Shown here one piece after another: positions 1 to 64,000 of a stretch of DNA of 64,000 nucleotides. How positions within the stretch are numbered: position 1 is the stretch's first letter; each line of letters starts with the position of its first letter. This stretch comes from Hafnia alvei (GTDB lineage Bacteria; Pseudomonadota; Gammaproteobacteria; Enterobacterales; Enterobacteriaceae): contig NZ_FMIQ01000064.1 in assembly GCF_900095695.1 (NCBI RefSeq), positions 35,837-99,836 on the forward strand, in the 5' to 3' direction. The translations under genes were made by a program, and so were the position numbers. The notes below the pieces were generated by a model. It ran no database searches. It worked only from the letters and a program-made list of their open reading frames with translations, and was not told the origin of the DNA.

Positions 1-211
1 CAAGCAAAAACCAGCAAAACTTAATTAATGTGTTTCTAACACACATATTAAAACCTAATAAGAGTAAATCGGATTAATCCTCGCAAGTATATTTGCCAAA
101 ACATTAACCAACAAATTATTTATCATTTTTATGTTTATTTTTTGCGCTTAAGATTTTTCTAAGTCATGTCGCTTTTCATAAATGTTCTTTCTTTTATTGC
201 TTGAGGATGTC

Positions 212-472
212 ATGAGAATAGAAAGTAATAATTTTGCTTACTTATCTACTGAACTTATATCTCAGAATCAAAACGAAATGACACGGAAGCCGCTCGGGAT
301 CCAGCGAGTAAGCGGACATGAATGTCCACAAACTGGGGTATGGCGGATGATGAACTCATCTTCACATCCTGTTCTAAATATCCGAAAAGGCACAATTATG
401 CCTTACTACCAAGGATCACCCGTTAATTGGCAGCTAGCTGATTACATATTGAGTGACGAGATCGACAGATAG
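212..472 (+). CDS. small protein of unknown function with CPxTGxW motif
   Basis: The gene encodes 86 residues that I do not assign to a named family. I chose the ATG at 212 because GAGGA lies 4 bases upstream; an in-frame ATG at 182 would add ten mostly hydrophobic residues and lacks a good ribosome site. The C-terminal half carries a CPQTGVW segment, then a KGTIMP segment and a closing NWQLADY. Motifs of this type (CPxTGxW followed by GxxMP) occur in small accessory proteins of proteobacteria, but I know of no proven role. There is no signal peptide or membrane segment from this start. It stands alone, followed by a terminator-like hairpin and then the convergent xylR. It may belong to a system to the left of the window. 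Confidence 0.55.
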   Translation: MRIESNNFAYLSTELISQNQNEMTRKPLGIQRVSGHECPQTGVWRMMNSSSHPVLNIRKGTIMPYYQGSPVNWQLADYILSDEIDR

Positions 473-480
473 CGTATTCC

Positions 481-536
481 CGCCGCTTTGACATTGGTTC
501 CAATCAATATGAATGGAGGCAAAAAGCGGCGTTTTT
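481..536 (+). terminator. Rho-independent terminator behind the small orphan gene
   Basis: A 9-bp perfect stem is formed by 481-489 (CGCCGCTTT) and 523-531 (AAAGCGGCG), followed directly by TTTTT. The loop is long (33 bases), which weakens the call, but position and T tract fit termination of the gene ending at 472. Confidence 0.6.
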
Positions 537-592
537 AGTGAAAGATGGCTAAGATTTTTCTTATCAACTTATTGTTTTATGCGAAATATTTT

Positions 593-1774
593 TTATCCAA
601 TATTGTCACCAAAGCGATCGCGATAATCCTTTGGCGTCATGCTGTATCCCTTCTTAAATACCGAATAGAAATATTGTAGCGACGGATAACCACACATTTG
701 AGAGATTTCATTGATCGATAGCGATGTGGCAATTAAGAGGTTACGTGCGCGATCCAATTTCTCTTCATGGATCACGGCATGAATCGTTTGTCCGGTTTCA
801 TCTTTAAAACGCTTCTCTAGGTTTGAACGGGACATTCCCACGGCATCCAAAACCTGTTCAACCTTGATCCCTTCGCAGGCATGGTGACGAATAAAATGCA
901 TGGCTTGAATCACGGACGGATCGCTTAGCGAGCGAAAATCTGTCGATCTTCGCTCAACCACTTTTATTGGCGGAACTAAAACACGTTGAGGAACCGACGG
1001 CTTTCCGCTTGATAGCAGCTGATGCAGCATTTTAGCTGCACGATAACCCATCTGGCGTGTGCCTTGTGCGACCGACGAAAGCGCCACGCGTGACAGATAT
1101 CGCGTGAGTTCTTCATTATCGATGCCGATGACGCTGATTTTTTCAGGTACGGCAATATCAAGATGCTCGCATACCTGTAATAGATGGCGAGCACGCGCAT
1201 CGGTAACGGCAATAATGCCGGTTTGCGGCGGCAGCGTCTGTACCCAGTCAGCCAGTCGGTTCTGCGCGTATTGCCAGTTATCCGGCGTTGTTTCCATCCC
1301 TTGATAAACCACGCCTTGGTACTGTTCTTTAGCGACCAACTGACGGAAAAAATACTCTCGCTCCTGCGCCCATCGTTTATCGCTGCTGGTTGGCAGGCCA
1401 TAAAAAGCGAAGCGGTTGATGCCTTTTTCTTTGAGATGCAAAAATGCGCTTTCGACCAGCGCGTGATTATCGGTGGCGATGTAAGAAACGGGTGGATAGT
1501 CCTCTTCGCGATGATAGGAGCCACCAACGCCGACAATCGGCACTTCGAGATTGCTTAACAGCGTTTCAATTTCACGATCGTCAAAATCGGCAATCACGCC
1601 ATCGCCCAGCCAATCTCTGATATTGTCGATGCGGCAACGGAAGTCCTCTTCGATAAAAATATCCCAATCACACTGAGAAGCCTGTAAATACTCACCGACA
1701 CCTTCCACCACCTGACGGTCATACGCCTTGTTGGCATTGAATAACAATGTAATGCGATAGCGTTTGGCAAACAT
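593..1774 (-). CDS. xylR: XylR, xylose operon transcriptional activator
   Basis: XylR is the AraC-family activator that binds D-xylose and switches on xylose uptake and catabolism. The protein has 393 residues, close to the 392 of E. coli XylR. The first ~270 residues form a periplasmic-binding-protein-like sugar domain (opening KRYRITLLFNANKAYDRQVV). The last ~100 residues are the two-helix-turn-helix AraC domain, with SRSNLEKRFK and INEISQMCGYPSLQYFYSVFKK. It lies downstream of xylE on the same strand with a 121-bp gap, so it is probably co-transcribed with or close behind xylE. Candidate XylR and CRP sites are visible in the xylE-xylA divergent region. Confidence 0.96.
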   Translation of the reverse strand: MFAKRYRITLLFNANKAYDRQVVEGVGEYLQASQCDWDIFIEEDFRCRIDNIRDWLGDGVIADFDDREIETLLSNLEVPIVGVGGSYHREEDYPPVSYIATDNHALVESAFLHLKEKGINRFAFYGLPTSSDKRWAQEREYFFRQLVAKEQYQGVVYQGMETTPDNWQYAQNRLADWVQTLPPQTGIIAVTDARARHLLQVCEHLDIAVPEKISVIGIDNEELTRYLSRVALSSVAQGTRQMGYRAAKMLHQLLSSGKPSVPQRVLVPPIKVVERRSTDFRSLSDPSVIQAMHFIRHHACEGIKVEQVLDAVGMSRSNLEKRFKDETGQTIHAVIHEEKLDRARNLLIATSLSINEISQMCGYPSLQYFYSVFKKGYSMTPKDYRDRFGDNIG

Positions 1775-1859
1775 ACTGACTCCGTTAAACGATGATGGGT
1801 AAGGCGCAAACAGGGAAGCAAAATCGGGTACGAAGGGGATAACGCATTATTTCACAACA

Positions 1860-1884
1860 CTCATCCGACTTTACGCCGGATGAG
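1860..1884 (-). terminator. hairpin between xylE and xylR
   Basis: An 8-bp perfect inverted repeat (CTCATCCG at 1860-1867, CGGATGAG at 1877-1884) lies just past the xylE stop codon. No strong T run follows on either strand. It may be an attenuator, an mRNA-stabilising hairpin that gives xylE and xylR different transcript levels, or a weak terminator. Confidence 0.4.
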
Positions 1885-1895
1885 TATGAAGGATT

Positions 1896-3371
1896 TTAGA
1901 TTTTAATGTCTTGATCCTGTGAGCGAGGACGGTGGGTCCAGAGAGATTCAAGTTCTTCGAGTGATTTCCCTTTGGTTTCTGGAACATATTTCCACATAAA
2001 CAATGCGGCGAGAATGCCCATGACGCCGTAAATCCAGTAGGAGAATCCGTTATGGAAATGCGCCACCAGATAGGAGTTTTTATCCATCATTGGGAACGTC
2101 CAAGAGACAAAATAGTTCGCTATCCACTGAGCAGCCACGGCGACAGCTAAGGCTTTGCTACGGATTGCATTAGGGAATATTTCCGCAAGCAGTACCCAAC
2201 AAACCGGTCCCCACGACATGGCAAAAGCCGCCACGTAAAATAGCATTGACGCGAGCGCCACCACGCCAGAAAGCTGGGCATAGAAAGCGGTGCCTAAGCC
2301 AAACATCCCAAGCGACATGCCTAATGCGCCGATGATCTGCAAAGGTTTACGGCCAAATTTATCGACCGTCATAATGGCCACTACGGTAAAGGTTAGATTG
2401 ATAACCCCAACGATGATGGTTTGTAGCAGGGCGATATCCGTGCTGGCACCTAAGGTCTTAAACACTTCTGGTGCGTAATACAGCACTACGTTGATCCCGA
2501 CGAACTGCTGGAATACCGAAAGCATGACGCCGATAACGATGACTCCCGCCCCAAACATCAGCAAGCGCGCATTCGCATGCTCGGGATTATTGAGTGAGCG
2601 GGTGATCTCTTTCAGCGCGGGTTCGGCCTGCAATTTCCCCATGATGCGAGTCAGAATATCGCCAGCCCGTTTGGTTTCACCACGAGCAATGAGCCAACGA
2701 GGGCTTTCTGGCACGGAAAACAGCAAACCAAAGAATAAAATCGCTGGAATAGCCTCTGATGCAAACATATAACGCCAACCGATGCTATTTAGCCATAGCG
2801 CATCGCCAGAGCGTGCAATAAAATAGTTAACGCAATAAACCATCAGCTGACCAAAAATAATAGCAAATTGGTTAAATGAAACTAATTTACCTCTTATTTC
2901 TGCCGGTGCAATTTCCGCAATATACATAGGGGAAAGCATTGAGGCTAATCCTACGCCGACGCCACCGATGATTCTATAAATAACAAACTCTGGAATATAT
3001 CCTGACAAGTAAACAGGTATTCCGCCATCTGGATTAATGGTGCTTAACCCTAATTCTGGCCATCCTGATCCGATAGCGGAAATAAGGAAAAGCAGCGCTG
3101 AGATCATTAATGAGTTTCGACGACCAAAGCGATTGCTAAGATAGCCCCCCATTGCTCCACCGATAATACACCCAATCAGCGCACTGGCTACGCAGAAGCC
3201 CAGTAGTGAGTTAGCCGCGGCTTCGCTGAGGCCTTGTGGTTGTACAAATACTTGATTTATCGAATCAACCGTACCTGATATGACCGCCGTATCATAGCCA
3301 AAAAGGAGCCCTCCCAGTGTGGCAACCAGCGTGATTCTAAAGATATAAGATGAGTTATAGTGCTGTTTCAT
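1896..3371 (-). CDS. xylE: XylE, D-xylose:H+ symporter
   Basis: This inner-membrane MFS sugar porter imports D-xylose with a proton. It has 491 residues, the same as E. coli XylE, and near-identical long stretches. The proton-coupling Asp27 is present in LLFGYD. The family signatures NRFGRR (first half), PESPRWL, the substrate-binding QQFVGINVVLYYAPEVF in helix 7 and the closing VPETKG are all intact. Twelve membrane helices are expected. In E. coli xylE is a lone gene far from xylAB; here it sits divergent from xylA and next to xylR, where E. coli has the XylFGH ABC importer. It should therefore be under direct XylR control. Confidence 0.95.
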   Translation of the reverse strand: MKQHYNSSYIFRITLVATLGGLLFGYDTAVISGTVDSINQVFVQPQGLSEAAANSLLGFCVASALIGCIIGGAMGGYLSNRFGRRNSLMISALLFLISAIGSGWPELGLSTINPDGGIPVYLSGYIPEFVIYRIIGGVGVGLASMLSPMYIAEIAPAEIRGKLVSFNQFAIIFGQLMVYCVNYFIARSGDALWLNSIGWRYMFASEAIPAILFFGLLFSVPESPRWLIARGETKRAGDILTRIMGKLQAEPALKEITRSLNNPEHANARLLMFGAGVIVIGVMLSVFQQFVGINVVLYYAPEVFKTLGASTDIALLQTIIVGVINLTFTVVAIMTVDKFGRKPLQIIGALGMSLGMFGLGTAFYAQLSGVVALASMLFYVAAFAMSWGPVCWVLLAEIFPNAIRSKALAVAVAAQWIANYFVSWTFPMMDKNSYLVAHFHNGFSYWIYGVMGILAALFMWKYVPETKGKSLEELESLWTHRPRSQDQDIKI

Positions 3372-3571
3372 AGTAATTGCCCTGCCTTACTTTTTAGACA
3401 TGCAACATCTGATTTATAATAAAAAAGCTCTTTTTTATTTCTATCCGTAGAGTAATACTGAACTTCTAATAAAAATCAGATAAGAGGTTAAACCGGAAGA
3501 TAAAACGGAGTTAATCCTCTAGCGGCAATCGTTTTAAAACAATTGCCATATTTTACTTCTGAGTTATGAAT

Positions 3572-3587
3572 TGTGTTTTTTATGACA
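3572..3587 (+). promoter_or_regulatory. candidate CRP-cAMP site
   Basis: TGTGT-N6-TGACA matches four of five bases in each arm of the CRP consensus TGTGA-N6-TCACA. It lies about 170 bp upstream of xylA, in the middle of the divergent region. E. coli xyl also has a CRP site between its divergent promoters. Inferred by eye only. Confidence 0.4.
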
Positions 3588-3671
3588 AGCATCATACTTC
3601 GCTACTTTCAATGTTATTTTTTGAGACTTTGGGATATAGAGCACAATTAATAATTCTCTTAACAACGGAGT

Positions 3672-3688
3672 GAAATTTCGTAATTGAT
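3672..3688 (+). promoter_or_regulatory. candidate XylR half site upstream of xylA
   Basis: GAAATTTCGTAATTGAT resembles the E. coli XylR half-site pattern (AAAAATCGTAATCGAAA-like). It lies about 65-80 bp upstream of the xylA start, near where the -35 region would be. A clear second direct-repeat half was not found. Confidence 0.4.
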
Positions 3689-3754
3689 ATGGCGGTGTGA
3701 GACTTCCAAGATGGTGATGTCAACGCACATTGAACCTACTTAGAGGGTATCGCC

Positions 3755-5074
<1,320 letters not shown>

Positions 5075-5084
5075 TACTTTCCCC

Positions 5085-5124
5085 TGCTAACCTCCCCCAC
5101 TTAATCGGGGGAGGAACCGTTCGA
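5085..5124 (+). repeat. GC-rich palindromic repeat, copy 1 (xylA-xylB)
   Basis: CCTCCCCC at 5091-5098 pairs perfectly with GGGGGAGG at 5107-5114, followed by AACCGTTCG. The same hairpin plus AACCGTTC tail recurs at 38296, 49034 and, inverted, 50210. Here it is a partial copy. Lying inside an operon it could reduce xylB expression relative to xylA. Confidence 0.7.
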
Positions 5125-5140
5125 GAACAGGAGCTACGCC

Positions 5141-6604
5141 ATGTATCTGGGTATTGATTTAGGGACCTCCGGCGTAAAAGCCATTTTGCTCAGCGAAGAG
5201 GGCAAGGTGATAGCCAGCCATGGCGAGCCGTTACAGGTCAATCGTCCGCATCCATTATGGTCTGAGCAAGATCCCGCATCATGGTGGCGTGCCACGGATG
5301 CGGCGGTGCTGGCGCTTGGCAAACAACATTCACTGAGCAACGTGCGAGCGGTAGGGCTGACAGGCCAGATGCATGGGGCTACGCTGCTCGACAAACAGCA
5401 AAATATTCTGCGGCCGGCAATTCTTTGGAACGATGGGCGCAGCGCGCAAGAGTGTCGAGAATTAGAGGCCAGTGTGCCCAATTCTCGCCAGATTACCGGC
5501 AATTTGATGATGCCGGGCTTTACCGCGCCGAAGCTCAAATGGGTGGCAAAGCATGAGCCTGACGTGTTTGCTCAAATAGATAAAGTGCTGTTACCCAAGG
5601 ATTACCTGCGCTGGAAGATGAGCGGTGTTTTTGCCAGTGATATGTCCGATGCGGCAGGCACGATGTGGCTAGATGTGGGCCAGCGCGATTGGAGTGATGA
5701 GCTGCTGGCAGCAACGGGGCTTAATCGCAGCCATATGCCTGCGTTGTTTGAAGGCTCGCAGATTACGGGCGAATTACTGGCATCCATTGCGCAGCGTTGG
5801 CATATGCCGGTTGTGCCTGTGGTGGCTGGCGGTGGCGATAACGCCGCGGGTGCCGTGGGCGTGGGTTTATATCGTTCAGGTCAGGCGATGCTTTCGCTTG
5901 GAACCTCCGGCGTCTATTTTGCCGTCAGTGATGGTTTCTTAAGTAATCCAGAAAGCGCGGTACACAGTTTCTGCCACGCCTTGCCGAATACGTGGCACCT
6001 GATGTCAGTAATGCTCAGCGCGGCATCGTGTTTGGATTGGGTTGCGAAACTCACGGGGCTTAGCAGCGTGTCTGAGCTGCTAAAAGAGGTGGAAAGCAGC
6101 GCTCCGGCTGAAGCTCCGCTGTGGTTTTTACCTTATCTCTCCGGTGAACGCACGCCGCATAATAACCCAGAGGCCAAGGGCGCATTCTGGGGACTGACCC
6201 ATGAGCATCAGCGTGCCGATTTATGCCGAGCTGTGTTAGAAGGCGTGGGTTTTGCGCTGGCGGATGGGATGGATGTGCTACATGCCACAGGTCTGAGGCC
6301 ACAGCGCATTACGCTGATTGGCGGCGGCGCACGCAGCGCATATTGGCGTCAGATGCTGGCTGATATCAGCGGTCAAACGCTCGAATACCGAACCGGCGGC
6401 GACGTTGGCCCCGCGCTAGGCGCCGCACGTTTAGCTCAGATCGCACTGCATCCAAATACGCCGCTCGCCGAACTGTTACCAGAACTTCCGCTGGAGCAGG
6501 TGCATAAACCCGATGCGGCACGGCATGAGAGTTATCAAGAAAGACGACGTATTTTCAGGGAGTTGTATCGGGCGTTGGAGGTATTTACATTGCCTAAAAT
6601 CTAG
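5141..6604 (+). CDS. xylB: XylB, xylulokinase
   Basis: XylB phosphorylates D-xylulose with ATP to D-xylulose 5-phosphate, which enters the pentose phosphate pathway. It has 487 residues (E. coli 484) and is of the FGGY carbohydrate kinase family. The N-terminal phosphate loop is GIDLGTSGVKAILL, the substrate motif is GQMHGATLLD, and VVAGGGDNAAGAVGVG and LIGGGARSAYWRQMLADI mark the C-terminal actin-like domain. The start ATG at 5141 has AGGAGCT about 7 bases upstream. It is the last xyl gene; a long repeat element follows. Confidence 0.97.
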   Translation: MYLGIDLGTSGVKAILLSEEGKVIASHGEPLQVNRPHPLWSEQDPASWWRATDAAVLALGKQHSLSNVRAVGLTGQMHGATLLDKQQNILRPAILWNDGRSAQECRELEASVPNSRQITGNLMMPGFTAPKLKWVAKHEPDVFAQIDKVLLPKDYLRWKMSGVFASDMSDAAGTMWLDVGQRDWSDELLAATGLNRSHMPALFEGSQITGELLASIAQRWHMPVVPVVAGGGDNAAGAVGVGLYRSGQAMLSLGTSGVYFAVSDGFLSNPESAVHSFCHALPNTWHLMSVMLSAASCLDWVAKLTGLSSVSELLKEVESSAPAEAPLWFLPYLSGERTPHNNPEAKGAFWGLTHEHQRADLCRAVLEGVGFALADGMDVLHATGLRPQRITLIGGGARSAYWRQMLADISGQTLEYRTGGDVGPALGAARLAQIALHPNTPLAELLPELPLEQVHKPDAARHESYQERRRIFRELYRALEVFTLPKI

Positions 6605-6633
6605 GGCGAATATTTGCAGAGTGCGAAGCGTGA

Positions 6634-7030
6634 TTTCGTCCGCCGGTCAGGTTTGGTATTTATATGCAAATATCATTGTTGGCGACCGACGAAAGGTCGC
6701 TAGCGCGCGACCTCTCGACTCTCGCGCTTTTGTCCTGTGTTGTTAGGCCGACCGGTCTCGGAGCGTGCATCTCTGCACGCCCTCAACCTGGCGCCATCTT
6801 CCTGATGGCGGCTCTATACTGAATTAAACTTGAAGTCTTGGCAGGTTGAGCCACGCAGACAGGACGTCTGCGTGGAGTTTGGGGCGGCCTGAATGGCCGA
6901 TACCAAACCGGAGCGAAGATGGCGTCGCGGATAAAAGCGCGCGGGTGTTGGGTGCGCGCGCTGGCGCACCCGACTCGAACGCCTTCGCGTAAGGTTAAAT
7001 GTGAATGCCGCAATTGAGAGGCGGCCGAAA
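6634..7030. repeat. long terminal-inverted-repeat element with internal hairpins, copy A
   Basis: This 397-bp element lies between xylB and the flagellar locus and is repeated at 54775-55238. It is bounded by an 11-bp imperfect inverted repeat: TTTCGTCCGCC at 6634-6644 and GGCGGCCGAAA at 7020-7030. Inside are several perfect hairpins: GGTCGC/GCGACC (6695-6712), GCGTGCA/TGCACGC (6763-6780), CGCCATC/GATGGCG (6792-6810), a 10-bp stem CCACGCAGAC/GTCTGCGTGG (6851-6875), and a GGTGCG/CGCACC hairpin near 6952-6970. The stems are kept in copy B with different bases. ORFs crossing it look incidental. It fills the whole 470-bp gap between xylB and flhA. Confidence 0.8.
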
Positions 7031-7074
7031 CCTGACATTACCCGATTAGAAGATATAAGCTTATTAAACAAAAC

Positions 7075-9171
7075 CTAAGCCAACGTCCCCACAATACTCA
7101 AATCACTATCATCCGGCACTTCGTTATACGAAAGCACCTGCAATCCTGCGGCGAATAGGCGTGCGTAGCGTGAAAGGATAGGGCGAAGCTGCGGAGCAAC
7201 CAGCAAAATAGGTGCGTATCCTTGAGCCTTCATCTGCTCGTGGATCATCGGCATGGTATTTTGTAACTGCGACAAAATATTCGGGTCGACAGGGAAACTA
7301 TCCAACGCCACTTTTCCCGCCTGCTGAGACTGATTCAGTGCGCTAAGCAGCAAGTTTTCCAATTCATTATCAATGGTATATACCGCCAGAGAACCTTTAT
7401 CGCCATTGACGCTATTAATAATCGCGCGGCGTAACGCGTAGCGCACATCGGCGGTTAGCAGGATAGGATCTTTGGTTACCGCGGCGCTTTCTAACAGCGT
7501 CGAGGCAATGGTCACAATATCTTTTAGCGAAACGTGTTCGGTCAGTAGCTGACGATAAATTCGCAGCAGCTGGCTGAAGTTAAGCGCGCCAGCCAGATCT
7601 TCTGCCAGTTTTGGTGCCTGTAAGCCCAAACGCGCATGAAGATGAGTGATATCGTCATAGTTGAACAGGTCCGGTAAATAGTGACGCGCCACTTTATTGA
7701 CGTGCGTGGCGACCACGCTGGCGCAATCCACAACCTGATAGCCCAGATTTAACGCTTTGGCCTTTTGGTCTGGCACGATCCAGATGATCGCCATGCCGTA
7801 GGCCGGATCGGTATCTAATACGCCGTCAATTTCGCCATACAGTTCAGCGCCCGGAATAGCCATTAACTTGTCGGAGTGAACTTCGCCGGTTGCCACTTTT
7901 ATCCCGTTGATATGAATGGCGTATTGGGCTGGCTTCAGGCGGAAGTTTTCACGAATCCGAATTTCAGGTAGCAATACGCCACAGGTTTCAGATATCACCT
8001 GGCGAACACCGCGAATACGCTGGGAAAGCGGGCTGCCTTTGGCGGAATCAACCAGCGTGACCAGTTTATACCCCAAGTTCAAACCGATAGGCTCGATGAG
8101 CGGAATACTATCCCAGCTCACGACCGGCGTATTGTCTTTGGAGATAGCTTCGCTGATAGCCTCCATATCGGTAACCGGCTCGGCTTTTTGCACCTTCTTG
8201 CTCTGCTTCCATCCGGCGAACAAGAGCAAACCGGTGAAGCTGAGGAAGGCAATATGCGGCATGCCTGGCACCACGGCCAGAATGAACATCACAAACGCAG
8301 CGGTATAGAGAACGGTCGGTTTTGCTAGCAGCTGAGTTTTGATTTCATCGCTAACGTCTTCACCATCGCTAACGCGGGTCACGATAATCGCCGCGGCGGT
8401 CGCCAACAGCAGGGATGGGATCTGACCCACCAAACCATCACCAATCGTCAGCAGAACATATTGCTGGAACGCATGGCTGGCATCCAAATCGTATTTAAAA
8501 ATACCAATACAGATACCGCCGATCACGTTAATAATCAGGATCATGATCCCGGCAACGGCGTCACCGCGAACAAACTTCGACGCGCCGTCCATTGCGCCGT
8601 AGAAATCGGCCTCGTTGGCAACGTCTTTACGGCGCGCTCTGGCCTGTTCCTGATTGATCAAGCCGGCGTTCAGATCGGCGTCGATAGCCATCTGTTTACC
8701 CGGCAGGGCGTCTAGCGTAAAGCGAGCCGAAACCTCGGAAATACGCTCAGCGCCCTTGGTAACAACCACGAAGTTGATGATCATCAAAATAACGAAGACC
8801 ACAAAACCCACGACGAAGTTACCGCCGATCACTACCTGACCAAAGGCTTCGATAACCTTACCGGCGGCGCCTACGCCTTCGTGACCGTGAAGTAAAACTA
8901 CACGGGTTGATGCCACGTTTAGCGTCAGTCGCATCAGCGTGGTTATCAGCAAAATCGTGGGGAAAACGGCGAAGTCGAGTGGACGCTTACTGTTGACCGC
9001 AACCAATAACACCAACACCGCCAACACGATGTTGAAGGTGAAGAGAATATCCAGCACCAGCGGTGACAAAGGCAAAATAACCATTGCCAGTACGCACAGC
9101 AACAGGATCGGGACGCCGACGTTTCCCTGCCTTAATGTTGTAAAAGCCAGCTTTAACTTACTGTTTGCCAT
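7075..9171 (-). CDS. flhA: FlhA (LfhA), flagellar type III export gate protein
   Basis: FlhA is the large export-gate protein of the flagellar type III secretion apparatus. It uses the proton motive force and docks chaperone-substrate complexes in its cytoplasmic ring. The protein has 698 residues. The N-terminal half has about eight membrane helices and the conserved FHIPEP-family stretch TRVVLLHGHEG...VIEAFGQVVIGGNFVVGFVVF. The cytoplasmic domain follows from about residue 330. It is the last gene of the minus-strand operon fliM-fliN-fliP-fliQ-fliR-flhB-flhA and overlaps the end of flhB by 14 bp. The order matches the lateral Flag-2 locus of E. coli 042, where it is named lfhA. Confidence 0.95.
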   Translation of the reverse strand: MANSKLKLAFTTLRQGNVGVPILLLCVLAMVILPLSPLVLDILFTFNIVLAVLVLLVAVNSKRPLDFAVFPTILLITTLMRLTLNVASTRVVLLHGHEGVGAAGKVIEAFGQVVIGGNFVVGFVVFVILMIINFVVVTKGAERISEVSARFTLDALPGKQMAIDADLNAGLINQEQARARRKDVANEADFYGAMDGASKFVRGDAVAGIMILIINVIGGICIGIFKYDLDASHAFQQYVLLTIGDGLVGQIPSLLLATAAAIIVTRVSDGEDVSDEIKTQLLAKPTVLYTAAFVMFILAVVPGMPHIAFLSFTGLLLFAGWKQSKKVQKAEPVTDMEAISEAISKDNTPVVSWDSIPLIEPIGLNLGYKLVTLVDSAKGSPLSQRIRGVRQVISETCGVLLPEIRIRENFRLKPAQYAIHINGIKVATGEVHSDKLMAIPGAELYGEIDGVLDTDPAYGMAIIWIVPDQKAKALNLGYQVVDCASVVATHVNKVARHYLPDLFNYDDITHLHARLGLQAPKLAEDLAGALNFSQLLRIYRQLLTEHVSLKDIVTIASTLLESAAVTKDPILLTADVRYALRRAIINSVNGDKGSLAVYTIDNELENLLLSALNQSQQAGKVALDSFPVDPNILSQLQNTMPMIHEQMKAQGYAPILLVAPQLRPILSRYARLFAAGLQVLSYNEVPDDSDLSIVGTLA

Positions 9172-10294
9172 GCGTCTTTAGCACCTCTTTCGGGATCTCG
9201 ATTTGCGTATTCAAACGGGGTTTAAATTCGGTTTGGCCTGAACGCCAAGATTTAATCTGCATCACATAGGTCAATACGTGAGCGATAGCGCGGAACAGCT
9301 GCGCGGGTATCTGTTGATTCACGCGGGTGGTGTGATAGACCGCACGCGCCAGCGGGGGAAACTCCACCACTTCAATGTTATTGGTCATCGCCACTTCACG
9401 GATATAAAGCGCAATATCATCCACGCCCTTGGCGACAATAAAGGGGGCTTGGGCTTTATCGGGGTCATACTTCAACGCCACCGCATAGTGCGTTGGGTTC
9501 GTCAGAATCACGTCGGCGGTGGGCACGGTTTGATTAATCTGCCCCATGGCCATCTGCCGTTGCAGCTGACGAATACGCCCTTTGATTTGCGGATTACCGT
9601 CGTTGTTTTTGTATTCTTCTTTCACTTCCTGTTTGGTCATGCGCATCTTTTTGGTGAACATGAATTTGCTTAGCGGCACGTCAATAAAGGCAAACAGGAC
9701 GATAATGGCCACGAAATAGCTGAGAACGTGATGCAAAATGTCGAAGCCAGCCATAATGGCCTGACGCAGATACATGGTTTGCAGCTGCAACAGCGGCGTC
9801 AGGGAGTCGTGCACCATCATGTAAAGCGTTATTAGCAATACGCCACATTTCGCCAGCATCTTGCCCACGTCCACGTAGTGGCTGGCGGAGAACATGCGCT
9901 TTACACCGCTGATGGGATTAATTTTCTTAAAATCAGGGATTAATTTATTTGGCGTAAAAATCCAGCCGCCCGGCACCAGACTAGCCACAATGCACGCCAC
10001 CGGGATCGGGATCAGCGTGGCGATAAATTTCAATAAGATAAAAACGTTACGCAGTAAAAACTGCTCAATCACGCCATCATCATCCAGCTTGTTTCCCATA
10101 AGGCTCACTGACATAAACGATTCGCTGATCAGGTGCTTATAAAAAGGGAAAAAAACCGTCATGGTAATAAACGAGGCCAACAGTCCGGTCGCCATCGTCA
10201 TATCTTTGGAACGGGGAATATCACCTTTGCCGCGTGCTTTTCGCAGTTTGCCCGAGGTGGGTTTTTCGCTCTTTTCACCTGAACTGGCAGACAT
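9158..10294 (-). CDS. flhB: FlhB (LfhB), export substrate-specificity switch protein
   Basis: FlhB is the autocleaving inner-membrane component that switches the export machine from rod/hook to filament substrates, responding to FliK. It has 378 residues. Four membrane helices lie between about residues 35 and 210. The self-cleavage motif NPTH is at residues 266-269 in DVILTNPTHYAVAL. The basic N-terminus (KPTSGKLRKARGKGDIPRSKD) is typical. Its start shares one base with the end of fliR and its end overlaps flhA, so the three are translationally coupled. Confidence 0.95.
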   Translation of the reverse strand: MSASSGEKSEKPTSGKLRKARGKGDIPRSKDMTMATGLLASFITMTVFFPFYKHLISESFMSVSLMGNKLDDDGVIEQFLLRNVFILLKFIATLIPIPVACIVASLVPGGWIFTPNKLIPDFKKINPISGVKRMFSASHYVDVGKMLAKCGVLLITLYMMVHDSLTPLLQLQTMYLRQAIMAGFDILHHVLSYFVAIIVLFAFIDVPLSKFMFTKKMRMTKQEVKEEYKNNDGNPQIKGRIRQLQRQMAMGQINQTVPTADVILTNPTHYAVALKYDPDKAQAPFIVAKGVDDIALYIREVAMTNNIEVVEFPPLARAVYHTTRVNQQIPAQLFRAIAHVLTYVMQIKSWRSGQTEFKPRLNTQIEIPKEVLKTHGKQ

Positions 10295-11067
10295 CAGTTC
10301 ACCCTCATATTGTCGAGGCGTGCCAAGATCTCGTTGGTTAAATTGAGATAGTGGTCGGGGACGTTAGCGATAATCAGCGTCATACACAGCAGGCCAAACA
10401 GCATGCTGATGGGGAAGCCGAGAGAAAACAGGTTCAACGTGGGGGATACACGGTTAAGCAGGCCAAATCCGCCCTGCACAATCAGCATCACGAAGGTGGT
10501 CGGCAAGGCAATTAATGTGGCTGCTGACATAATCCAGCCTAAGCTCAGCGCCAGCGTACGCAGTGAAAACTCATTAATCGCTTGCCCAATAGGCCAATAG
10601 ACAAAGCCTTTGTACAGGATGGTCATAAACAGCAGATGCCCATCCATGGTGAAAAATAGTAGGGCACAAAATACAAAAATAATCTGTGAAATCACGGTGG
10701 TGGATGAGCCGCTGCTGGGATCGTTCATCATCGCCATACCGAGTCCCATATTCATAGAAAGAATATGTCCCGCGGTTTGCAGCGCAACAAATACCAGCTG
10801 TAGCGTCGCCCCGAACAGGAAACCCCACAGAATTTGTTCGCCCATCAAAATCACGCTGCGCATCGACATCAGTTCGGTGAGCACCACGTTATTGTGCAGC
10901 ATGGGGGTTATCAGAATGGAAAGCCCCAGCGCGGTGCCAATTTTGATGCGGCGTGAAAACGACTTCTGATCGAAAATTGGGCTGAAATGCAGAAAAGATA
11001 AAATACGCACGAAAGGCAGCCAAAGCGCCAACAACGGCGTAATTAACGTCTGAATATCAATGCCCAT
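10294..11067 (-). CDS. fliR: FliR, flagellar export gate protein
   Basis: FliR forms the export channel entrance with FliP and FliQ. It is a 257-residue, highly hydrophobic protein with about six membrane helices. The family region FVALQTAGHILSMNMGLGMA and the C-terminal helices are present. It lies between fliQ and flhB in the usual order, 6 bp after fliQ and with a one-base junction to flhB. It corresponds to lfiR of Flag-2. Confidence 0.94.
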   Translation of the reverse strand: MGIDIQTLITPLLALWLPFVRILSFLHFSPIFDQKSFSRRIKIGTALGLSILITPMLHNNVVLTELMSMRSVILMGEQILWGFLFGATLQLVFVALQTAGHILSMNMGLGMAMMNDPSSGSSTTVISQIIFVFCALLFFTMDGHLLFMTILYKGFVYWPIGQAINEFSLRTLALSLGWIMSAATLIALPTTFVMLIVQGGFGLLNRVSPTLNLFSLGFPISMLFGLLCMTLIIANVPDHYLNLTNEILARLDNMRVN

Positions 11068-11073
11068 AGCGAT

Positions 11074-11346
11074 TTATCCAACCAGTACCGCAGCTTGGTG
11101 GAAGATATCGATAGTGAAATCGGACAGCTGAGTCAGCATCCATTTTCCACCAAAGATCAGCACCAGTAGCGTCATAACCAGACGAGGCAAGAAACTCAGC
11201 GTTTGTTCGTTAATCTGCGTGGTGGCCTGAAAAATACTGACGCACAGGCCAATCAACAAGCTGGGAATAATCGCCACCACAGAGATCATCAGCACGAGGC
11301 GAATACCGCTGGCCATGATGTCGCCAGCAACGTCCATCGTCATCAT
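11074..11346 (-). CDS. fliQ: FliQ, flagellar export gate protein
   Basis: FliQ is a 90-residue protein with two membrane helices that wraps the FliP-FliR channel in several copies. The conserved helical hairpin IPSLLIGLCVSIFQATTQINEQTLSFLP is visible. It sits two bases after the fliP stop codon and 6 bp before fliR. It corresponds to lfiQ. Confidence 0.94.
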   Translation of the reverse strand: MMTMDVAGDIMASGIRLVLMISVVAIIPSLLIGLCVSIFQATTQINEQTLSFLPRLVMTLLVLIFGGKWMLTQLSDFTIDIFHQAAVLVG

Positions 11347-11348
11347 AG

Positions 11349-12104
11349 CTATAACCCCTGTACGCTAGAGGTTAGGGTGCCGACGATAAGCGTCCACCCA
11401 TCGCACAGCACAAACAGCATTAGCTTGAACGGCAGCGAGACGATCAGCGGTGATAGCATCATCATACCCATCGCCATCAGAATGCTGGCGACGATCAGGT
11501 CAATAACCAAAAATGGAATGTAGATCATAAAGCCAATCTGAAACGCGGTCTTAAGCTCGCTCAGAATATAGGCGGGTGTCACCACGGTCAGATCCTGCTC
11601 TTCGGCCGCTCCGGTCACCTGAGCGATGCCCATCATCTGCGCCATCGCTTTCTGGCTGGTTTGCGCCAGCATGTATTTTTTCAGCGGGGCTTCAGCCTTC
11701 ACCAGCGCTTCTTTCATGGTGATCTGATCGCTTTGATAGGGCACCACGGCATCGTTATAAACCGTGGTCCAAACCGGACGCATCACCAACAGCGTTAGTG
11801 CCAGCGCGATGCCGGTCAGGATTTTATTGGGTGGACTTTGCTGTAGGCCTAATGCCTGACGCAAAATGGCCAGTACGATAATAAAGCGGGTAAAGCAGGT
11901 CATCATCAGCACCATGATTGGCAGCAGGCCAAGCAAGGTCATCAGGATCAGGATTTCAATTTTGACATTGTAATCCTGCCCGCCGCCGTTATCTGCGGTG
12001 CTAAATAGCGTAACGTCTCCGTTTGCGGCGAGCAGCAGCGGAGAGAAAAGCAATCCGATGGTGAGCAGTAGCGTTAAGCCACCGGAGCGGATCAGGCGAT
12101 TCAT
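11349..12104 (-). CDS. fliP: FliP, flagellar export gate protein
   Basis: FliP builds the pentameric core of the export channel. The 251-residue precursor has an N-terminal signal-like hydrophobic segment ending near LLLAANGDV, and then the family region LMTCFTRFIIVLAILRQALGLQQSPPNKILTGIAL. The C-terminal motif MMMLSPLIVSLPFKLMLFVLCDGW is also typical. Its start overlaps the fliN stop by four bases. Confidence 0.95.
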   Translation of the reverse strand: MNRLIRSGGLTLLLTIGLLFSPLLLAANGDVTLFSTADNGGGQDYNVKIEILILMTLLGLLPIMVLMMTCFTRFIIVLAILRQALGLQQSPPNKILTGIALALTLLVMRPVWTTVYNDAVVPYQSDQITMKEALVKAEAPLKKYMLAQTSQKAMAQMMGIAQVTGAAEEQDLTVVTPAYILSELKTAFQIGFMIYIPFLVIDLIVASILMAMGMMMLSPLIVSLPFKLMLFVLCDGWTLIVGTLTSSVQGL

Positions 12105-12517
12105 CGTGCCAGCTCGCCTAAGTCTTTGCTGTTGAACTCGATAATGCGCAGGCCGTATTTATCGTTAAGTACCACGACTTCTGCTTTGCCGAACAAAATG
12201 CCGTTCACCTTAATATCTAGCGGTTCGCCCGCAAGTTTGTCGAGTTCGATGACGGAATCGTTGTTAACCGTCATCAGCTCAGCCAAAGAGATCTCTACGG
12301 AGGCAACTTCTAAGGTTAAGGTGACCGGAATACGGCTAAAGAGCGACATTTTGCGCATCTTATCTAGCGAGCTTTCGGCGTTGCTGTCCTGCTGCAAATC
12401 GTAGCGAGGGGCACCGTCGCGATTCTGGCTTTCTGCCGTATCAGTCTGAGGAGCTTCAGACAGGTTGAAATCGTCGAAATTAAGATCCTGCGCCAGGTCG
12501 GTTTGTTGATCACTCAT
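12101..12517 (-). CDS. fliN: FliN, flagellar motor switch protein
   Basis: FliN forms the lower C-ring with FliM and helps bring export substrates to the gate. It has 138 residues. The first ~55 are acidic and low in complexity. The C-terminal SpoA domain carries VTLTLEVASVEISLAELM and the closing GKAEVVVLNDKYGLRIIEF. It overlaps fliM by 8 bp and fliP by 4 bp. Confidence 0.94.
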   Translation of the reverse strand: MSDQQTDLAQDLNFDDFNLSEAPQTDTAESQNRDGAPRYDLQQDSNAESSLDKMRKMSLFSRIPVTLTLEVASVEISLAELMTVNNDSVIELDKLAGEPLDIKVNGILFGKAEVVVLNDKYGLRIIEFNSKDLGELAR

Positions 12518-13385
12518 AGTTCATCTCGGTGGTTTTATCGTTGAATTCAGACAAGAACAATTTGCCGCGGTCTTCTGCTACCACGGCGCTAAACATCTGC
12601 TCTTTACCGATAAAGATAGGAAGCTGTTCATTCAACGAAATAGGAATGACATCGCCAGCTTCAATGTTTAATAATTGGGAAACCGTTAAATTTAAACTCG
12701 CCAAGCGGCCATTTAGCTTTAATGGTAAACCATAAAACATACGTTCAATTTGAGCGGGGGTAATATTTTCACGTGGCTGAGTTTCTTCGATTGGTCCACG
12801 CATATTAGATAGCATTTTATCCACGTGATGGTTATCTAATAGAATAGAGAATCCGCCTTTCTCATAACCTTCTAGCCAGAACGTAACGCAATAAGACCAT
12901 TGGCTAATTACCGTTGAGTAATCATTTTTAATTTCTAACGGTTCACCAAACGTTTCCTGATTGATAATTAATTGCGTTAATTCCTGAGCCAGTTTTGTTT
13001 TTAGTCGCTCTTCTGTTTTTGTTGTTGGTTGTTCTAAATCAGGAGATAGACGCGTGTTGTCTTTACTTAGACCGTAATAGTCATGAAGAATATCGAGCAA
13101 TAAAATACGGTCGATATCAAATGCAATATTGCCGTAAGGCGTAGAAAAAATTTGCGCGTTCTTGTAATTACAGTCCATTTTAAATGTCATTTTATTTAAC
13201 GCGACATTAACACGATATTTCTTTAAGAAATAAATACTCAGCTTGGCATCTAAGATGTCAAAGCAGTCGTTCATAATCTTTGGCAGTTTATGATAAGGAC
13301 GTCCAAGCTTATTCACTTCCAGCTTAACCAAGTCAGGATGCTGGCTTTTGTTGTGTATTCTGATTCTGTTTGCTGAAGGCTGCAT
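12510..13385 (-). CDS. fliM: FliM, flagellar motor switch protein lacking the CheY-binding N-terminus
   Basis: FliM links FliG and FliN in the C-ring. With 291 residues it is about 40 shorter than E. coli FliM. It starts directly in the middle domain (ISYFLKK-type helix, KMTFKMDCNYKNAQIFSTPYGNIAFDIDR) and ends in a SpoA domain. The N-terminal EIDALL-type motif that binds phosphorylated CheY is not visible. Together with the absence of che genes here, this suggests the lateral motor does not answer to chemotaxis. It is the first gene of the minus-strand operon. A sigma-54-like site lies about 90 bp upstream. Confidence 0.9.
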   Translation of the reverse strand: MQPSANRIRIHNKSQHPDLVKLEVNKLGRPYHKLPKIMNDCFDILDAKLSIYFLKKYRVNVALNKMTFKMDCNYKNAQIFSTPYGNIAFDIDRILLLDILHDYYGLSKDNTRLSPDLEQPTTKTEERLKTKLAQELTQLIINQETFGEPLEIKNDYSTVISQWSYCVTFWLEGYEKGGFSILLDNHHVDKMLSNMRGPIEETQPRENITPAQIERMFYGLPLKLNGRLASLNLTVSQLLNIEAGDVIPISLNEQLPIFIGKEQMFSAVVAEDRGKLFLSEFNDKTTEMNYE

Positions 13386-13472
13386 TTTTATTCCAAGTGT
13401 GACTTTCTTCTGGCAGCTTAAGCTTCTTCAGTCATACCCTGAATCGTGAAATATCTTGGGTACATCAAGGTT

Positions 13473-13489
13473 TGAATAGTGCTTGCCAA
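13473..13489 (-). promoter_or_regulatory. candidate sigma-54 promoter of the fliM operon (weak -12)
   Basis: On the minus strand TTGGCAAG-CACT-ATTCA has a perfect -24 element and the correct spacing, but the -12 element reads ATTC instead of TTGC. It lies about 90 bp upstream of the fliM start. The better sites before flgB and fliD make sigma-54 control of this operon plausible. Confidence 0.35.
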
Positions 13490-14059
13490 AAAATGTGTAA
13501 AAAAATTCATTTGTTACTTAAGTTATGATTTCAGTGAGTCGTACTATTTATTTGAGAGCCACAACTCTAAATCGATAATGCTCGACAATCTTCACAACAC
13601 ATCCTTTTTCACGGGAATAGGATTAAACCTGCATTCCACTTTCTATACAAGGGGGTTGGGCTTATTAATCTATTATTTTTATTAGATTAATATCCATTAA
13701 TAACTCTGTATCTTGCTGATTATCATGCCTTTATTTTTTAATACTCATTAAAAACAAGACAATGGTTAAGGTATCTATATACTCCATTTTATTGAATCGT
13801 CACCTAAGTAAACTAATCACTATGTTTATTAATTTTATGGCGATACGACTGAACTATAAATATGTTTTAGAATTGTTAACTAGAATGGATTGCCGGTAAC
13901 GAAGAGGGGTAAAGATATTTACTCTCTTTTAATGTGTCACTGCTTGTATAGAGAAAAACACGCTAAGGTTATCACCTTTGCAGCACGCATTAATACGGTA
14001 TTAAGATACCTGCATACTATATGCAGGCCACTCTCGGTTTATAGAGGCTGCAATACATA
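13490..14059. promoter_or_regulatory. AT-rich divergent spacer upstream of lafK
   Basis: This spacer between the divergent fliM and lafK transcripts holds no convincing gene; a 68-codon plus-strand frame at 13479-13685 has no ribosome site or recognisable product. Just upstream of lafK are two perfect palindromes: TAATAC-G-GTATTA at 13991-14003 and CCTGCATA-CTA-TATGCAGG at 14009-14027. They lie 33-69 bp before the lafK ATG and are good candidates for an operator controlling this master regulator. Confidence 0.5.
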
Positions 14060-15103
14060 ATGAATATTATCGTCGATCACAAATCTCACAATGAGAACGG
14101 ATTTATTGCTAATGCGCCATCCAGTGTTAGCGTGTTTTCATTAGCCCGTCGTGTGGCCAACTTTAATGTTTCTGTACTCATTACGGGTGAGACCGGTACG
14201 GGTAAAGAGTGTGTGGCTAAGTACATTCACCATCATGCACTTGGTGAGAATGCACCTTATATCGGCGTAAACTGTGCAGCTATTCCAGAAAGCATGCTGG
14301 AGGCTATTTTATTCGGTTATGAGAAAGGCGCTTTTACCGGCGCAGTGACCAGCGTTCCGGGTAAATTTGAACAGGCTAACGGCGGAACTTTATTGCTTGA
14401 TGAAATTGGAGATATGCCACTTTCATTACAGGCTAAATTATTACGTGTATTACAAGAGCAGGAAGTTGAGCGTTTAGGTAGCCATAAACGCATCCCTCTT
14501 GATATTCGTTTAATTGCATCAACCAATAAAGATTTGCAAGTTGAGATTGCTGAAGGGCGTTTTCGTCAGGATCTGTTCTATCGTTTATCCGTGGTGCCAA
14601 TTCATATTTCACCACTGCGTGAACGTACCCAAGATATTATTCCTTTGGCGCTGCGTTTTATTCAAAAATATCAGGCTTTCCATGCGGGTAAAACCCAGCT
14701 AACTGATGAAGCACGTCAGGCATTGTTGCAATATAACTGGCCAGGCAACGTGCGTGAATTAGAAAACGTTATTCAGCGCGGACTGATTCTGAGTAATAAC
14801 GGCGTGATTAAAGGCAGTGATTTTGGCCTAGCCGCCACACCAATTCCAGCCGCGCCGGGAATGCCGATGTTGCCTGCCTATGATGAAAATGCGCCCGTTT
14901 CGGCAAGCGGTGCCGTTCCCGCCATGCGCAATGTGAAGCTGCATGGCCGCATGGCTGAATTCCAGTACATCGTCGATCTGCTGAAACGCCACAAAGGCAA
15001 TAAATCTAAAACGGCTGAATTTTTAGGTATTACGCCGCGTGCGCTGCGTTACCGGCTCGCGTCAATGCGTGATGAGGGCATTGATGTGGAATGTTATTCG
15101 TAG
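14060..15103 (+). CDS. lafK: LafK, sigma-54-dependent flagellar activator
   Basis: LafK is an NtrC-type AAA+ activator expected to switch on lateral flagellar operons with RpoN. It has 347 residues. The AAA+ domain starts almost at the N-terminus: Walker A GETGTGKE at residues 43-50, the sigma-54 contact loop GAFTGA at 90-95 and Walker B LLLDEIGD at 111-118. A Fis-type helix-turn-helix ends the protein (NKSKTAEFLGITPRALRYRL). No receiver domain precedes the AAA+ domain, so phosphorylation control is unlikely. It stands at the head of fliEFGHIJ. Likely targets are the sigma-54 promoters at 28320 and 42759. Confidence 0.88.
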   Translation: MNIIVDHKSHNENGFIANAPSSVSVFSLARRVANFNVSVLITGETGTGKECVAKYIHHHALGENAPYIGVNCAAIPESMLEAILFGYEKGAFTGAVTSVPGKFEQANGGTLLLDEIGDMPLSLQAKLLRVLQEQEVERLGSHKRIPLDIRLIASTNKDLQVEIAEGRFRQDLFYRLSVVPIHISPLRERTQDIIPLALRFIQKYQAFHAGKTQLTDEARQALLQYNWPGNVRELENVIQRGLILSNNGVIKGSDFGLAATPIPAAPGMPMLPAYDENAPVSASGAVPAMRNVKLHGRMAEFQYIVDLLKRHKGNKSKTAEFLGITPRALRYRLASMRDEGIDVECYS

Positions 15104-15107
15104 GGGC

Positions 15108-15142
15108 AACCCCCTCCCAACCTCCCCCAAGGGGGAGGGGCT
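15108..15142 (-). repeat. GC-rich palindromic repeat, copy 2 (behind lafK)
   Basis: CCTCCCCC (15121-15128) and GGGGGAGG (15131-15138) form an 8-bp stem with a 2-base spacer, preceded by CCCCCTCCCAA. It is a partial, minus-oriented copy of the family also seen at 5085, 38296, 49034 and 50210, and begins 5 bp behind the lafK stop. Confidence 0.6.
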
Positions 15143-15330
15143 AAAAGCGTATTCGTGTTATTGACTGGATCGAGATACACGGGGTGAGAACACCGCGGGG
15201 CGCTCCGGCGGCTAGAGCCGCTACGACCCCATCGCTGTCCTTCCCCTAATATCGGGCAAAAGTGTGACGTTTTGAACTCTTGTCGGGCGGAAAAAAACAT
15301 CAGGGTACTGGCCCGTAAAGGAAATAAGTG

Positions 15331-15702
15331 ATGGATAAGATTGAAGGTTTAGGTATGCCGGCGTCGCAGATGCAAATGATGCAACGCATGCAGCAAACCG
15401 CGGCGGCAGCGTCGGCGGGCATTGCGCCAAACATGACTATTGCGCCAGCGAACACCTCGTTGTTCCCTTCAGCGCCGCAGTCTGTTTCGTTTGGTCAGGT
15501 GATGAATAACGCCATCAACCATGTCGATCAAATGCAGCATGTTGCCAGCGCCAAACAAACGGCGATTGATACCGGCCAAAGTGATGATTTAACCGGCGCA
15601 ATGCTGGAAAGCCAGAAAGCCAGCGTGGCCTTTTCTGCCATGGTGCAGGTGCGCAATAAGCTCACCACGGCGCTGGACGAAGTTATGAATATCGCCCTCT
15701 AA
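15331..15702 (+). CDS. fliE: FliE, MS-ring/rod junction protein
   Basis: FliE joins the MS ring to the proximal rod and is one of the first export substrates. From the ATG at 15331 the protein has 123 residues; a GTG directly before it (15328) would add one. The ribosome site is AAAGGA, 8 bases upstream. The C-terminal family region GAMLESQKASVAFSAMVQVRNKLTTALDEVMNI is clear. The 227-bp gap after lafK shows a repeat but no sigma-54 or sigma-28 site I can recognise, so it may be transcribed from lafK. Confidence 0.93.
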   Translation: MDKIEGLGMPASQMQMMQRMQQTAAAASAGIAPNMTIAPANTSLFPSAPQSVSFGQVMNNAINHVDQMQHVASAKQTAIDTGQSDDLTGAMLESQKASVAFSAMVQVRNKLTTALDEVMNIAL

Positions 15703-15712
15703 AGGTTAGTCA

Positions 15713-17368
15713 GTGTTAAACAAAATCAAAGCAAAAATCCCCGCGTTGCCGCAGGGTATCAATAAAAATATGGTGATGATTGGCGCCGCAGCCGTTGTGC
15801 TGACCGGCGCAATTGTCATTTCTTTATGGCGCAGCAATCAGGGCTATGTCGCGCTATTTGGTTCTCAGGAAAACATACCGGTTTCACAGGTGGTTGAAGT
15901 TTTGGGCGCTGAGAATATTGCTTACCGCATCAATCCTGATAACGGCCAACTTCTGATTGATGAAAGCAGCCTGCCAAAAGCCCGTATGGCGCTGGCAGCC
16001 AAAGGTATTTCAGCGGTAATGCCAAGCGGCTACGAGCTGATGGACAAAGAGGAGATGCTGGGCAGCAGCCAGTTTATCCAGAACGTTCGTTACAAACGTA
16101 GCCTCGAAGGTGAGTTGGCACAAAGCATTATGGGGTTGGATCCGGTTGAGCATGTGCGCGTGCATCTTGGCCTGATGGAATCCAGCTCGTTTGTGATGAG
16201 CAATAAACCCGACAGCAGCGCCTCCGTGGTGGTGCGTTTGCGCTATGGCAAAGAGCTGAACGATCAACAGGTTGGTGCGATTGTGCAGCTGATTGCCGGT
16301 AGCATTCCCGGTATGAAAGTCGCCAACGTGCGCGTCGTCGATCAGAACGGCACTTTACTGTCAGAAGGCTTCCAAGCGGGGAATTCCAATATTGCCGGTA
16401 TTCGTCAGGGCAACGACGTGATCAACCGTCTAAAAGCCGATACCGAAAAGAATATTGCCAATCTGCTGAGCTCCGTGGTGGGTACCTCGAACTACCGTAT
16501 CAGCGTCGTTCCACAGGTTGATATGAGCAGCGTTGAAGAAACGCAGGAACGTCTGGGCGGCGATCCGCGCATCAGCAACGAAAGCGTCAATCAGGAGAAC
16601 ACCACCAACGAATTAGCGATGGGCGTTCCGGGTTCCTTGAGTAACCGTCCGGCTCCGCCAGCTCCAGCGGCAGGTGCAGCTCCCGCCGATGCGAACAACA
16701 ACCAACAGGCGCTTTCCACGCGCAATCAGGCTCAGCGTAATTACGCCTACGACCGCGACGTGCGCCATATCCGTCATCCGGGATTCAAGCTAGAAAAAAT
16801 GACGGTCGCCATTGTGTTGAATAAAGCCGCCCCGGCGTTAGCCGAATGGACGCCAACTCAGGTTACCGGCCTCACTAAATTAATTGAAGATGCGGCGGGT
16901 ATCAGCCGCGATCGCGGCGACTCGCTCACGCTCGACATGATGGCATTTACGGCTCCGGCCGATATTGACATGCCGATGATGACGTGGTGGCAAGATCCCG
17001 CTATTCAGCGCTGGGGTGAGATGGGCGGAATCGGCTTCTTGGCTCTGCTCGCCGTGCTATTTGGTGTGCGTCCGGTTGCGCGTCGATTCAGTCAGGCACG
17101 CGAGCCTGTGACCGTTGATGCGATTACCGATGAAATGCCAGATAACAAGCTACTTGAAAAAGAGATGGTGACAACGGATGAGGGACTCACCCAAGGGCTC
17201 CCGAATGCCATCGCCTTCCAAGAAGACAACAATCTGCCGCCGCAAAGCTCCGGTCTGGAGACCAAGGTGGAATATATGCAAATGCTGGCTCAACGTGAAA
17301 CCGAGCGAGTGGCTGAAGTATTGAAACAATGGATTAACAGCAATGAGCGTGATGGCACAAAACAATAG
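15713..17368 (+). CDS. fliF: FliF, flagellar MS-ring protein
   Basis: FliF forms the MS ring in the inner membrane, the base for rod, export gate and C ring. It has 551 residues and starts with GTG. The first membrane helix is at about residues 20-40 (NMVMIGAAAVVLTGAIVISLW) and the second at about 435-455 (MGGIGFLALLAVLFGVRPVARRF). Between them are the ring-building motifs, for example RVHLGLMESSSF. The C-terminal tail that binds FliG overlaps the fliG start by 26 bp. Confidence 0.95.
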   Translation: MLNKIKAKIPALPQGINKNMVMIGAAAVVLTGAIVISLWRSNQGYVALFGSQENIPVSQVVEVLGAENIAYRINPDNGQLLIDESSLPKARMALAAKGISAVMPSGYELMDKEEMLGSSQFIQNVRYKRSLEGELAQSIMGLDPVEHVRVHLGLMESSSFVMSNKPDSSASVVVRLRYGKELNDQQVGAIVQLIAGSIPGMKVANVRVVDQNGTLLSEGFQAGNSNIAGIRQGNDVINRLKADTEKNIANLLSSVVGTSNYRISVVPQVDMSSVEETQERLGGDPRISNESVNQENTTNELAMGVPGSLSNRPAPPAPAAGAAPADANNNQQALSTRNQAQRNYAYDRDVRHIRHPGFKLEKMTVAIVLNKAAPALAEWTPTQVTGLTKLIEDAAGISRDRGDSLTLDMMAFTAPADIDMPMMTWWQDPAIQRWGEMGGIGFLALLAVLFGVRPVARRFSQAREPVTVDAITDEMPDNKLLEKEMVTTDEGLTQGLPNAIAFQEDNNLPPQSSGLETKVEYMQMLAQRETERVAEVLKQWINSNERDGTKQ

Positions 17369-18383
17369 TAGTCGAATCGGTTCGAACGCCAATAGCGAAC
17401 GTAGCCGCGTGGAGCAAGCCGCTATTTTGATGCTGAGCATTGGTGAAGCAGCGGCGGCAACCGTGATGCAAAAACTCAGCCGTGAGGAAGTGATTCGCAT
17501 CAGTGAAACCATGGCGCGCATGCACGGCGTTAAGGTGGCGCACGCTCGTCAGGCGATTAATAACTTCTTTCAAGATTATCAGGAGCAGAGCGGCATTAAC
17601 GGCGCCTCGCGAACTTACCTGCAAGGGATCTTGGAAAAATCACTCGGCGGTGAAATTGCCCGCAGCGTGATCAACGGTATTTATGGCGATGAAATTCGCT
17701 ATCGCATGGCGCGTTTGCAGTGGGTCGATATTCCCCAGTTAGCCGCGCTGATTGAGCAAGAGCACTTGCAGCTGCAGGCCGTGTTCTTGGCTTTCCTGCC
17801 GCCGGAAGTGGCTGCAGGTATTTTGACTTATCTGCCTGAAGAACGTCAGGACGAAGTGGTTTATCGCATCGCTAAGCTGGATGACGTGAACCGCGACGTC
17901 ATTGATGAACTGGATCGACTGATCGAACGCGGCGTTGCCGTGCTCTCAGAACACGGTTCGAAGGTCACCGGTATTAAGCATGCGGCAAACATTGTGAACC
18001 GTATTCCTTCTAACCAGCAGATTTTGTTAGACCAGCTGCGCGAGCGTGACGAAGAAGTGGTGGATGAGCTGAAAGATGAAATGTACGAATTCTTCATTCT
18101 TAGCCGTCAAAACACCGCCACGTTGCAGCGTCTGATGGATGAAATTCCGATCGAAGATTGGGCGGTGGCGCTGAAAGGCACCGAAACCGTTTTACGCCAG
18201 TCCATTTTCAACGTGATGCCAAAGCGTCAGGTTCAACTGTTGCAAAGCACCACGGCCCGCTTGGGCCCCGTGCCGGTTAGCCGTATTGAGCAGGTACGTA
18301 AAGAGATCATGAGCTCGGTGCGCTCGCTGGCTGAAGATGGCGAAATTCAGGTACAGCTCTTCGCTGAGCAAACGGTGGAATAA
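17343..18383 (+). CDS. fliG: FliG, flagellar motor switch/torque protein
   Basis: FliG is the rotor protein that meets the MotAB stator. It has 346 residues from the first ATG; an ATG at 17352 is an alternative. The N-terminal domain begins near SRVEQAAILMLSIGEAAAATVMQKL. The middle-domain EHSKTA-like helix and the C-terminal charged torque helix (LRQSIFNVMPKRQVQLLQ) are present. It overlaps fliF and is followed 5 bp later by fliH. Confidence 0.95.
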   Translation: MSVMAQNNSSRIGSNANSERSRVEQAAILMLSIGEAAAATVMQKLSREEVIRISETMARMHGVKVAHARQAINNFFQDYQEQSGINGASRTYLQGILEKSLGGEIARSVINGIYGDEIRYRMARLQWVDIPQLAALIEQEHLQLQAVFLAFLPPEVAAGILTYLPEERQDEVVYRIAKLDDVNRDVIDELDRLIERGVAVLSEHGSKVTGIKHAANIVNRIPSNQQILLDQLRERDEEVVDELKDEMYEFFILSRQNTATLQRLMDEIPIEDWAVALKGTETVLRQSIFNVMPKRQVQLLQSTTARLGPVPVSRIEQVRKEIMSSVRSLAEDGEIQVQLFAEQTVE

Positions 18384-18388
18384 CGGTT

Positions 18389-19168
18389 ATGCATAAAGAA
18401 AACCAAAAATCAGTTTTTGCACCGCTAAATAGCCGCCGTTCCGCTGCGCGTCAAAGTGCCGTTCCGCGCCAGCATAAGTTTCCGCCGTTGCGGAAAAGCT
18501 GGCAGAAAGCCAATGGCTTAGCGAGTGAAAGCGGCGACTTAATGCAGGCGCTCGATCCGGCAGAATATCAAAAGCAACTGATGGATGGTTTTCAGGACGG
18601 ATTAAACCGCGGCTTTGCTCAGGGTCTGGAAGAAGGCAAAGAGGAAGGCTATCAGGAAGGTGCGAATACGGGTTTTGAAGAGGGAATGCGCAAAGGTTTT
18701 GCCGAAGGCAAACTGGCGGGCAAACAGCAATTTATCGATGCCGCTGAGCCGCTTGATTCTCTCACCGCTCAGCTACAGCGTTATCTTGATGGCTATGAAC
18801 TTCGTCGCCGTGAAGAGCTGTTACAGCTGGTAGAAAAAGTGACACGTCAGGTGATCCGCTGCGAGCTGACATTACAGCCAACCCAGCTATTAACGCTGGT
18901 GGAAGAAGCGCTCAGCAGCCTGCCGCAGATCCCCGAACAGCTCAAGGTGTACCTCAACCCTGAAGAATTCCGCCGCATTAGCGAAGCGGAGCCTGAGAAG
19001 GCGCGCGAGTGGGGACTGTGTGCGGATGCGGATATGGCACCGGGCGAGTGTCGAGTAGTGACCGACACCTCCGAGATGGATGTTGGCTGCCAGCATCGCC
19101 TCGATCAGTGCATGGACGTGCTGCAAAGCAGCTTACTGCCTGATACCGCAGACGAGCTGGTTGCATGA
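18389..19168 (+). CDS. fliH: FliH, flagellar export ATPase regulator
   Basis: FliH is the stator-like partner of the FliI ATPase and links it to the C ring. It has 259 residues. The middle contains the typical glycine-spaced repeats (GFQDGLNRGFAQGLEEGKEEGYQEG), which form the GxxxG helical stalk, and a C-terminal globular domain follows. Its stop overlaps the fliI start by four bases (ATGA). Confidence 0.93.
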   Translation: MHKENQKSVFAPLNSRRSAARQSAVPRQHKFPPLRKSWQKANGLASESGDLMQALDPAEYQKQLMDGFQDGLNRGFAQGLEEGKEEGYQEGANTGFEEGMRKGFAEGKLAGKQQFIDAAEPLDSLTAQLQRYLDGYELRRREELLQLVEKVTRQVIRCELTLQPTQLLTLVEEALSSLPQIPEQLKVYLNPEEFRRISEAEPEKAREWGLCADADMAPGECRVVTDTSEMDVGCQHRLDQCMDVLQSSLLPDTADELVA

Positions 19169-20481
19169 TAAACACCGACTTTGAGCAGGCGCTAAAATCC
19201 ATTGAAAACATCAATCTGGCGCGTGTGGCCGGACGTTTGGTGCGAGTCAACGGCATTCTGCTGGAGTGCGTTGGCTGCCGCTTAGCGGTGGGGCAACTTT
19301 GCCGCGTAGAAAGCACTGAACATGAGTTGATGGATGCACAGGTTGTCGGCTTTGACCGCGATGTCACTTACCTGATGCCGTTCAAACACCCGGCCGGTTT
19401 AATTGCGGGCGCGCGCGTATTTCCAGCCGAAAAAGATGAAGGCGTGCTGATTGGCGATCAGTGGCTAGGCCGCGTGGTGAATGGATTAGGTGAACCGCTT
19501 GATGCCAAGGGCAAACTTGGCGGCGATACCTTATTACCTCAGCAAATTGCGCAAATTCACCCGCTGACGCGACGTCCGGTTGAAGAACCATTAGACGTTG
19601 GCGTGCGCGCTATTAATGGCCTGCTCACCATCGGTAAAGGGCAGCGTGTTGGTCTGATGGCCGGCAGCGGCGTGGGTAAAAGCGTGCTGCTTGGCATGAT
19701 CACCCGATATACCCAAGCAGAAGTCGTCGTGGTTGGATTAATCGGTGAGCGTGGCCGAGAAGTGAAAGAATTTATTGATAATTCGCTGGGCGCTGAAGGC
19801 ATGGCGAAGTCCGTGATCGTCGCGGCGCCGGCGGATGAATCGCCGCTGATGCGTATCAAAGCCACCGAGCTTTGCCACTCGATTGCCAGTTACTACCGCG
19901 ACAAAGGCAAAGACGTGCTCTTGCTGGTGGATTCACTCACCCGTTATGCGATGGCACAGCGTGAAATTGCGCTGTCATTGGGCGAGCCTCCGGCAACCAA
20001 AGGCTATCCGCCTTCGGCGTTTGGCATCATTCCCAAGCTGGTAGAAACCGCAGGCAACAGCACCGGTACAGGCACCATGACGGCAATTTATACGGTTCTG
20101 GCCGAAGGTGATGACCAGCAGGATCCGATAGTGGACTGCGCGCGAGCGGTGCTCGACGGGCATATCGTTTTGTCTCGCCATTTAGCAGAAGCGGGGCACT
20201 ATCCGGCAATTGATATTGGCCAGTCAATCAGCCGCTGTATGAGTCAGGTGACGCAACGCGATCACCAGCGTGCGGCACGTACCCTCAAACAGCTGTATGC
20301 CGAATATATGAGTATCAAACCGCTGATCCCTCTTGGTGGCTACGTCGCGGGAGCCGATCCCACGGCCGATCGCGCGGTAAAACTCTCCCCGGCGATCCAC
20401 AATTTCTTGCAGCAGGAAGTCTCAGACGCCGCGCTGCTTAACGGCACCATCAGCGATCTTTGCCTGCTGGCAAAGGCCTAA
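19165..20481 (+). CDS. fliI: FliI, flagellar export ATPase
   Basis: FliI is the F1-beta-like ATPase of the flagellar type III machine. It has 438 residues. The Walker A motif AGSGVGKS is at about 176-183 and Walker B is in KDVLLLVDSLTRYAMAQREIAL. The type III ATPase signature GEPPATKGYPPSAFG follows. It is coupled to fliH by an ATGA overlap and fliJ follows 16 bp later. Confidence 0.96.
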   Translation: MINTDFEQALKSIENINLARVAGRLVRVNGILLECVGCRLAVGQLCRVESTEHELMDAQVVGFDRDVTYLMPFKHPAGLIAGARVFPAEKDEGVLIGDQWLGRVVNGLGEPLDAKGKLGGDTLLPQQIAQIHPLTRRPVEEPLDVGVRAINGLLTIGKGQRVGLMAGSGVGKSVLLGMITRYTQAEVVVVGLIGERGREVKEFIDNSLGAEGMAKSVIVAAPADESPLMRIKATELCHSIASYYRDKGKDVLLLVDSLTRYAMAQREIALSLGEPPATKGYPPSAFGIIPKLVETAGNSTGTGTMTAIYTVLAEGDDQQDPIVDCARAVLDGHIVLSRHLAEAGHYPAIDIGQSISRCMSQVTQRDHQRAARTLKQLYAEYMSIKPLIPLGGYVAGADPTADRAVKLSPAIHNFLQQEVSDAALLNGTISDLCLLAKA

Positions 20482-20497
20482 CTCGATAGGTATTTCT

Positions 20498-20935
20498 ATG
20501 AGCAAGATGATTTCAACGCTGGAACAGCTGCGCCAACTACGTAACCGTGCGGTACAGGACATCAGCGGAAAGCTCTCCTCACAGAAGCAGCTTTGCCAGC
20601 GCTATGAACGCAACATCGCTGCGCTCACTGAGCTTTCGGCCGGAGTGCCACAGCTACAGGGAAGTTCGGCACTGCTGATGAACAACCAGTCTGGCTACAA
20701 GAAAAACATTCAGCGCGTAATCGAATGGCAAAGACAGGAACAGGCGCTGGCGGATATTCAGGCTAAGCAGCTACAGGCAGATTTAGTTCACGAAGCTCGC
20801 CGTGAAAAAAGCGTGGAGCTGGTACTCGAACAGCGCCGTGATTTTGTGGCGCGCGAACGTGAGCGACAGGCTCAAAAAGTGACTGATGCGATCTCGACCC
20901 AGTGCTGGTTGCGCCGTCAGGCCGCGACGCGTTAA
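20498..20935 (+). CDS. fliJ: FliJ, flagellar export coiled-coil protein
   Basis: FliJ is a small coiled-coil protein that activates the FliI ATPase and recycles chaperones. It has 145 residues, mostly heptad-like helix rich in Gln, Arg, Glu and Ala (for example EWQRQEQALADIQAKQLQAD). Sequence identity in this family is low, so position after fliI is a main support. The cargo block begins right behind it. Confidence 0.85.
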   Translation: MSKMISTLEQLRQLRNRAVQDISGKLSSQKQLCQRYERNIAALTELSAGVPQLQGSSALLMNNQSGYKKNIQRVIEWQRQEQALADIQAKQLQADLVHEARREKSVELVLEQRRDFVARERERQAQKVTDAISTQCWLRRQAATR

Positions 20936-20954
20936 TCAGATACGGTACATAAGT

Positions 20955-22409
20955 GTGAAAAATAAACTGAATAATAAAAAAAATACGTCGTCGAATTTGA
21001 TGAACCATTTGCTCCAACGCCAGGGAAATCATCGGATTGAAGGCGAACAACCTTTTGTGAGCGTGGTGTGTCCGAGCTACAACCGCCGCGAATTTTTGCC
21101 CTATTTACTCTATATCTATCAATATCAAGATTATCCAGCCGATCGTCGTGAGCTGATTATCATCGATGATTCGCCACACAGCAGCCAAGATCTGGTTGAT
21201 ATGCTGGTTGACCCTAGCACGGAGAACGTACGCTATATCCACAGCGAGCGTCGTCTGATGCTGGGTGAAAAACGCAACATGCTCAATGATCTGGCTAACG
21301 GTGAATATATCGTCTGTTTCGACGATGATGACTACTATTCGCCGCAAAAAATCTCTTATCAGGTGGATGAACTCCAGCGCAACAACGCGCTGTTTTCTGG
21401 TTCAGATCAGATCTACGTTTGGTACAGCCATCTCAATAAAATCTATCGCACTCACCCTTTTGGGCCGAACCATGCGCTCAACGGTACTTTTGCCTATCAC
21501 AAAAAATTTCTCAGAAAGCATCGCTATGAGCATGAGGCGATGCTGGCTGAAGAGCAGGGCTTTCTGAATAATTTTACCGCGCCGGTATTACAAATTGATC
21601 CCAAGCGCGCCATTTTGTGTGTATCGCACAGTGCGAATACCTATGACAAAGATTACATCATGTCGAGCTGTGAGCCGGTTGAGCTAACGCTGGAAGACTT
21701 TGTTCAAGATACCAATTTGCTGGCGCATTACCGCCGCCTAAGCCTGACACCTTCGACCCAGCCTGTTTATTGGGAGTGTTTTGAGAAAGTGGTGGTGCTA
21801 TTTGACCCCGCTAGTGAAGCCGATTTGCCCGATCGTTGTCAGGCGCTGATGGCGTTTGGTATCCCCTCTGAACGGCTGATTTGTGTGCCTAAACGAGCGG
21901 AATCAACGCGAGAGATTTCGCAGCTCACCACGCATTGCCACGTACTGGAGCAGGCGCAGCAGCAGGGATGGCGCAACGTATTGATTTTGGACGCCGACAT
22001 TCAGTTCGTGAAAAAAGAGAATACGGTTGCCAACGTCAACGGTTTGCTCCAAGCCTTACGCAACATCGAATGGAACGTGGTGCTGTTGGGGGCGAAGCAT
22101 TTTGAGATGCACCTGATGGAAAGCCTGCCGTCTGTTGGCCGAGTTTATGACGCACTTTGCGGCTGCGCGTATGCCGTCAATAGCAACTATTTCAATACAT
22201 TACTGACCCACTACCGTGAATGTTTAACCTCGTTGCAAGCGGGTGCTGAACCCAAAGCCGCACGCATGGATATGCGCTGGAAAGAGCTGATGCAACAACA
22301 TTGCTGGCTGGCATTTCACCCCAGCTTTGCTTACCTGAACCGTGATTGGGATTACTTGCAGGATAAAGAAATTGACTGCACTCACTGGTTCTTTAGAAAA
22401 CCTAAGTAA
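20955..22409 (+). CDS. two-domain glycosyltransferase (GT2 plus GT25-like), flagellar cargo
   Basis: This protein probably transfers sugars, likely to flagellin given its place in the flagellar locus. From the GTG at 20955 it has 484 residues; ATG 21000 (469 residues) is also possible, and neither has a good ribosome site. The N-terminal half is a GT-A family 2 domain: FVSVVCPSYNRREFLPYLL, then ELIIIDDSP and the metal-binding run CFDDDDYYSP near residue 125. The C-terminal ~180 residues resemble GT25-type enzymes: WRNVLILDADIQF, WNVVLLGAKHFE and a CGCAYAVNSNYF segment. The usual LEDD is replaced by LDAD. Donor and acceptor are unknown. Confidence 0.75.
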   Translation: MKNKLNNKKNTSSNLMNHLLQRQGNHRIEGEQPFVSVVCPSYNRREFLPYLLYIYQYQDYPADRRELIIIDDSPHSSQDLVDMLVDPSTENVRYIHSERRLMLGEKRNMLNDLANGEYIVCFDDDDYYSPQKISYQVDELQRNNALFSGSDQIYVWYSHLNKIYRTHPFGPNHALNGTFAYHKKFLRKHRYEHEAMLAEEQGFLNNFTAPVLQIDPKRAILCVSHSANTYDKDYIMSSCEPVELTLEDFVQDTNLLAHYRRLSLTPSTQPVYWECFEKVVVLFDPASEADLPDRCQALMAFGIPSERLICVPKRAESTREISQLTTHCHVLEQAQQQGWRNVLILDADIQFVKKENTVANVNGLLQALRNIEWNVVLLGAKHFEMHLMESLPSVGRVYDALCGCAYAVNSNYFNTLLTHYRECLTSLQAGAEPKAARMDMRWKELMQQHCWLAFHPSFAYLNRDWDYLQDKEIDCTHWFFRKPK

Positions 22410-22448
22410 AGAGCTGCGTGCAAAGGCGTTGTTCTGGAGAAGATTGAA

Positions 22449-23393
22449 ATGCAACTGATTGAAAGTTATCAGCCTGAATATGTGGCTCGTTTTGCGGCGC
22501 TTCAGGAGACGTGCGTCTGCCCTAAGTGTAAAACCGAGCAGGGCGAATACCCGCGTGTCACTCAACGCTTCAAGAATCAAGAGCGCGAAAGCCTGATGCT
22601 GGGCTGTGAGAGCGCGGTGCGCGAGACATTGCTCAACCCTGAGGCTTTTGTGTTACATCCAGTTCAAACACAGGCTATGGCGGAAGACGCTCTCAGCCCG
22701 TGGCTAGAGCAGGTGAATCAGCAGTGCATCAATTTAACCATTCAGCGCGCCATGAACCTAGAGTGCAGCCTGTATGCCATCGGCGTGCTGTTGAGCAAAG
22801 CGCAAACTTTGTCAGAGCAAGGCGATGAATCCTGCTCGCAGATAGCTTCAATGGGTGAACAGCTGATGTTGTTGGCCGATCAAGGCGTGCTACAACAGCA
22901 ACTGGGTATGTTACCGCCGATTGTGGATAGCCGACTGGAAGCGCTGCAAGGCATGGGCGCGCTACGCCTGAATCTGAATCTGCCTTTGGCGCAAAAAATG
23001 CCGATGATGCTGAAGCTCAGCGAGCTAAGCATTATGCAGCCAGCACGTTTAGCGGAACGCTTGCAGGAGCTGGAGGCTGCTTGGCAGACGCAAACTCTCT
23101 TTACCGAACAGCCACATATTTTGCGCAATGCGTTGCTGTACAGCCTATATCACCACGTATTCCCTGGTATTGATGCTAAGAACTATGGCGAGTCATTCTT
23201 GGTTCTCGCGCGTCATTTCTTCCGCCTGAAAATGCTGTGCGCGATGTGGTTAACCGATAACGAACAGCTAACCGAAGAAAACGTGGTGACGCTGTTTAGC
23301 GCGTATTTTGCCTGGCAGTCCACGGAAACGGTGCCGTTCAATGCCGATCACACCGCGGATTACAGTTTGCTGACGGGGTTGGCGCTGATTTAG
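22449..23393 (+). CDS. short FliB-like protein (flagellin lysine-N-methylase family)
   Basis: FliB methylates lysines on flagellin. This 314-residue protein aligns with the family from YQPEYVARF at its start, then YPRVTQRF (residues 34-41) and SLMLGCESAVRETLLNPEA, and continues into the helical C-terminal half. It seems to lack the 80-90 residues that normally lie between the first two blocks and hold the CxxxCC-type cluster; only C22, C24 and C27 (CVCPKC) remain. AGAAG lies close upstream of the ATG. It follows the glycosyltransferase in the position of the variable lafV-type gene of Flag-2 loci. Activity as a methylase is uncertain. Confidence 0.65.
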   Translation: MQLIESYQPEYVARFAALQETCVCPKCKTEQGEYPRVTQRFKNQERESLMLGCESAVRETLLNPEAFVLHPVQTQAMAEDALSPWLEQVNQQCINLTIQRAMNLECSLYAIGVLLSKAQTLSEQGDESCSQIASMGEQLMLLADQGVLQQQLGMLPPIVDSRLEALQGMGALRLNLNLPLAQKMPMMLKLSELSIMQPARLAERLQELEAAWQTQTLFTEQPHILRNALLYSLYHHVFPGIDAKNYGESFLVLARHFFRLKMLCAMWLTDNEQLTEENVVTLFSAYFAWQSTETVPFNADHTADYSLLTGLALI

Positions 23394-23412
23394 CTGAGAT
23401 ATGAATTAACGT

Positions 23413-24534
23413 ATGACCATTAATGTAGATTTTTTATTTCAGTGGGCTCCTGGCTGGACAAACTATGAGTCAGTGATCGCTGTTCTTCAGAGTGATAAGC
23501 GATTTTGTTGTCGTTTAATCTTATTACCGTTCCACCATAGTGGAGTGTTAGATCATGAGAACAGAGAAGCTAGAGAGTTTTTAGAGCAGCGCGAAATTGA
23601 TTATATTTGGCATGAGGACTACGATTTTGCTAACAAAAGGCCAGATTTGGTCTTTATACAAAATCCCTATGACTTCACACGACCAGAGCGTTTTTCTTGT
23701 CTTGAGCTCAAACGAGAAAATATAAAATTTGCCTATATTCCCTATGGTCTCGATGTTGGTGATGGCGAGCAGAATCTCTCATACCAATACAATATGGATT
23801 GCCATAATCTAGCGAGTTGGATATTTGTAAGGTCGTCCCAGCATAAGCATTTCTTTAAAAAGTATTGCGCGGCGGGTAACAAAAAAGTTCATGTTACTGG
23901 GCATCCGAAATTTGATGCTTACCGAAAATATCAGAATGTGAATGTAGAGAGAAAAACGCCTCATACTCCGGTTCTACTTTGGACTCCTCATTTTTATGAA
24001 GAGGGGCGCAAAGGGTGGTCAACGTTCAAGGTTTATTGTATGGCTATGCTATTTATGGCCATTAATTATCCGATAAAACTTATTATCAGGCCACATCCTC
24101 TATTTATGGGGAGACTTAGGCTTTGTAATGGTGAGGTAGTTGAAATGTTCAAAAACCTCATTAGCTACGCTAAGACGTACGAAAATATAACTTTTGATAT
24201 GAATCCATCGTATCAGGATTCATTTCTTAACGCTGATGCGCTGCTTGCTGATGCAGGTTCATTCTTGCTTGAATTCTTGCCGTCAAAAAAACCGATACTC
24301 TATCTCACTCATTCTGAGTGTCGGGGATTAAATGAAAGCGCAAAGTTTATCCATGAAAGCCATTATGTGGCTAGCGACGAGCAGGATATTGATGATTTTG
24401 TGAAAATGCTGCTAGCTAATGATGATCCTAAATATGATTTGCGTATGCAGGCTTTGAAAGAAAATATCTTTATTCCAGAGAAAAGCGTCGGGGATGAAAT
24501 ACGCAAGGTTTTATTAAGTCAGGTGAGAAAATGA
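23413..24534 (+). CDS. TagF-like CDP-polyol phosphotransferase
   Basis: The 373-residue protein resembles the catalytic domain of CDP-glycerol glycerophosphotransferases (TagB/TagF), which transfer polyol phosphate from a CDP donor. Visible family blocks are VTGHPKFDAYRK, VLLWTPHFYEEGRKG, LIIRPHPLF (the HP active-site His) and ADALLADAGSFLLEFLPSKKPILYL. There is no signal peptide or strong membrane helix. It is AT-richer than the flagellar genes around it and has no clear ribosome site. Its stop overlaps the next gene by four bases. It may place a phosphodiester-linked group on a flagellin glycan; the substrate is unknown. Confidence 0.7.
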   Translation: MTINVDFLFQWAPGWTNYESVIAVLQSDKRFCCRLILLPFHHSGVLDHENREAREFLEQREIDYIWHEDYDFANKRPDLVFIQNPYDFTRPERFSCLELKRENIKFAYIPYGLDVGDGEQNLSYQYNMDCHNLASWIFVRSSQHKHFFKKYCAAGNKKVHVTGHPKFDAYRKYQNVNVERKTPHTPVLLWTPHFYEEGRKGWSTFKVYCMAMLFMAINYPIKLIIRPHPLFMGRLRLCNGEVVEMFKNLISYAKTYENITFDMNPSYQDSFLNADALLADAGSFLLEFLPSKKPILYLTHSECRGLNESAKFIHESHYVASDEQDIDDFVKMLLANDDPKYDLRMQALKENIFIPEKSVGDEIRKVLLSQVRK

Positions 24535-25268
24535 CTACATCAAGAATTTATGGCGATCGGCAGATTGAGTTAGATAGCCAAAGTATTTATCAGTTTTTTG
24601 AAGGTCGAGCAGAAGAAAAAGATAAGCTGAAAATGACAATGTACCAGCCTCATGACATCTCTTCTGCCCGAGATTTACATGAGAAAAATGTCATTTTACC
24701 TAAACTACGCCTTTCCAATGATGCCAAGGTTCTCGACGTGGGCTGCGGTAATGGTCGTTGGTATGATTCACTGTCAAATTATGGTGTCAGTTATGTTGGA
24801 GTAGATTTTTCTCCCTCATTGATTGCAATCGCCAATGATACCTACGCTGCGGATGAAAATTGCACATTTATCACGCTTAAAGCTGATGATGTTTCATCTC
24901 ATTTAATGATTAATGGTGATTTTTTTAGCCACGCTATCGTTTCTGGTGTCATGATTTATTTGAGCGATCTTGAAATAACCAGAATGCTTAAAGGCATTGC
25001 GAGTTGTACTACCCGGGGTAGCCTAATTTATATTAGAGAGCCTGTGGGTATCGAACGTAGATTGACACTAAATAAACATTGGTCGGATGAGCTTAACTCT
25101 CATTACAGTGCGATATATCGCACTAAGCAGGAGTTAATAGACTGTGTTTGCCATCAAGATGAAAGCTCACTGTCGATTAAATTGATAGATTCAGGGTTAA
25201 TGTATGACTCTACATTAAATAACCGTAGTGATACCCAACAGATGTTTTTCATTTTTGAATGCCTATGA
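24531..25268 (+). CDS. class I SAM-dependent methyltransferase, flagellar cargo
   Basis: This 245-residue protein has the SAM-binding motif VLDVGCGNGRWYDSL at about residues 67-81, followed by VSYVGVDFSPSLIAIA (acidic residue for the ribose) and a motif around FSHAIVSGVMIYLSD. The start overlaps the preceding stop (ATGA). What it methylates cannot be read from the sequence: a sugar, an amine or a phosphate ester are all possible. Its genes on both sides point to modification of an activated small molecule or glycan rather than RNA. Confidence 0.75.
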   Translation: MTTSRIYGDRQIELDSQSIYQFFEGRAEEKDKLKMTMYQPHDISSARDLHEKNVILPKLRLSNDAKVLDVGCGNGRWYDSLSNYGVSYVGVDFSPSLIAIANDTYAADENCTFITLKADDVSSHLMINGDFFSHAIVSGVMIYLSDLEITRMLKGIASCTTRGSLIYIREPVGIERRLTLNKHWSDELNSHYSAIYRTKQELIDCVCHQDESSLSIKLIDSGLMYDSTLNNRSDTQQMFFIFECL

Positions 25269-25870
25269 ATACACTATTTTGTTTTGATCTGGATGGGACA
25301 CTCACGCGCAGAGAGCTGCTTCCGCTGATTGCTGCGGAAGTGGGTTTAGAGCACGAGTTTGACGTGTTGACTAAGTTGACTATTGACGGTGTGATTAGTT
25401 TTGAAGAGTCTTTGCGTTTACGCTTTGCAATCCTAAAAACAATTTCGATAGACAAAGTACAGAACGTTATTGCAGAAGCAGAGTTATTCAAAAATTTAAT
25501 CAGCTTCATAAAAGAACGAAAAGACTCATGCTATGTAATAACTGGAAACCTCGATGTTTGGATTCGTCCTCTGATGGAGTCGATTGGCTGTAATTATTTA
25601 TGTTCAAAAACAAATTCAGAGGGAGATAAACTCATATCCCTCGATTACATCATGCATAAAGGCCAAGCTATATCAAAATTACGCCAGTTATTTCCCAATC
25701 GAGTGGTCGTCGCTATTGGCGATGGAAATAACGACTATGAGATGTTCGAAGCGGCAGATAAGTCTATTTCTGTTGGACTAACGCATAACCCTAGTCCGAA
25801 CCTTATCGCTGTTTCTGATTATATTGTTTATCATGAGGATTCACTATGTCGACTATTAAACACGCTGTAA
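25265..25870 (+). CDS. HAD-family phosphatase (phosphoserine-phosphatase-like), flagellar cargo
   Basis: The protein belongs to the HAD IB group. Motif I is FDLDGTLT at residues 6-13, motif II is the VITGN region, and motif III/IV is AIGDGNNDYEMFEAA. It should remove phosphate from a small metabolite. I start it at ATG 25265, which forms an ATGA overlap with the methyltransferase stop (201 residues); ATG 25259 would add two residues. It overlaps the next gene by 25 bp. The phosphatase may supply or trim the alcohol that the neighbouring nucleotidyltransferase activates. Confidence 0.75.
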   Translation: MNTLFCFDLDGTLTRRELLPLIAAEVGLEHEFDVLTKLTIDGVISFEESLRLRFAILKTISIDKVQNVIAEAELFKNLISFIKERKDSCYVITGNLDVWIRPLMESIGCNYLCSKTNSEGDKLISLDYIMHKGQAISKLRQLFPNRVVVAIGDGNNDYEMFEAADKSISVGLTHNPSPNLIAVSDYIVYHEDSLCRLLNTL

Positions 25871-26511
25871 TTGCGGCTGCTGGGTTGGGCAGTCGCCTTG
25901 GAATGGGGTGTCCAAAATGCCTAATAAAAATCAACGGAACGCCTTTAATTGCCTATCTTCTCAAGCTATTAGAGGATGTTGAAGATGTAAGAATTGTGGT
26001 TGGCTATCAAGAGCAAGAAGTGATGGAGTGTGTTTTACGCTATCGCAAAGATATTACTTTTGTTAGAAATCCAAACTATCGTACAACATCTACATTAACG
26101 AGTTATTTTATGGGGGCTGAAGGGATATCTGAGCGTTGCATGTTTATGGATGCTGATATTATCTTCCAACCTGAGTCATTTATAGGCTTCAAACAGTTTT
26201 GCGCAGAAAATAATAGGCAGGATATTATCGGCGTGACAGCAGCCAAAACGCGTGATGCTGTTTATGTTTCGCTAGATAATGAAAAGGTATCATCGTTTTC
26301 AAGAGAAAATATCACTGAGTTTGAGTGGGCAAATCTTTGCTACATTTCTTCGAGCCTGCTCACGAAACAGGGGGATTCTGTTTTCCAACAGCTATCTCAG
26401 TATTTGCCCTTAATGAGCTATCAGATAAAATCGTATGAAATTGATACTAAATGCGATTTATTAACGGCGACTGAGTCTCAGGTTGCTGAGGATGTTTACT
26501 ACTGTATGTAG
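25846..26511 (+). CDS. LicC-like nucleotidyltransferase, flagellar cargo
   Basis: The 221-residue protein has a nucleotidyltransferase fold. The nucleotide loop AAGLGSRLGMGCPKCLI is at residues 11-27, then VVGYQEQEV, the block NPNYRTTSTLTSYF and the metal-binding FMDADIIF (D102, D104). This pattern resembles CTP:phosphocholine and related cytidylyltransferases (LicC, PntC type) more than MobA. It probably makes the CDP-activated donor for the TagF-like enzyme upstream. A GAGGA ribosome site lies 6 bases before the ATG. It is the last cargo gene, ending at a hairpin facing flgN. Confidence 0.72.
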   Translation: MSTIKHAVIAAAGLGSRLGMGCPKCLIKINGTPLIAYLLKLLEDVEDVRIVVGYQEQEVMECVLRYRKDITFVRNPNYRTTSTLTSYFMGAEGISERCMFMDADIIFQPESFIGFKQFCAENNRQDIIGVTAAKTRDAVYVSLDNEKVSSFSRENITEFEWANLCYISSSLLTKQGDSVFQQLSQYLPLMSYQIKSYEIDTKCDLLTATESQVAEDVYYCM

Positions 26512-26523
26512 TGTATTCGAAAA

Positions 26524-26584
26524 TAAACCGCCTTATATCGATTACCTTGTATTGATTAGCATGTATCGATTAAAAGACGGTTTA
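26524..26584. terminator. long hairpin between convergent cargo and flgN genes
   Basis: TAAACCG (26524-26530) pairs with CGGTTTA (26578-26584), and inner ATCGAT repeats can extend the stem. It separates the convergent cargo and flgNMA transcripts and could terminate from both sides. T tracts are weak. Confidence 0.45.
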
Positions 26585-26598
26585 CTCATGCAAAAAAC

Positions 26599-27036
26599 TC
26601 ACCCTTCCTGATACAAATAAGCTTCCGGCTGGGCGGCATTAATCAGGTTATTCACAATATCCTGCTGCATGTGCAGCATCACGCCGTTGCGCTCATTGAT
26701 TTCTTTACAGCGTTTGGCCTGTTGCTCAAGATCAGCCCACAGTGCGTTGACCTTAGGCTGATGCTGTTCGGGCAGGCGAGCAAAAAGATCGGTGATGCCT
26801 TTACGTCCTCCGGCAACGCCCAGAGACTGTAAAATGTCATGCCGTTTTTGCGCGCTTTCTGTCAGGCGCTGGTAGTTTTCGACCAGCTCATGGTTGAGCG
26901 TGCTGAGATCGTCGGCGTTGCGCGCAATAATGTAGGCGCGCTGCTTTTCGAGTTGGCCGATAAGCTCAATATAGATCTTTCGGTCACTGACGATATCTTG
27001 AACTAGCGTATTAACCTTTTGCGCAGGCGTAGTCAT
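26599..27036 (-). CDS. flgN: FlgN, chaperone for FlgK and FlgL
   Basis: FlgN is the cytosolic export chaperone of the hook-filament junction proteins. The 145-residue protein is helical, with the family core LIGQLEKQRAYIIARNADDLSTLNHE followed by LLQSLG-like KRHDILQSLGV and the C-terminal region QQDIVNNLINAAQPEAYLYQ. It lies 9 bp downstream of flgM, in the flgA-flgM-flgN order on the minus strand. Confidence 0.88.
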   Translation of the reverse strand: MTTPAQKVNTLVQDIVSDRKIYIELIGQLEKQRAYIIARNADDLSTLNHELVENYQRLTESAQKRHDILQSLGVAGGRKGITDLFARLPEQHQPKVNALWADLEQQAKRCKEINERNGVMLHMQQDIVNNLINAAQPEAYLYQEG

Positions 27037-27045
27037 ATTCCCTTT

Positions 27046-27318
27046 CTATCCTTTGTAATATTTCTCTATGGCGAGCGTGAGTTCGTCCAGATTGATGTCA
27101 ATTTTTCCGGCGCTGATGGCGTCTTTCATCGCGTTAACGCGATCCATATCGACTTCCGGCATAGCCGCAAGTTGCCCCTGCGCTTCACCCAGCACGGGAT
27201 CAACCGATGTGGTGGCCTGAGTACGTAAGGTGGTCGCAGACTCTGCATTGGCACTCTTGGTGTTTGCAGTATTGTTGACGGCCTGAGTCAGGTTGTACTG
27301 GGTTGGCGTTACTTTCAT
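27046..27318 (-). CDS. flgM: FlgM, anti-sigma-28 factor
   Basis: FlgM binds the flagellar sigma factor (LafS/FliA, 46493) and is exported when the hook is complete, freeing sigma for flagellin genes. The 90-residue protein has a disordered Ser/Thr/Ala-rich N-terminus and the family C-terminus VDMDRVNAMKDAISAGKIDINLDELTLAIEKYY. A 166-bp gap separates it from flgA and holds a motif shared with the flagellin promoters, so it likely has its own class-3-type promoter. Confidence 0.92.
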   Translation of the reverse strand: MKVTPTQYNLTQAVNNTANTKSANAESATTLRTQATTSVDPVLGEAQGQLAAMPEVDMDRVNAMKDAISAGKIDINLDELTLAIEKYYKG

Positions 27319-27443
27319 TGCATCTCTCCGAAACGGGTATCCCGTTGGTCATTTTCTGTCTGGCTGCGCAAGGTTAACCACTCGTTTTATCGATTTAGAG
27401 TATCGACTAGAGGCGGAAGTCTTCCTTCCATACCCAACTATAG

Positions 27444-27467
27444 CGACCAGCCAACAGCAAAACTTAA
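27444..27467 (-). promoter_or_regulatory. putative LafS (sigma-28-type) promoter of flgM
   Basis: On the minus strand TTAA and GTCG are separated by exactly 16 bases. The same TTAA-N16-GTCG arrangement precedes both flagellin genes. It lies 126 bp upstream of the flgM start. Known sigma-28 promoters have a TAAA-N15-GCCGATAA pattern, so this would be a lateral-system variant. Confidence 0.45.
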
Positions 27468-27484
27468 TTATCCACGCAAAAACT

Positions 27485-28306
27485 TTACTGGCCCGGTGCG
27501 TACAGCATTCGCACGACGCCAATATTGTCGACAACGGCGCTGACCACACGCTGGCTGCTTTCGTTTTTCACTTTGATCATGTCGCCTTTACGGCCTTTTT
27601 TCATCGCTTCGCCCATGGTGCGAGCCTCGATGCCGTCTTGTTCGGCAATCATAACGACGCGCTGGCCGCGATCGACCATGATGGGCTGATCGAGCTGGGC
27701 AGGGCTAATCGGCTGTAAATCGCGAATGCGGCGTTTCACCGTTAACCCCACAACGTCGTCAGGATTGGTGATGACCCCCGCACGGCTGCTGGAGATATTG
27801 CGTTTTTTTAACTCGATATCAGAAGGGGAGATGACCGCACCGCGCTCAAGGGTGTTCTTCGCCACAACCACCGGTAAATAGATATCCGGTTTCACGGTTA
27901 CGTCGACCTCCCACCCGTTGGCATCTTCACAGCGAATGTCATAACGCAGACGGCTCAAATCGCGTTTATCTCCCGTGGGCAGCGCGGCCTGCAACGGCTG
28001 AGAGCAAACCCGATAGCCGCTGACCTCTGACGGAATAAACACGTTCATTTTCGCATTGAAATCTTTCCAATTTTTACGTTTGGCTTCGCGATTGATATCG
28101 GCCGTGGCCACTTCCACCGCGAGGGCATAAATCTGCTTGCGCGCGCTAGACGTGCTGGGCTTGGCGGTTTCTTTCATCGCCCAGCCGGAGGCGAGCGGAA
28201 GGGTACACAGCCCGAAAACCACAAGGGCTCGGCCAAGGGCATGCTGCGGAAGGAAAGAATGTTTCCTAGTGTGGCTAACTTTAGACGTAACTTGTTTAAA
28301 AATCAT
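27485..28306 (-). CDS. flgA: FlgA, P-ring assembly chaperone
   Basis: FlgA is the periplasmic chaperone for FlgI. The 273-residue precursor has an N-terminal stretch of about 25 residues ahead of a signal-like hydrophobic segment (ALVVFGLCTLPLASGWA), which is longer than usual; a later start was not evident. The C-terminal SAF-like domain carries AKNTLERGAVISPSDIELK and RGQRVVMIAEQDGIEARTMGEAMKKGRKGD. It is divergent from flgB across a 100-bp spacer with a sigma-54 promoter facing flgB. Confidence 0.9.
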   Translation of the reverse strand: MIFKQVTSKVSHTRKHSFLPQHALGRALVVFGLCTLPLASGWAMKETAKPSTSSARKQIYALAVEVATADINREAKRKNWKDFNAKMNVFIPSEVSGYRVCSQPLQAALPTGDKRDLSRLRYDIRCEDANGWEVDVTVKPDIYLPVVVAKNTLERGAVISPSDIELKKRNISSSRAGVITNPDDVVGLTVKRRIRDLQPISPAQLDQPIMVDRGQRVVMIAEQDGIEARTMGEAMKKGRKGDMIKVKNESSQRVVSAVVDNIGVVRMLYAPGQ

Positions 28307-28319
28307 ATTGTTATAACTC

Positions 28320-28334
28320 TGGCATGGTAATTGC
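28320..28334 (+). promoter_or_regulatory. sigma-54 promoter of the flgBCDEFGHIJKL operon
   Basis: TGGCATG-GTAA-TTGC has the invariant GG (28321-28322) and GC (28333-28334) exactly 10 bases apart, as in the consensus TGGCACG-N4-TTGC. A start of transcription near 28345 would leave a leader of about 60 bases before flgB. LafK is the likely activator. Confidence 0.8.
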
Positions 28335-28406
28335 TATATCAGTGGCGGACAGCAGTAAATGACAGAGAAACAACATTTTACAACGACGTGATGAGAGGAA
28401 GTTTCA

Positions 28407-28757
28407 GTGGGCTTAAGTTTTGACAAGGCATTAGGTGTTCATCCACAGGCGGTACAGCTTCGACTTTCCCGAGCAGAGCTGTTATCGGCGAACTTAGCTA
28501 ACGTCGACACCCCAAACTTTCAGGCTAAAGATATTGATTTTGCCGCTGAGATGCAACGTTCGAGTTTGAACTTTTCGACCAACAACTCGGCAGAACTCAA
28601 ATATCGCGTGCCTTATCAGCCCGCTAGCGATGGCAACACCGTTGCTCTGGACGTTGAGCAGGCTGAGTTCTCGAAAAACGCGCTGGATTACCAAACCAGC
28701 TTAGCGTTTTTAAACATGAAGTTTGTGGGCCTTAAAAAGGCAATTGACGGTAAGTAA
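28407..28757 (+). CDS. flgB: FlgB, proximal rod protein
   Basis: FlgB is a component of the proximal rod. The 116-residue protein starts at a GTG with AGAGGAAG upstream; no in-frame ATG fits. The rod-family motif LSRAELLSANLANVDTPNFQAKDIDF is near the N-terminus. It heads the rod-hook operon. Confidence 0.94.
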   Translation: MGLSFDKALGVHPQAVQLRLSRAELLSANLANVDTPNFQAKDIDFAAEMQRSSLNFSTNNSAELKYRVPYQPASDGNTVALDVEQAEFSKNALDYQTSLAFLNMKFVGLKKAIDGK

Positions 28758-28779
28758 TTGATTTAGGTAACAACGGACA

Positions 28780-29205
28780 ATGGCATTTACGGATATTTAT
28801 CGCGTTTCTGGTTCAGCAATGACGGCGCAAACCGTCCGTCTGAACACCATCGCCAGTAATCTGGCGAACGCGGAGTCGCCAGCGGACAACGAGGGGGCCG
28901 TGTATAAAGCTCGCCGCCCCGTGTTTGCCGCGGTGTACCAAAACAGCGAGCTGATGGACAACAAAGCCTTGGCCGGCGCGCGTGTGCAAATTATGGACGT
29001 GGTTGAAACCGGTGGCGCAGTGCAGCGCTATGAGCCGAATCATCCCATGGCCAACGATCAGGGTTATGTCTTTTATCCCGACGTTAACGTTGTGGAAGAG
29101 ATGGCCGACATGATGTCGGCATCCCGTAGCTTCGAGACTAACGTCGAAGTTCTTAACAGTGTGAAAAGTATGCAGCAGAGCCTGCTGAGACTTGGAGAAG
29201 CCTAA
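28780..29205 (+). CDS. flgC: FlgC, proximal rod protein
   Basis: FlgC is the second proximal rod protein, 141 residues. It has the N-terminal IYRVSGSAMTAQTVRLNTIASNLANAES motif and the C-terminal VEEMADMMSASRSFETNVEVLNSVKSM motif that form the rod coiled coil. It follows flgB by 22 bp and flgD starts 2 bp after its stop. Confidence 0.95.
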   Translation: MAFTDIYRVSGSAMTAQTVRLNTIASNLANAESPADNEGAVYKARRPVFAAVYQNSELMDNKALAGARVQIMDVVETGGAVQRYEPNHPMANDQGYVFYPDVNVVEEMADMMSASRSFETNVEVLNSVKSMQQSLLRLGEA

Positions 29206-29207
29206 GC

Positions 29208-29903
29208 ATGAACGTAAATGACGCGCAGAGCTATGCGGATACAGCTAGCAATAACAGCCGTGTTGCCAGCAACGATAACAGCGCCGCGAGCATGAACAAC
29301 CTGTTTATGACGCTATTGGTTGCGCAGATCCAAAATCAGGATCCGCTGAACCCAACCGATGGTACCGAGTACGTTAGCCAGTTGGCGCAGCTGTCTCAGG
29401 TGCAGTCGATGGAGTCTATGTCTGCGCTGATGCAAAACAATGCGGTGTTGATGGATAACCTGCAAACCCTGTCTACCGGCAACTTGGTGGGGCAGAAGGT
29501 GATGGTTCAGACCGACAAAATTGAAACTGACGGCAGTACGGTGATTGACGGCCGTCTGTCACTGGATCACGCCGCGGGCGTGGTCACGGTGTATGTCAAA
29601 GACGAAGCCGGCACTGAGCACAAAATTGAGCTGGGCCAGCAGGAAGCCGGGCAGGTTGATTTCAAAATTGACCCTAAAGAGCTGGGGCTGACTGAAGGCA
29701 AGTACACGCTCAGCGTGGTAACGGATACCGGCGAAGAGTCGGTTCCAATTGAGGTGGGTGGCGTGGTTAACAACGTGCGTATTCCATTGGATGGCAGTGC
29801 CACCATGTTGAATATCGCTGGGCTGGGTGAGGTTCCTTATAACTACATCAGCCAGTTTGGGATGAATAGTCCATCCAATAATACCGACACGCGCAAAGCG
29901 TAA
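29208..29903 (+). CDS. flgD: FlgD, hook capping protein
   Basis: FlgD is the scaffold that caps the growing hook. It has 231 residues. The N-terminal signature NLFMTLLVAQIQNQDPLNPTDGTEYVSQLAQLSQVQSMES is complete. The C-terminal part is a beta-rich FlgD/tudor-like domain with VVTDTGEESVPIEVGGVV. Confidence 0.95.
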   Translation: MNVNDAQSYADTASNNSRVASNDNSAASMNNLFMTLLVAQIQNQDPLNPTDGTEYVSQLAQLSQVQSMESMSALMQNNAVLMDNLQTLSTGNLVGQKVMVQTDKIETDGSTVIDGRLSLDHAAGVVTVYVKDEAGTEHKIELGQQEAGQVDFKIDPKELGLTEGKYTLSVVTDTGEESVPIEVGGVVNNVRIPLDGSATMLNIAGLGEVPYNYISQFGMNSPSNNTDTRKA

Positions 29904-29958
29904 TTTCGAAAACGGAACACTTTCGAACACTAATCCAATTTAGATCAGGAAAGATTTT

Positions 29959-31170
29959 ATGAGCTTTAGTATTGCAACCTCAGGCTTGAACGCCATCACT
30001 CAGCAGCTTAGCGCTATCAGTAACAACATTGCTAACTCCGGCACCGTAGGGTTTAAGTCTGGCCGTGCGGAGTTTTCTGCGCTGTATGCGCAGTCTCAGC
30101 CGCTGGGCGTGGGCGTGAGTGGCGTTACGCAAAGTATTACCCGTGGCGGTAATATCATGGCCTCTTCAAGCGCGCTGGATCTGGCGATTTCTGGCAACGG
30201 TTTCTTCGTGGTGCGCGATAGCGCAGGTACAGAGGCCTATACCCGTGCAGGTTATTTCGGTACAGATACCAACGGTAATCTGGTCAATCGACAGGGTATG
30301 AATTTGCAAGGTTATCCGGTTGATACCAACGGCGTATTACAGGTGGGTAACGTCGGTAACCTGAATATCAGCAGCGGCGCGATCCCTGCCAAAGCCACCA
30401 ACGGGCTGGAGTTTACGGCTAACTTGGATGCTAACGCCGAAGTACCTAAGGTCACGCCGTTAGATCCGAAAGACAGCTCTTCATACAACAATACCTACAC
30501 CACGCAGGTTTATGACTCTTTGGGTCGTGAGCACACGTTGTCGCAGTATTTTGTTAAGAACGCAGATAACACCTGGACCAGCCATTACTACATGGATGGT
30601 GAGCCTGTTCCCGATGCGACTGACCCAACCAAAGGGGCTACCCAGATGATTTCCTTTAGCGCTCAGGGCGTGATGGAAGTACCAAATGGGGCCGTCGGCA
30701 TTTCACTGTCGATACCTGGGGCTGAAGATCTGGATCTCGAGCTGAACTACGCGGGAACGACGCAATTTGGTTCCGACTTCTCAGTGACCAAAAACAAAGG
30801 TGATGGCTACGCATCTGGCGAAAAAACGGGTCAGCAGATTGATGAAGAAGGCTTTGTTTATGCCACCTTCTCGAACGGCGAACGTATGCTGCAAGGCCAG
30901 CTGATTCTGGCCAACTTTACCAACCCAGATGGACTGGCTTCACAAGATGGTACTACGTGGGCGCAAACTTCCGCATCGGGTACACCGCTGACCGGCGCGC
31001 CGGGTTCTGGCCTGTTAGGTTCTATCAAGGCGAGCGCACTGGAGGAATCCAATGTGGACTTAACCGCCGAGCTGGTGGGTTTGATGACCGCACAGCGCAA
31101 CTATCAGGCCAACACCAAAGTTATCAGCACCAATGACAGCATGATGTCGGCTCTGTTCCAGGCGGTCTAA
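29959..31170 (+). CDS. flgE: FlgE, hook protein
   Basis: FlgE polymerises into the hook. It has 403 residues. N-terminal SGLNAITQQLSAISNNIANSGTVGFKSGR and C-terminal LTAELVGLMTAQRNYQANTKVISTNDSMM are the axial-protein coiled-coil ends, with a beta-rich exposed middle. Its stop overlaps the first base of flgF. Confidence 0.96.
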   Translation: MSFSIATSGLNAITQQLSAISNNIANSGTVGFKSGRAEFSALYAQSQPLGVGVSGVTQSITRGGNIMASSSALDLAISGNGFFVVRDSAGTEAYTRAGYFGTDTNGNLVNRQGMNLQGYPVDTNGVLQVGNVGNLNISSGAIPAKATNGLEFTANLDANAEVPKVTPLDPKDSSSYNNTYTTQVYDSLGREHTLSQYFVKNADNTWTSHYYMDGEPVPDATDPTKGATQMISFSAQGVMEVPNGAVGISLSIPGAEDLDLELNYAGTTQFGSDFSVTKNKGDGYASGEKTGQQIDEEGFVYATFSNGERMLQGQLILANFTNPDGLASQDGTTWAQTSASGTPLTGAPGSGLLGSIKASALEESNVDLTAELVGLMTAQRNYQANTKVISTNDSMMSALFQAV

Positions 31171-31901
31171 TGGATCACTTAATTTATACCGCCGTTAGCG
31201 GCGCTAACCGCAGCCTGTCACAGCAGCAGATTCATTCCAATAATCTGGCGAACGTGAACACCAGCGGATTTCGTGGTGACTTAGAAAGCGCTTTATCCCA
31301 GCAGGTGGCGGGGTCGGGCTACGACTCGCGCTATCTGGTGCAGGAGCAAAACAGCGGTGTGGATATGACGCCGGGCGCGGTGAGAGATACCGGGCGTGAG
31401 CTGGATATTGCCATCAAAGGCAATGGGCTGATCGCCGTGGGTAGCGGCAATCGCGAAGTTTATACCCGCAACGGTCAGATGGATGTCAGCCCTGATGGTG
31501 ATTTAACCATTAACGGCCGCCCCGTGATTGGTGAAACCGGTCCGGTGGTATTGCCGCCGTTTTCCGATCTTTCCATTGGCGATGACGGCACCATCACGAT
31601 TGTTCCGCAAGACGGTGACGTCAACGCGGCCATGGATGTCGATCGTATCAAGCTGGTGGATATTCCTGCGGATCAGCTTTCAAAAGACGCCGACGGCTTA
31701 TTGATTAGCGCCACGCGGAATAACCCACGCAGCGATGCTGTTGAAATCACCGCCGGACATCTGGAAAGCAGCAATATTTCAGCGATTAGCGAAATGGTTT
31801 CCAGTATTGCTCTGAACCGCCAATTTGAAGCCCAAATCAAGATGATGAAAGCCGCAGAAGATTTGGCGACAGCCGGTAATCGACTGATCCGTGGCAGCTA
31901 A
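31170..31901 (+). CDS. flgF: FlgF, proximal rod protein
   Basis: FlgF is a rod protein of 243 residues. It opens with DHLIYTAVSGANRSLSQQQIHSNNLANVNTSGF and closes with ISAISEMVSSIALNRQFEAQIKMMK, both typical. Its ATG uses the last base of the flgE stop codon, indicating tight coupling. Confidence 0.95.
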   Translation: MDHLIYTAVSGANRSLSQQQIHSNNLANVNTSGFRGDLESALSQQVAGSGYDSRYLVQEQNSGVDMTPGAVRDTGRELDIAIKGNGLIAVGSGNREVYTRNGQMDVSPDGDLTINGRPVIGETGPVVLPPFSDLSIGDDGTITIVPQDGDVNAAMDVDRIKLVDIPADQLSKDADGLLISATRNNPRSDAVEITAGHLESSNISAISEMVSSIALNRQFEAQIKMMKAAEDLATAGNRLIRGS

Positions 31902-31916
31902 ATTAAGGAATAAATC

Positions 31917-32702
31917 ATGAATCCAGCTTTATGGATCAGTAAAACCGGCCTTGCAGCGCAAGACGCCAAAATGAGCGCCATTTCCAATAACTTGGCAAAC
32001 GTGAATACCACCGGTTTCAAACGCGACCGCGTGATGTTTGACGATCTGTTCTACCAAACTCAGCGAGCTCCGGGCGCGCAGCTTGATCAGAACAACGTGG
32101 CTCCAACCGGTATTCAGTACGGCACCGGCGTGAAAATCGTGGGGACTCAAAAAGAGTTCTCCGTGGGCAGCATGCAGATCACCAAGCAGCAGATGGACGT
32201 GGCGATTACGGGCCAAGGTTTCTTCCAGGTAGAAACGCCAGATGGCGATATCGCCTACACGCGTGCAGGCAACCTACAACTCAACGCCGACGGCGTGGTG
32301 ACCAACGCCGCAGGCTTACCGTTGGTGCCTGCGATTGAGCTTCCGGCCAACACCAAAGAGCTGTCGATTGCCAAAGACGGCACCGTGTCTGCGACCGTGG
32401 GTGGCGAAGCCGATCCGGTAGAGCTTGGGCAAATCACGCTGGTGAATTTTGTTAATCCGGCCGGATTAGAAGCGGTTGGCGGCAATCTTTATCGTGAAAC
32501 GGCGGCCAGCGGCGAAGCCGTGGAAGGTGTGCCGGGTGAAGATGCCCTTGGACAGTTGGAGCAGGGAACACTGGAAGGTTCAAACGTACAGGTTGTTGAA
32601 GAGATGGTCGACATGATCACCGTTCAGCGCGCCTACGAAATGAACGCGAAAATGGTTTCGGCTGCAGATGATATGTTGAAGTTTGTCACTCAGTCGCTGT
32701 AA
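31917..32702 (+). CDS. flgG: FlgG, distal rod protein
   Basis: FlgG is the distal rod protein, 261 residues. The N-terminal LWISKTGLAAQDAKMSAISNNLANVNTTGFKRDR and C-terminal VEEMVDMITVQRAYEMNAKMVSAADDML match the family closely. Length is normal (E. coli 260). Confidence 0.96.
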   Translation: MNPALWISKTGLAAQDAKMSAISNNLANVNTTGFKRDRVMFDDLFYQTQRAPGAQLDQNNVAPTGIQYGTGVKIVGTQKEFSVGSMQITKQQMDVAITGQGFFQVETPDGDIAYTRAGNLQLNADGVVTNAAGLPLVPAIELPANTKELSIAKDGTVSATVGGEADPVELGQITLVNFVNPAGLEAVGGNLYRETAASGEAVEGVPGEDALGQLEQGTLEGSNVQVVEEMVDMITVQRAYEMNAKMVSAADDMLKFVTQSL

Positions 32703-32737
32703 CGGCGGCTTGGTGAAAGAGTAAAGCGAAGAACGTT

Positions 32738-33403
32738 ATGAAAAAGCAGATGTTGATGTGTGTCCTGTTGATGGCGCTAGCGGGCTGTGAAAGCCCTGCG
32801 CTGCTGGTACACAAGGATGATGCGGCCTATGCGCCGCCAGAGGAAATACTGCAGCAGCCGGTTGCAGTGCAGGGTGGCGGGCTATACAACGCCGGTTACA
32901 ACTGGTCTCTGACCCAAGATCGCCGTGCATACCGCGTGGGCGATATTCTGACGGTACGACTTGATGAGTCTACGCAGTCCAGCAAACAGGCGCGCACCAA
33001 CTTCGGCAAGAAGAATGATGCGTCTATCGCCGCACCGGAAGCCTTTGGCCACGCAGTGGATAAGCTGAGTGGTTCTATCGGTGCCGATCGCTCCTTTAAC
33101 GGCAATGCCTCTTCCGCCCAGCAAAATATGCTGCGCGGTTCTATTACCGTGGCAGTACATAAAATCTTGGCTAACGGGGTTTTAGTGGTACGCGGCGAGA
33201 AGTGGCTGACCTTAAATCAGGGCGATGAGTATATGCGCGTCACCGGATTGGTTCGAACCGATGATATCGAGCGCGATAACACCATTTCGTCGCAGCGTAT
33301 TGCGAACGCTCGTATCTCGTATGCAGGTCGTGGTGCGTTAAGTGATTCCAACTCAGCCGGCTGGTTGACGCGGATCTTTAACCATCCGCTGTTCCCTATT
33401 TAA
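32738..33403 (+). CDS. flgH: FlgH, L-ring lipoprotein
   Basis: FlgH forms the outer-membrane L ring. The 221-residue precursor has a lipoprotein signal ending in the lipobox LAGC (Cys at about residue 17). The mature protein has [28 protein letters not shown] and the family region [26 protein letters not shown]. Confidence 0.96.
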
Positions 33404-33411
33404 TTCAGGAG

Positions 33412-34515
33412 ATGTTCAACATGTGCAGATTCCTTACGCTGGTTGTCGCCCTCCTGTGGAGTTCAATGTCATTGGCGCAGCCGCTAGGCTCGCTGGTGGA
33501 TGTGCAAGGCGTTCGTGGTAACCAACTGATTGGTTACAGTTTGGTGGTGGGTTTGGACGGCACCGGCGACAAAAATCAGGTGAAGTTCACCAGCCAATCG
33601 GTCACCAATATGCTGCGTCAGTTTGGCGTACAGCTACCGGCTAAGATTGACCCTAAGGTGAAAAACGTGGCGGCGGTGGCAATTAGCGCCACGCTGCCTC
33701 CGATGTATGCGCGCGGGCAGTCCGTTGATATCACCGTTTCCTCTATCGGTGACGCCAAAAGCTTACGCGGTGGTACGTTGCTGCTGACCCAGCTGCGCGG
33801 TGCCGACGGTGAAGTTTATGCATTGGCTCAGGGCAACGTGGTGGTCGGCGGTTTTAAAGCCGAAGGCGATAGCGGTTCCAGCATCACCATGAACACGCCA
33901 ACCGTTGGGCGGGTGCCAAACGGGGCCTCGATTGAACGTGAAATTCCTAGTGATTTTCAGGTAAGCAATTTGGTTACGCTGAATTTGAAACGCCCGAGTT
34001 TTAAAACGGCGAACAACGTTGCCGTGGCGCTGAATCAGGCCTTTGGTGCAAATACCGCAACGGCGCAAAGCGCGACCAACGTGGTGGTGAGAGCGCCGCA
34101 GGACGCAGGCGCTCGCGTGGCCTTTATGTCGATGCTGGAAGACGTGCAGATTAACGCCGGTAAACAGCCGCCTCGCGTGGTGTTTAACGCACGAACCGGC
34201 ACGGTAGTGATTGGAGATGGCGTTGTGGTGCGGGCGGCCGCGGTATCTCACGGCAATTTAACCGTCAGCATTCGCGAAAGTCGCAATGTGAGCCAACCTA
34301 ATGCCTTCAGCAACGGTGAGACGGTCACTACGCCACAAAGCGATATTGATGTGAGCCGAGGCCAAGGCCAGATGGTGACCGTTGCCGCAGGCACCAGCCT
34401 GCGTAGCATCGTGAACACCATCAATAGCTTAGGAGCCGCGCCGGATGACACCATGGCGATCTTACAGGCATTACACGAAGCAGGCGCGTTAGACGCTGAA
34501 CTCGTGGTTATTTAA
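33412..34515 (+). CDS. flgI: FlgI, P-ring protein
   Basis: FlgI forms the periplasmic P ring in the peptidoglycan layer. The 367-residue precursor has a Sec signal ([17 protein letters not shown]). Family blocks include [63 protein letters not shown] and the C-terminal [21 protein letters not shown]. FlgA (27485) is its chaperone. Confidence 0.96.
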
Positions 34516-34526
34516 GGAAAAAAACC

Positions 34527-34949
34527 ATGATTGATGCCATTAATCGCCAAAGTACCGTGCTGCCGGGAGATTTCACCGGCACGCTGAAAGCACAGAATTT
34601 AGATCAGGCCGCCGAGCAGTTTGAAGCAATGTTCCTGCGTTCGATGATGCAGCAGATGCGTAAAGCTTCGGATGCGTTAGCGGCAGATGATGATCCGTTC
34701 AACAGTAAGCAGCAGCGCATGATGCGTGATTTTTATGATGACAAACTGGCCTCGCAGCTGGCTTCACAGCGCAGCAGTGGAATTGCCACCATGCTGATTA
34801 ACCAGCTCGATCCTCAGGTTAAGGGAATGGAACGCGCGCTTAAGATTGAGAGCGAAAATGTCGCTTCTGATCCTGTAGAAGCGCAAGAGCCCGTAGAGCT
34901 TGAAACGCCCGTTATCCCAGTACTTAGCCGCGGACAGGAATCATTATGA
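34527..34949 (+). CDS. flgJ: FlgJ, rod-assembly protein without the peptidoglycan-hydrolase domain
   Basis: At 140 residues this is less than half of E. coli FlgJ (313). Only the N-terminal rod-cap domain is present (LDQAAEQFEAMFLRSMMQQMRKASDAL, MMRDFYDDKLASQLASQRSSG). The C-terminal glucosaminidase domain is absent and flgK follows at once with a 4-bp overlap, so this is not a frameshift. A separate hydrolase must open the cell wall for the rod; none is encoded in this locus. Confidence 0.92.
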   Translation: MIDAINRQSTVLPGDFTGTLKAQNLDQAAEQFEAMFLRSMMQQMRKASDALAADDDPFNSKQQRMMRDFYDDKLASQLASQRSSGIATMLINQLDPQVKGMERALKIESENVASDPVEAQEPVELETPVIPVLSRGQESL

Positions 34950-36316
34950 GTTTAATCAGTAACGCTTACAGCGGCCTTCAAGCCGCCAAGTTAGGTATGA
35001 ATACCGTTGGTATGAACGTTCAGAATGCCTTAACGCCGGGCTATAGCCGCCAAGGTATTTTGCAAAGCGCCGTAGGGCCGATGGGCTCAGTGGGACTGTC
35101 GGCGGGTAACGGCGTTCAGGTTGACAGTATTCGCCGTATCTCGGATCAGTATTTGACCAGTCAGGTATGGGGCACCAACAGTAAAGCTAACTATTATGAT
35201 TCCGGGCAAAAGTACATTGGTGCGTTGGAGTCGGTGATTGGCACGGATACCACCAGTTTGGGCAACGGTATCGATAAGCTTTTTGCCTCGCTTAATGAGC
35301 TCACCACGCAGCCTGATTCCCCCGCGCTGCGCCAGCAATTGATCAACGAAGCGCAGTCGATGGCGACGCGTTTTAATAACATTAATAATTTTATTACTAG
35401 CCAGAAAACGTCAATCAATAGCCAGCGCAATGCCACGGTAGACAGCGTGAATACGCTGAGCTCGAACATCGCAGGCTACAACCAGAAAATTGCTGAGCTT
35501 GAAGCCACCGGCGGTAACACCAACGTGCTGCGCGATCAGCGTGATGAGCTGGTGAAACAGATGAGCAGCATGGTTGACGTGAAAGTCAGCGAGGATGCTA
35601 AAGGGAATTACACGGTCGCCTTGCCAAATGGTCAGCCATTGGTCAATGGACGGAGTTCGGGGCAGCTTGCCACGACCACTCAACCCGATGGCAGCCAGCT
35701 ACTGACCCTGAAATATGCCGGTTCTGAATACACGATTAATCCGGCAACCGGCGGTCAGCTTGGCGCGCTGAATGATTATGAGCAGGGTACGCTCAAAGAA
35801 ATGCAGGAGTCAGTTCAGGGCATGGCGGAATCTATCGCGACCATGTTCAACGATCAGCTCGGACAAGGTTTCGACCTTAAGGGGCAACCGGGTAAGCCGC
35901 TGTTTAATTTCGATTTGAGTAATCCCGCGGGCATGTTGACTATCACCGACATCAAACCCGATGAGCTGGCGCTTTCAGGTAAAGATGATGAAACGGGTAA
36001 CGGCGATAACCTGAATTTACTGATTGAACTGAAAAACAAGAAAGTGGATATCGGCGGTATGGGCAATATGAGCATCAATGAAGGTGCTGCCGCGATTATT
36101 AGCTCTATCGGTATCGCCAGTCGTGAGAACCAGACCGAAGCCGAAGCAGCCATATCTGTCTATGTAGAAGCGCAGAATCAGCGTGATAACCTCAGCGCAG
36201 TCGATCAGGACGAAGAAGCGATTAATCTTCAGGTTTACATGAATGCCTACCAGTCAAACATGAAGGTGATTGCTGCGGGTAACCAGATCTTCTCCGATTT
36301 ACTGAATCTGCTCTGA
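34946..36316 (+). CDS. flgK: FlgK, hook-filament junction protein 1
   Basis: FlgK joins hook and filament. It has 456 residues, shorter than E. coli FlgK (547) because of a smaller variable middle. N-terminal NAYSGLQAAKLGMNTVGMNVQNALTPGYSRQ and C-terminal EAINLQVYMNAYQSNMKVIAAGNQIF are typical. It overlaps flgJ by 4 bp. Confidence 0.94.
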   Translation: MSLISNAYSGLQAAKLGMNTVGMNVQNALTPGYSRQGILQSAVGPMGSVGLSAGNGVQVDSIRRISDQYLTSQVWGTNSKANYYDSGQKYIGALESVIGTDTTSLGNGIDKLFASLNELTTQPDSPALRQQLINEAQSMATRFNNINNFITSQKTSINSQRNATVDSVNTLSSNIAGYNQKIAELEATGGNTNVLRDQRDELVKQMSSMVDVKVSEDAKGNYTVALPNGQPLVNGRSSGQLATTTQPDGSQLLTLKYAGSEYTINPATGGQLGALNDYEQGTLKEMQESVQGMAESIATMFNDQLGQGFDLKGQPGKPLFNFDLSNPAGMLTITDIKPDELALSGKDDETGNGDNLNLLIELKNKKVDIGGMGNMSINEGAAAIISSIGIASRENQTEAEAAISVYVEAQNQRDNLSAVDQDEEAINLQVYMNAYQSNMKVIAAGNQIFSDLLNLL

Positions 36317-36334
36317 TAAAAATAAGGAATTAAC

Positions 36335-37252
36335 ATGCGAGTCAGCGGCCTCTACAACGCCAATATGATGACCTATCAGATGGGAAAAAACGGCACCCAG
36401 ATGAATAAACTGATGCAGCAGATGTCGACATTGCAGCGCGTCAACGTTCCGTCTGACGATCCCATCGCCAGTTCGCGTATGGTGCAGCTTAACCGCGAGC
36501 AGTCAGCGATCACTCAGTATCAGAGCAATATTTCGCGTTTGTCCGGCAACCTATCGATGCAGGAATCGCACGTGACGGCGCTGAGTAATCAGCTGATGTC
36601 ACTCAATGACAAACTGTTGGCGGCGTCTAACGATACCCATAGCAGCGAAGACATGTCCGGCTTTGGCAAAGAGATTGGCTCTATGCTCGACTCTCTGGTG
36701 GCTACTCTGAACTCGAAAAACGAGGACGGTCGCTATCTGTTTTCTGGCACCAAAACCGATCAGAAACCGGTAGTGTGGAACGAAACCACTCAGAGCTATG
36801 AATACAATGGTAACGACGGCACGCGTGAAACGGCGGTGGCTAACGGCGTGAGCATCACTGAAAATACCAACCTGAGCGGGGCTTTTTCGAGTAGCGGCAA
36901 CGATCTGGACTTGTTGAATCAGCTGAAGTCGCTCAGCGATAAAATGCAGGATCCTAATATTCCCGCTTCTGACTATGCGGATGAGCTCAATACGCTGATG
37001 GGCGCCGTGAAAGATTCTTCAGACGACGTGGCTGCTATTTTTACCGATCTGGGTGGTCGTCAAAATCGTTTAACGATGCTGGATGATGCACACACCGATG
37101 TGAAAACGGCCAATGATATGGTTGCCAAAGATTTGTCTGGTTTAGATATGGCCACGGCGTCGGTCAATTTTCAGCTGTATTACAACTCGATGCAGGTTTC
37201 GAATAAAACCTACAGCATGATTAGTCAGCTCTCACTTTTTAGCATGATGTAA
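36335..37252 (+). CDS. flgL: FlgL, hook-filament junction protein 3
   Basis: FlgL is the second junction protein, 305 residues. It has the flagellin-like ends MRVSGLYNANMMTYQMGKN with LQRVNVPSDDPIASSRMVQLNREQ, and a C-terminal helical region LSGLDMATASVNFQLYYNSMQ. It is followed by lafW after 5 bp. Confidence 0.93.
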   Translation: MRVSGLYNANMMTYQMGKNGTQMNKLMQQMSTLQRVNVPSDDPIASSRMVQLNREQSAITQYQSNISRLSGNLSMQESHVTALSNQLMSLNDKLLAASNDTHSSEDMSGFGKEIGSMLDSLVATLNSKNEDGRYLFSGTKTDQKPVVWNETTQSYEYNGNDGTRETAVANGVSITENTNLSGAFSSSGNDLDLLNQLKSLSDKMQDPNIPASDYADELNTLMGAVKDSSDDVAAIFTDLGGRQNRLTMLDDAHTDVKTANDMVAKDLSGLDMATASVNFQLYYNSMQVSNKTYSMISQLSLFSMM

Positions 37253-37257
37253 TTGAT

Positions 37258-38286
37258 ATGCAAGTTGGTCTTAGCACTTCCTCGTTACAAACCTCAACCA
37301 CTTCCCCGCTGACGCGGGGAGGTATTGATGCCCCACAGTCGGTTCGCAATCGTGGCATTACAGATACGACGTCAGCCTCACCGGCCAGCTTTCCTGAATC
37401 ACCGCTAATCTCAGCGCGCCCGCTGCGCTATAACGTTCAGTTGAACCAGCAATTAACGGCGGTTCAGCAGGCAGACAGTTTTCTATCGCAAACGGAAAGC
37501 CAGCTCTTGCAGCTACGCCATTCAGCAACTCATAGCCAAACTCGGCCAGATACCATTCGTCAGCAGGCTAAAGGGTTGCAAAGTTTGCTGGATAATCGCG
37601 CGCAGCTTTCCGGCAACACCGTTGATCGACATTTCAACGTGAAGCTGGAAGGCAAAACTCAGGTGAATTTTGCGCTGCCAGACGGAGAGAAACTGTTGCA
37701 GGGCGGAGATGCAGAGACGTTGGTTTTCTCTCTCGGTGGCAACAAACGAGAAATGGCTGCGGTATCGCTTACGCAAAATAGCTCTGAGCGTCAGGCCATA
37801 ATGCGTTTGAATCAAGGACTGGGGCGTTTTGGGGTGCATGCCCGCCAAGATAGCACGGGAGATGTCACATTCAGCGTCGATGAGTCGCGTTGGGAGCGCG
37901 TGAGCACGCATTTAAGCGTGCGCGGTGAGGGAAAGCGTTTTAACTCAACGTTTTCTTCACTAACTCCAAAGCCAGAGCCCGCGATTGGCGACGTGCTCAA
38001 ACAAATTGCGGCGCAGCCAGAGCGCTTGCGTGAGCGGGGAACAGAAGTATTAACTGCGCTGGAGCAAATTACCCATCAGCGTGGGAAATTACGTTTCCAG
38101 CAAGAGCGTGTTCGTACGCGTATTGAGGGAATGGCCACGCCGTATGAGCCGCAGCAGGCGCTGGCGGTATCTCAGGCATTAGGCGAACATCTGCAAAACA
38201 GCAGCAGCCAGTTTTCTAGCCTCAATCAGGCACTAAGTGCGCAGGCCAACGTACGCTTGGGTACAGTGAAGAATTTGTTGGGATAA
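37258..38286 (+). CDS. lafW: LafW-like protein, lateral flagella-associated
   Basis: The 342-residue product has no counterpart in the primary flagellar system that I recognise. It follows flgL directly, as does lafW (putative hook-associated protein) in the E. coli 042 Flag-2 locus. The N-terminus is Ser/Thr/Pro-rich; the middle has a beta-rich stretch (HFNVKLEGKTQVNFALPDGEKLLQGG); the C-terminal third is helical and Gln-rich. No signal peptide is seen, so type III export or a cytosolic role are both possible. The name rests mainly on position. Confidence 0.65.
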   Translation: MQVGLSTSSLQTSTTSPLTRGGIDAPQSVRNRGITDTTSASPASFPESPLISARPLRYNVQLNQQLTAVQQADSFLSQTESQLLQLRHSATHSQTRPDTIRQQAKGLQSLLDNRAQLSGNTVDRHFNVKLEGKTQVNFALPDGEKLLQGGDAETLVFSLGGNKREMAAVSLTQNSSERQAIMRLNQGLGRFGVHARQDSTGDVTFSVDESRWERVSTHLSVRGEGKRFNSTFSSLTPKPEPAIGDVLKQIAAQPERLRERGTEVLTALEQITHQRGKLRFQQERVRTRIEGMATPYEPQQALAVSQALGEHLQNSSSQFSSLNQALSAQANVRLGTVKNLLG

Positions 38287-38295
38287 TGCCCCGAT

Positions 38296-38393
38296 GACCC
38301 CACCCTAACCCTCCCCTTGGCAGGGGAGGGAACCGTTCGGTGATGTTGGGAGGGGGTTTTAGCCCTAGCCTTTTTCTTGGCTGGGAGGGGGGG
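38296..38393 (+). repeat. GC-rich palindromic repeat, copy 3 (behind lafW)
   Basis: A full unit runs from GACCCC at 38296 through the CCTCCCC/GGGGAGG hairpin and AACCGTTCGGTGATGTTGG to GGGAGGGGG at about 38356. A second imperfect GC-rich hairpin (CTAGCC...GGCTGGGAGG) follows to 38393. It starts 9 bp behind the lafW stop, between convergent genes. Confidence 0.75.
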
Positions 38394-38411
38394 TTATGAA
38401 GGGAGATTAAA

Positions 38412-38879
38412 TCACTGCCCCAAAGGATATAAAAATATCATCCCGGTTTGCCCAATCACCAACGGCTGGCCATCAAGCTTCAGCGGTATCATCCACACTT
38501 CATTATTCTGCAAGAAATCAATCAGCCCATCGATCATCAGACGTCGCTGAGGCTTACTGTAATAAATCTGCGAGTAGAGGTAGTACACTTTGCCTAGCTC
38601 GCGATGAGTTTCAGTAAATTTCCCTTTCACCACAAAGCGGGTGTCGTTTGGGTTAGTGATGGTGTTGAGAATGGTGCCATTCACTGAGGTTAAATGGGAA
38701 TCATAGAGCTCTTTCTGCTGAGACATCAGATCGTAAAACCCCATTTGTACCGTACCCTGTCTAGGTTTAAGGCTTGGCGTTGCGACTGATAATGCGGTGT
38801 ATCCTAATATTCCTATTAACAAAATAAGCAGGCTTAGCATCCATATCAGCTTATTGGCTCTGACAGGCTGGGATTTCAT
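38412..38879 (-). CDS. FidL-like membrane-anchored protein
   Basis: The 155-residue protein has one N-terminal membrane helix (LIWMLSLLILLIGILGYTAL, residues 13-32) and a ~120-residue periplasmic part. The gene overlaps the ToxR-like regulator by 29 bp. This pairing resembles MarT-FidL of Salmonella SPI-3 and ToxR-ToxS logic, in which a small membrane protein modulates the regulator. The periplasmic part contains FVVKGKFTETHRELGKVYYLYSQIYY. The family name is from memory and moderately sure; a sensory or stabilising role is inference. Confidence 0.65.
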   Translation of the reverse strand: MKSQPVRANKLIWMLSLLILLIGILGYTALSVATPSLKPRQGTVQMGFYDLMSQQKELYDSHLTSVNGTILNTITNPNDTRFVVKGKFTETHRELGKVYYLYSQIYYSKPQRRLMIDGLIDFLQNNEVWMIPLKLDGQPLVIGQTGMIFLYPLGQ

Positions 38880-39816
38880 TTATTTTTCTCACTGTTTCAC
38901 GAAAAATCAGGTTGTTAAGCTGACGTGTATCGGTTCGCCAATGGTAGATCGTCATCGCGAGCTGCTGGTTGGCGCAGGTGGTTTCCACTGAAAACGTGTA
39001 GTTCAGCACTTGGTCAGAAACCTTGTAGTAAACATCCATATAGGTGTTTTTGGTCTTCAAATGCTGATTGAGTTGGTAGAGCGTGCCTTTCAGCTTGGTA
39101 TAAAGTGAATCTTTGGATGTCGCTGTGTCGCCGTCTTGCACGATCTGATACAACCGGATGTTGCTGTAGACGTTGTTTTCCTGCTGAGCGGCAGCCAGCG
39201 TTATATTATTAAGCGACAGGTATTTATAGCCCATCGCGGCGCTGACCAGCACGGCGACCAAAATGAGAACCATATAGGCTAACCATGAATGCTTTCTGGC
39301 TGGCTGAAGCTCGTCTGGCTGGGGCGTTTCCTGAGAATACCCGGAGTCAGGATTGATAGCCGGAGAAACAGGTTCTACGCTAAGGGCATTAGGCGATGCC
39401 TCTTCATCATTATAAATGCTTGAATCTGTGGAAATACCTTCATGAGGTATATCAGTAATATTCTCATTCTCATTTAATGCATCTGTTTCAATACAGCGGC
39501 AATAAGATGATTCCAGCAAATAACCTTTTTTAGGTATGGTTTTGATTATTTTTTGTTGTTTTCCATCATCTTCTAGAGCAACGCGTAAAGCATGAACCGC
39601 ATTAGGAAGGCTATTATTTCCTATAACGCGCCTTTCCCAAACCATATTGGTTAGCTCTTCGCGTGAGAGGATTTCTCCTGCATGTTGAGTCAGGATATCT
39701 AATAGCTTTAATTGGTATTCACCTAGTCTTTTTCTTTCTCCGGTATTTAAATGCAATATTGAACCGGATGAAATTTCCAGGAGCCAATCATTAACAGAAC
39801 AGTAGCGTTTATTCAT
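38851..39816 (-). CDS. lafZ: LafZ-like ToxR/CadC-type membrane transcription regulator
   Basis: This 321-residue regulator has an OmpR-type winged-helix domain in the first ~105 residues (GEYQLKLLDILTQHAGEILSREELTNMVW, then NAVHALRVALED and IIKTIPKKGYLL). An acidic linker follows, then one membrane helix (about residues 178-196) and a ~120-residue periplasmic domain. DNA-binding domain in the cytoplasm and sensor in the periplasm is the ToxR plan. E. coli 042 Flag-2 has lafZ, a transmembrane regulator, at the same place between lafW and lafA. It lies divergent from flagellin across 810 bp and may control flagellin expression. Confidence 0.8.
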   Translation of the reverse strand: MNKRYCSVNDWLLEISSGSILHLNTGERKRLGEYQLKLLDILTQHAGEILSREELTNMVWERRVIGNNSLPNAVHALRVALEDDGKQQKIIKTIPKKGYLLESSYCRCIETDALNENENITDIPHEGISTDSSIYNDEEASPNALSVEPVSPAINPDSGYSQETPQPDELQPARKHSWLAYMVLILVAVLVSAAMGYKYLSLNNITLAAAQQENNVYSNIRLYQIVQDGDTATSKDSLYTKLKGTLYQLNQHLKTKNTYMDVYYKVSDQVLNYTFSVETTCANQQLAMTIYHWRTDTRQLNNLIFRETVRKINEIPACQSQ

Positions 39817-40540
39817 TTAATTACAGAGGTATTAAACCATTAATGTGTAAAATAATTGTATTTTAGAGAGATCAAATGAGCTTCTCTTAACGCAAATTGG
39901 GTTAAAAAGTCCGTTTATAATTCGTCAATGAATTGCCGCTCGCTGCGGTGGGGGACTGAAGAACATCGTGTTCTTATGCCCGAAAGCGTTCCAAACAGCG
40001 TCTTTTTTAAGGGAAGGTGTCTGGTCAATATCGATCTCATTTAGGAAGATTCTCTTCCGAGAACACTGTTTTACGCGAACAAATACCAACACGCAAGGCC
40101 TGTTGCTCTATTTCTACGCTGGAGTTATGACCAAATATGTCTATAGGTAAATGCATAGTACCTTTAAGATACCTTTGTATTCCATTTGTGAAATACGTGA
40201 TCTTTTTGTATGTGCTTAGCGTGATTAATTGTGGGTTAATTTAACTAATAATATTGTCCGCCGAAATTATAAATAAAGTGAAAATGATGTAAAAATAACA
40301 AGATTTTTCGCTTAAGAATTTTCTGATTTGTGTCGCTATTAATAATATTTTAATTTATTAATCCCTGCTTTGTAGTGTGGGTATATAGATGTGGGTTTTA
40401 ATATAAAGGGCGCATTTATTTATTATTGATGACGATTTTGTCGAAATGATGTGATTGAGGACGTCTGTTTAAATATGATTATCTATATAAGAAAGAAGTT
40501 GCTAGTTAATTACTGAAGTGACGATTTTTTTATTTTCTAT
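39817..40540. other. long AT-rich spacer between lafZ and the first flagellin gene
   Basis: About 720 bp without a convincing gene. A 60-codon frame at 39968-40150 lacks a ribosome site and a recognisable product. The stretch is AT-rich, most strongly at 40140-40540. It must contain the lafZ promoter and room for upstream binding sites for flagellin. I see no other clear site. Confidence 0.5.
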
Positions 40541-40564
40541 TTAACTCTCATCGCCAACGTGTCG
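40541..40564 (+). promoter_or_regulatory. putative LafS (sigma-28-type) promoter of flagellin gene 1
   Basis: TTAA at 40541-40544 and GTCG at 40561-40564 are 16 bases apart. The motif and its distance to the start codon are the same before the second flagellin gene, although the 16-base spacer differs in sequence. The same arrangement occurs before flgM. Confidence 0.55.
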
Positions 40565-40587
40565 TTCTCTCTTAGTACAAGAATTGC

Positions 40588-40609
40588 GGAATCTAAATAG
40601 GTGGATTCC
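40588..40609 (+). promoter_or_regulatory. 5' leader hairpin of flagellin gene 1
   Basis: GGAATC (40588-40593) and GATTCC (40604-40609) flank a 10-base loop just upstream of the AAGGAGA ribosome site. It is identical in the second copy. It could stabilise the mRNA or control translation of this heavily expressed gene. Confidence 0.55.
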
Positions 40610-40626
40610 CTGAAGGAGACGACACA

Positions 40627-41517
40627 ATGGCTTTATCTATCTTTACCAATGCCTCTTCCATGGCTTCTACGAACGCGCTGAATAAATCTAACAGCCTGTT
40701 GTCCACGTCGATGGAACGTCTGGGTACCGGCAAGCGTATCAACTCTGCGGCAGATGACGCAGCAGGCATGCAGATCGCTTCTCGTTTACAGGGCCAGACT
40801 AACGGCATGACCGTCGCAAAACGTAACATCGCCGATGCAACCTCTATGCTGCAGACCGCTGAAGGTGCATTCGACGAAGTGAGCAACATCATGTACCGCA
40901 TGAAAGATCTGGCTACGCAGGCTGCGAACGACACTAACTCAACTGAAGACCGTGCATCCCTGCAGTCAGAGTTCGATCAGCTGAACTCCGAGCTGGGCAA
41001 CATCATGGGTAACACCAGCTTCGGCGGTACTAAACTGCTGAGTGGCGGAACTGGTTTGGCGAGCACCAGTGGCCTGAACTTCCAGATCGGTTCTAGCAAT
41101 GCAGAAACGCTGAACGTAAATGTCTCTAGCCAGCTGTCTGGCTTAACCAAAACTATCGGTACAGCAGCAACGACTAACCCAAGCGGTGGTGCAGTTCCAG
41201 GCACTGGTCTGGGTGCGTTGACTCTGGATTCTGCGGCTAATGCTTCTGGCGCAATTTCAAGCCTTGAAGGCGCACTGAAAGACGTGGGTTCCCTGCGTTC
41301 AACGTTGGGTGCGAACATCAACCGTTTGGGTCACACCTCTGCGAACTTGGCGAACATGCAGGACAATACCGAGCTGGCGCTGGGTAATATCCGTGATGCC
41401 GATTTCGCATCAGAAGCATCGACTATGACGCGTCAGCAGATGTTGGCTCAGACCAGCATGTCTATGCTGAAGCAGTCAAACAGCATGTCAGGCATGGTGA
41501 TGTCTCTGCTGGGCTAA
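40627..41517 (+). CDS. lafA: LafA1, lateral flagellin
   Basis: Flagellin, the filament subunit, 296 residues. The conserved N-terminal (NASSMASTNALNKSNSLLSTSMERL, GKRINSAADDAAGMQIASRL) and C-terminal (NIRDADFASEASTMTRQQMLAQ) D0/D1 domains are intact, with only a short middle of about 80 residues in place of D2/D3. This is typical of lateral flagellins. It is 1,100 bp upstream of a near-identical copy; the two differ mainly in the middle (about residues 130-220). A strong ribosome site AAGGAGA precedes it. Ser/Thr/Asn-rich middle residues are possible modification sites for the cargo enzymes. Confidence 0.95.
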   Translation: MALSIFTNASSMASTNALNKSNSLLSTSMERLGTGKRINSAADDAAGMQIASRLQGQTNGMTVAKRNIADATSMLQTAEGAFDEVSNIMYRMKDLATQAANDTNSTEDRASLQSEFDQLNSELGNIMGNTSFGGTKLLSGGTGLASTSGLNFQIGSSNAETLNVNVSSQLSGLTKTIGTAATTNPSGGAVPGTGLGALTLDSAANASGAISSLEGALKDVGSLRSTLGANINRLGHTSANLANMQDNTELALGNIRDADFASEASTMTRQQMLAQTSMSMLKQSNSMSGMVMSLLG

Positions 41518-41540
41518 TATCCCGCATTACTCTCGTGAAG

Positions 41541-41564
41541 ACACCGCCTAAGGGCGGTGTTTTT
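41541..41564 (+). terminator. Rho-independent terminator of flagellin gene 1
   Basis: ACACCGCC and GGCGGTGT form an 8-bp stem with a TAAG loop, followed by TTTT. It ends the first flagellin transcript and so makes each flagellin gene its own unit. Confidence 0.9.
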
Positions 41565-41640
41565 GTATCTATCAGGTAACCATTATTAGCCGATGAATAT
41601 TAGCCAATAAAAATTTTGTTTAATTTTTTTATCATCTGAT

Positions 41641-41664
41641 TTAATTCTCAGAGTCTGTGTGTCG
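41641..41664 (+). promoter_or_regulatory. putative LafS (sigma-28-type) promoter of flagellin gene 2
   Basis: TTAA (41641-41644), 16 bases, GTCG (41661-41664), exactly 1,100 bp after the copy-1 motif. The leader hairpin GGAATC/GATTCC recurs at 41688-41709. Confidence 0.55.
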
Positions 41665-41726
41665 TTTTCTATAAGTACGAGAGATGCGGAATCTAAATAG
41701 GTGGATTCCCTGAAGGAGACGACACA

Positions 41727-42617
41727 ATGGCTTTATCTATCTTTACCAATGCCTCTTCCATGGCTTCTACGAACGCGCTGAATAAATCTAACAGCCTGCT
41801 GTCTACGTCGATGGAACGACTGGGTACCGGCAAGCGTATCAACTCTGCGGCAGATGACGCAGCAGGCATGCAGATCGCTTCTCGTCTGCAGGGCCAGACT
41901 AACGGCATGACCGTTGCAAAACGTAACATCGCCGATGCAACCTCTATGCTGCAGACCGCTGAAGGTGCATTCGATGAAGTGAGCAACATCATGTACCGCA
42001 TGAAAGACCTAGCAACGCAGGCAGCGAACGATACTAACTCAAGTGAAGACCGTGCATCCCTGCAGTCTGAATTCGATCAGCTGAACTCTGAGTTGGGCAA
42101 CATCATGAGCAACACCAGCTACGGCGGTACCAAACTGCTGAGCGGCACAACTGGACTGGCGAGCACCAGTGGCTTGAACTTCCAGATCGGTTCTAGCAAT
42201 GCAGAAACGCTGAACGTGAATGTCTCTAGCCAGTTGTCCGGTTTAACCAAAACTATCGGTACAGCAGCAACGACTAACCCAAGCGGTGCTCCAGTTGCTG
42301 GCACTGGTCTGGGAGCGTTGAAACTGGATTCTGCAACTAGCGCTTCAGGTGCTATTGCTGATTTGGAAGGCGCGCTGAAAGACGTGGGTTCCCTGCGTTC
42401 ATCTCTGGGTGCGAACATCAACCGTTTGGGTCACACCTCTGCGAACTTGGCAAACATGCAGGACAACACCGAGCTGGCGCTGGGTAACATCCGTGACGCT
42501 GATTTCGCATCAGAAGCATCGACCATGACGCGTCAGCAGATGTTGGCTCAGACCAGCATGTCTATGCTGAAGCAGTCAAACAGCATGTCAGGCATGGTGA
42601 TGTCTCTGCTGGGCTAA
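41727..42617 (+). CDS. lafA: LafA2, lateral flagellin (tandem copy)
   Basis: A second 296-residue flagellin, identical in length to the first. Both ends are essentially identical; differences cluster at TNSSED versus TNSTED, NIMSNTSYGG versus NIMGNTSFGG, and in the short exposed middle (NPSGAPVAGTGLGALKLD versus NPSGGAVPGTGLGALTLD). It has its own promoter-like motif, leader hairpin, ribosome site and terminator, so both can be expressed. The pattern fits a recent duplication with recombination keeping the ends alike. Confidence 0.95.
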   Translation: MALSIFTNASSMASTNALNKSNSLLSTSMERLGTGKRINSAADDAAGMQIASRLQGQTNGMTVAKRNIADATSMLQTAEGAFDEVSNIMYRMKDLATQAANDTNSSEDRASLQSEFDQLNSELGNIMSNTSYGGTKLLSGTTGLASTSGLNFQIGSSNAETLNVNVSSQLSGLTKTIGTAATTNPSGAPVAGTGLGALKLDSATSASGAIADLEGALKDVGSLRSSLGANINRLGHTSANLANMQDNTELALGNIRDADFASEASTMTRQQMLAQTSMSMLKQSNSMSGMVMSLLG

Positions 42618-42642
42618 TCAGCGATGACGTCATAATGCAAAA

Positions 42643-42668
42643 AACACCGCTCTTGGGCGGTGTTTTTA
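42643..42668 (+). terminator. Rho-independent terminator of flagellin gene 2
   Basis: AACACCGC pairs with GCGGTGTT around a short CTTGG-type loop, followed by a T-rich run. It closely resembles the terminator behind the first flagellin. Confidence 0.88.
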
Positions 42669-42758
42669 TTTCTGCCGGAATATTTCCGCTTTCCGTCAAT
42701 ATCAGGAAAAACACCTTCCGGTAGTCTCCCATCTCATTGATTTAACTTAACTAAAAAG

Positions 42759-42774
42759 TTGGCACGTACTTTGC
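42759..42774 (+). promoter_or_regulatory. sigma-54 promoter of the fliDSTKLA-motAB operon
   Basis: TTGGCACG-TACT-TTGC is a perfect match to the sigma-54 consensus, with GG (42761-42762) and GC (42773-42774) 10 bases apart. Transcription would start near 42785, about 48 bases before the fliD ATG. LafK is the likely activator. Because fliA (lafS) is in this operon, the site places the sigma-28 factor under sigma-54 control. Confidence 0.88.
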
Positions 42775-42832
42775 TTTACCTGTGGATATATAGGTAATCA
42801 TTTCTACTCGCCAGCGTGTCCGGAGGATCAGC

Positions 42833-44155
42833 ATGTCAGATTTCACGAGTATTGACCCACAGACCATGGCAACGCAGTTGGCTAGCTACGATGTTATGGC
42901 ATTGCAGGCTGCACTGAAGAAACAGCAAACGTCGTTAACGGGCCAACAAGATGCGTTGAAAGCGCTGAAAAGTGCCATGACGGATTTCCGCACCGCGCTA
43001 ACGGCGCTGAATAAATCCAATAATGGCTTGTTGACCAACAAGGTCACGACCAGTTTAGACAACATTGCGAATGTCACCGCGAACTCCAACGCCATGAAAG
43101 GCACATACAACCTTTACGTTGAGCAGTTGGCTGGTTCGCATCAGGTGGCGTTCGACGATATGACCGACGATGCCGTTAACAACGCGACGGGCACTTTCAC
43201 GCTTGAGGTTAATGGTAAGTCTATTGATATCGAGATGGATGGTCTGGAAACCATGTCCGATCTGGCTCGAGCGATCAATAAAACCAACGATGGCTCGGAG
43301 AAAAGCCCGGCGATTACCGCATCGCTGATCCGTACCGACGGTGAAGTTAAGTTAATGCTCAGCAGTGATAAAACTGGCGCAGAAAACGAACTCAAGCTGA
43401 GTGGAAACATCCCGGCTGAAATGGATACGGGTAAGACCACCACTATTTCTAAAGCGCAGGATGCGGTTGTCTATCTGGGTGGCAAAGACAGCGGACTAAA
43501 GATTACTAACAGCACCAATAAGCTGGACGGCGTTATTGACGGTGTGACCGTTGAACTGAATCAGGCACAGAAAGATGGCGATGCGCCGCTGCGTATTAAC
43601 GTTAACACCGACACCAGTGAAACCGAATCGCAGGTGAAGGCGTTCATTGATGCCTACAACACAATGCGTGATTCGCTCGGCAAATTAACCGCTAGCGGTA
43701 GCGGTGGAAAAGATCGCGGAGCCTTTGCGGGTGACGCAGGAATTGCGTCGTTAGAGCGTGAACTGAACAACATGGTTCGTACCAATATTGATGGTCTGGA
43801 CATGACTAAGTTTGGGATCACCGCCGATAAAGACGGCAAGTTAGAGCTCGATAGCGAAAAGCTCGAGAAAATGCTGACAGATAATCCAACGCAGCTGACC
43901 GCGCTGTTTAACGGCGATGACGGCCTTATCAAGAAGATGGATAAGTCGCTGGATAAATACCTGAATAACACCAACGGCGTGATCAAAGGCCGTCAAGAAT
44001 CATTGGATCGTCAGGAAACGCAGCTGACCGACCGCAGCGACAAAATTAATACCCGTTATGAGAACTCTTATAACCGCTATCTGAAGCAGTTTACCCAGCT
44101 GCAGCAGGTGATGTCTCAGATGAATAATACGATGAGTATGTTTGGCTTAGTTTAA
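42833..44155 (+). CDS. fliD: FliD (LafB), filament cap protein
   Basis: FliD caps the filament tip and guides flagellin insertion. It has 440 residues. The N-terminal coiled-coil segment (ALQAALKKQQTSLTGQQDALKALKSAMTDFRTAL) and the C-terminal segment (GRQESLDRQETQLTDRSDKINTRYENSYNRYLKQFTQLQQVMSQM) match the family. A GGAGGA ribosome site lies 6 bases upstream. It heads the operon driven by the sigma-54 promoter at 42759. Confidence 0.94.
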   Translation: MSDFTSIDPQTMATQLASYDVMALQAALKKQQTSLTGQQDALKALKSAMTDFRTALTALNKSNNGLLTNKVTTSLDNIANVTANSNAMKGTYNLYVEQLAGSHQVAFDDMTDDAVNNATGTFTLEVNGKSIDIEMDGLETMSDLARAINKTNDGSEKSPAITASLIRTDGEVKLMLSSDKTGAENELKLSGNIPAEMDTGKTTTISKAQDAVVYLGGKDSGLKITNSTNKLDGVIDGVTVELNQAQKDGDAPLRINVNTDTSETESQVKAFIDAYNTMRDSLGKLTASGSGGKDRGAFAGDAGIASLERELNNMVRTNIDGLDMTKFGITADKDGKLELDSEKLEKMLTDNPTQLTALFNGDDGLIKKMDKSLDKYLNNTNGVIKGRQESLDRQETQLTDRSDKINTRYENSYNRYLKQFTQLQQVMSQMNNTMSMFGLV

Positions 44156-44169
44156 GGAACGCAGGTTTT

Positions 44170-44565
44170 ATGTACGGAACTCAACAGGAAGGATACGGCC
44201 TCTATCAGGATTCAGATCTGGCGATTCAGGCCGCCGCTGCGACCCCTCATCAGCTGGTTCTTATGCTGTTTGGCGGTCTCATGGATGAACTGGTTCGCGC
44301 CAAGAGCCACATTGTTGCTAAACGCTATGAACGTAAAGTTCAAAGCATTAATAAATGCATCGATATTCTCAATGCGCTGACCAGCGCGCTGGATTACGAA
44401 AAGGGCGGCGACTTGGCTTTGAGCTTGGCAAACCTGTATGACTACTGCGTTTACCGTTTGTACGACGCCAGCCATAAGCTGTCCGTTGAATACATTGATG
44501 AAGTGGAAGCCATCCTCAACAACCTGCGTGAAGGTTGGGAAGAGATGGGTAAACAGAATGGATGA
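44170..44565 (+). CDS. fliS: FliS (LafC), flagellin export chaperone
   Basis: FliS keeps flagellin monomeric until export. The 131-residue protein has the family core QAAAATPHQLVLMLFGGLMDELVRAKSHI and the motif INKCIDILNALTSALDYEKGGDLA. The end overlaps fliT by 8 bp. Confidence 0.94.
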   Translation: MYGTQQEGYGLYQDSDLAIQAAAATPHQLVLMLFGGLMDELVRAKSHIVAKRYERKVQSINKCIDILNALTSALDYEKGGDLALSLANLYDYCVYRLYDASHKLSVEYIDEVEAILNNLREGWEEMGKQNG

Positions 44566-44863
44566 TATTCAGCTGATTCAGTTCCTTGCCAACGCGTTGA
44601 AGAGTGCCACTCAGCAGCGTGATTGGGTACAGGTGCGGAATGTTGATAAGCAGATCGCTTCATTACTGAGTTCACTCAGTGGGCAGCCGTTGAGTGAACA
44701 AAAGCGGCAAGCCTTGATGATGTTGAAGGATACCCATCGTCGCGTGAATGAGATCTGCCGTCAGCAAAGCGCTGAGCTTGAGCACAAGATGGCTTTGCAC
44801 CGCAATAACCGTGAAGGGGCAGTTGCTTACGCTATTTTTGGCGGCGACGAGGACAGCGAATAA
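44558..44863 (+). CDS. fliT: FliT-like chaperone (LafD)
   Basis: A 101-residue helical protein starting MDDIQLIQFL, in the position of the FliD chaperone FliT. I chose the ATG at 44558, which overlaps the fliS stop by 8 bp; the frame is open further upstream, inside fliS, but that part is a shadow. FliT proteins are poorly conserved, so the name rests on length, helical content and order fliD-fliS-fliT. fliK begins on the last base of its stop codon. Confidence 0.75.
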   Translation: MDDIQLIQFLANALKSATQQRDWVQVRNVDKQIASLLSSLSGQPLSEQKRQALMMLKDTHRRVNEICRQQSAELEHKMALHRNNREGAVAYAIFGGDEDSE

Positions 44864-45981
44864 TGAGCATGATGGATCTGATTTCTAGCTCAACGCCTAC
44901 CGCTATGGGGGCATCTTCTACCGTGTCTATCAGTGACTCGACTGGCGCTGCGTCGACGATCGGTGCGGTCGGCGGAATGCCAAATAGTAGTGCATCACCG
45001 GAAAACGCCGCGCAGTTCAGTCATGAGCTGCTCAGCATGGTGGGCTCTTTGCTGGCTCAGTCTGGGGTTGCGGGTTTGCGTCCTGCGGCGGGCGGCACGA
45101 GTGCGGATACCGCGCTGCCTTCTGATGAGAGTGATGCGGATGTTGACGATCTGGCCAGTTTGCCGCAGGAGGATCAACAGCAGATGTTGAACCTGCTGCT
45201 AAACACCTATCAACCACCGACTCAACCGGTGGCTATGCCGCTGGGTGAGCAGCAGCCTTCGGCGGAATTGTTGATGCTAAATCGCCAGATCGCGCCTCAA
45301 CCAGTGATGCCAAGTGCTTCGCAGCCCGTCAATGCGTCGGTGTTGAACGCCGCGCTAAACACCGCGCCGTCTGATATTGCCATTTCATCGGCGATGACCA
45401 AGACCCACGAAGCGTTTAGTCCTGTGATGCAGCAGCATTCCTCTGTGCCCGGCGATCTCCTGAATGCATCGTTAGCGACGTCTGCGCCTTCCAGCGTGGG
45501 TAATACCGTGGCTTCGACGGTGCAGAATTTCAATGCGACTACTGCGCCGCTGAAGCTGGAGTCCAGCGAAGAGCGTTGGCCGCAGCAGTTACAAAATTCA
45601 CTCGGTGAGCGTTTACAGGTTCAGGTGAAAAATCAGGTTCAGCATGCCACGATCCGACTCGATCCGCCGGATATGGGCAAGATCGATATCTCGATTCAAT
45701 TTGAGTCAGGACGTTTGCAGGTGCATATCAATGCGAGCCAAGGTGAGGTTTATCGCGCCCTGCAGCAGGTCAGTAATGAACTGCGCCAAAGCCTGACCGA
45801 CCAGAACTTTGTTCAGGTGAACGTTCAGGTTTCCTCGCAAAACTCACAGCAACAATCAGGGCATGGGCATCAAGGCGACGCTCAACAGCCTTTCATTCTC
45901 TCGGGTATGCCGCTGGACAGTGAAACCACTGAACCATCAAAGAAAACCCGCGAGGATGAATCTGTCCTCATGACAATTTGA
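44863..45981 (+). CDS. fliK: FliK (LafE), hook-length control protein
   Basis: FliK is the exported molecular ruler that triggers the FlhB switch. It has 372 residues. The long N-terminal part is low-complexity, rich in Ser, Ala, Pro and Gln. The C-terminal domain that contacts FlhB is clear: QHATIRLDPPDMGKIDISIQFESGRLQVHI and LRQSLTDQNFVQVNVQVSS. Confidence 0.9.
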   Translation: MSMMDLISSSTPTAMGASSTVSISDSTGAASTIGAVGGMPNSSASPENAAQFSHELLSMVGSLLAQSGVAGLRPAAGGTSADTALPSDESDADVDDLASLPQEDQQQMLNLLLNTYQPPTQPVAMPLGEQQPSAELLMLNRQIAPQPVMPSASQPVNASVLNAALNTAPSDIAISSAMTKTHEAFSPVMQQHSSVPGDLLNASLATSAPSSVGNTVASTVQNFNATTAPLKLESSEERWPQQLQNSLGERLQVQVKNQVQHATIRLDPPDMGKIDISIQFESGRLQVHINASQGEVYRALQQVSNELRQSLTDQNFVQVNVQVSSQNSQQQSGHGHQGDAQQPFILSGMPLDSETTEPSKKTREDESVLMTI

Positions 45982-46000
45982 ACTACTGAATAAGACATAT

Positions 46001-46471
46001 ATGACCGTAAAAACATTTTCATTAGGTTTGGTAATCGCATTAGTCGCCGCCGTGCTGGCGGCGGTTTTAGCCGTAATGGGGAATCATATTTTGGCTCAGC
46101 CAGAAAACGGCGTGGGCGACAAGATTTCTAAGATGTTCTCCGCTGATGGCGAAGCCACCATTGAGTTTGTCGAAATTAAGAACGTTGTTATCACCTTGAA
46201 AAGTGATAACAAAAAAGAACGCTATCTGCTTTTGGAATTGGCGCTTGCGACTTCTGATAGCAAAGAAACTGCGCGTACTGAGGCGATGATTCCTGCGATC
46301 CGCGGGGCGACCGTTAGCCTGTTATCCGACATGGAATATTCACATATTCGTGGCATGAACGTGGTTGAGCTGCGTGAACAGCTGATGGCGGCGTATGTGA
46401 AGAAGTTTAAAGCACTAAATACGGGCGTGCCGTTTCACGATGTCATCATTAGCAAGATGGTCTTTCAATAG
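46001..46471 (+). CDS. fliL: FliL (LafF), stator-associated membrane protein
   Basis: FliL is a single-pass inner-membrane protein that supports stator function. The 156-residue product has one N-terminal helix (LGLVIALVAAVLAAVLAVMGN) and a periplasmic domain ending KFKALNTGVPFHDVIISKMVFQ, which resembles the C-terminal FliL pattern. It lies 19 bp behind fliK and 21 bp before fliA. Confidence 0.82.
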   Translation: MTVKTFSLGLVIALVAAVLAAVLAVMGNHILAQPENGVGDKISKMFSADGEATIEFVEIKNVVITLKSDNKKERYLLLELALATSDSKETARTEAMIPAIRGATVSLLSDMEYSHIRGMNVVELREQLMAAYVKKFKALNTGVPFHDVIISKMVFQ

Positions 46472-46492
46472 AAAGCGATAGAAGCACGAGCA

Positions 46493-47188
46493 ATGGAAAT
46501 AATGGATTTTATGACCAATGAAGCGCTGACTCCGGCGCAAGAAACGCAGTATCTCACCGCGTATCTGCCGTTGGTAAAACGTGTGGTAAGACAGCTGTCT
46601 TACCAAACCAGCAGCGTTCTCGACCGCGAGGACATGGAACAGATCGCCCTAATGGGGTTGCTCTCGTCCTTGCGTCGTTACGGACATCCCGATGAGCAGT
46701 TCGGTGCTTATGCTATTCATCGAATTCGCGGTGCCGTGTTGGACGAACTGCGCCAGTTAGACTGGCGCCCACGCCGCTTACGACAGAAGACCCACAAGCT
46801 TAATGACGCCATCCGTGAGCTGGCGCGAGAGCTAGGCAAAGAACCTAGCTATGAAGAAATTGCGGGCCGGCTAGAGATCACGCCGCAGGAGTATCAGGAA
46901 TATCTGTTGCTCGACTGCGCTAAATCGCTGGAAAGCCTTGATGATTTACTCTCTAACGACGGTGTGGGTTCCGCGCTCAATAGCCGTCCGTTGGAGGACG
47001 AGATGATGGTCAGCAATACCTTGCGTGTTGCTTTGGCCAGCCTCGATAAACGCGAGCAGCTGATCTTGAGCCTCTATTATCAGCATGAAATGAGTCTGAA
47101 AGAGATAGCACTGGTGCTGGATCTTACCGAAGCCAGAGTCTGTCAGCTCAATAAGAAAATTACAGAAAAAATTAAAAGCTTTTTCTAG
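46493..47188 (+). CDS. fliA: FliA (LafS), flagellar sigma-28 factor
   Basis: This sigma factor directs RNA polymerase to late flagellar promoters and is held by FlgM (27046). It has 231 residues. Region 2 contains YLPLVKRVVRQLSYQTSSVLDREDMEQIALMGL and FGAYAIHRIRGAVLDELRQLDWRPR; region 4 ends in LSLYYQHEMSLKEIALVLDLTEARVCQLNKKI. Being inside the fliD operon, and not next to fliZ, is the lateral arrangement (lafS). Confidence 0.95.
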   Translation: MEIMDFMTNEALTPAQETQYLTAYLPLVKRVVRQLSYQTSSVLDREDMEQIALMGLLSSLRRYGHPDEQFGAYAIHRIRGAVLDELRQLDWRPRRLRQKTHKLNDAIRELARELGKEPSYEEIAGRLEITPQEYQEYLLLDCAKSLESLDDLLSNDGVGSALNSRPLEDEMMVSNTLRVALASLDKREQLILSLYYQHEMSLKEIALVLDLTEARVCQLNKKITEKIKSFF

Positions 47189-47201
47189 AAGTGGAACCAC
47201 T

Positions 47202-48065
47202 ATGCAGAAATTATTAGGTCTGATTATTATTTTCGTCTGTGTTCTCGGCGGCTTCATTATGTCGGGTGGGCGTTTGGCTTCTTTTTGGCAACCAGGCGAA
47301 ATCGTTATTATTCTTGGCGCGGGTTTAGGGGCCATGGTTTTGGCCAACCCAAAACACGTGCTGATCGAAATGTGGCGCCAGTTCCGTGGTGTATTACGCA
47401 AAAACGAATACACCGATGAATACCAGCGCCAGCTGTTAATGCTGCTGTATGAGCTGTTAGAACTGGTGCAGGACGGTGGTTTGAAAGTCCTCGATGAGCA
47501 CATTGAAGTTCCAGAAAGCAGTGCGCTGTTCCAAAAATATCCGCTGATTTTACGCGATAAAGACCTAGTGACGTTTATTTCGGATAACTTCCGTTTGATG
47601 GCAATGGGTAAGATCAACGAACACGAGCTGGAAGGTATTCTTGAGCAAGAACTGGGCGCGATGGAAGAGGAGCTTCTGCTGCCTTCACGTTCTTTGCAGC
47701 GTACCGCAGAAGCGATGCCGGGTTTTGGTATTTGTGCGGCAGTTCTTGGGATCATCATCACTATGCAGTCTATTGATGGTTCGATTGCGGTTATCGGTAT
47801 TAAGGTTGCAGCTGCGCTGATTGGTACGTTCTTGGGCGTATTTATCTGTTATTGCCTGATGGATCCGGTGGCAAACGCCATGGAGCAGCGCGCCAAAACG
47901 CAGATGGCGGTGCTGGAATGTGTGCGTACCGTGCTGGTTAACCATGTTGCGGGTAAACCCACGTTGCTGGCCGTAGATGCGGGCCGCAAGATGTTGCCAA
48001 TGGATTCCAAACCTACCTTCGCTACGCTGGATTCTTGGGTGAACCAGATGGTGGGGGATAACTGA
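47202..48065 (+). CDS. motA: MotA (LafT), flagellar stator protein
   Basis: MotA is the proton-channel stator subunit that drives FliG. It has 287 residues with four membrane helices (two near 1-55, two near 170-220). The conserved cytoplasmic loop and the motif TAEAMPGFGICAAVLGIIITM are present. Its stop shares a base with the motB start. Confidence 0.95.
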   Translation: MQKLLGLIIIFVCVLGGFIMSGGRLASFWQPGEIVIILGAGLGAMVLANPKHVLIEMWRQFRGVLRKNEYTDEYQRQLLMLLYELLELVQDGGLKVLDEHIEVPESSALFQKYPLILRDKDLVTFISDNFRLMAMGKINEHELEGILEQELGAMEEELLLPSRSLQRTAEAMPGFGICAAVLGIIITMQSIDGSIAVIGIKVAAALIGTFLGVFICYCLMDPVANAMEQRAKTQMAVLECVRTVLVNHVAGKPTLLAVDAGRKMLPMDSKPTFATLDSWVNQMVGDN

Positions 48066-49024
48066 TGCGCTCCCCAAAAGGTAAAGGTCACACCACGATA
48101 ATCAAGCGCTCCTCGCGTAAATCGCACGATGCGATTCACGGTGGCGCGTGGAAGGTCGCCTTTGCTGACTTTACGCTCGCGATGATGGCGCTGTTTATGG
48201 TGCTGTGGATTATGGGCTCGGTGACTGAAGAAGAGCGTAAAGAAATTGTCTCTACCCTCAATAGCGAATCCATCTTTGATGGCATGTCGATAAACCCCAT
48301 CACGCAAAAGAGCTCAGGTAGGGGAAGTAACCCTATTCTTGAAGGCAAGCGTAGCGGTGATGAAAACGAAGACGGTAGCGGCTCCGGTTCAGATAACGGT
48401 GGCATAAAGAGCGAACAGCCAAAGCAGTCCGTTGCCGATATCGTTAATAAAACGGAATCGCTAGAAGAGGTTAATAAACGCTCTCAGCAAGAAATGGAAG
48501 AGCTGGCGCGCATCATCTTGCAGGTCACTTCGGCGTATAACGCACAGACCAATATGAAGATGGAGATTGTGCCGCAGGGGCTGCGTATTTTGGTTCAAGA
48601 CGACCAAAAGCGTGAGATGTTCCAGCGTAGTAGCGCCATTTTGACGCCGTTCTTTAATCGTCTGCTAAGAGATTTGGCACCGGTGTTTAATAAGCTGGAC
48701 AACAAAATCATTATTACGGGCCATACCGATTCTTCACGCTACCGCGATCAGGAGTTGTACAACAACTGGAACCTGTCGGGCGATCGTGCGATGGCTGCAC
48801 GCAAGGCGCTGGCACGCGGCGGTTTGGAGATGGATAAAGTATTGCAGGTGAACGCTATGGCTGACCAAATGCTGTTGGATAACGATCAGCCACTGAGTGC
48901 AACCAACCGCCGTATCGAGATTATGGTGCTAACTCACACGGCATCGGACTCTCTGTACCAGTTCTTTGGCAATCACGGCGATAAAGTTGTGAAGCCGATT
49001 GCGGATAAGATCAGTAAGCGGTAG
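48065..49024 (+). CDS. motB: MotB (LafU), flagellar stator protein
   Basis: MotB anchors the stator to peptidoglycan. It has 319 residues. The membrane helix contains the proton-carrying Asp35 in FADFTLAMMALFMVLWIM. A Gly/Ser/Asp-rich linker follows (residues ~80-120), and then an OmpA-like domain (IIITGHTDSSRYRD, NWNLSGDRAMAARKAL, NRRIEIMV). The Asp rather than Asn or Gln surroundings, and closeness to E. coli MotB, suggest proton drive. It is the last flagellar gene. Confidence 0.95.
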   Translation: MRSPKGKGHTTIIKRSSRKSHDAIHGGAWKVAFADFTLAMMALFMVLWIMGSVTEEERKEIVSTLNSESIFDGMSINPITQKSSGRGSNPILEGKRSGDENEDGSGSGSDNGGIKSEQPKQSVADIVNKTESLEEVNKRSQQEMEELARIILQVTSAYNAQTNMKMEIVPQGLRILVQDDQKREMFQRSSAILTPFFNRLLRDLAPVFNKLDNKIIITGHTDSSRYRDQELYNNWNLSGDRAMAARKALARGGLEMDKVLQVNAMADQMLLDNDQPLSATNRRIEIMVLTHTASDSLYQFFGNHGDKVVKPIADKISKR

Positions 49025-49033
49025 TTCGTTGCC

Positions 49034-49095
49034 GACCCCACCCTAACCCTCCCCTTAGCAGGGGCGGGAACCGTTCAGTGATGTTGGGAGGGGTC
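49034..49095 (+). repeat. GC-rich palindromic repeat, copy 4 (behind motB)
   Basis: A 62-bp unit that begins GACCCC and ends GGGGTC, so its ends are inverted repeats. Inside it has the CCTCCCCTT/AGGGGCGGG hairpin and AACCGTTCAGTGATGTTGG. It starts 9 bp behind the motB stop at the right end of the flagellar locus and is nearly identical to copy 3. Confidence 0.8.
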
Positions 49096-49206
49096 ACTTC
49101 ACGAAATACCAGACATGAATTTATTTCACCTCCCCTTGAACATTCATCATGCGAGAAATTCATTTAACTGTTGACTCAGTGACCAACTTACGGCAATTTC
49201 ATGTTT

Positions 49207-49230
49207 AGACGTCTAAACGTATAGACGCTT
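49207..49230 (+). promoter_or_regulatory. MetJ boxes upstream of metF
   Basis: Three consecutive 8-bp MetJ-box units, AGACGTCT, AAACGTAT and AGACGCTT, lie 63-86 bp before the metF ATG. MetJ with S-adenosylmethionine binds such tandem boxes and represses methionine genes. Confidence 0.85.
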
Positions 49231-49247
49231 ATTAAAAACGATAATAA

Positions 49248-50201
<954 letters not shown>

Positions 50202-50209
50202 TTTGCCAA

Positions 50210-50315
50210 GACCCCCTCTCAACCTCCCCCTTGGCAGGGGAGGAGCCGATCGAGGATCTTACAAACATAGCCAAACGGTTCCCTCCTCTATGAAAGGGAG
50301 GGTTAGGGTGTGGTC
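50210..50315 (-). repeat. GC-rich palindromic repeat, copy 5 (metF-metJ)
   Basis: This 106-bp copy is in minus orientation and is bounded by GACCCCC (50210) and GTGTGGTC (50315). Read on the minus strand it contains ACCCTAACCCTCCC, GAGGGAACCGTTTGG and a closing GGGAGGTTGAGAGGGGGTC, as in copies 3 and 4 but with a longer centre. It begins 9 bp behind the metF stop. Confidence 0.75.
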
Positions 50316-50332
50316 AGTCTCTTAGCCAAAAA

Positions 50333-50358
50333 AAAACCACGCATTTCAGCGTGGTTTT
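50333..50358. terminator. bidirectional terminator between metF and metJ
   Basis: AAAACCACGC (50333-50342) and GCGTGGTTTT (50349-50358) form a perfect 10-bp stem with A and T runs on the two sides, suited to ending both convergent transcripts. Confidence 0.88.
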
Positions 50359-50380
50359 CTATTTTGCAGAACTGCAAACA

Positions 50381-50701
50381 TTAATATTCCCAAGTGTCTG
50401 GGTCGATACCCATCTCTCTCATCAATATTTTTGCCGCTTCTGGGATTTCATCGCTACGCTCTTTACGCAGGTCTGCATCGTTAGGCAGCGGTTGGCCAGT
50501 AAACGCATGCAGAAACGCTTCACACAGCAACTCACTGTTGGTTGCGTGACGTAGGTTGTTGACCTGACGGCGCGTGCGCTCGTCGGTTAAGATTTTCAGC
50601 ACTTTCAGCGGGATAGATACAGTGATTTTTTTCACCTGCTCGCTTTTTTTGCCGTGCTCAGCATAAGGGCTGATGTATTCGCCATTCCATTCAGCAGCCA
50701 T
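50381..50701 (-). CDS. metJ: MetJ, methionine repressor
   Basis: MetJ is the ribbon-helix-helix repressor that uses S-adenosylmethionine as corepressor. It has 106 residues (E. coli 105) and near-identical sequence: [70 protein letters not shown] is the full DNA-binding and SAM-binding core. It is divergent from metB over a spacer with MetJ boxes and so controls itself, metBL and metF. Confidence 0.97.
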
Positions 50702-50881
50702 GGGGGGATACCTTAATTAGACTTAGTTATTTTGAGAAACGGCTAATTATGTCCGATCCTCACGATTTATGCTCACGAAGTGTCTGATTTATCGGTTTAT
50801 GCCACCGTTTTGTGATTTCAGTACACCTCAAACTGACATAATTTTAGCGGTTATTTCCTCAAGGCTCAATCTATACGCAAA

Positions 50882-50921
50882 GAAGTTTAGATGTCTAGAA
50901 GTATTGACGTCTATATTCGAA
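50882..50921. promoter_or_regulatory. MetJ boxes in the metJ-metB divergent region
   Basis: Tandem 8-bp units AGAAGTTT, AGATGTCT, AGAAGTAT, TGACGTCT and ATATTCGA match the AGACGTCT consensus to varying degree; the second and fourth are best. The array lies 58-97 bp before the metB start and about 180 bp before metJ. Confidence 0.85.
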
Positions 50922-50978
50922 GCGATTAATCTTTATTCCACTTTCACCCGACACATCATCCAGCGCGGAGAGAACAAC

Positions 50979-52142
50979 GTGACATATAAGCAGGCAACAC
51001 TTGCAGTGCGCAGTGGTTTAAATGATGACGAGCAGTATGGTTGCGTCGTTCCGCCCATCCATCTTTCCAGCACTTACAACTTCACCGACTTCAATGAACC
51101 ACGGGCGCATGACTACTCTCGCCGTGGGAATCCTACGCGTGATGTGGTGCAGCGCGCGCTGGCTGAGTTAGAAGGCGGCGCTGGGGCTGTGATGACCAGC
51201 ACGGGTATGTCGGCGATTCATTTGGTGTGCACGGTTTTCCTCAAACCAGGCGATCTGCTGGTAGCGCCGCACGACTGCTACGGCGGCAGCTATCGTCTGT
51301 TCGATAGTTTGGCCAAGCGCGGCGCGTATAACGTGCTGTTTGTCGATCAGGGTGATGCGCAGGCTCTCGCGGCCGCGTTAGAACAAAAACCTAAGCTGGT
51401 GCTGATCGAAACCCCAAGTAATCCGTTGCTACGCGTGGTCGATATTGCTGCTATTTGCACAGCGGCTAAGGCCGTGGGCGCGTTAACGGTGGTTGATAAC
51501 ACCTTCTTAAGCCCGGCGCTGCAACAGCCCTTAAAATTAGGCGCTGATTTGGTTCTGCATTCCTGTACCAAATACTTAAATGGTCACTCCGACGTGGTAG
51601 CGGGAACCGTTATTGCCAAAGATCCTGAGCATGTTACCGAGCTAGCATGGTGGGCGAATAATATTGGCGTAACCGGCAGCGCTTTCGACAGCTATCTCCT
51701 GCTGCGTGGCCTGAGAACCCTTAGCCCTCGCATTCAGCTACAGCAGCAAAACGCGCTGAAAATTGTGGAGTTTCTCAAGCATCAGCCGTTGGTGAAAAAG
51801 CTTTATCATCCTTCGTTGCCAGAAAACCAAGGACATGAAATTGCCTGCCGTCAGCAGTCTGGCTTTGGCGCGATGCTGAGCTTTGAACTGGATGGCGATG
51901 AAGCCTTGCTGCGACGATTCCTAAAATCGCTGCAACTGTTTACACTGGCAGAATCTTTAGGCGGCGTGGAGAGTTTAATTTCCCACGCAGGCACGATGAC
52001 TCACGCGGGGATGGCTCCAGAGGCGCGTAAGGCCGCAGGTATTTCAGAAAGCCTGATGCGTATTTCTGTAGGTATCGAAGACGGTGACGATTTAATTTCC
52101 GATCTGGAGCAGGCGTTCCAGAAAGCTAACAGCCAACGCTAA
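50979..52142 (+). CDS. metB: MetB, cystathionine gamma-synthase
   Basis: MetB joins O-succinylhomoserine and cysteine to cystathionine with PLP. I start it at the GTG at 50979 (387 residues; E. coli 386), giving VTYKQATLAVRSGLNDDEQYG, which aligns with E. coli MTRKQATIAVRSG. The frame is open 210 bp further upstream, but that would swallow the MetJ boxes. The PLP lysine is in LHSCTKYLNGHSD, and the family block AHDYSRRGNPTRDVVQRAL is intact. metL follows 56 bp downstream in the same operon. Confidence 0.96.
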   Translation: MTYKQATLAVRSGLNDDEQYGCVVPPIHLSSTYNFTDFNEPRAHDYSRRGNPTRDVVQRALAELEGGAGAVMTSTGMSAIHLVCTVFLKPGDLLVAPHDCYGGSYRLFDSLAKRGAYNVLFVDQGDAQALAAALEQKPKLVLIETPSNPLLRVVDIAAICTAAKAVGALTVVDNTFLSPALQQPLKLGADLVLHSCTKYLNGHSDVVAGTVIAKDPEHVTELAWWANNIGVTGSAFDSYLLLRGLRTLSPRIQLQQQNALKIVEFLKHQPLVKKLYHPSLPENQGHEIACRQQSGFGAMLSFELDGDEALLRRFLKSLQLFTLAESLGGVESLISHAGTMTHAGMAPEARKAAGISESLMRISVGIEDGDDLISDLEQAFQKANSQR

Positions 52143-52198
52143 TATGCTGTTTCTCAAACGATAATGCTGCATATTAGGCTGGTTTTAAGAGGTAAAGA

Positions 52199-54634
52199 AT
52201 GAGCGCACAACCGGTAGCGGGGCAGGCGATAGGACGCCAGCTGCATAAGTTTGGCGGCAGTAGTTTAGCCGATGTGAAATGTTATCTGCGTGTCGCAGGG
52301 ATTATGGCGGAGTACAGCTTCCCTGGCGATATGATGGTTGTTTCCGCAGCGGGTAGCACCACCAATCAGCTGATTAGCTGGTTGAGGCTAAGCCAGACTG
52401 ACCGGATCTCTGCGCATCAGGTTCAGCAGGCATTACGTCGCTATCAGAGCGAACTCATCACGGGCCTGTTGCCGGCTGAACTTGCCGAGCCTTTGGTTGC
52501 GCTCTTTACTCAGGATTTGGAGCGCTTAGCCGCCTTACTCGACGAGCCGATGTGCGATGCGACCTATGCTGAAGTGGTAGGGCACGGTGAAATATGGTCT
52601 GCGCGTTTGATGTCGGCGCTGCTCAACGTAAAAGGCATGGAGTCAGAGTGGCTGGATGCGCGTAGTTTCCTGCGCGCCGAACGTTCTGCCCAGCCACAGG
52701 TTGATGAAGGCCGATCTTATCCTCTATTACAGCAAATTCTGGCTCAGCATCCTAACAAACGCCTCGTCGCCACGGGGTTTATTTGCCGTAACGATGCGGG
52801 TGAAACCGTGCTGTTAGGGCGTAACGGTTCTGACTATTCCGCCACTCAGATCGGCTCATTAGCGGGCGTTTCTCGCGTGACGATTTGGAGCGACGTGGCT
52901 GGTGTGTACAGCGCTGACCCACGCAAGGTTAAAGATGCCTGCCTGTTGCCACTGCTGCGTTTAGACGAAGCTAGCGAACTGGCACGCTTAGCCGCGCCGG
53001 TTCTGCATGCGCGCACGTTGCAGCCGGTTTCCGCCAGCGATATTGACTTACAACTGCGCTGTAGCTATCAGCCAGAGCAGGGCTCAACGCGCATTGAGCG
53101 TGTTTTGGCATCTGGCACCGGTGCAAAAATTGTCACCAGCCACGATGAAGTTTGCCTGATTGAGCTTAATGTTCCTCAAAGCCATGATTTTGAACACGTG
53201 CGTCAGGAAATTGACCGCGTGCTCAAGCGCTCCCAGCTGCGTCCATTAGCGACCGGCGTGCATCGCGACCGTCATATGATCCAGCTGTGCTATACCGCTG
53301 AAGTGGTGGAAAGTGCGCTGAAGCTATTGGAAGAATCTGGCGTTCCGGGTTTGCTACAGCTGCGTGAAGGATTGGCGCTGGTGGCGTTAGTCGGCGCAGG
53401 CGTATGCAAGAACCCACTGCACAGCCACCGTTTCTATCAGCAACTAAAAGATCAGCCAATTGAGTTCTTCTGCCAGTCAGAAGACAGCATCAGCTTGGTG
53501 GCGGTATTGCGCCGTGGCCCAACTGAAGCCCTGATTCAAGGTTTACACACCACGCTGTTCCGCGCCGAAAAACGCGTTGGGTTGGTATTGATGGGCAAGG
53601 GCAATATCGGTTCGCGCTGGTTAGAACTGTTTGCGCGTGAGCAGGAGAATATTTCTGCCCGTAGCGGCTTTGAATTTGTGCTGGCTGGCGTGGTAGATAG
53701 CAGCCGCAGCTTGCTGAATTATGAAGGATTAGACGCGAGCCGCGCATTGGCATTCTTTGATGATGAATCGCAGGAGATGGATGAAGAAAACCTGTTCCTG
53801 TGGATGCGTGCTCACCCTTATGACGATTTAGTGGTGCTGGATGTTACGGCCAGCGAGTCGTTGGCGCAGCAGTATCGTGACTTTGCCAGCTATGGTTTCC
53901 ACGTTATTAGTGCGAACAAATTGGCTGGTGCGTCGTGCAGTGATGATTATCGCCAAGTTCGTGATGCCTTTGAGAAAACCGGTCGTCACTGGCTGTATAA
54001 CGCCACCGTCGGCGCGGGTTTACCTGTGAACTATACGGTTCGCGATCTGCGCGATAGCGGCGACTCCATCTTGTCGATCAGCGGGATCTTCTCCGGTACG
54101 TTATCTTGGTTATTCCTTCAGTTTGATGGAACAGTTCCGTTTACTGAGCTGGTCGATCAAGCGTGGCAGCAGGGGCTGACCGAGCCCGATCCGCGTGTTG
54201 ACCTCTCTGGTCAAGACGTGATGCGCAAGCTGGTGATTTTGGCGCGTGAGGCAGGTTATGACATTGAACCGAATCAGGTACGTGTGGAATCGCTGGTGCC
54301 GGCTGGCTGCGAAGGGGGATCTATCGATCATTTCTTCGAAAACGGTGAAGACCTGAACGAACAAATGATCCAGCGTTTGGAAGCGGCCAACGAAATGGGG
54401 CTGGTGCTGCGTTATGTCGCCCGATTTGATGCCAACGGCAAAGCGCGCGTTGGTGTGGAAGCCGTTCGCCCAGAACACCCACTGGCGGCGTTGTTGCCAT
54501 GTGACAACGTGTTTGCCATTGAAAGCCGCTGGTATCGTGATAATCCGTTGGTTATCCGTGGACCGGGCGCAGGACGCGATGTGACGGCTGGGGCTATTCA
54601 GTCGGATTTGAATCGGTTGGCGGCGTTATTGTGA
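52199..54634 (+). CDS. metL: MetL, aspartokinase II / homoserine dehydrogenase II
   Basis: MetL is the bifunctional enzyme for the first and third steps from aspartate to homoserine in the methionine branch. It has 811 residues (E. coli 810). The N-terminal aspartokinase carries LHKFGGSSLADVKCYLRVA and FICRNDAGETVLLGRNGSDYSATQIGSL. The C-terminal homoserine dehydrogenase starts near residue 460 with VLMGKGNIGSRWLELF (NAD(P) loop) and contains NATVGAGLPVNYTVRDLRDSGD. It is co-transcribed with metB and repressed by MetJ. Confidence 0.97.
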   Translation: MSAQPVAGQAIGRQLHKFGGSSLADVKCYLRVAGIMAEYSFPGDMMVVSAAGSTTNQLISWLRLSQTDRISAHQVQQALRRYQSELITGLLPAELAEPLVALFTQDLERLAALLDEPMCDATYAEVVGHGEIWSARLMSALLNVKGMESEWLDARSFLRAERSAQPQVDEGRSYPLLQQILAQHPNKRLVATGFICRNDAGETVLLGRNGSDYSATQIGSLAGVSRVTIWSDVAGVYSADPRKVKDACLLPLLRLDEASELARLAAPVLHARTLQPVSASDIDLQLRCSYQPEQGSTRIERVLASGTGAKIVTSHDEVCLIELNVPQSHDFEHVRQEIDRVLKRSQLRPLATGVHRDRHMIQLCYTAEVVESALKLLEESGVPGLLQLREGLALVALVGAGVCKNPLHSHRFYQQLKDQPIEFFCQSEDSISLVAVLRRGPTEALIQGLHTTLFRAEKRVGLVLMGKGNIGSRWLELFAREQENISARSGFEFVLAGVVDSSRSLLNYEGLDASRALAFFDDESQEMDEENLFLWMRAHPYDDLVVLDVTASESLAQQYRDFASYGFHVISANKLAGASCSDDYRQVRDAFEKTGRHWLYNATVGAGLPVNYTVRDLRDSGDSILSISGIFSGTLSWLFLQFDGTVPFTELVDQAWQQGLTEPDPRVDLSGQDVMRKLVILAREAGYDIEPNQVRVESLVPAGCEGGSIDHFFENGEDLNEQMIQRLEAANEMGLVLRYVARFDANGKARVGVEAVRPEHPLAALLPCDNVFAIESRWYRDNPLVIRGPGAGRDVTAGAIQSDLNRLAALL

Positions 54635-54666
54635 GTTGGGGTACACCAACGGTTTTCTATCTCTTT

Positions 54667-54777
54667 GATAGAGCTGTGAAGGGTTTTGTACTAATTGCCT
54701 ATGCCGAATATTTTAGGCCTTATGCATATTACGTCCGCCTAAAAGACCTAGTTTCATGATAGAGCTGTGAAGGGTTT
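54667..54777 (+). repeat. 20-bp direct repeat ahead of the long element
   Basis: GATAGAGCTGTGAAGGGTTT occurs at 54667-54686 and again at 54758-54777, 91 bp apart. The second copy runs into the left end of the long element at 54775. It may be an insertion scar or an older duplicated end. Confidence 0.6.
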
Positions 54778-55238
54778 CGTCCGCCAGTCAGCAAATTTGT
54801 TTCCATGAAACCGTCGGTGTAGGCGTCCGAGAAGAGGTTGCCAGCGCGCAACCTCTTCACTCTCGCGCTTTTTACCGTGTTGTTTGGCCGACCGGTCTCG
54901 GAGCGCACATCCCTGTGCGCCCTCAACCTGCCACCAGCATCCCTGCTGGCGGCTCTAGAATGCATTTCATTTAACACTGAAAAGATTAAAGATATTTTTA
55001 TCTTCTTATCTTCTTATCTTCTTATTTTTTAAATTGTTTAAGTCTTGGTAGTGCGAGCCGCCGGTACAGGGATGTACCGGCGGAGTTTGGGGCGCCCTGG
55101 CTGGGCGATACCAAACCGGAGCGGAGATGGCATCTCGGATAAAAGCGCGCGGGTGTTGGGTGCGCGCGCTGGCGCACCCGACTCGGACGCCTTCGACGGA
55201 ATCTATATGTAAATGCCGCGACGGATAGGCGGTCGAAA
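54775..55238. repeat. long terminal-inverted-repeat element with internal hairpins, copy B
   Basis: This 464-bp element is the second copy of the one at 6634-7030. The ends are TTTCGTCCGCC (54775-54785) and GGCGGTCGAAA (55228-55238). Its hairpins occupy the same places as in copy A but with changed bases on both arms: GGTTGC/GCAACC, GCGCACA/TGTGCGC (54903-54920), GCCACCAGC/GCTGGCGGC (54930-54953) and CCGCCGGTAC/GTACCGGCGG (55058-55083). The GTGCGCGCGCTGGCGCAC hairpin is unchanged. It also carries an AT-rich insert with three perfect TCTTCTTA units (55001-55024) absent from copy A. No gene is supported in this 750-bp gap between metL and the deaminase. Confidence 0.8.
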
Positions 55239-55383
55239 CGTGGCATCTATCTAACATACGAAACCCTACACCTATCCAGCATAAATCTAGCGAACTCCCC
55301 CTAAATCACCATCTAGGCACTATTCCTCCCCCACAATTCAAGATAACCTTACCCTGCTAACTTTTTATTAACAGGAGTCACAC

Positions 55384-55842
55384 ATGTCTTCTCATGATGA
55401 GTATCTACAGCGCGCGTTAGCGCTGGCGGCGGATAGCGTTGAGCAGGGTGGGCGTCCATTTGGCGCAGTGATTGTGCGTCACGATGAGATTGTTGCCGAG
55501 GCCGTGAACACCATTCATCTCAATGGCGATCCAACGGCGCATGCCGAGCTGAACGGTATTCGTGAGGTTTCTGCTCATCTGGGGAGCGCAGCGCTGCGTG
55601 ACTGTACGGTGTATGCGAGCGGACAGCCTTGCCCTATGTGCCTCAGCGCCATGTATCTGACCGGTGTAAAGGCGGTGTATTTCGCCAACGGCAATCAGGA
55701 TGGGGAAGAGTATAAATTATCGACCGCGGCTATTTATCAGCAACTACAGCTGCCGTTAGAACAACAATCTTTACCGATTCACCATTTGCCACAACCAAAT
55801 GGCCGCAAGCTATATGAACGTTGGGTGCAAAAGCAGTCATGA
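55384..55842 (+). CDS. zinc-dependent nucleoside/guanine deaminase family protein
   Basis: The 152-residue enzyme belongs to the CMP/dCMP-type zinc deaminases (GuaD/TadA group). The zinc and catalytic motifs are HAELNGI (His and the proton-shuttling Glu) and PCPMC (two zinc Cys). GGRPFGAVIVRHDEIVAEAVN is the nucleobase-side block. TadA itself is usually found elsewhere and has an RNA-binding tail not seen here, so a free-base or nucleoside substrate such as guanine is more likely. A GGAGTC ribosome site precedes the ATG. The stop overlaps the MFS transporter gene, which may import or export the substrate. Confidence 0.8.
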   Translation: MSSHDEYLQRALALAADSVEQGGRPFGAVIVRHDEIVAEAVNTIHLNGDPTAHAELNGIREVSAHLGSAALRDCTVYASGQPCPMCLSAMYLTGVKAVYFANGNQDGEEYKLSTAAIYQQLQLPLEQQSLPIHHLPQPNGRKLYERWVQKQS

Positions 55843-57035
55843 GTCAGACACAGAAACAAAGTTTGATGTTGTTAGTTTTGGTGTTAATTGGTCTGAATAT
55901 GCGGCCACTTCTTACCTCTATCGGGCCATTATTGCCGCAGCTGCGTGAAGCGAGCGGCATGAGCTTTACCGCCGTTTCGTTATTAACCGCCTTGCCGGTG
56001 GTAGCGATGGGCGTATTAGCACTGGCGGGAGGCTGGGTCGATCGTCATATCAGTGAACGCAATAGCGTGGCGCTGAGTTTGCTGGCTATTGCCGTCGGTG
56101 CGCTGCTGCGCGAGCTCGCGCCACAAAGCCTCGTGTTGCTAAGCAGCGCACTGCTGGGCGGGATTGGTATCGGGATTATTCAGGCCGTGATGCCTGCGGT
56201 AATTAAACGTTCCTTCCAGCGCCGTATGCCGCTGGTGATGGGATTGTGGTCGGCGGCGCTGATGGGCGGTGGCGGTTTGGGTGCGGCGCTAACGCCGTGG
56301 CTTGCGCAGCACAGCGATGTTTGGCACCGATCTTTGGCTTGGTGGGCATTACCTGCTGTGATTGCGTTAATCGGCTGGTGGCCGCAGAGTAAAACGCTGG
56401 CGCAGCCAATAAAACACGCGGTGTCAGCACAGCCGCTGCGCTTACATATCAGCCCGCGTGCGTGGACGCTGGGTCTCTATTTTGGGCTGATCAATGGCGG
56501 TTACACCAGCCTGATCGCATGGCTGCCGCCCTACTATATGCAGCTGGGCTCCAGCGCACAGTTTAGCGGGAGTTTGCTGGCGTTGATGACGGTTGGGCAG
56601 GCGGTAGGGGCATTAATGTTGCCAATGTTTGCGCGTCGTCAGGATCGACGCATGCTGCTGCTGGCGGCGCTAATGCTACAGCTGATTGGGTTCTGTGGTT
56701 TTATCTGGATGCCTTTGCAGATGTCCGTTCTATGGGCGGTGGTGTGCGGCTTTGGGCTCGGCGGCGCGTTCCCTTTGTGCTTGGTGTTGGCGCTCGATCA
56801 CTCGCCTCAGCCAGCGATTGCGGGGCGTTTGGTGGCCTTCATGCAGGGGATCGGTTTTATTGTGGCAGGCTTGTCGCCATACCTTTCTGGATTGCTGCGT
56901 AGCCTCAGCGGTAACTTCCTGATGGATTGGATATTCCACGCGTTCTTGGTGGTTGGCTTGATGCTGCTGACGCTGCGCTTTGTTCCATCGCGCTATCCGC
57001 AAGAATGGGCTGTGCCCGCGATTAATCGTCATTAA
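55839..57035 (+). CDS. MFS transporter of the CynX/NimT family
   Basis: A 398-residue inner-membrane transporter with about twelve helices, resembling E. coli YeaN (NimT) and CynX. I start it at ATG 55839, which overlaps the deaminase stop (ATGA), rather than 18 bp further upstream. Family features are LIGLNMRPLLTSIGPLLPQLREASGMS and GGIGIGIIQAVMPAVIKRSF. Coupling to the deaminase suggests transport of a nucleobase, cyanate-like or nitroimidazole-like compound. Substrate is unknown. Confidence 0.82.
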   Translation: MSQTQKQSLMLLVLVLIGLNMRPLLTSIGPLLPQLREASGMSFTAVSLLTALPVVAMGVLALAGGWVDRHISERNSVALSLLAIAVGALLRELAPQSLVLLSSALLGGIGIGIIQAVMPAVIKRSFQRRMPLVMGLWSAALMGGGGLGAALTPWLAQHSDVWHRSLAWWALPAVIALIGWWPQSKTLAQPIKHAVSAQPLRLHISPRAWTLGLYFGLINGGYTSLIAWLPPYYMQLGSSAQFSGSLLALMTVGQAVGALMLPMFARRQDRRMLLLAALMLQLIGFCGFIWMPLQMSVLWAVVCGFGLGGAFPLCLVLALDHSPQPAIAGRLVAFMQGIGFIVAGLSPYLSGLLRSLSGNFLMDWIFHAFLVVGLMLLTLRFVPSRYPQEWAVPAINRH

Positions 57036-57073
57036 AAAAACCGCCAGCGTTTAAGGCGCTGGCGGCAGTCTTT
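57034..57073. terminator. bidirectional terminator between the MFS gene and yicI
   Basis: CCGCCAGCG (57041-57049) and CGCTGGCGG (57057-57065) form a perfect 9-bp stem with a seven-A run before and a CAGTC plus T run after. It ends both convergent transcripts. Confidence 0.88.
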
Positions 57074-57089
57074 TTTTAGCAAAGTGATG

Positions 57090-59414
57090 TTATTTGAGCG
57101 TGATCGTCAGGCTGTTAACCCCATCAGCAGGCGTGATGATAACGCCCATTTCCCCCGCATCTACTGCGCTGTTTTCCTGTGTTATCGCTCGATGAATATT
57201 GCGTAAGCATAGGCTCCAACGCTGAGCGGTTCCGGTGCTTGAAACATGCAACTGGTTGCCTTTACGCTGCACGCAAAGCGTAAATTGAGCTTGACCATCA
57301 GCGGCTGGAATGACGGCCTTCGCTTGGGTATTTGCTTCTAAGGCAAACAGGTGGAAACAGGGGCTATCGGCGTAGTCATAATCAGGTTTTTGGCTGTTAT
57401 TACCGATAGCGATCAGGCTGTTAGGGCGTACATATAGCGGCAAACTGTTGAACCCGTGCTGCTCTCGGTGCCAGCCACCGGTGGCTTCTTGGTTGGTATA
57501 GAGATGTGTCCAGCGGCCCGCGGGCAAATAGACGCTGACGTCACCGTTCTCGCTAAACACCGGGGCGACCAGCAGCGAATCCCCCAACATGTATTGGCGA
57601 TCCAGATAATCGCAGCCCGGATCTTCTGGGAATTCCAGCATCATAGCGCGCATCACCGGCGTACCTGTTTTGGCAGCCTGAGCAGAGGCAGCGTAGAGGT
57701 ACGGCATCAGGCGGCATTTCCACTCGGTGAAAAAACGCACCACGTCGCAGGCTTCATCGTCATACGCCCACGGTACGCGGTAGGATTTACTGCCGTGCAG
57801 GCGACTATGGCTAGAGAGCAGGCCAAAGGCGCACCAACGTTTGTAAACGTGCGCCGGTGCCGTATTTTCAAATCCGCCGATGTCGTGGCTCCAGAAGCCA
57901 AAACCAGACAATCCAAGAGATAATCCACCGCGCAGGCTTTCCGCCATTGATTCATAGGTGGCGTAGCAGTCGCCGCCCCAGTGAACCGGAAATTGCTGCG
58001 CGCCGACCGACGCCGAGCGGGCAAATAGCACCGCTTCGTCTTTACCCAATTCTTGCTGCAAGACTTCATACACCAACTTGTTGTAAATAAAGGCGTAATG
58101 GTTATGCATTTTTTGTGGGCATGAACCGTCGTGCCATACCACGTCGGTTGGAATGCGCTCGCCAAAATCGGTTTTAAAGCAGTCAACGCCCATGTGGATT
58201 AAGCGTTTGAGATGCCCTGCATACCAGTCGCAGGCAGCAGGATTGGTGAAATCAACGATGCCCTGTCCCGGCTGCCATTTATCCCATTGCCATACGTCGC
58301 CGTTTGGACGTTTGAGCAGATATCCCTTCTCCATCCCCTGTTTAAACAGCGGTGACTTTTGCCCAATGTAAGGGTTAATCCACACGCATATTTTTAGCCC
58401 GCGCGCTTTCAAACGTTGGAGCATGCCTTCCGGGTCGGGGAAGGTTTCAGGGTCCCATTCGAAATCGCACCACTGAAATGCCTTCATCCAGAAGCAGTCG
58501 AAATGAAATACGTGCAGCGGAAGGTTGCGTTCGGCCATGCCGTCGATAAAGCGGTTAACGGTTTTTTCGTCGTAGTTGGTGGTAAATGAAGTGGTAAGCC
58601 AGAGGCCAAATGACCACGCCGGTGGCAGCGCAGGGCGACCGGTGAGGCGAGTATAACGGTCTAGAACCTGCTTTGGCGTTGGGCCGTCAAAGACTAAATA
58701 TTCTAGATGTTCGCCCTCAACGCTGAATTGCACCTTGGAGACTTTTTCCGAACCCACTTCAAATGAGACACATTCGGGATGATTTACCAATACGCCATAG
58801 CCGCGATTGGTCAGATAGAACGGGATATTTTTATAGGCCTGTTCGGTGCTGGTGCCGCCGTCGCGGTTCCACGTTTCTACGTTTTGCCCATTTTTGACGA
58901 AAGCAGTAAAGCGCTCGCCGAGGCCATATACGGTTTCCCCCACGCCTAAATCGAGGCGTTCATAGAGATACGTTTTGCCATCTTTGGCATTTTGAATGTA
59001 GCCATTGGATTTAGCCACGCTGCCGGTGATGCGCTAGCCGTGACGCAGGAAATCCAGCGCCCAGTTTTCTCCTTTGGTCACCCGAACGCTTAAATCTCCA
59101 CTGTACAGGGCGGCGTAATCATCGGTATTTTCCATCCGAATGGCGTGCTCGGTGGCGTGATATAAAGGGTAGTGCGGCCCACGTTCTATTCGTCCGGTAA
59201 AGTGCGCAATGCGTACACCAATGACTCCCTCCTGTGGAGAGAAAAAGCGCAGCGTAAACAGTGGAGTATCCAGCTGTGCTGAGCGCGCGCTGGCTTCACG
59301 CGGGGCGGCGTAAATGACCATTTCACGGGCGTGCTGCTCGACTTCAAACACATATAACGGGTGGATGAGGTTGAGTCCTTCATGGATGAGCCAATTGCCG
59401 TCACTGATTTTCAT
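57090..59414 (-). pseudogene. yicI: yicI alpha-xylosidase gene interrupted by one in-frame TAG
   Basis: YicI is a GH31 alpha-xylosidase that releases xylose from alpha-xylosides such as isoprimeverose. Read through, this gene encodes about 774 codons (E. coli YicI 772) with full similarity from [20 protein letters not shown] to NSLTITLK. The GH31 motif [12 protein letters not shown] with the nucleophile Asp is intact. Codon 127 is TAG (complement of 59034-59036) where E. coli YicI has Glu in DFLRNGERITGS: a single G-to-T change of GAG would explain it. The frame is unbroken on both sides. It may be a recent nonsense mutation, a sequencing error, or suppressed. An internal GTG at 59018 could restart translation but lacks the N-terminal domain. 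It overlaps yicJ by 14 bp. Confidence 0.85.
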
Positions 59415-60810
59415 GACTTAAATCCTCTGCTGTCTTCATATCTTGAGTAAATTCGTGTTCGTTGCGGCGCACGCCATCGGCCAGCTCTTTTAAAATGCGG
59501 TTGATGAACGGCGTACGCAGGGTATACAGGCGAGCGGCGATAAGCGCGCTCAGGAAGTAGCAGACGGCGGGAACCAGCGTGAACAGGGCGATAATGCTCA
59601 TGATAGTGGCGCTGTTTTGCGTGGCGGCACCCGATTGATATCCCGCGCCAGCTAGCATCCAGCCAATCAGTGCGCCGCCGAGGGCGAGCCCCAGTTTTAA
59701 GACGAACAGGGTGCCCGCAAAGCTAATCCCCGTGAGGCGTTTGCCGCCTTTCCATTCGCCGTAGTCAACGGTATCGGACATCATTACCCATTGGATCGGG
59801 GTGACGAGCTGATGCAATACGCCGATGATAAAGATGAAGATAAACATAGTGATATTGGCGCCAATGGGCACAAAGAACATGGCGACGCTCAAAACGGCAA
59901 GAATGGCGTTGGTCCACCAAAACACGCTGACTTTGCATTTCCAATCGGTCAGCGGTTTAGCCGCAGCGCTGCCAAACAAATTGCCCACGCAATAGGTGGT
60001 GAGGAACCAAGTAAACACCAGCGGATTACCGAGGATATAGGTGACGTAGTACATCATGGCGCCGCCGCGGACCGAGACGGCCAAGATATTCAGGATGGTG
60101 AGTAGGCCAACGATGCGCCATTGGTCGTTGCGAATGATATCGCGCAGATCTTCACGCATGCTGCCCTGCGTTGTTCCTTCATCGCTGATGCGTTCTTTGG
60201 TGGTGGCAAAGCAAATAGCCAGCATGATGACGGCAACTAAAGCGAGTACTGCAATACCGCCTTTAAAGCCGAACGCTTGATCGCCTTTACCAATAAAACT
60301 GACCAGCGGCATCATGAGAACGGTGCTTAACATACCGCCCGCGGTGGCCAATACGAAACGGTAGGATTGTAGAGAAATGCGTTGGGTTGGATCGGCCGTA
60401 ATTACGCCGCCTAACGCACAGTATGGGATGTTGACGACGGTATACATCAGCGTCAGCAAGGTGTAAGTGATAGCGGTATAAACCATTTTACCGGTTAGGC
60501 TGAGTTCCGGCGTGCTGTAGGCAAATATGCACACGATGCCAAAGGGGATCGCGGCAAACAGCACATAAGGCCGGAATTTACCCCAGCGGGTACGGGTACG
60601 GTCAGCGACTAGCCCCATGATAGGGTCGGAAATCGCATCGAGCGCACGCGCTAGCAGGAACATAGTGCCGACGAAGCCCGCGGGAATACCAAAAATATCC
60701 GTATAAAAAAACATCATGTATAACATGACATTATCAAAAACAATATGGCTTGCGGCATCGCCGAGGCCATAGCCGATTTTTTCTTGTTTTGACAGAATGT
60801 GGCTGCTCAT
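59401..60810 (-). CDS. yicJ: YicJ, GPH-family xyloside transporter
   Basis: YicJ is a glycoside-pentoside-hexuronide:cation symporter thought to import the alpha-xylosides cut by YicI. I start it at the ATG whose complement is at 60808-60810 (469 residues; E. coli 460), preceded by AGAGGGAC; a start 24 bp upstream lacks a ribosome site. The family block [42 protein letters not shown] and [24 protein letters not shown] are near-identical to E. coli. Twelve helices are expected. It precedes yicI in the same operon. With yicI broken it may have lost its purpose. Confidence 0.93.
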
Positions 60811-61001
60811 ATGTCCCTCTGAAAGCGTTCGCATCGTGGATTCGATACGCCATTCTTAGGGCAAGGATAAGCTGCTAACCATTGTGTTTTTTTATTCTGA
60901 AATTATGTTTTGTGTTTTATGTGATCGGGATAACCCGTTTTAAAATAAAATAATTAGATGGGAGAATATGGCGCAACAAATATATCTGTCACGCCTATTT
61001 A

Positions 61002-61577
61002 TTAGGCGTGTGTTCGCCAGAAATCGTAATAGATATGGTCTACCTGAAAATCAATATTGCTTGCGTCACCGGTGAGTTTCCAGCCGAGGTGGAAAGCAAA
61101 ATCAAAAGCAACACCAAGCCCTTTTCCACTGAGCAGATTGCCATCTTCAACAATTTTTTCGTCCACGTAGATGCCGTCTTTAACATCCTGATGCAGATCG
61201 CCTGAGCAAGTATAGCGGCGGCCATTGAGAAGATTATTTCCCCCCAAAACGCGCGCAGCAGCAGAGCAGATAGGGCAAATCCATTTTCCTGCGGCGTCAT
61301 GACGGCGAATAAACTCCACAACCAGCGGATTAGCAGCCAGATTTACCGTCCCTTCAGGCCCGCCAGGAATAACGACGGCGTCAAAGGTTTCATCCATGCT
61401 GCGTTCGAGAAGTGCATCGGCAAACATGCGGATGTTGTGATAGCTGGTGAGCTCCAACATATCCTGACAGGCCAAGGTGGTTACGTGGATGTCCAGACGG
61501 CGCAAAACGTCGATGGTCATGATCGCTTCTGCTTCTTCAAACCCTTTCGCCAGTAGTACAGCGACTTTCTTAGACAT
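61002..61577 (-). CDS. DJ-1/PfpI family protein
   Basis: The 191-residue protein is of the DJ-1/ThiJ/PfpI superfamily. It has the nucleophile-elbow Cys104 in [16 protein letters not shown], the conserved acidic residue in AKGFEEAEA (Glu14) and [10 protein letters not shown]. The tail with [17 protein letters not shown] is like YajL/DJ-1. Members are linked to glyoxal or redox stress, but the exact activity is debated. A hairpin (CACGCCTA 60990-60997, TAGGCGTG 61003-61010) spans its stop codon. It stands alone between yicJ and selC. Confidence 0.82.
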
Positions 61578-61751
61578 GGTATCTCCCTGTAAATAAGGTG
61601 ATGGCTATTTATGCAGCAAAGGGTACCAAACTTGTGTTGATTAAAATAAAACGTTGTTTTATTTATGAAGAAGACATCGCGAAACTGGGATTTTCCGCTT
61701 AGCACGTAGGGTTTTTCAGGGTATAATCGCCGACTCTTCAGATCTCCCAAT

Positions 61752-61846
61752 GGAAGATCATCGTCCCCGGTGGGGCGGCTGGACTTCAAATCCAGTTGGG
61801 GCCGCCAGCGGTCCCGGGCAGGTTCGACTCCTGTGATCTTCCGCCA
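61752..61846 (+). tRNA. selC: tRNA-Sec (selC)
   Basis: This 95-base gene matches E. coli selC almost throughout: GGAAGATC at the start, the long acceptor arm, anticodon TCA in GGACTTCAAATCC, the large variable arm (GGGGCCGCCAGCGGTCCC), the T arm GGTTCGACTCC and an encoded 3' CCA. It inserts selenocysteine at UGA. Its 3' end is a classical integration site, and an integrase follows 0.6 kb downstream. Confidence 0.97.
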
Positions 61847-61952
61847 TTCGAGCTCTTCTGAGGTTTCCAAGCGTCAACTAAACCCCCGTTAACCCCTTTT
61901 ATATCAAGAGTTCATTGTATTCGGAAGTCAATAGGTGTCTACTGGTATCAAT

Positions 61953-61979
61953 ATGCCCCTGGGGGCACTATTGGGCATA
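61953..61979. promoter_or_regulatory. nested inverted repeats upstream of the integrase genes
   Basis: TATGCCC and GGGCATA form outer arms (61953-61979), and TGCCCC/GGGGCA form an inner palindrome at 61954-61967. They lie between selC and the first island gene and may bind integrase, excisionase or a repressor. Function is inferred from position only. Confidence 0.4.
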
Positions 61980-62002
61980 CCGACCACTGTGGGTAAAACC
62001 AC

Positions 62003-62455
62003 ATGCCACCAAAACAGCTAAAAACCATTAATAATCAAATAATAGTAGCACTTGATGCCCGTACTAAACCCTACAAGTTTGCTATTGGTAGGGGGCTTTA
62101 TTTGCTTGTGAAGCCCACAGGCTCAAAATACTGGCGTTTGAAGTACCGCCTAGACGGGAAAGAGAAGAGCATGGCGTTCGGAACATTCCCTTCTGTCACG
62201 ATTAGTGAAGCCATCATGTTAAGGGAAGAGGCCAAAGCGAAGCTCAAAGATGGTTACGATCCTGCGATTGATAAAACTCTAGAGAGAGAACAACGTCGCC
62301 AGGAACGGGCCAAACAAGCTTTCCAGCTTTCACTCACTGAATCTGGTGGGCTGGTTATCAAAACAACTAAGCAAACCCTATCGCTTACGCCGGAACAAAC
62401 TCAGGCCGTCAAAGCATTCTTGCTTTCAGGAGGAAACAACGATGCCATTAACTGA
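62003..62455 (+). CDS. integrase arm-type DNA-binding domain protein
   Basis: The 150-residue protein contains the N-terminal arm-binding domain of P4-type integrases (GRGLYLLVKPTGSKYWRLKYRLDGKEKSMAFGTFPSVTISEA). It parallels GGLYVEVATNGSRYWRMKYRVAGKEKRLAFGVYPDVSLADA in the integrase just downstream. No catalytic domain follows; residues 95-150 are a charged, Gln-rich tail. It overlaps the integrase start by 14 bp. It could compete for arm sites, help excision, or regulate the integrase. No strong ribosome site is seen. Confidence 0.65.
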   Translation: MPPKQLKTINNQIIVALDARTKPYKFAIGRGLYLLVKPTGSKYWRLKYRLDGKEKSMAFGTFPSVTISEAIMLREEAKAKLKDGYDPAIDKTLEREQRRQERAKQAFQLSLTESGGLVIKTTKQTLSLTPEQTQAVKAFLLSGGNNDAIN

Positions 62456-63656
62456 TGCAAAAGTTCGGGCATTAAAGCCCAGAGATAAGCCGTACCGCTT
62501 AGGTGATGCGGGGGGGTTATACGTTGAAGTGGCAACGAACGGATCGCGTTACTGGCGCATGAAATACCGAGTTGCCGGTAAAGAGAAGCGTCTTGCCTTT
62601 GGTGTTTACCCCGATGTTTCACTGGCAGATGCGCGTGAAAAGCGAGATGCAGCCAAAAAGATCCTAGCGGCAGGCGGTGACCCTAGTGAAACTAAAAAGG
62701 CCGAGAAGCTCGCTCAGAAGCTGAATGTGGAAAATACCTTTGAAGCCATTGCTCGCGAGTGGCACCAGGCTAAAGCCGACCGCTGGTCACTGCGCTATCG
62801 TGATGAAATCATTGATACCTTCGAGAAAGACATCTTCCCTTATATTGGCAAGCGGCCTATTGCCGATCTCAAGCCTATGGAGTTACTGGAAGCATTGCGT
62901 AAAATGGAGAAGCGTGGGGCACTGGAGAAAATGCGTAAGGTTCGCCAACGCTGCGGAGAAGTCTTTCGTTTTGCGATTATCACCGGCAGAGCTAATTACA
63001 ATCCGGCACCCGATCTCGCTAGTGCTTTGGCAACGCCGAAGAAGGAACACTTTCCCTTCCTGACGGCTCAGGAACTGCCCTATTTCCTTCAAGACCTATC
63101 AGGTTACACTGGTAGTGTCATTACCAAAACCGCAACCAAGATCATCATGCTGACTGGCGTAAGAACCCAGGAACTGAGATTTGCGCGTTGGCAGGATATC
63201 GACTTTGATAAGGGAGTGTGGAGCATCCCGCCTGAAGTGATGAAAATGAAGCGACCGCATGTCGTTCCATTATCAACGCAGGTTATCGAGCTGTTCAGCT
63301 CTCTCAAGCCAATTACTGGCGGCTATCCCTTGGTTTTCATTGGACGAAACGATCAGCGTAAGCCAATCAGCAAGGAAAGCGTGAACCAGGTCATCGAACT
63401 GTTGGGTTACAAGGGGCGGCTGACTGGCCACGGTTTCCGCCACACTATGAGCACCATCCTGCATGAGCAAGGCTATAACTCGGCCTGGATTGAAACACAA
63501 CTGGCCCATGTAGATAAGAACAGCATCCGCGGTACCTACAACCATGCGAAGTATCTGGATGGACGGCGTGAGATGCTGCAGTGGTATGCCGACTATATGG
63601 ATAACCTGGAGCATGATGGGAATGTGGTGCATGGGGAGTTTGGGTGCCGTGCTTAG
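62442..63656 (+). CDS. P4-type tyrosine integrase of a selC island
   Basis: This 404-residue site-specific recombinase carries out integration at selC. I start it at ATG 62442, preceded by the strong AGGAGGAAAC; a start 96 bp upstream is only open frame. Arm-binding domain is residues ~1-90, core-binding ~95-190, catalytic ~200-400. Catalytic residues are visible: Arg241 in TGVRTQEL, His330 and Arg333 in HGFRHTM, His356 in LAHVDKN and Tyr366 in GTYNHAKYL. It looks intact and may still move the island that extends beyond the window. Confidence 0.93.
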   Translation: MPLTDAKVRALKPRDKPYRLGDAGGLYVEVATNGSRYWRMKYRVAGKEKRLAFGVYPDVSLADAREKRDAAKKILAAGGDPSETKKAEKLAQKLNVENTFEAIAREWHQAKADRWSLRYRDEIIDTFEKDIFPYIGKRPIADLKPMELLEALRKMEKRGALEKMRKVRQRCGEVFRFAIITGRANYNPAPDLASALATPKKEHFPFLTAQELPYFLQDLSGYTGSVITKTATKIIMLTGVRTQELRFARWQDIDFDKGVWSIPPEVMKMKRPHVVPLSTQVIELFSSLKPITGGYPLVFIGRNDQRKPISKESVNQVIELLGYKGRLTGHGFRHTMSTILHEQGYNSAWIETQLAHVDKNSIRGTYNHAKYLDGRREMLQWYADYMDNLEHDGNVVHGEFGCRA

Positions 63657-63805
63657 GCTGACGTGGTTTTTTATAGGGAGCGGCAGTGCTAGCATTAATG
63701 CTGGTGCTGCTGGTTTTCGTGAACACTTATTTTTTTGTTTGGTTTTGATGAGATAGGAGTTTAGTCGAGCTTTATCGACATATCATAATCCTTCGAAACC
63801 GATGT

Positions 63806-64000
63806 CTGCGGGTATGGTGTAGTTCATTGATTGAATCGGGATTGTGGTTGAGGGATGCAGTGGAACGGCAGATGAGTCATCAAGAACGTAATGGCATAAG
63901 TGCAGCTTATATTCATAAAGCGGAATTTCTGGATGAACGCAGGTTGATGCTGCAATGGTGGGCGTACTACTTGGATGCGAACCTTGAAGGTTATGTAATG
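63806..64000 (+). pseudogene. C-terminal remnant of a second P4-type integrase
   Basis: Read in the frame of 63806, the sequence gives SSLIESGLWLRDAVERQMSH, then NGISAAYIHKAEFLDERRLMLQWWAYYLDANLEG. This is the ending of P4-type integrases (compare ESGLWNPDAIERQLAH and ...AEYLDERRKMMQWWADYLD). The catalytic Tyr is present (AAYIHKAE) but no start or upstream domains are found between 63657 and 63806. It continues past the window end. It marks an earlier integration event. Confidence 0.7.

Follow-up and report, generated by a model that had tools for sequence, protein, structure and literature searches.

An exchangeable cassette in the lateral flagellar locus of Hafnia alvei resembles the C. difficile type A flagellin-modification gene set

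Introduction

Two flagellin modifications, both traced to their genes by mutants, are the closest described parallels to the locus considered here. In C. difficile, GlcNAc-P-N-methylthreonine is reported to require cd0241-cd0244, and a strain lacking CD0244 retains the core GlcNAc (PMC10714395). On the b-type flagellin of P. aeruginosa PAO1, deoxyhexose-P-N,N-dimethylthreonine is reported to require pa1088-pa1091 (PMC11833859). According to a 2014 article, a flagellar-locus cluster of CD0241, CD0242 and CD0243 orthologues was reported only for P. aeruginosa PAO1, and in no organism did a CD0244 orthologue accompany them (PMC4441256).

Lateral flagellar (Flag-2) loci have been approached from another side. 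De Maayer et al. (2020) describe a variable region, VR1, between lfiJ and lfgN, and from its TagB/TagD genes propose teichoic-acid-like glycopolymers on Flag-2 flagellin (PMC6993521). In its main text, the article never mentions “phosphatase,” “nucleotidyl,” “threonine,” “difficile” or “Pseudomonas” (PMC6993521), and our literature search found no paper connecting the VR1 slot with the type A or b-type pathway.

Here we describe a VR1 slot in the window, a 64,000-nucleotide stretch of an H. alvei contig, in which a type A-like set now appears within an enterobacterial lateral flagellar locus. We think it rather probable that the four AT-rich genes of the slot, homologues of the type A genes, make a CDP-N-methyl-amino acid (likely threonine) and place its phospho-amino-acid part on a sugar of the lateral flagellin. 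“Teichoic-like Flag-2 glycans” would thereby be replaced by a specific chemistry that can be tested and whose mass is predicted.

Results

Layout and composition of the slot

Six ORFs, all on the + strand, separate fliJ (20498-20935, +) from flgN (26599-27036, -), in agreement with the first-pass annotation, which had six non-structural genes (20955-26511) splitting the lateral flagellar locus.

20955..22409, +, two-domain glycosyltransferase (GT), GT2 plus GT25-like; GTG start
22449..23393, +, FliB/LafV-type flagellin lysine N-methylase (NF038110)
23413..24534, +, TagF-like CDP-alcohol phosphotransferase, CD0244-like (Glyphos_transf)
24531..25268, +, SAM-dependent methyltransferase, CD0243/PA1088-like (Methyltransf_25)
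25259..25870, +, HAD-IB enzyme of the phosphoserine-phosphatase type, CD0241/PA1089-like (HAD-IB)
25846..26511, +, LicC-like nucleotidyltransferase, CD0242/PA1090-like (NTP_transf_3, IspD)
23393..26597, no strand, exchangeable cassette, without blastn homology to the same slot of genome G002
40627..42617, +, lafA1 and lafA2, putative acceptor flagellins (283/296 residues identical)

By Pfam, FliJ and FlgN flank the six genes on either side, so that the position matches Flag-2 VR1; the cargo, too, is shared with VR1 as described, namely GT2, LafV, TagB-like and methyltransferase genes (PMC6993521). The last four ORFs overlap by 4, 10 and 25 bp, as their coordinates give it, which confirms the 4-25 bp first noted. 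Their GC content is 0.385-0.399 each (0.392 pooled), compared with 0.480 for the glycosyltransferase gene, 0.526 for the FliB gene, and 0.558, 0.548, 0.509, 0.528 and 0.529 for FliI, FliJ, FlgN, FlgE and LafA1. The four are thus AT-richer than their surroundings (39% versus 48-56% GC), as had been remarked, and the earlier reading of them as acquired DNA appears sound. The window has a second AT-rich stretch, a FliM/FliN-type gene (12510-13385, GC 0.378).

The constant part: glycosyltransferase and LafV

The family assignments, made originally from motifs, are upheld by profile search, with Glyphos_transf, Methyltransf_25, HAD, NTP_transf_3 and Glycos_transf_2 all above cut-off. In the glycosyltransferase, Glycos_transf_2 scores 70.2 bits (cut-off 23.3), and GT25-TagF fusion proteins match residues 268-483 with their GT25 portion (103-105 bits). 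Its predicted model (pLDDT 87.7) has two-domain GTs such as COLGALT1 as best PDB matches, at a low whole-model TM of 0.36-0.41. The enzyme presumably sets the core sugar(s) on the lateral flagellin.

The second gene matches the FliB lysine N-methylase profile NF038110 at 95.9 bits (cut-off 85) over profile positions 98-359 of 373, leaving positions 1-97 unmatched; the match is unique in the genome, and none of the 14 control genomes has one. It is a FliB/LafV-type lysine methylase of normal GC, outside the AT-rich set and part of the constant portion of the slot.

The TagF-like enzyme

Glyphos_transf (PF04464, 29.3 bits, cut-off 22.1) is the sole Pfam match of the TagF-like protein at E 0.01 or better and the only match to this family in the genome. 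The family and the GT-B fold are common to the window protein and the Gram-positive teichoic acid polymerases TagF and TarL, from which it would differ in taking a flagellin sugar as acceptor and a CDP-amino acid as donor, with no polymerisation expected. The predicted fold is fitted slightly better by UDP-GlcNAc 2-epimerase than by TagF, and an epimerase-like protein would have the set build a modified sugar donor in place of a phosphodiester. However, no Epimerase_2 match appears at E 0.01 or better, the family profile retrieves only TarL from the PDB, and core GlcNAc persists in C. difficile after CD0244 loss (PMC10714395); we regard an epimerase as highly improbable. In the TarL profile alignment, which covers part of the TagF-like protein, the histidine of the RPHP region is aligned.

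Methyltransferase, HAD enzyme and nucleotidyltransferase

The methyltransferase (Methyltransf_25, 46.3 bits, cut-off 27) has weak best PDB matches, phosphoethanolamine N-methyltransferases at E 6e-9 with no stretch significant alone; we expect it to N-methylate the amino acid. The HAD enzyme scores 43.9 bits for HAD (cut-off 27) and 84.6 bits for HAD-IB (cut-off 45), misses the SerB equivalog cut-off (77.9 versus 144 bits), and matches the phosphoserine phosphatase (PSP) structure 1f5s at E 7e-19. Its E19, F48 and R55 align with PSP E20, F49 and R56, which we take to be the amino-acid-binding residues, and among 75 aligned HAD proteins these are kept in 72, 72 and 73, respectively. The retained pocket residues favour a phospho-amino acid over a polyol or choline as the cargo, and the enzyme may make or handle phosphothreonine.

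The nucleotidyltransferase (NTP_transf_3, 50.6 bits; IspD, 36.0 bits; cut-off 27 for both) has as best profile matches 6pd1, a nucleotidyl transferase/aminotransferase (E 1.8e-14), and 1jyk, a CTP:phosphocholine cytidylyltransferase (E 3.7e-11). We assume 6pd1 to be an enzyme of the CTP:2-aminoethylphosphonate type. Both matches would suit a CDP-amino-alcohol (choline- or ethanolamine-like) and phosphocholine-like groups on the flagellin sugar, as would the phosphoethanolamine N-methyltransferases matched by the methyltransferase and the source name “choline kinase” on several nucleotidyltransferase homologues. We consider this product unlikely, however: the choline/ethanolamine kinase family is absent among the six cargo proteins scanned, the HAD enzyme is of the PSP type with its amino-acid pocket retained, and the nearest cluster of solved chemistry employs threonine (PMC10714395). 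Our preferred product of the nucleotidyltransferase is accordingly a CDP-activated amino acid, as predicted above.

Comparison with C. difficile and P. aeruginosa

In the C. difficile contig compared (strain CD10-165, not 630), the order is flagellin, GT2 enzyme, HAD, nucleotidyltransferase, methyltransferase and TagF, a content and order by which we infer a type A cluster. The four enzymes match those of the window at 39% over 202 aa (HAD, E 9e-41), 40% over 205 aa (nucleotidyltransferase, E 4e-40), 31% over 252 aa (methyltransferase, E 6e-37) and 26% over 380 aa (TagF, E 2e-24). As in cd0240-cd0244 of strain 630 (PMC4441256, PMC10714395), HAD, nucleotidyltransferase, methyltransferase and Glyphos_transf stand together beside flagellar genes. 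Unlike in C. difficile, the locus is a lateral flagellar one, with a different gene order and an exchangeable cassette. The glycosyltransferases also differ, GT2-GT25-like here and GT2-TPR there; both are GT2 enzymes, but blastp with that of the window finds nothing at E 0.01 on the C. difficile contig. Finally, the nucleotidyltransferases of the window and C. difficile fall into two clades of the tree (separating branch 0.93, SH-aLRT 100%), so the substrate could differ between the two.

As described in the paper, pa1088-pa1091 of PAO1, also Gram-negative, have the same predicted activities as the window set; PAO1 joins GT and phosphotransferase in one protein, which the window has as separate genes, and its one flagellum is modified at two sites in each flagellin (PMC11833859). 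The first-pass annotation knew of no described teichoic-acid-like or phosphocholine-like decoration of a Gram-negative lateral flagellin. That has to be revised, since flagellin of C. difficile and of PAO1 is known to be modified by this enzyme set, and teichoic-acid-like Flag-2 glycans from this very slot were proposed in 2020 (PMC6993521).

Exchange and distribution of the cassette

The 12 kb slot region is conserved at 99.35% in a same-species genome and 92.8% in a same-genus genome. The slot between fliJ-GT-lafV and flgN is common to the window, G253, G001, Kluyvera and Dryocola, and the slots of Kluyvera (L005 and L122, seemingly one contig) and of Dryocola (L006) carry the four activities, so the set does occur in other Flag-2 loci, where it had been suggested to look for it. 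Being kept in same-species, same-genus, Kluyvera and Dryocola slots, the four-gene set is not a chance assembly. In G001 the methyltransferase is split over two reading frames.

In another same-genus genome, G002, homology to the window is interrupted: blastn to its contig L123 covers 18001-23392 (93.2%) and 26598-29054 (95.4%) and nothing between, ending at the lafV stop codon and restarting at the flgN 3' end. Its slot holds a different cassette of 39% GC, also with Glyphos_transf. The decoration module has been replaced as a block within one genus.

A close nucleotidyltransferase is rare, occurring in 3/295 family genomes. On genome contigs, a HAD gene lies directly upstream on the same strand at 70/76 nucleotidyltransferase loci, and HAD, methyltransferase and TagF all stand beside it at 33/76, in several phyla. 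Flagellar genes lie in the fetched flanks of 14 of these 33 complete sets, C. difficile included. At 58/76 loci, Bacteroidales and Streptococcus ovis among them, the fetched flanks have no detected flagellar gene, and the HAD-nucleotidyltransferase pair occurs at such loci too; the pathway therefore probably also serves other glycans. One could argue from these 58 loci that the H. alvei cassette itself serves LPS, capsule or exopolysaccharide and lies by the flagellar genes by chance. This seems quite unlikely, given the same slot in five genomes, the flagellar genes near 14/33 complete sets, and Glyphos_transf fused to relatives of the slot's own GT.

Among relatives, such fusions connect GT, TagF and methyltransferase. 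TagF-methyltransferase fusion proteins occur in Kluyvera and Dryocola, and by eye 42 of the 120 TagF homologues listed (149 found) have a methyltransferase Pfam domain. GT25-TagF fusions are present in L120 and L132, and L137 has a GT2-GT25-Glyphos fusion, with its GT25 match (21.4 bits) below cut-off, that unites GT and phosphotransferase as the PAO1 protein does. Glyphos_transf lies within 5 kb of this GT in 19/35 GT-bearing genomes (E up to 0.001; 16 of the 19 exceed the Pfam cut-off), and 3/14 control genomes have any match to it. These fusions should be useful for enzymology. The VR1 of L132 carries, in addition, an IspD-SDR fusion, a domain pair that we take to be that of CDP-ribitol synthases.

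Discussion

The type A reading of the cassette draws on the four-gene homology, the conserved adjacency, the GT/TagF/methyltransferase fusions and the cassette replacement. In the pathway we propose, the GT2-GT25 enzyme would O-glycosylate LafA1/LafA2. The HAD enzyme would yield phosphothreonine, perhaps by phosphoserine:threonine phosphotransfer as suggested for CD0241; this is the weakest step, and in C. difficile, too, it is a proposal. The nucleotidyltransferase would convert phosphothreonine to CDP-threonine, the methyltransferase would add one or two N-methyl groups to the amino acid, and the TagF-like enzyme would form the sugar-phosphate-(N-methyl)threonine diester with release of CMP, while LafV/FliB may separately methylate lysines on the same flagellin. 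Two elements of the first-pass annotation thus remain plausible, a CDP-activated, methylated product and its phosphodiester transfer onto a sugar from the two-domain glycosyltransferase.

Its polyol or amino-alcohol cargo fares less well, since the PSP-type HAD keeps an amino-acid pocket and the nearest pathways of known chemistry use threonine (PMC10714395, PMC11833859). After De Maayer et al., whose proposal concerned Flag-2 loci at large, a CDP-polyol would give teichoic-acid-like glycerol or ribitol phosphate, and the Glyphos_transf family, the IspD match, the TagB/TagD orthologues that other strains have in VR1 and the IspD-SDR fusion of L132 are consistent with it (PMC6993521 for the proposal and orthologues). 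Yet the six cargo proteins have neither a TagD-type family nor a reductase domain, the methyltransferase and PSP-type HAD have no evident place in the route, and it is the type A set that all four genes match, which makes a polyol very unlikely here.

More tentatively, and with slightly more doubt than confidence, we suggest that lafV-flgN is a “cap-swapping” site, where the core glycan set by a constant GT would receive different phosphodiester caps from interchangeable CDP-X cassettes. With equal reserve, the CDP-X could be CDP-methylthreonine in the window, a CDP-ribitol-like compound in L132, CDP-glycerol in the 2020 survey's TagD strains, and others again in G002 and G290. If so, recombination in the constant flanks could give the filament a different surface chemistry with the flagellin untouched. 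Decoration could also extend to a third flagellin match, which lies elsewhere in the genome (41% over residues 1-200).

Gene content of the fliJ–flgN slot

The lateral (Flag-2 type) flagellar locus of the window is split between fliJ (20498–20935) and flgN (26599–27036, minus strand) by six genes, arranged as follows:

20955–22409: two-domain, GT2–GT25-like glycosyltransferase (GT), with a GTG start
22449–23393: FliB/LafV-type flagellin lysine methylase
23413–26511: the cassette, in gene order a TagF-like phosphotransferase (Glyphos_transf, PF04464), a SAM methyltransferase, a HAD-IB enzyme and a LicC-like nucleotidyltransferase

ORF and family calls bear out the six non-structural genes of the first-pass annotation and uphold its assignments for the last four, the HAD enzyme being refined to HAD-IB. 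Those four, described there as overlapping and AT-richer than their surroundings, do overlap, by 4, 10 and 25 bp, and their GC content is 39.2% against 48–56% in seven other genes measured. In the structural set, a FliM/FliN-type switch gene (12510–13385, minus strand) has 37.8% GC and the adjoining stretch 13386–14059 has 33.4%, the window overall being at 49.8%. Scans for promoters (8 promoter-like sites vs 12.0 in shuffles) and terminators (12 vs 7.0) were not used as evidence. The FliB profile (373 positions) matches the lysine methylase at 98–359 only, leaving its N-terminal part unmatched. The two flagellins (40627–41517 and 41727–42617) are identical at 283/296 residues, and nine of the 13 differences fall within residues 188–226, likely the exposed centre.

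The cassette corresponds to a known flagellin glycan gene set

By homology, the genes of the cassette correspond to those predicted to build the type A flagellin glycan in C. difficile. In strain CD10-165 (L068) the flagellin is followed by a GT2 enzyme, HAD, nucleotidyltransferase, methyltransferase and Glyphos_transf, and the window proteins are 39% (HAD), 40% (nucleotidyltransferase), 31% (methyltransferase) and 26% (Glyphos_transf) identical to their counterparts (E 9e-41 to 2e-24). The available text of PMC10714395 gives GlcNAc-phosphate-N-methylthreonine as the product of the C. difficile cluster, on the basis of mutants, with CDP-threonine as a hypothetical donor; that of PMC11833859 describes the P. 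aeruginosa PAO1 b-type flagellin as carrying deoxyhexose-phosphate-N,N-dimethylthreonine, dependent on pa1088–pa1091.

The phospho-threonine pathway is already published for C. difficile and P. aeruginosa, and the slot, with a teichoic-like reading of the flagellin glycan, also appears in print (PMC6993521, in the part available). The first-pass annotation knew of no description of such decoration. Our literature searches found no publication connecting Flag-2 cargo with this pathway, and the supplementary tables of the 2020 survey may name the genes otherwise. A 2014 paper, in its available part, gives flagellar orthologues of the clustered set in PAO1 only (PMC4441256).

Linkage and fusions of the pathway genes

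Across 76 nucleotidyltransferase loci, the HAD gene lies directly upstream on the same strand in 70, a lower bound because L067 and L075 have both in one ORF. Within 4 kb are a methyltransferase gene in 46 and a TagF-like gene in 48; HAD, methyltransferase and TagF-like genes occur together in 33/76. A flagellar gene, detected by phmmer with 13 window proteins, is present in the flanks of at least 18 loci, and the full set plus a flagellar gene in at least 14, both lower bounds because the flanks are at most 10 kb and often ended by contig ends. Pseudomonas is absent from these loci, which were collected from genome contigs.

Fusions tie the parts of the pathway together. TagF and methyltransferase are one protein in Kluyvera (L005) and Dryocola (L006); among the matches listed, 42/120 TagF homologues carry a methyltransferase Pfam domain and 31/120 a GT25 domain, both counted by eye. 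L005 and L122, whose contigs both measure 82,814 bases and whose scores agree, are taken as a single Kluyvera locus. The C-terminal domain of the GT is joined to a close TagF relative in L120 and L132, and L137 encodes a single protein with GT2, a sub-threshold GT25 match and Glyphos_transf.

In eight loci from Bacteroidales, Streptococcus ovis and Akkermansia (L047, L050, L058, L060, L062, L065, L070, L071) the HAD and nucleotidyltransferase genes adjoin, and no flagellar gene was found in the fetched flanks; the pair is probably a module serving other surface glycans too.

Substrate of the cassette enzymes

Compared with the phosphoserine phosphatase of M. jannaschii, the aligned HADs retain E20 (72/75), F49 (72/75) and R56 (73/75), those of the window and C. 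difficile included, and replace S99 by Thr in 74/75; the lysine motif III gave no clean alignment. In that phosphatase E20 and R56 hold the amino acid. Because these three residues are kept, the alignment favours a phospho-amino acid as the probable substrate over a polyol or choline. The polyol or amino-alcohol cargo first proposed is less well supported. The solved structures closest to the nucleotidyltransferase profile are 6pd1 and CTP:phosphocholine cytidylyltransferase, and the protein also exceeds the Pfam cut-off for IspD; the best solved relatives of the methyltransferase are, at weak scores, phosphoethanolamine N-methyltransferases. Eight nucleotidyltransferase residues (R49, N75, S86, D102, D104, E160, W161, D200) are common to both tree clades, at 41–42/42 in one and 32–34/34 in the other; L080 (38 bits), counted among the 76 loci, was excluded from tree and alignment. 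Fold, as a means of telling a phosphotransferase from an epimerase, was ambiguous for the TagF-like protein and was dropped.

Distribution and exchange of the cassette

The GT is present in 34/295 family genomes (its closest homologue among the matches listed is 94% identical and named Hafnia alvei), the close nucleotidyltransferase in 3/295, five weak matches (E 5.4e-6 to 9.3e-9) not being taken as orthologues. From coordinates, a Glyphos_transf match lies within 5 kb of the GT in 19/35 GT genomes (the 34 plus G001), 16 of the 19 exceeding Pfam's cut-off; any such match occurs in 3/14 control genomes. G190, with its GT at a contig end and Glyphos_transf on a separate contig, was not counted as near. 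TagF-like matches occurred in 3/60 relatives' genomes in the initial search, and a class-wide search matched 2/369 genomes (E 1e-15), the window's own included each time.

A capsule or teichoic TagF elsewhere in the genome is rejected, PF04464 matching once only in the whole genome; so is a close E. coli source, 20955–26511 having no megablast match, and plasmid carriage, with TagF-like matches on just four plasmid records (23.5–25.9% identity, none covering 80%).

The slot (VR1) is reported in 28/28 Flag-2 loci of Hafniaceae (De Maayer et al., PMC6993521, in the part available). Within the genus the cassette has been swapped, not merely inserted: in G002, homology to the window stops at 23392, within the lafV stop codon, and restarts at 26598, the end of flgN, with five different genes (joint GC 39.2%) in between. 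The window cassette is kept in G253 (same species, 99.35% over 12 kb) and G001 (same genus, 92.8% over 12 kb). In G001 the methyltransferase is split over two overlapping frames (L119:8444–9210), which reflects either genuine inactivation of the gene or an error in sequencing.

Slots were examined, for ORFs over 450 bases, in 33/34 GT genomes (all but G190, the window standing for its own genome), G001 and G022.

Other fillings of the slot
L123 (G002): Glyphos_transf (23.3 bits, cut-off 22.1), GT2, DegT aminotransferase, ATP-grasp, sulfatase-family protein
L132: GT25–TagF and IspD–SDR
L125: two Glyphos_transf
L126: one Glyphos_transf
L124, L131: other glycosyltransferases and methyltransferases, without Glyphos_transf
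L128, L130, L133, L148: besides GT and FliB, no ORF over 450 bases

In L132 the IspD–SDR fusion (5543–7012, minus strand), which we take to serve CDP-ribitol synthesis, adjoins the GT25–TagF fusion, and this slot likely holds a CDP-ribitol route for flagellin decoration. Opposite-strand ORFs without a Pfam match lie in the slots of Kluyvera (L122:10598–11401, minus strand, 267 aa) and Dryocola (L006:6411–7283, minus strand, 290 aa).

A second arrangement with long GT proteins

Fifteen further loci (L136–L141, L143–L147, L149–L152) have flgN, usually a FliB-like gene, and an adjoining protein of 835–905 aa, with fliJ–fliI on the opposite strand wherever within the fetched stretch. The window GT aligns with the first part of all 15 long proteins, leaving some 350–420 residues, in which PF04464 matches in seven (five above cut-off); the window's own TagF family profile matches just one of the 15. 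These loci may belong to a further flagellar system that is decorated on the same principle.
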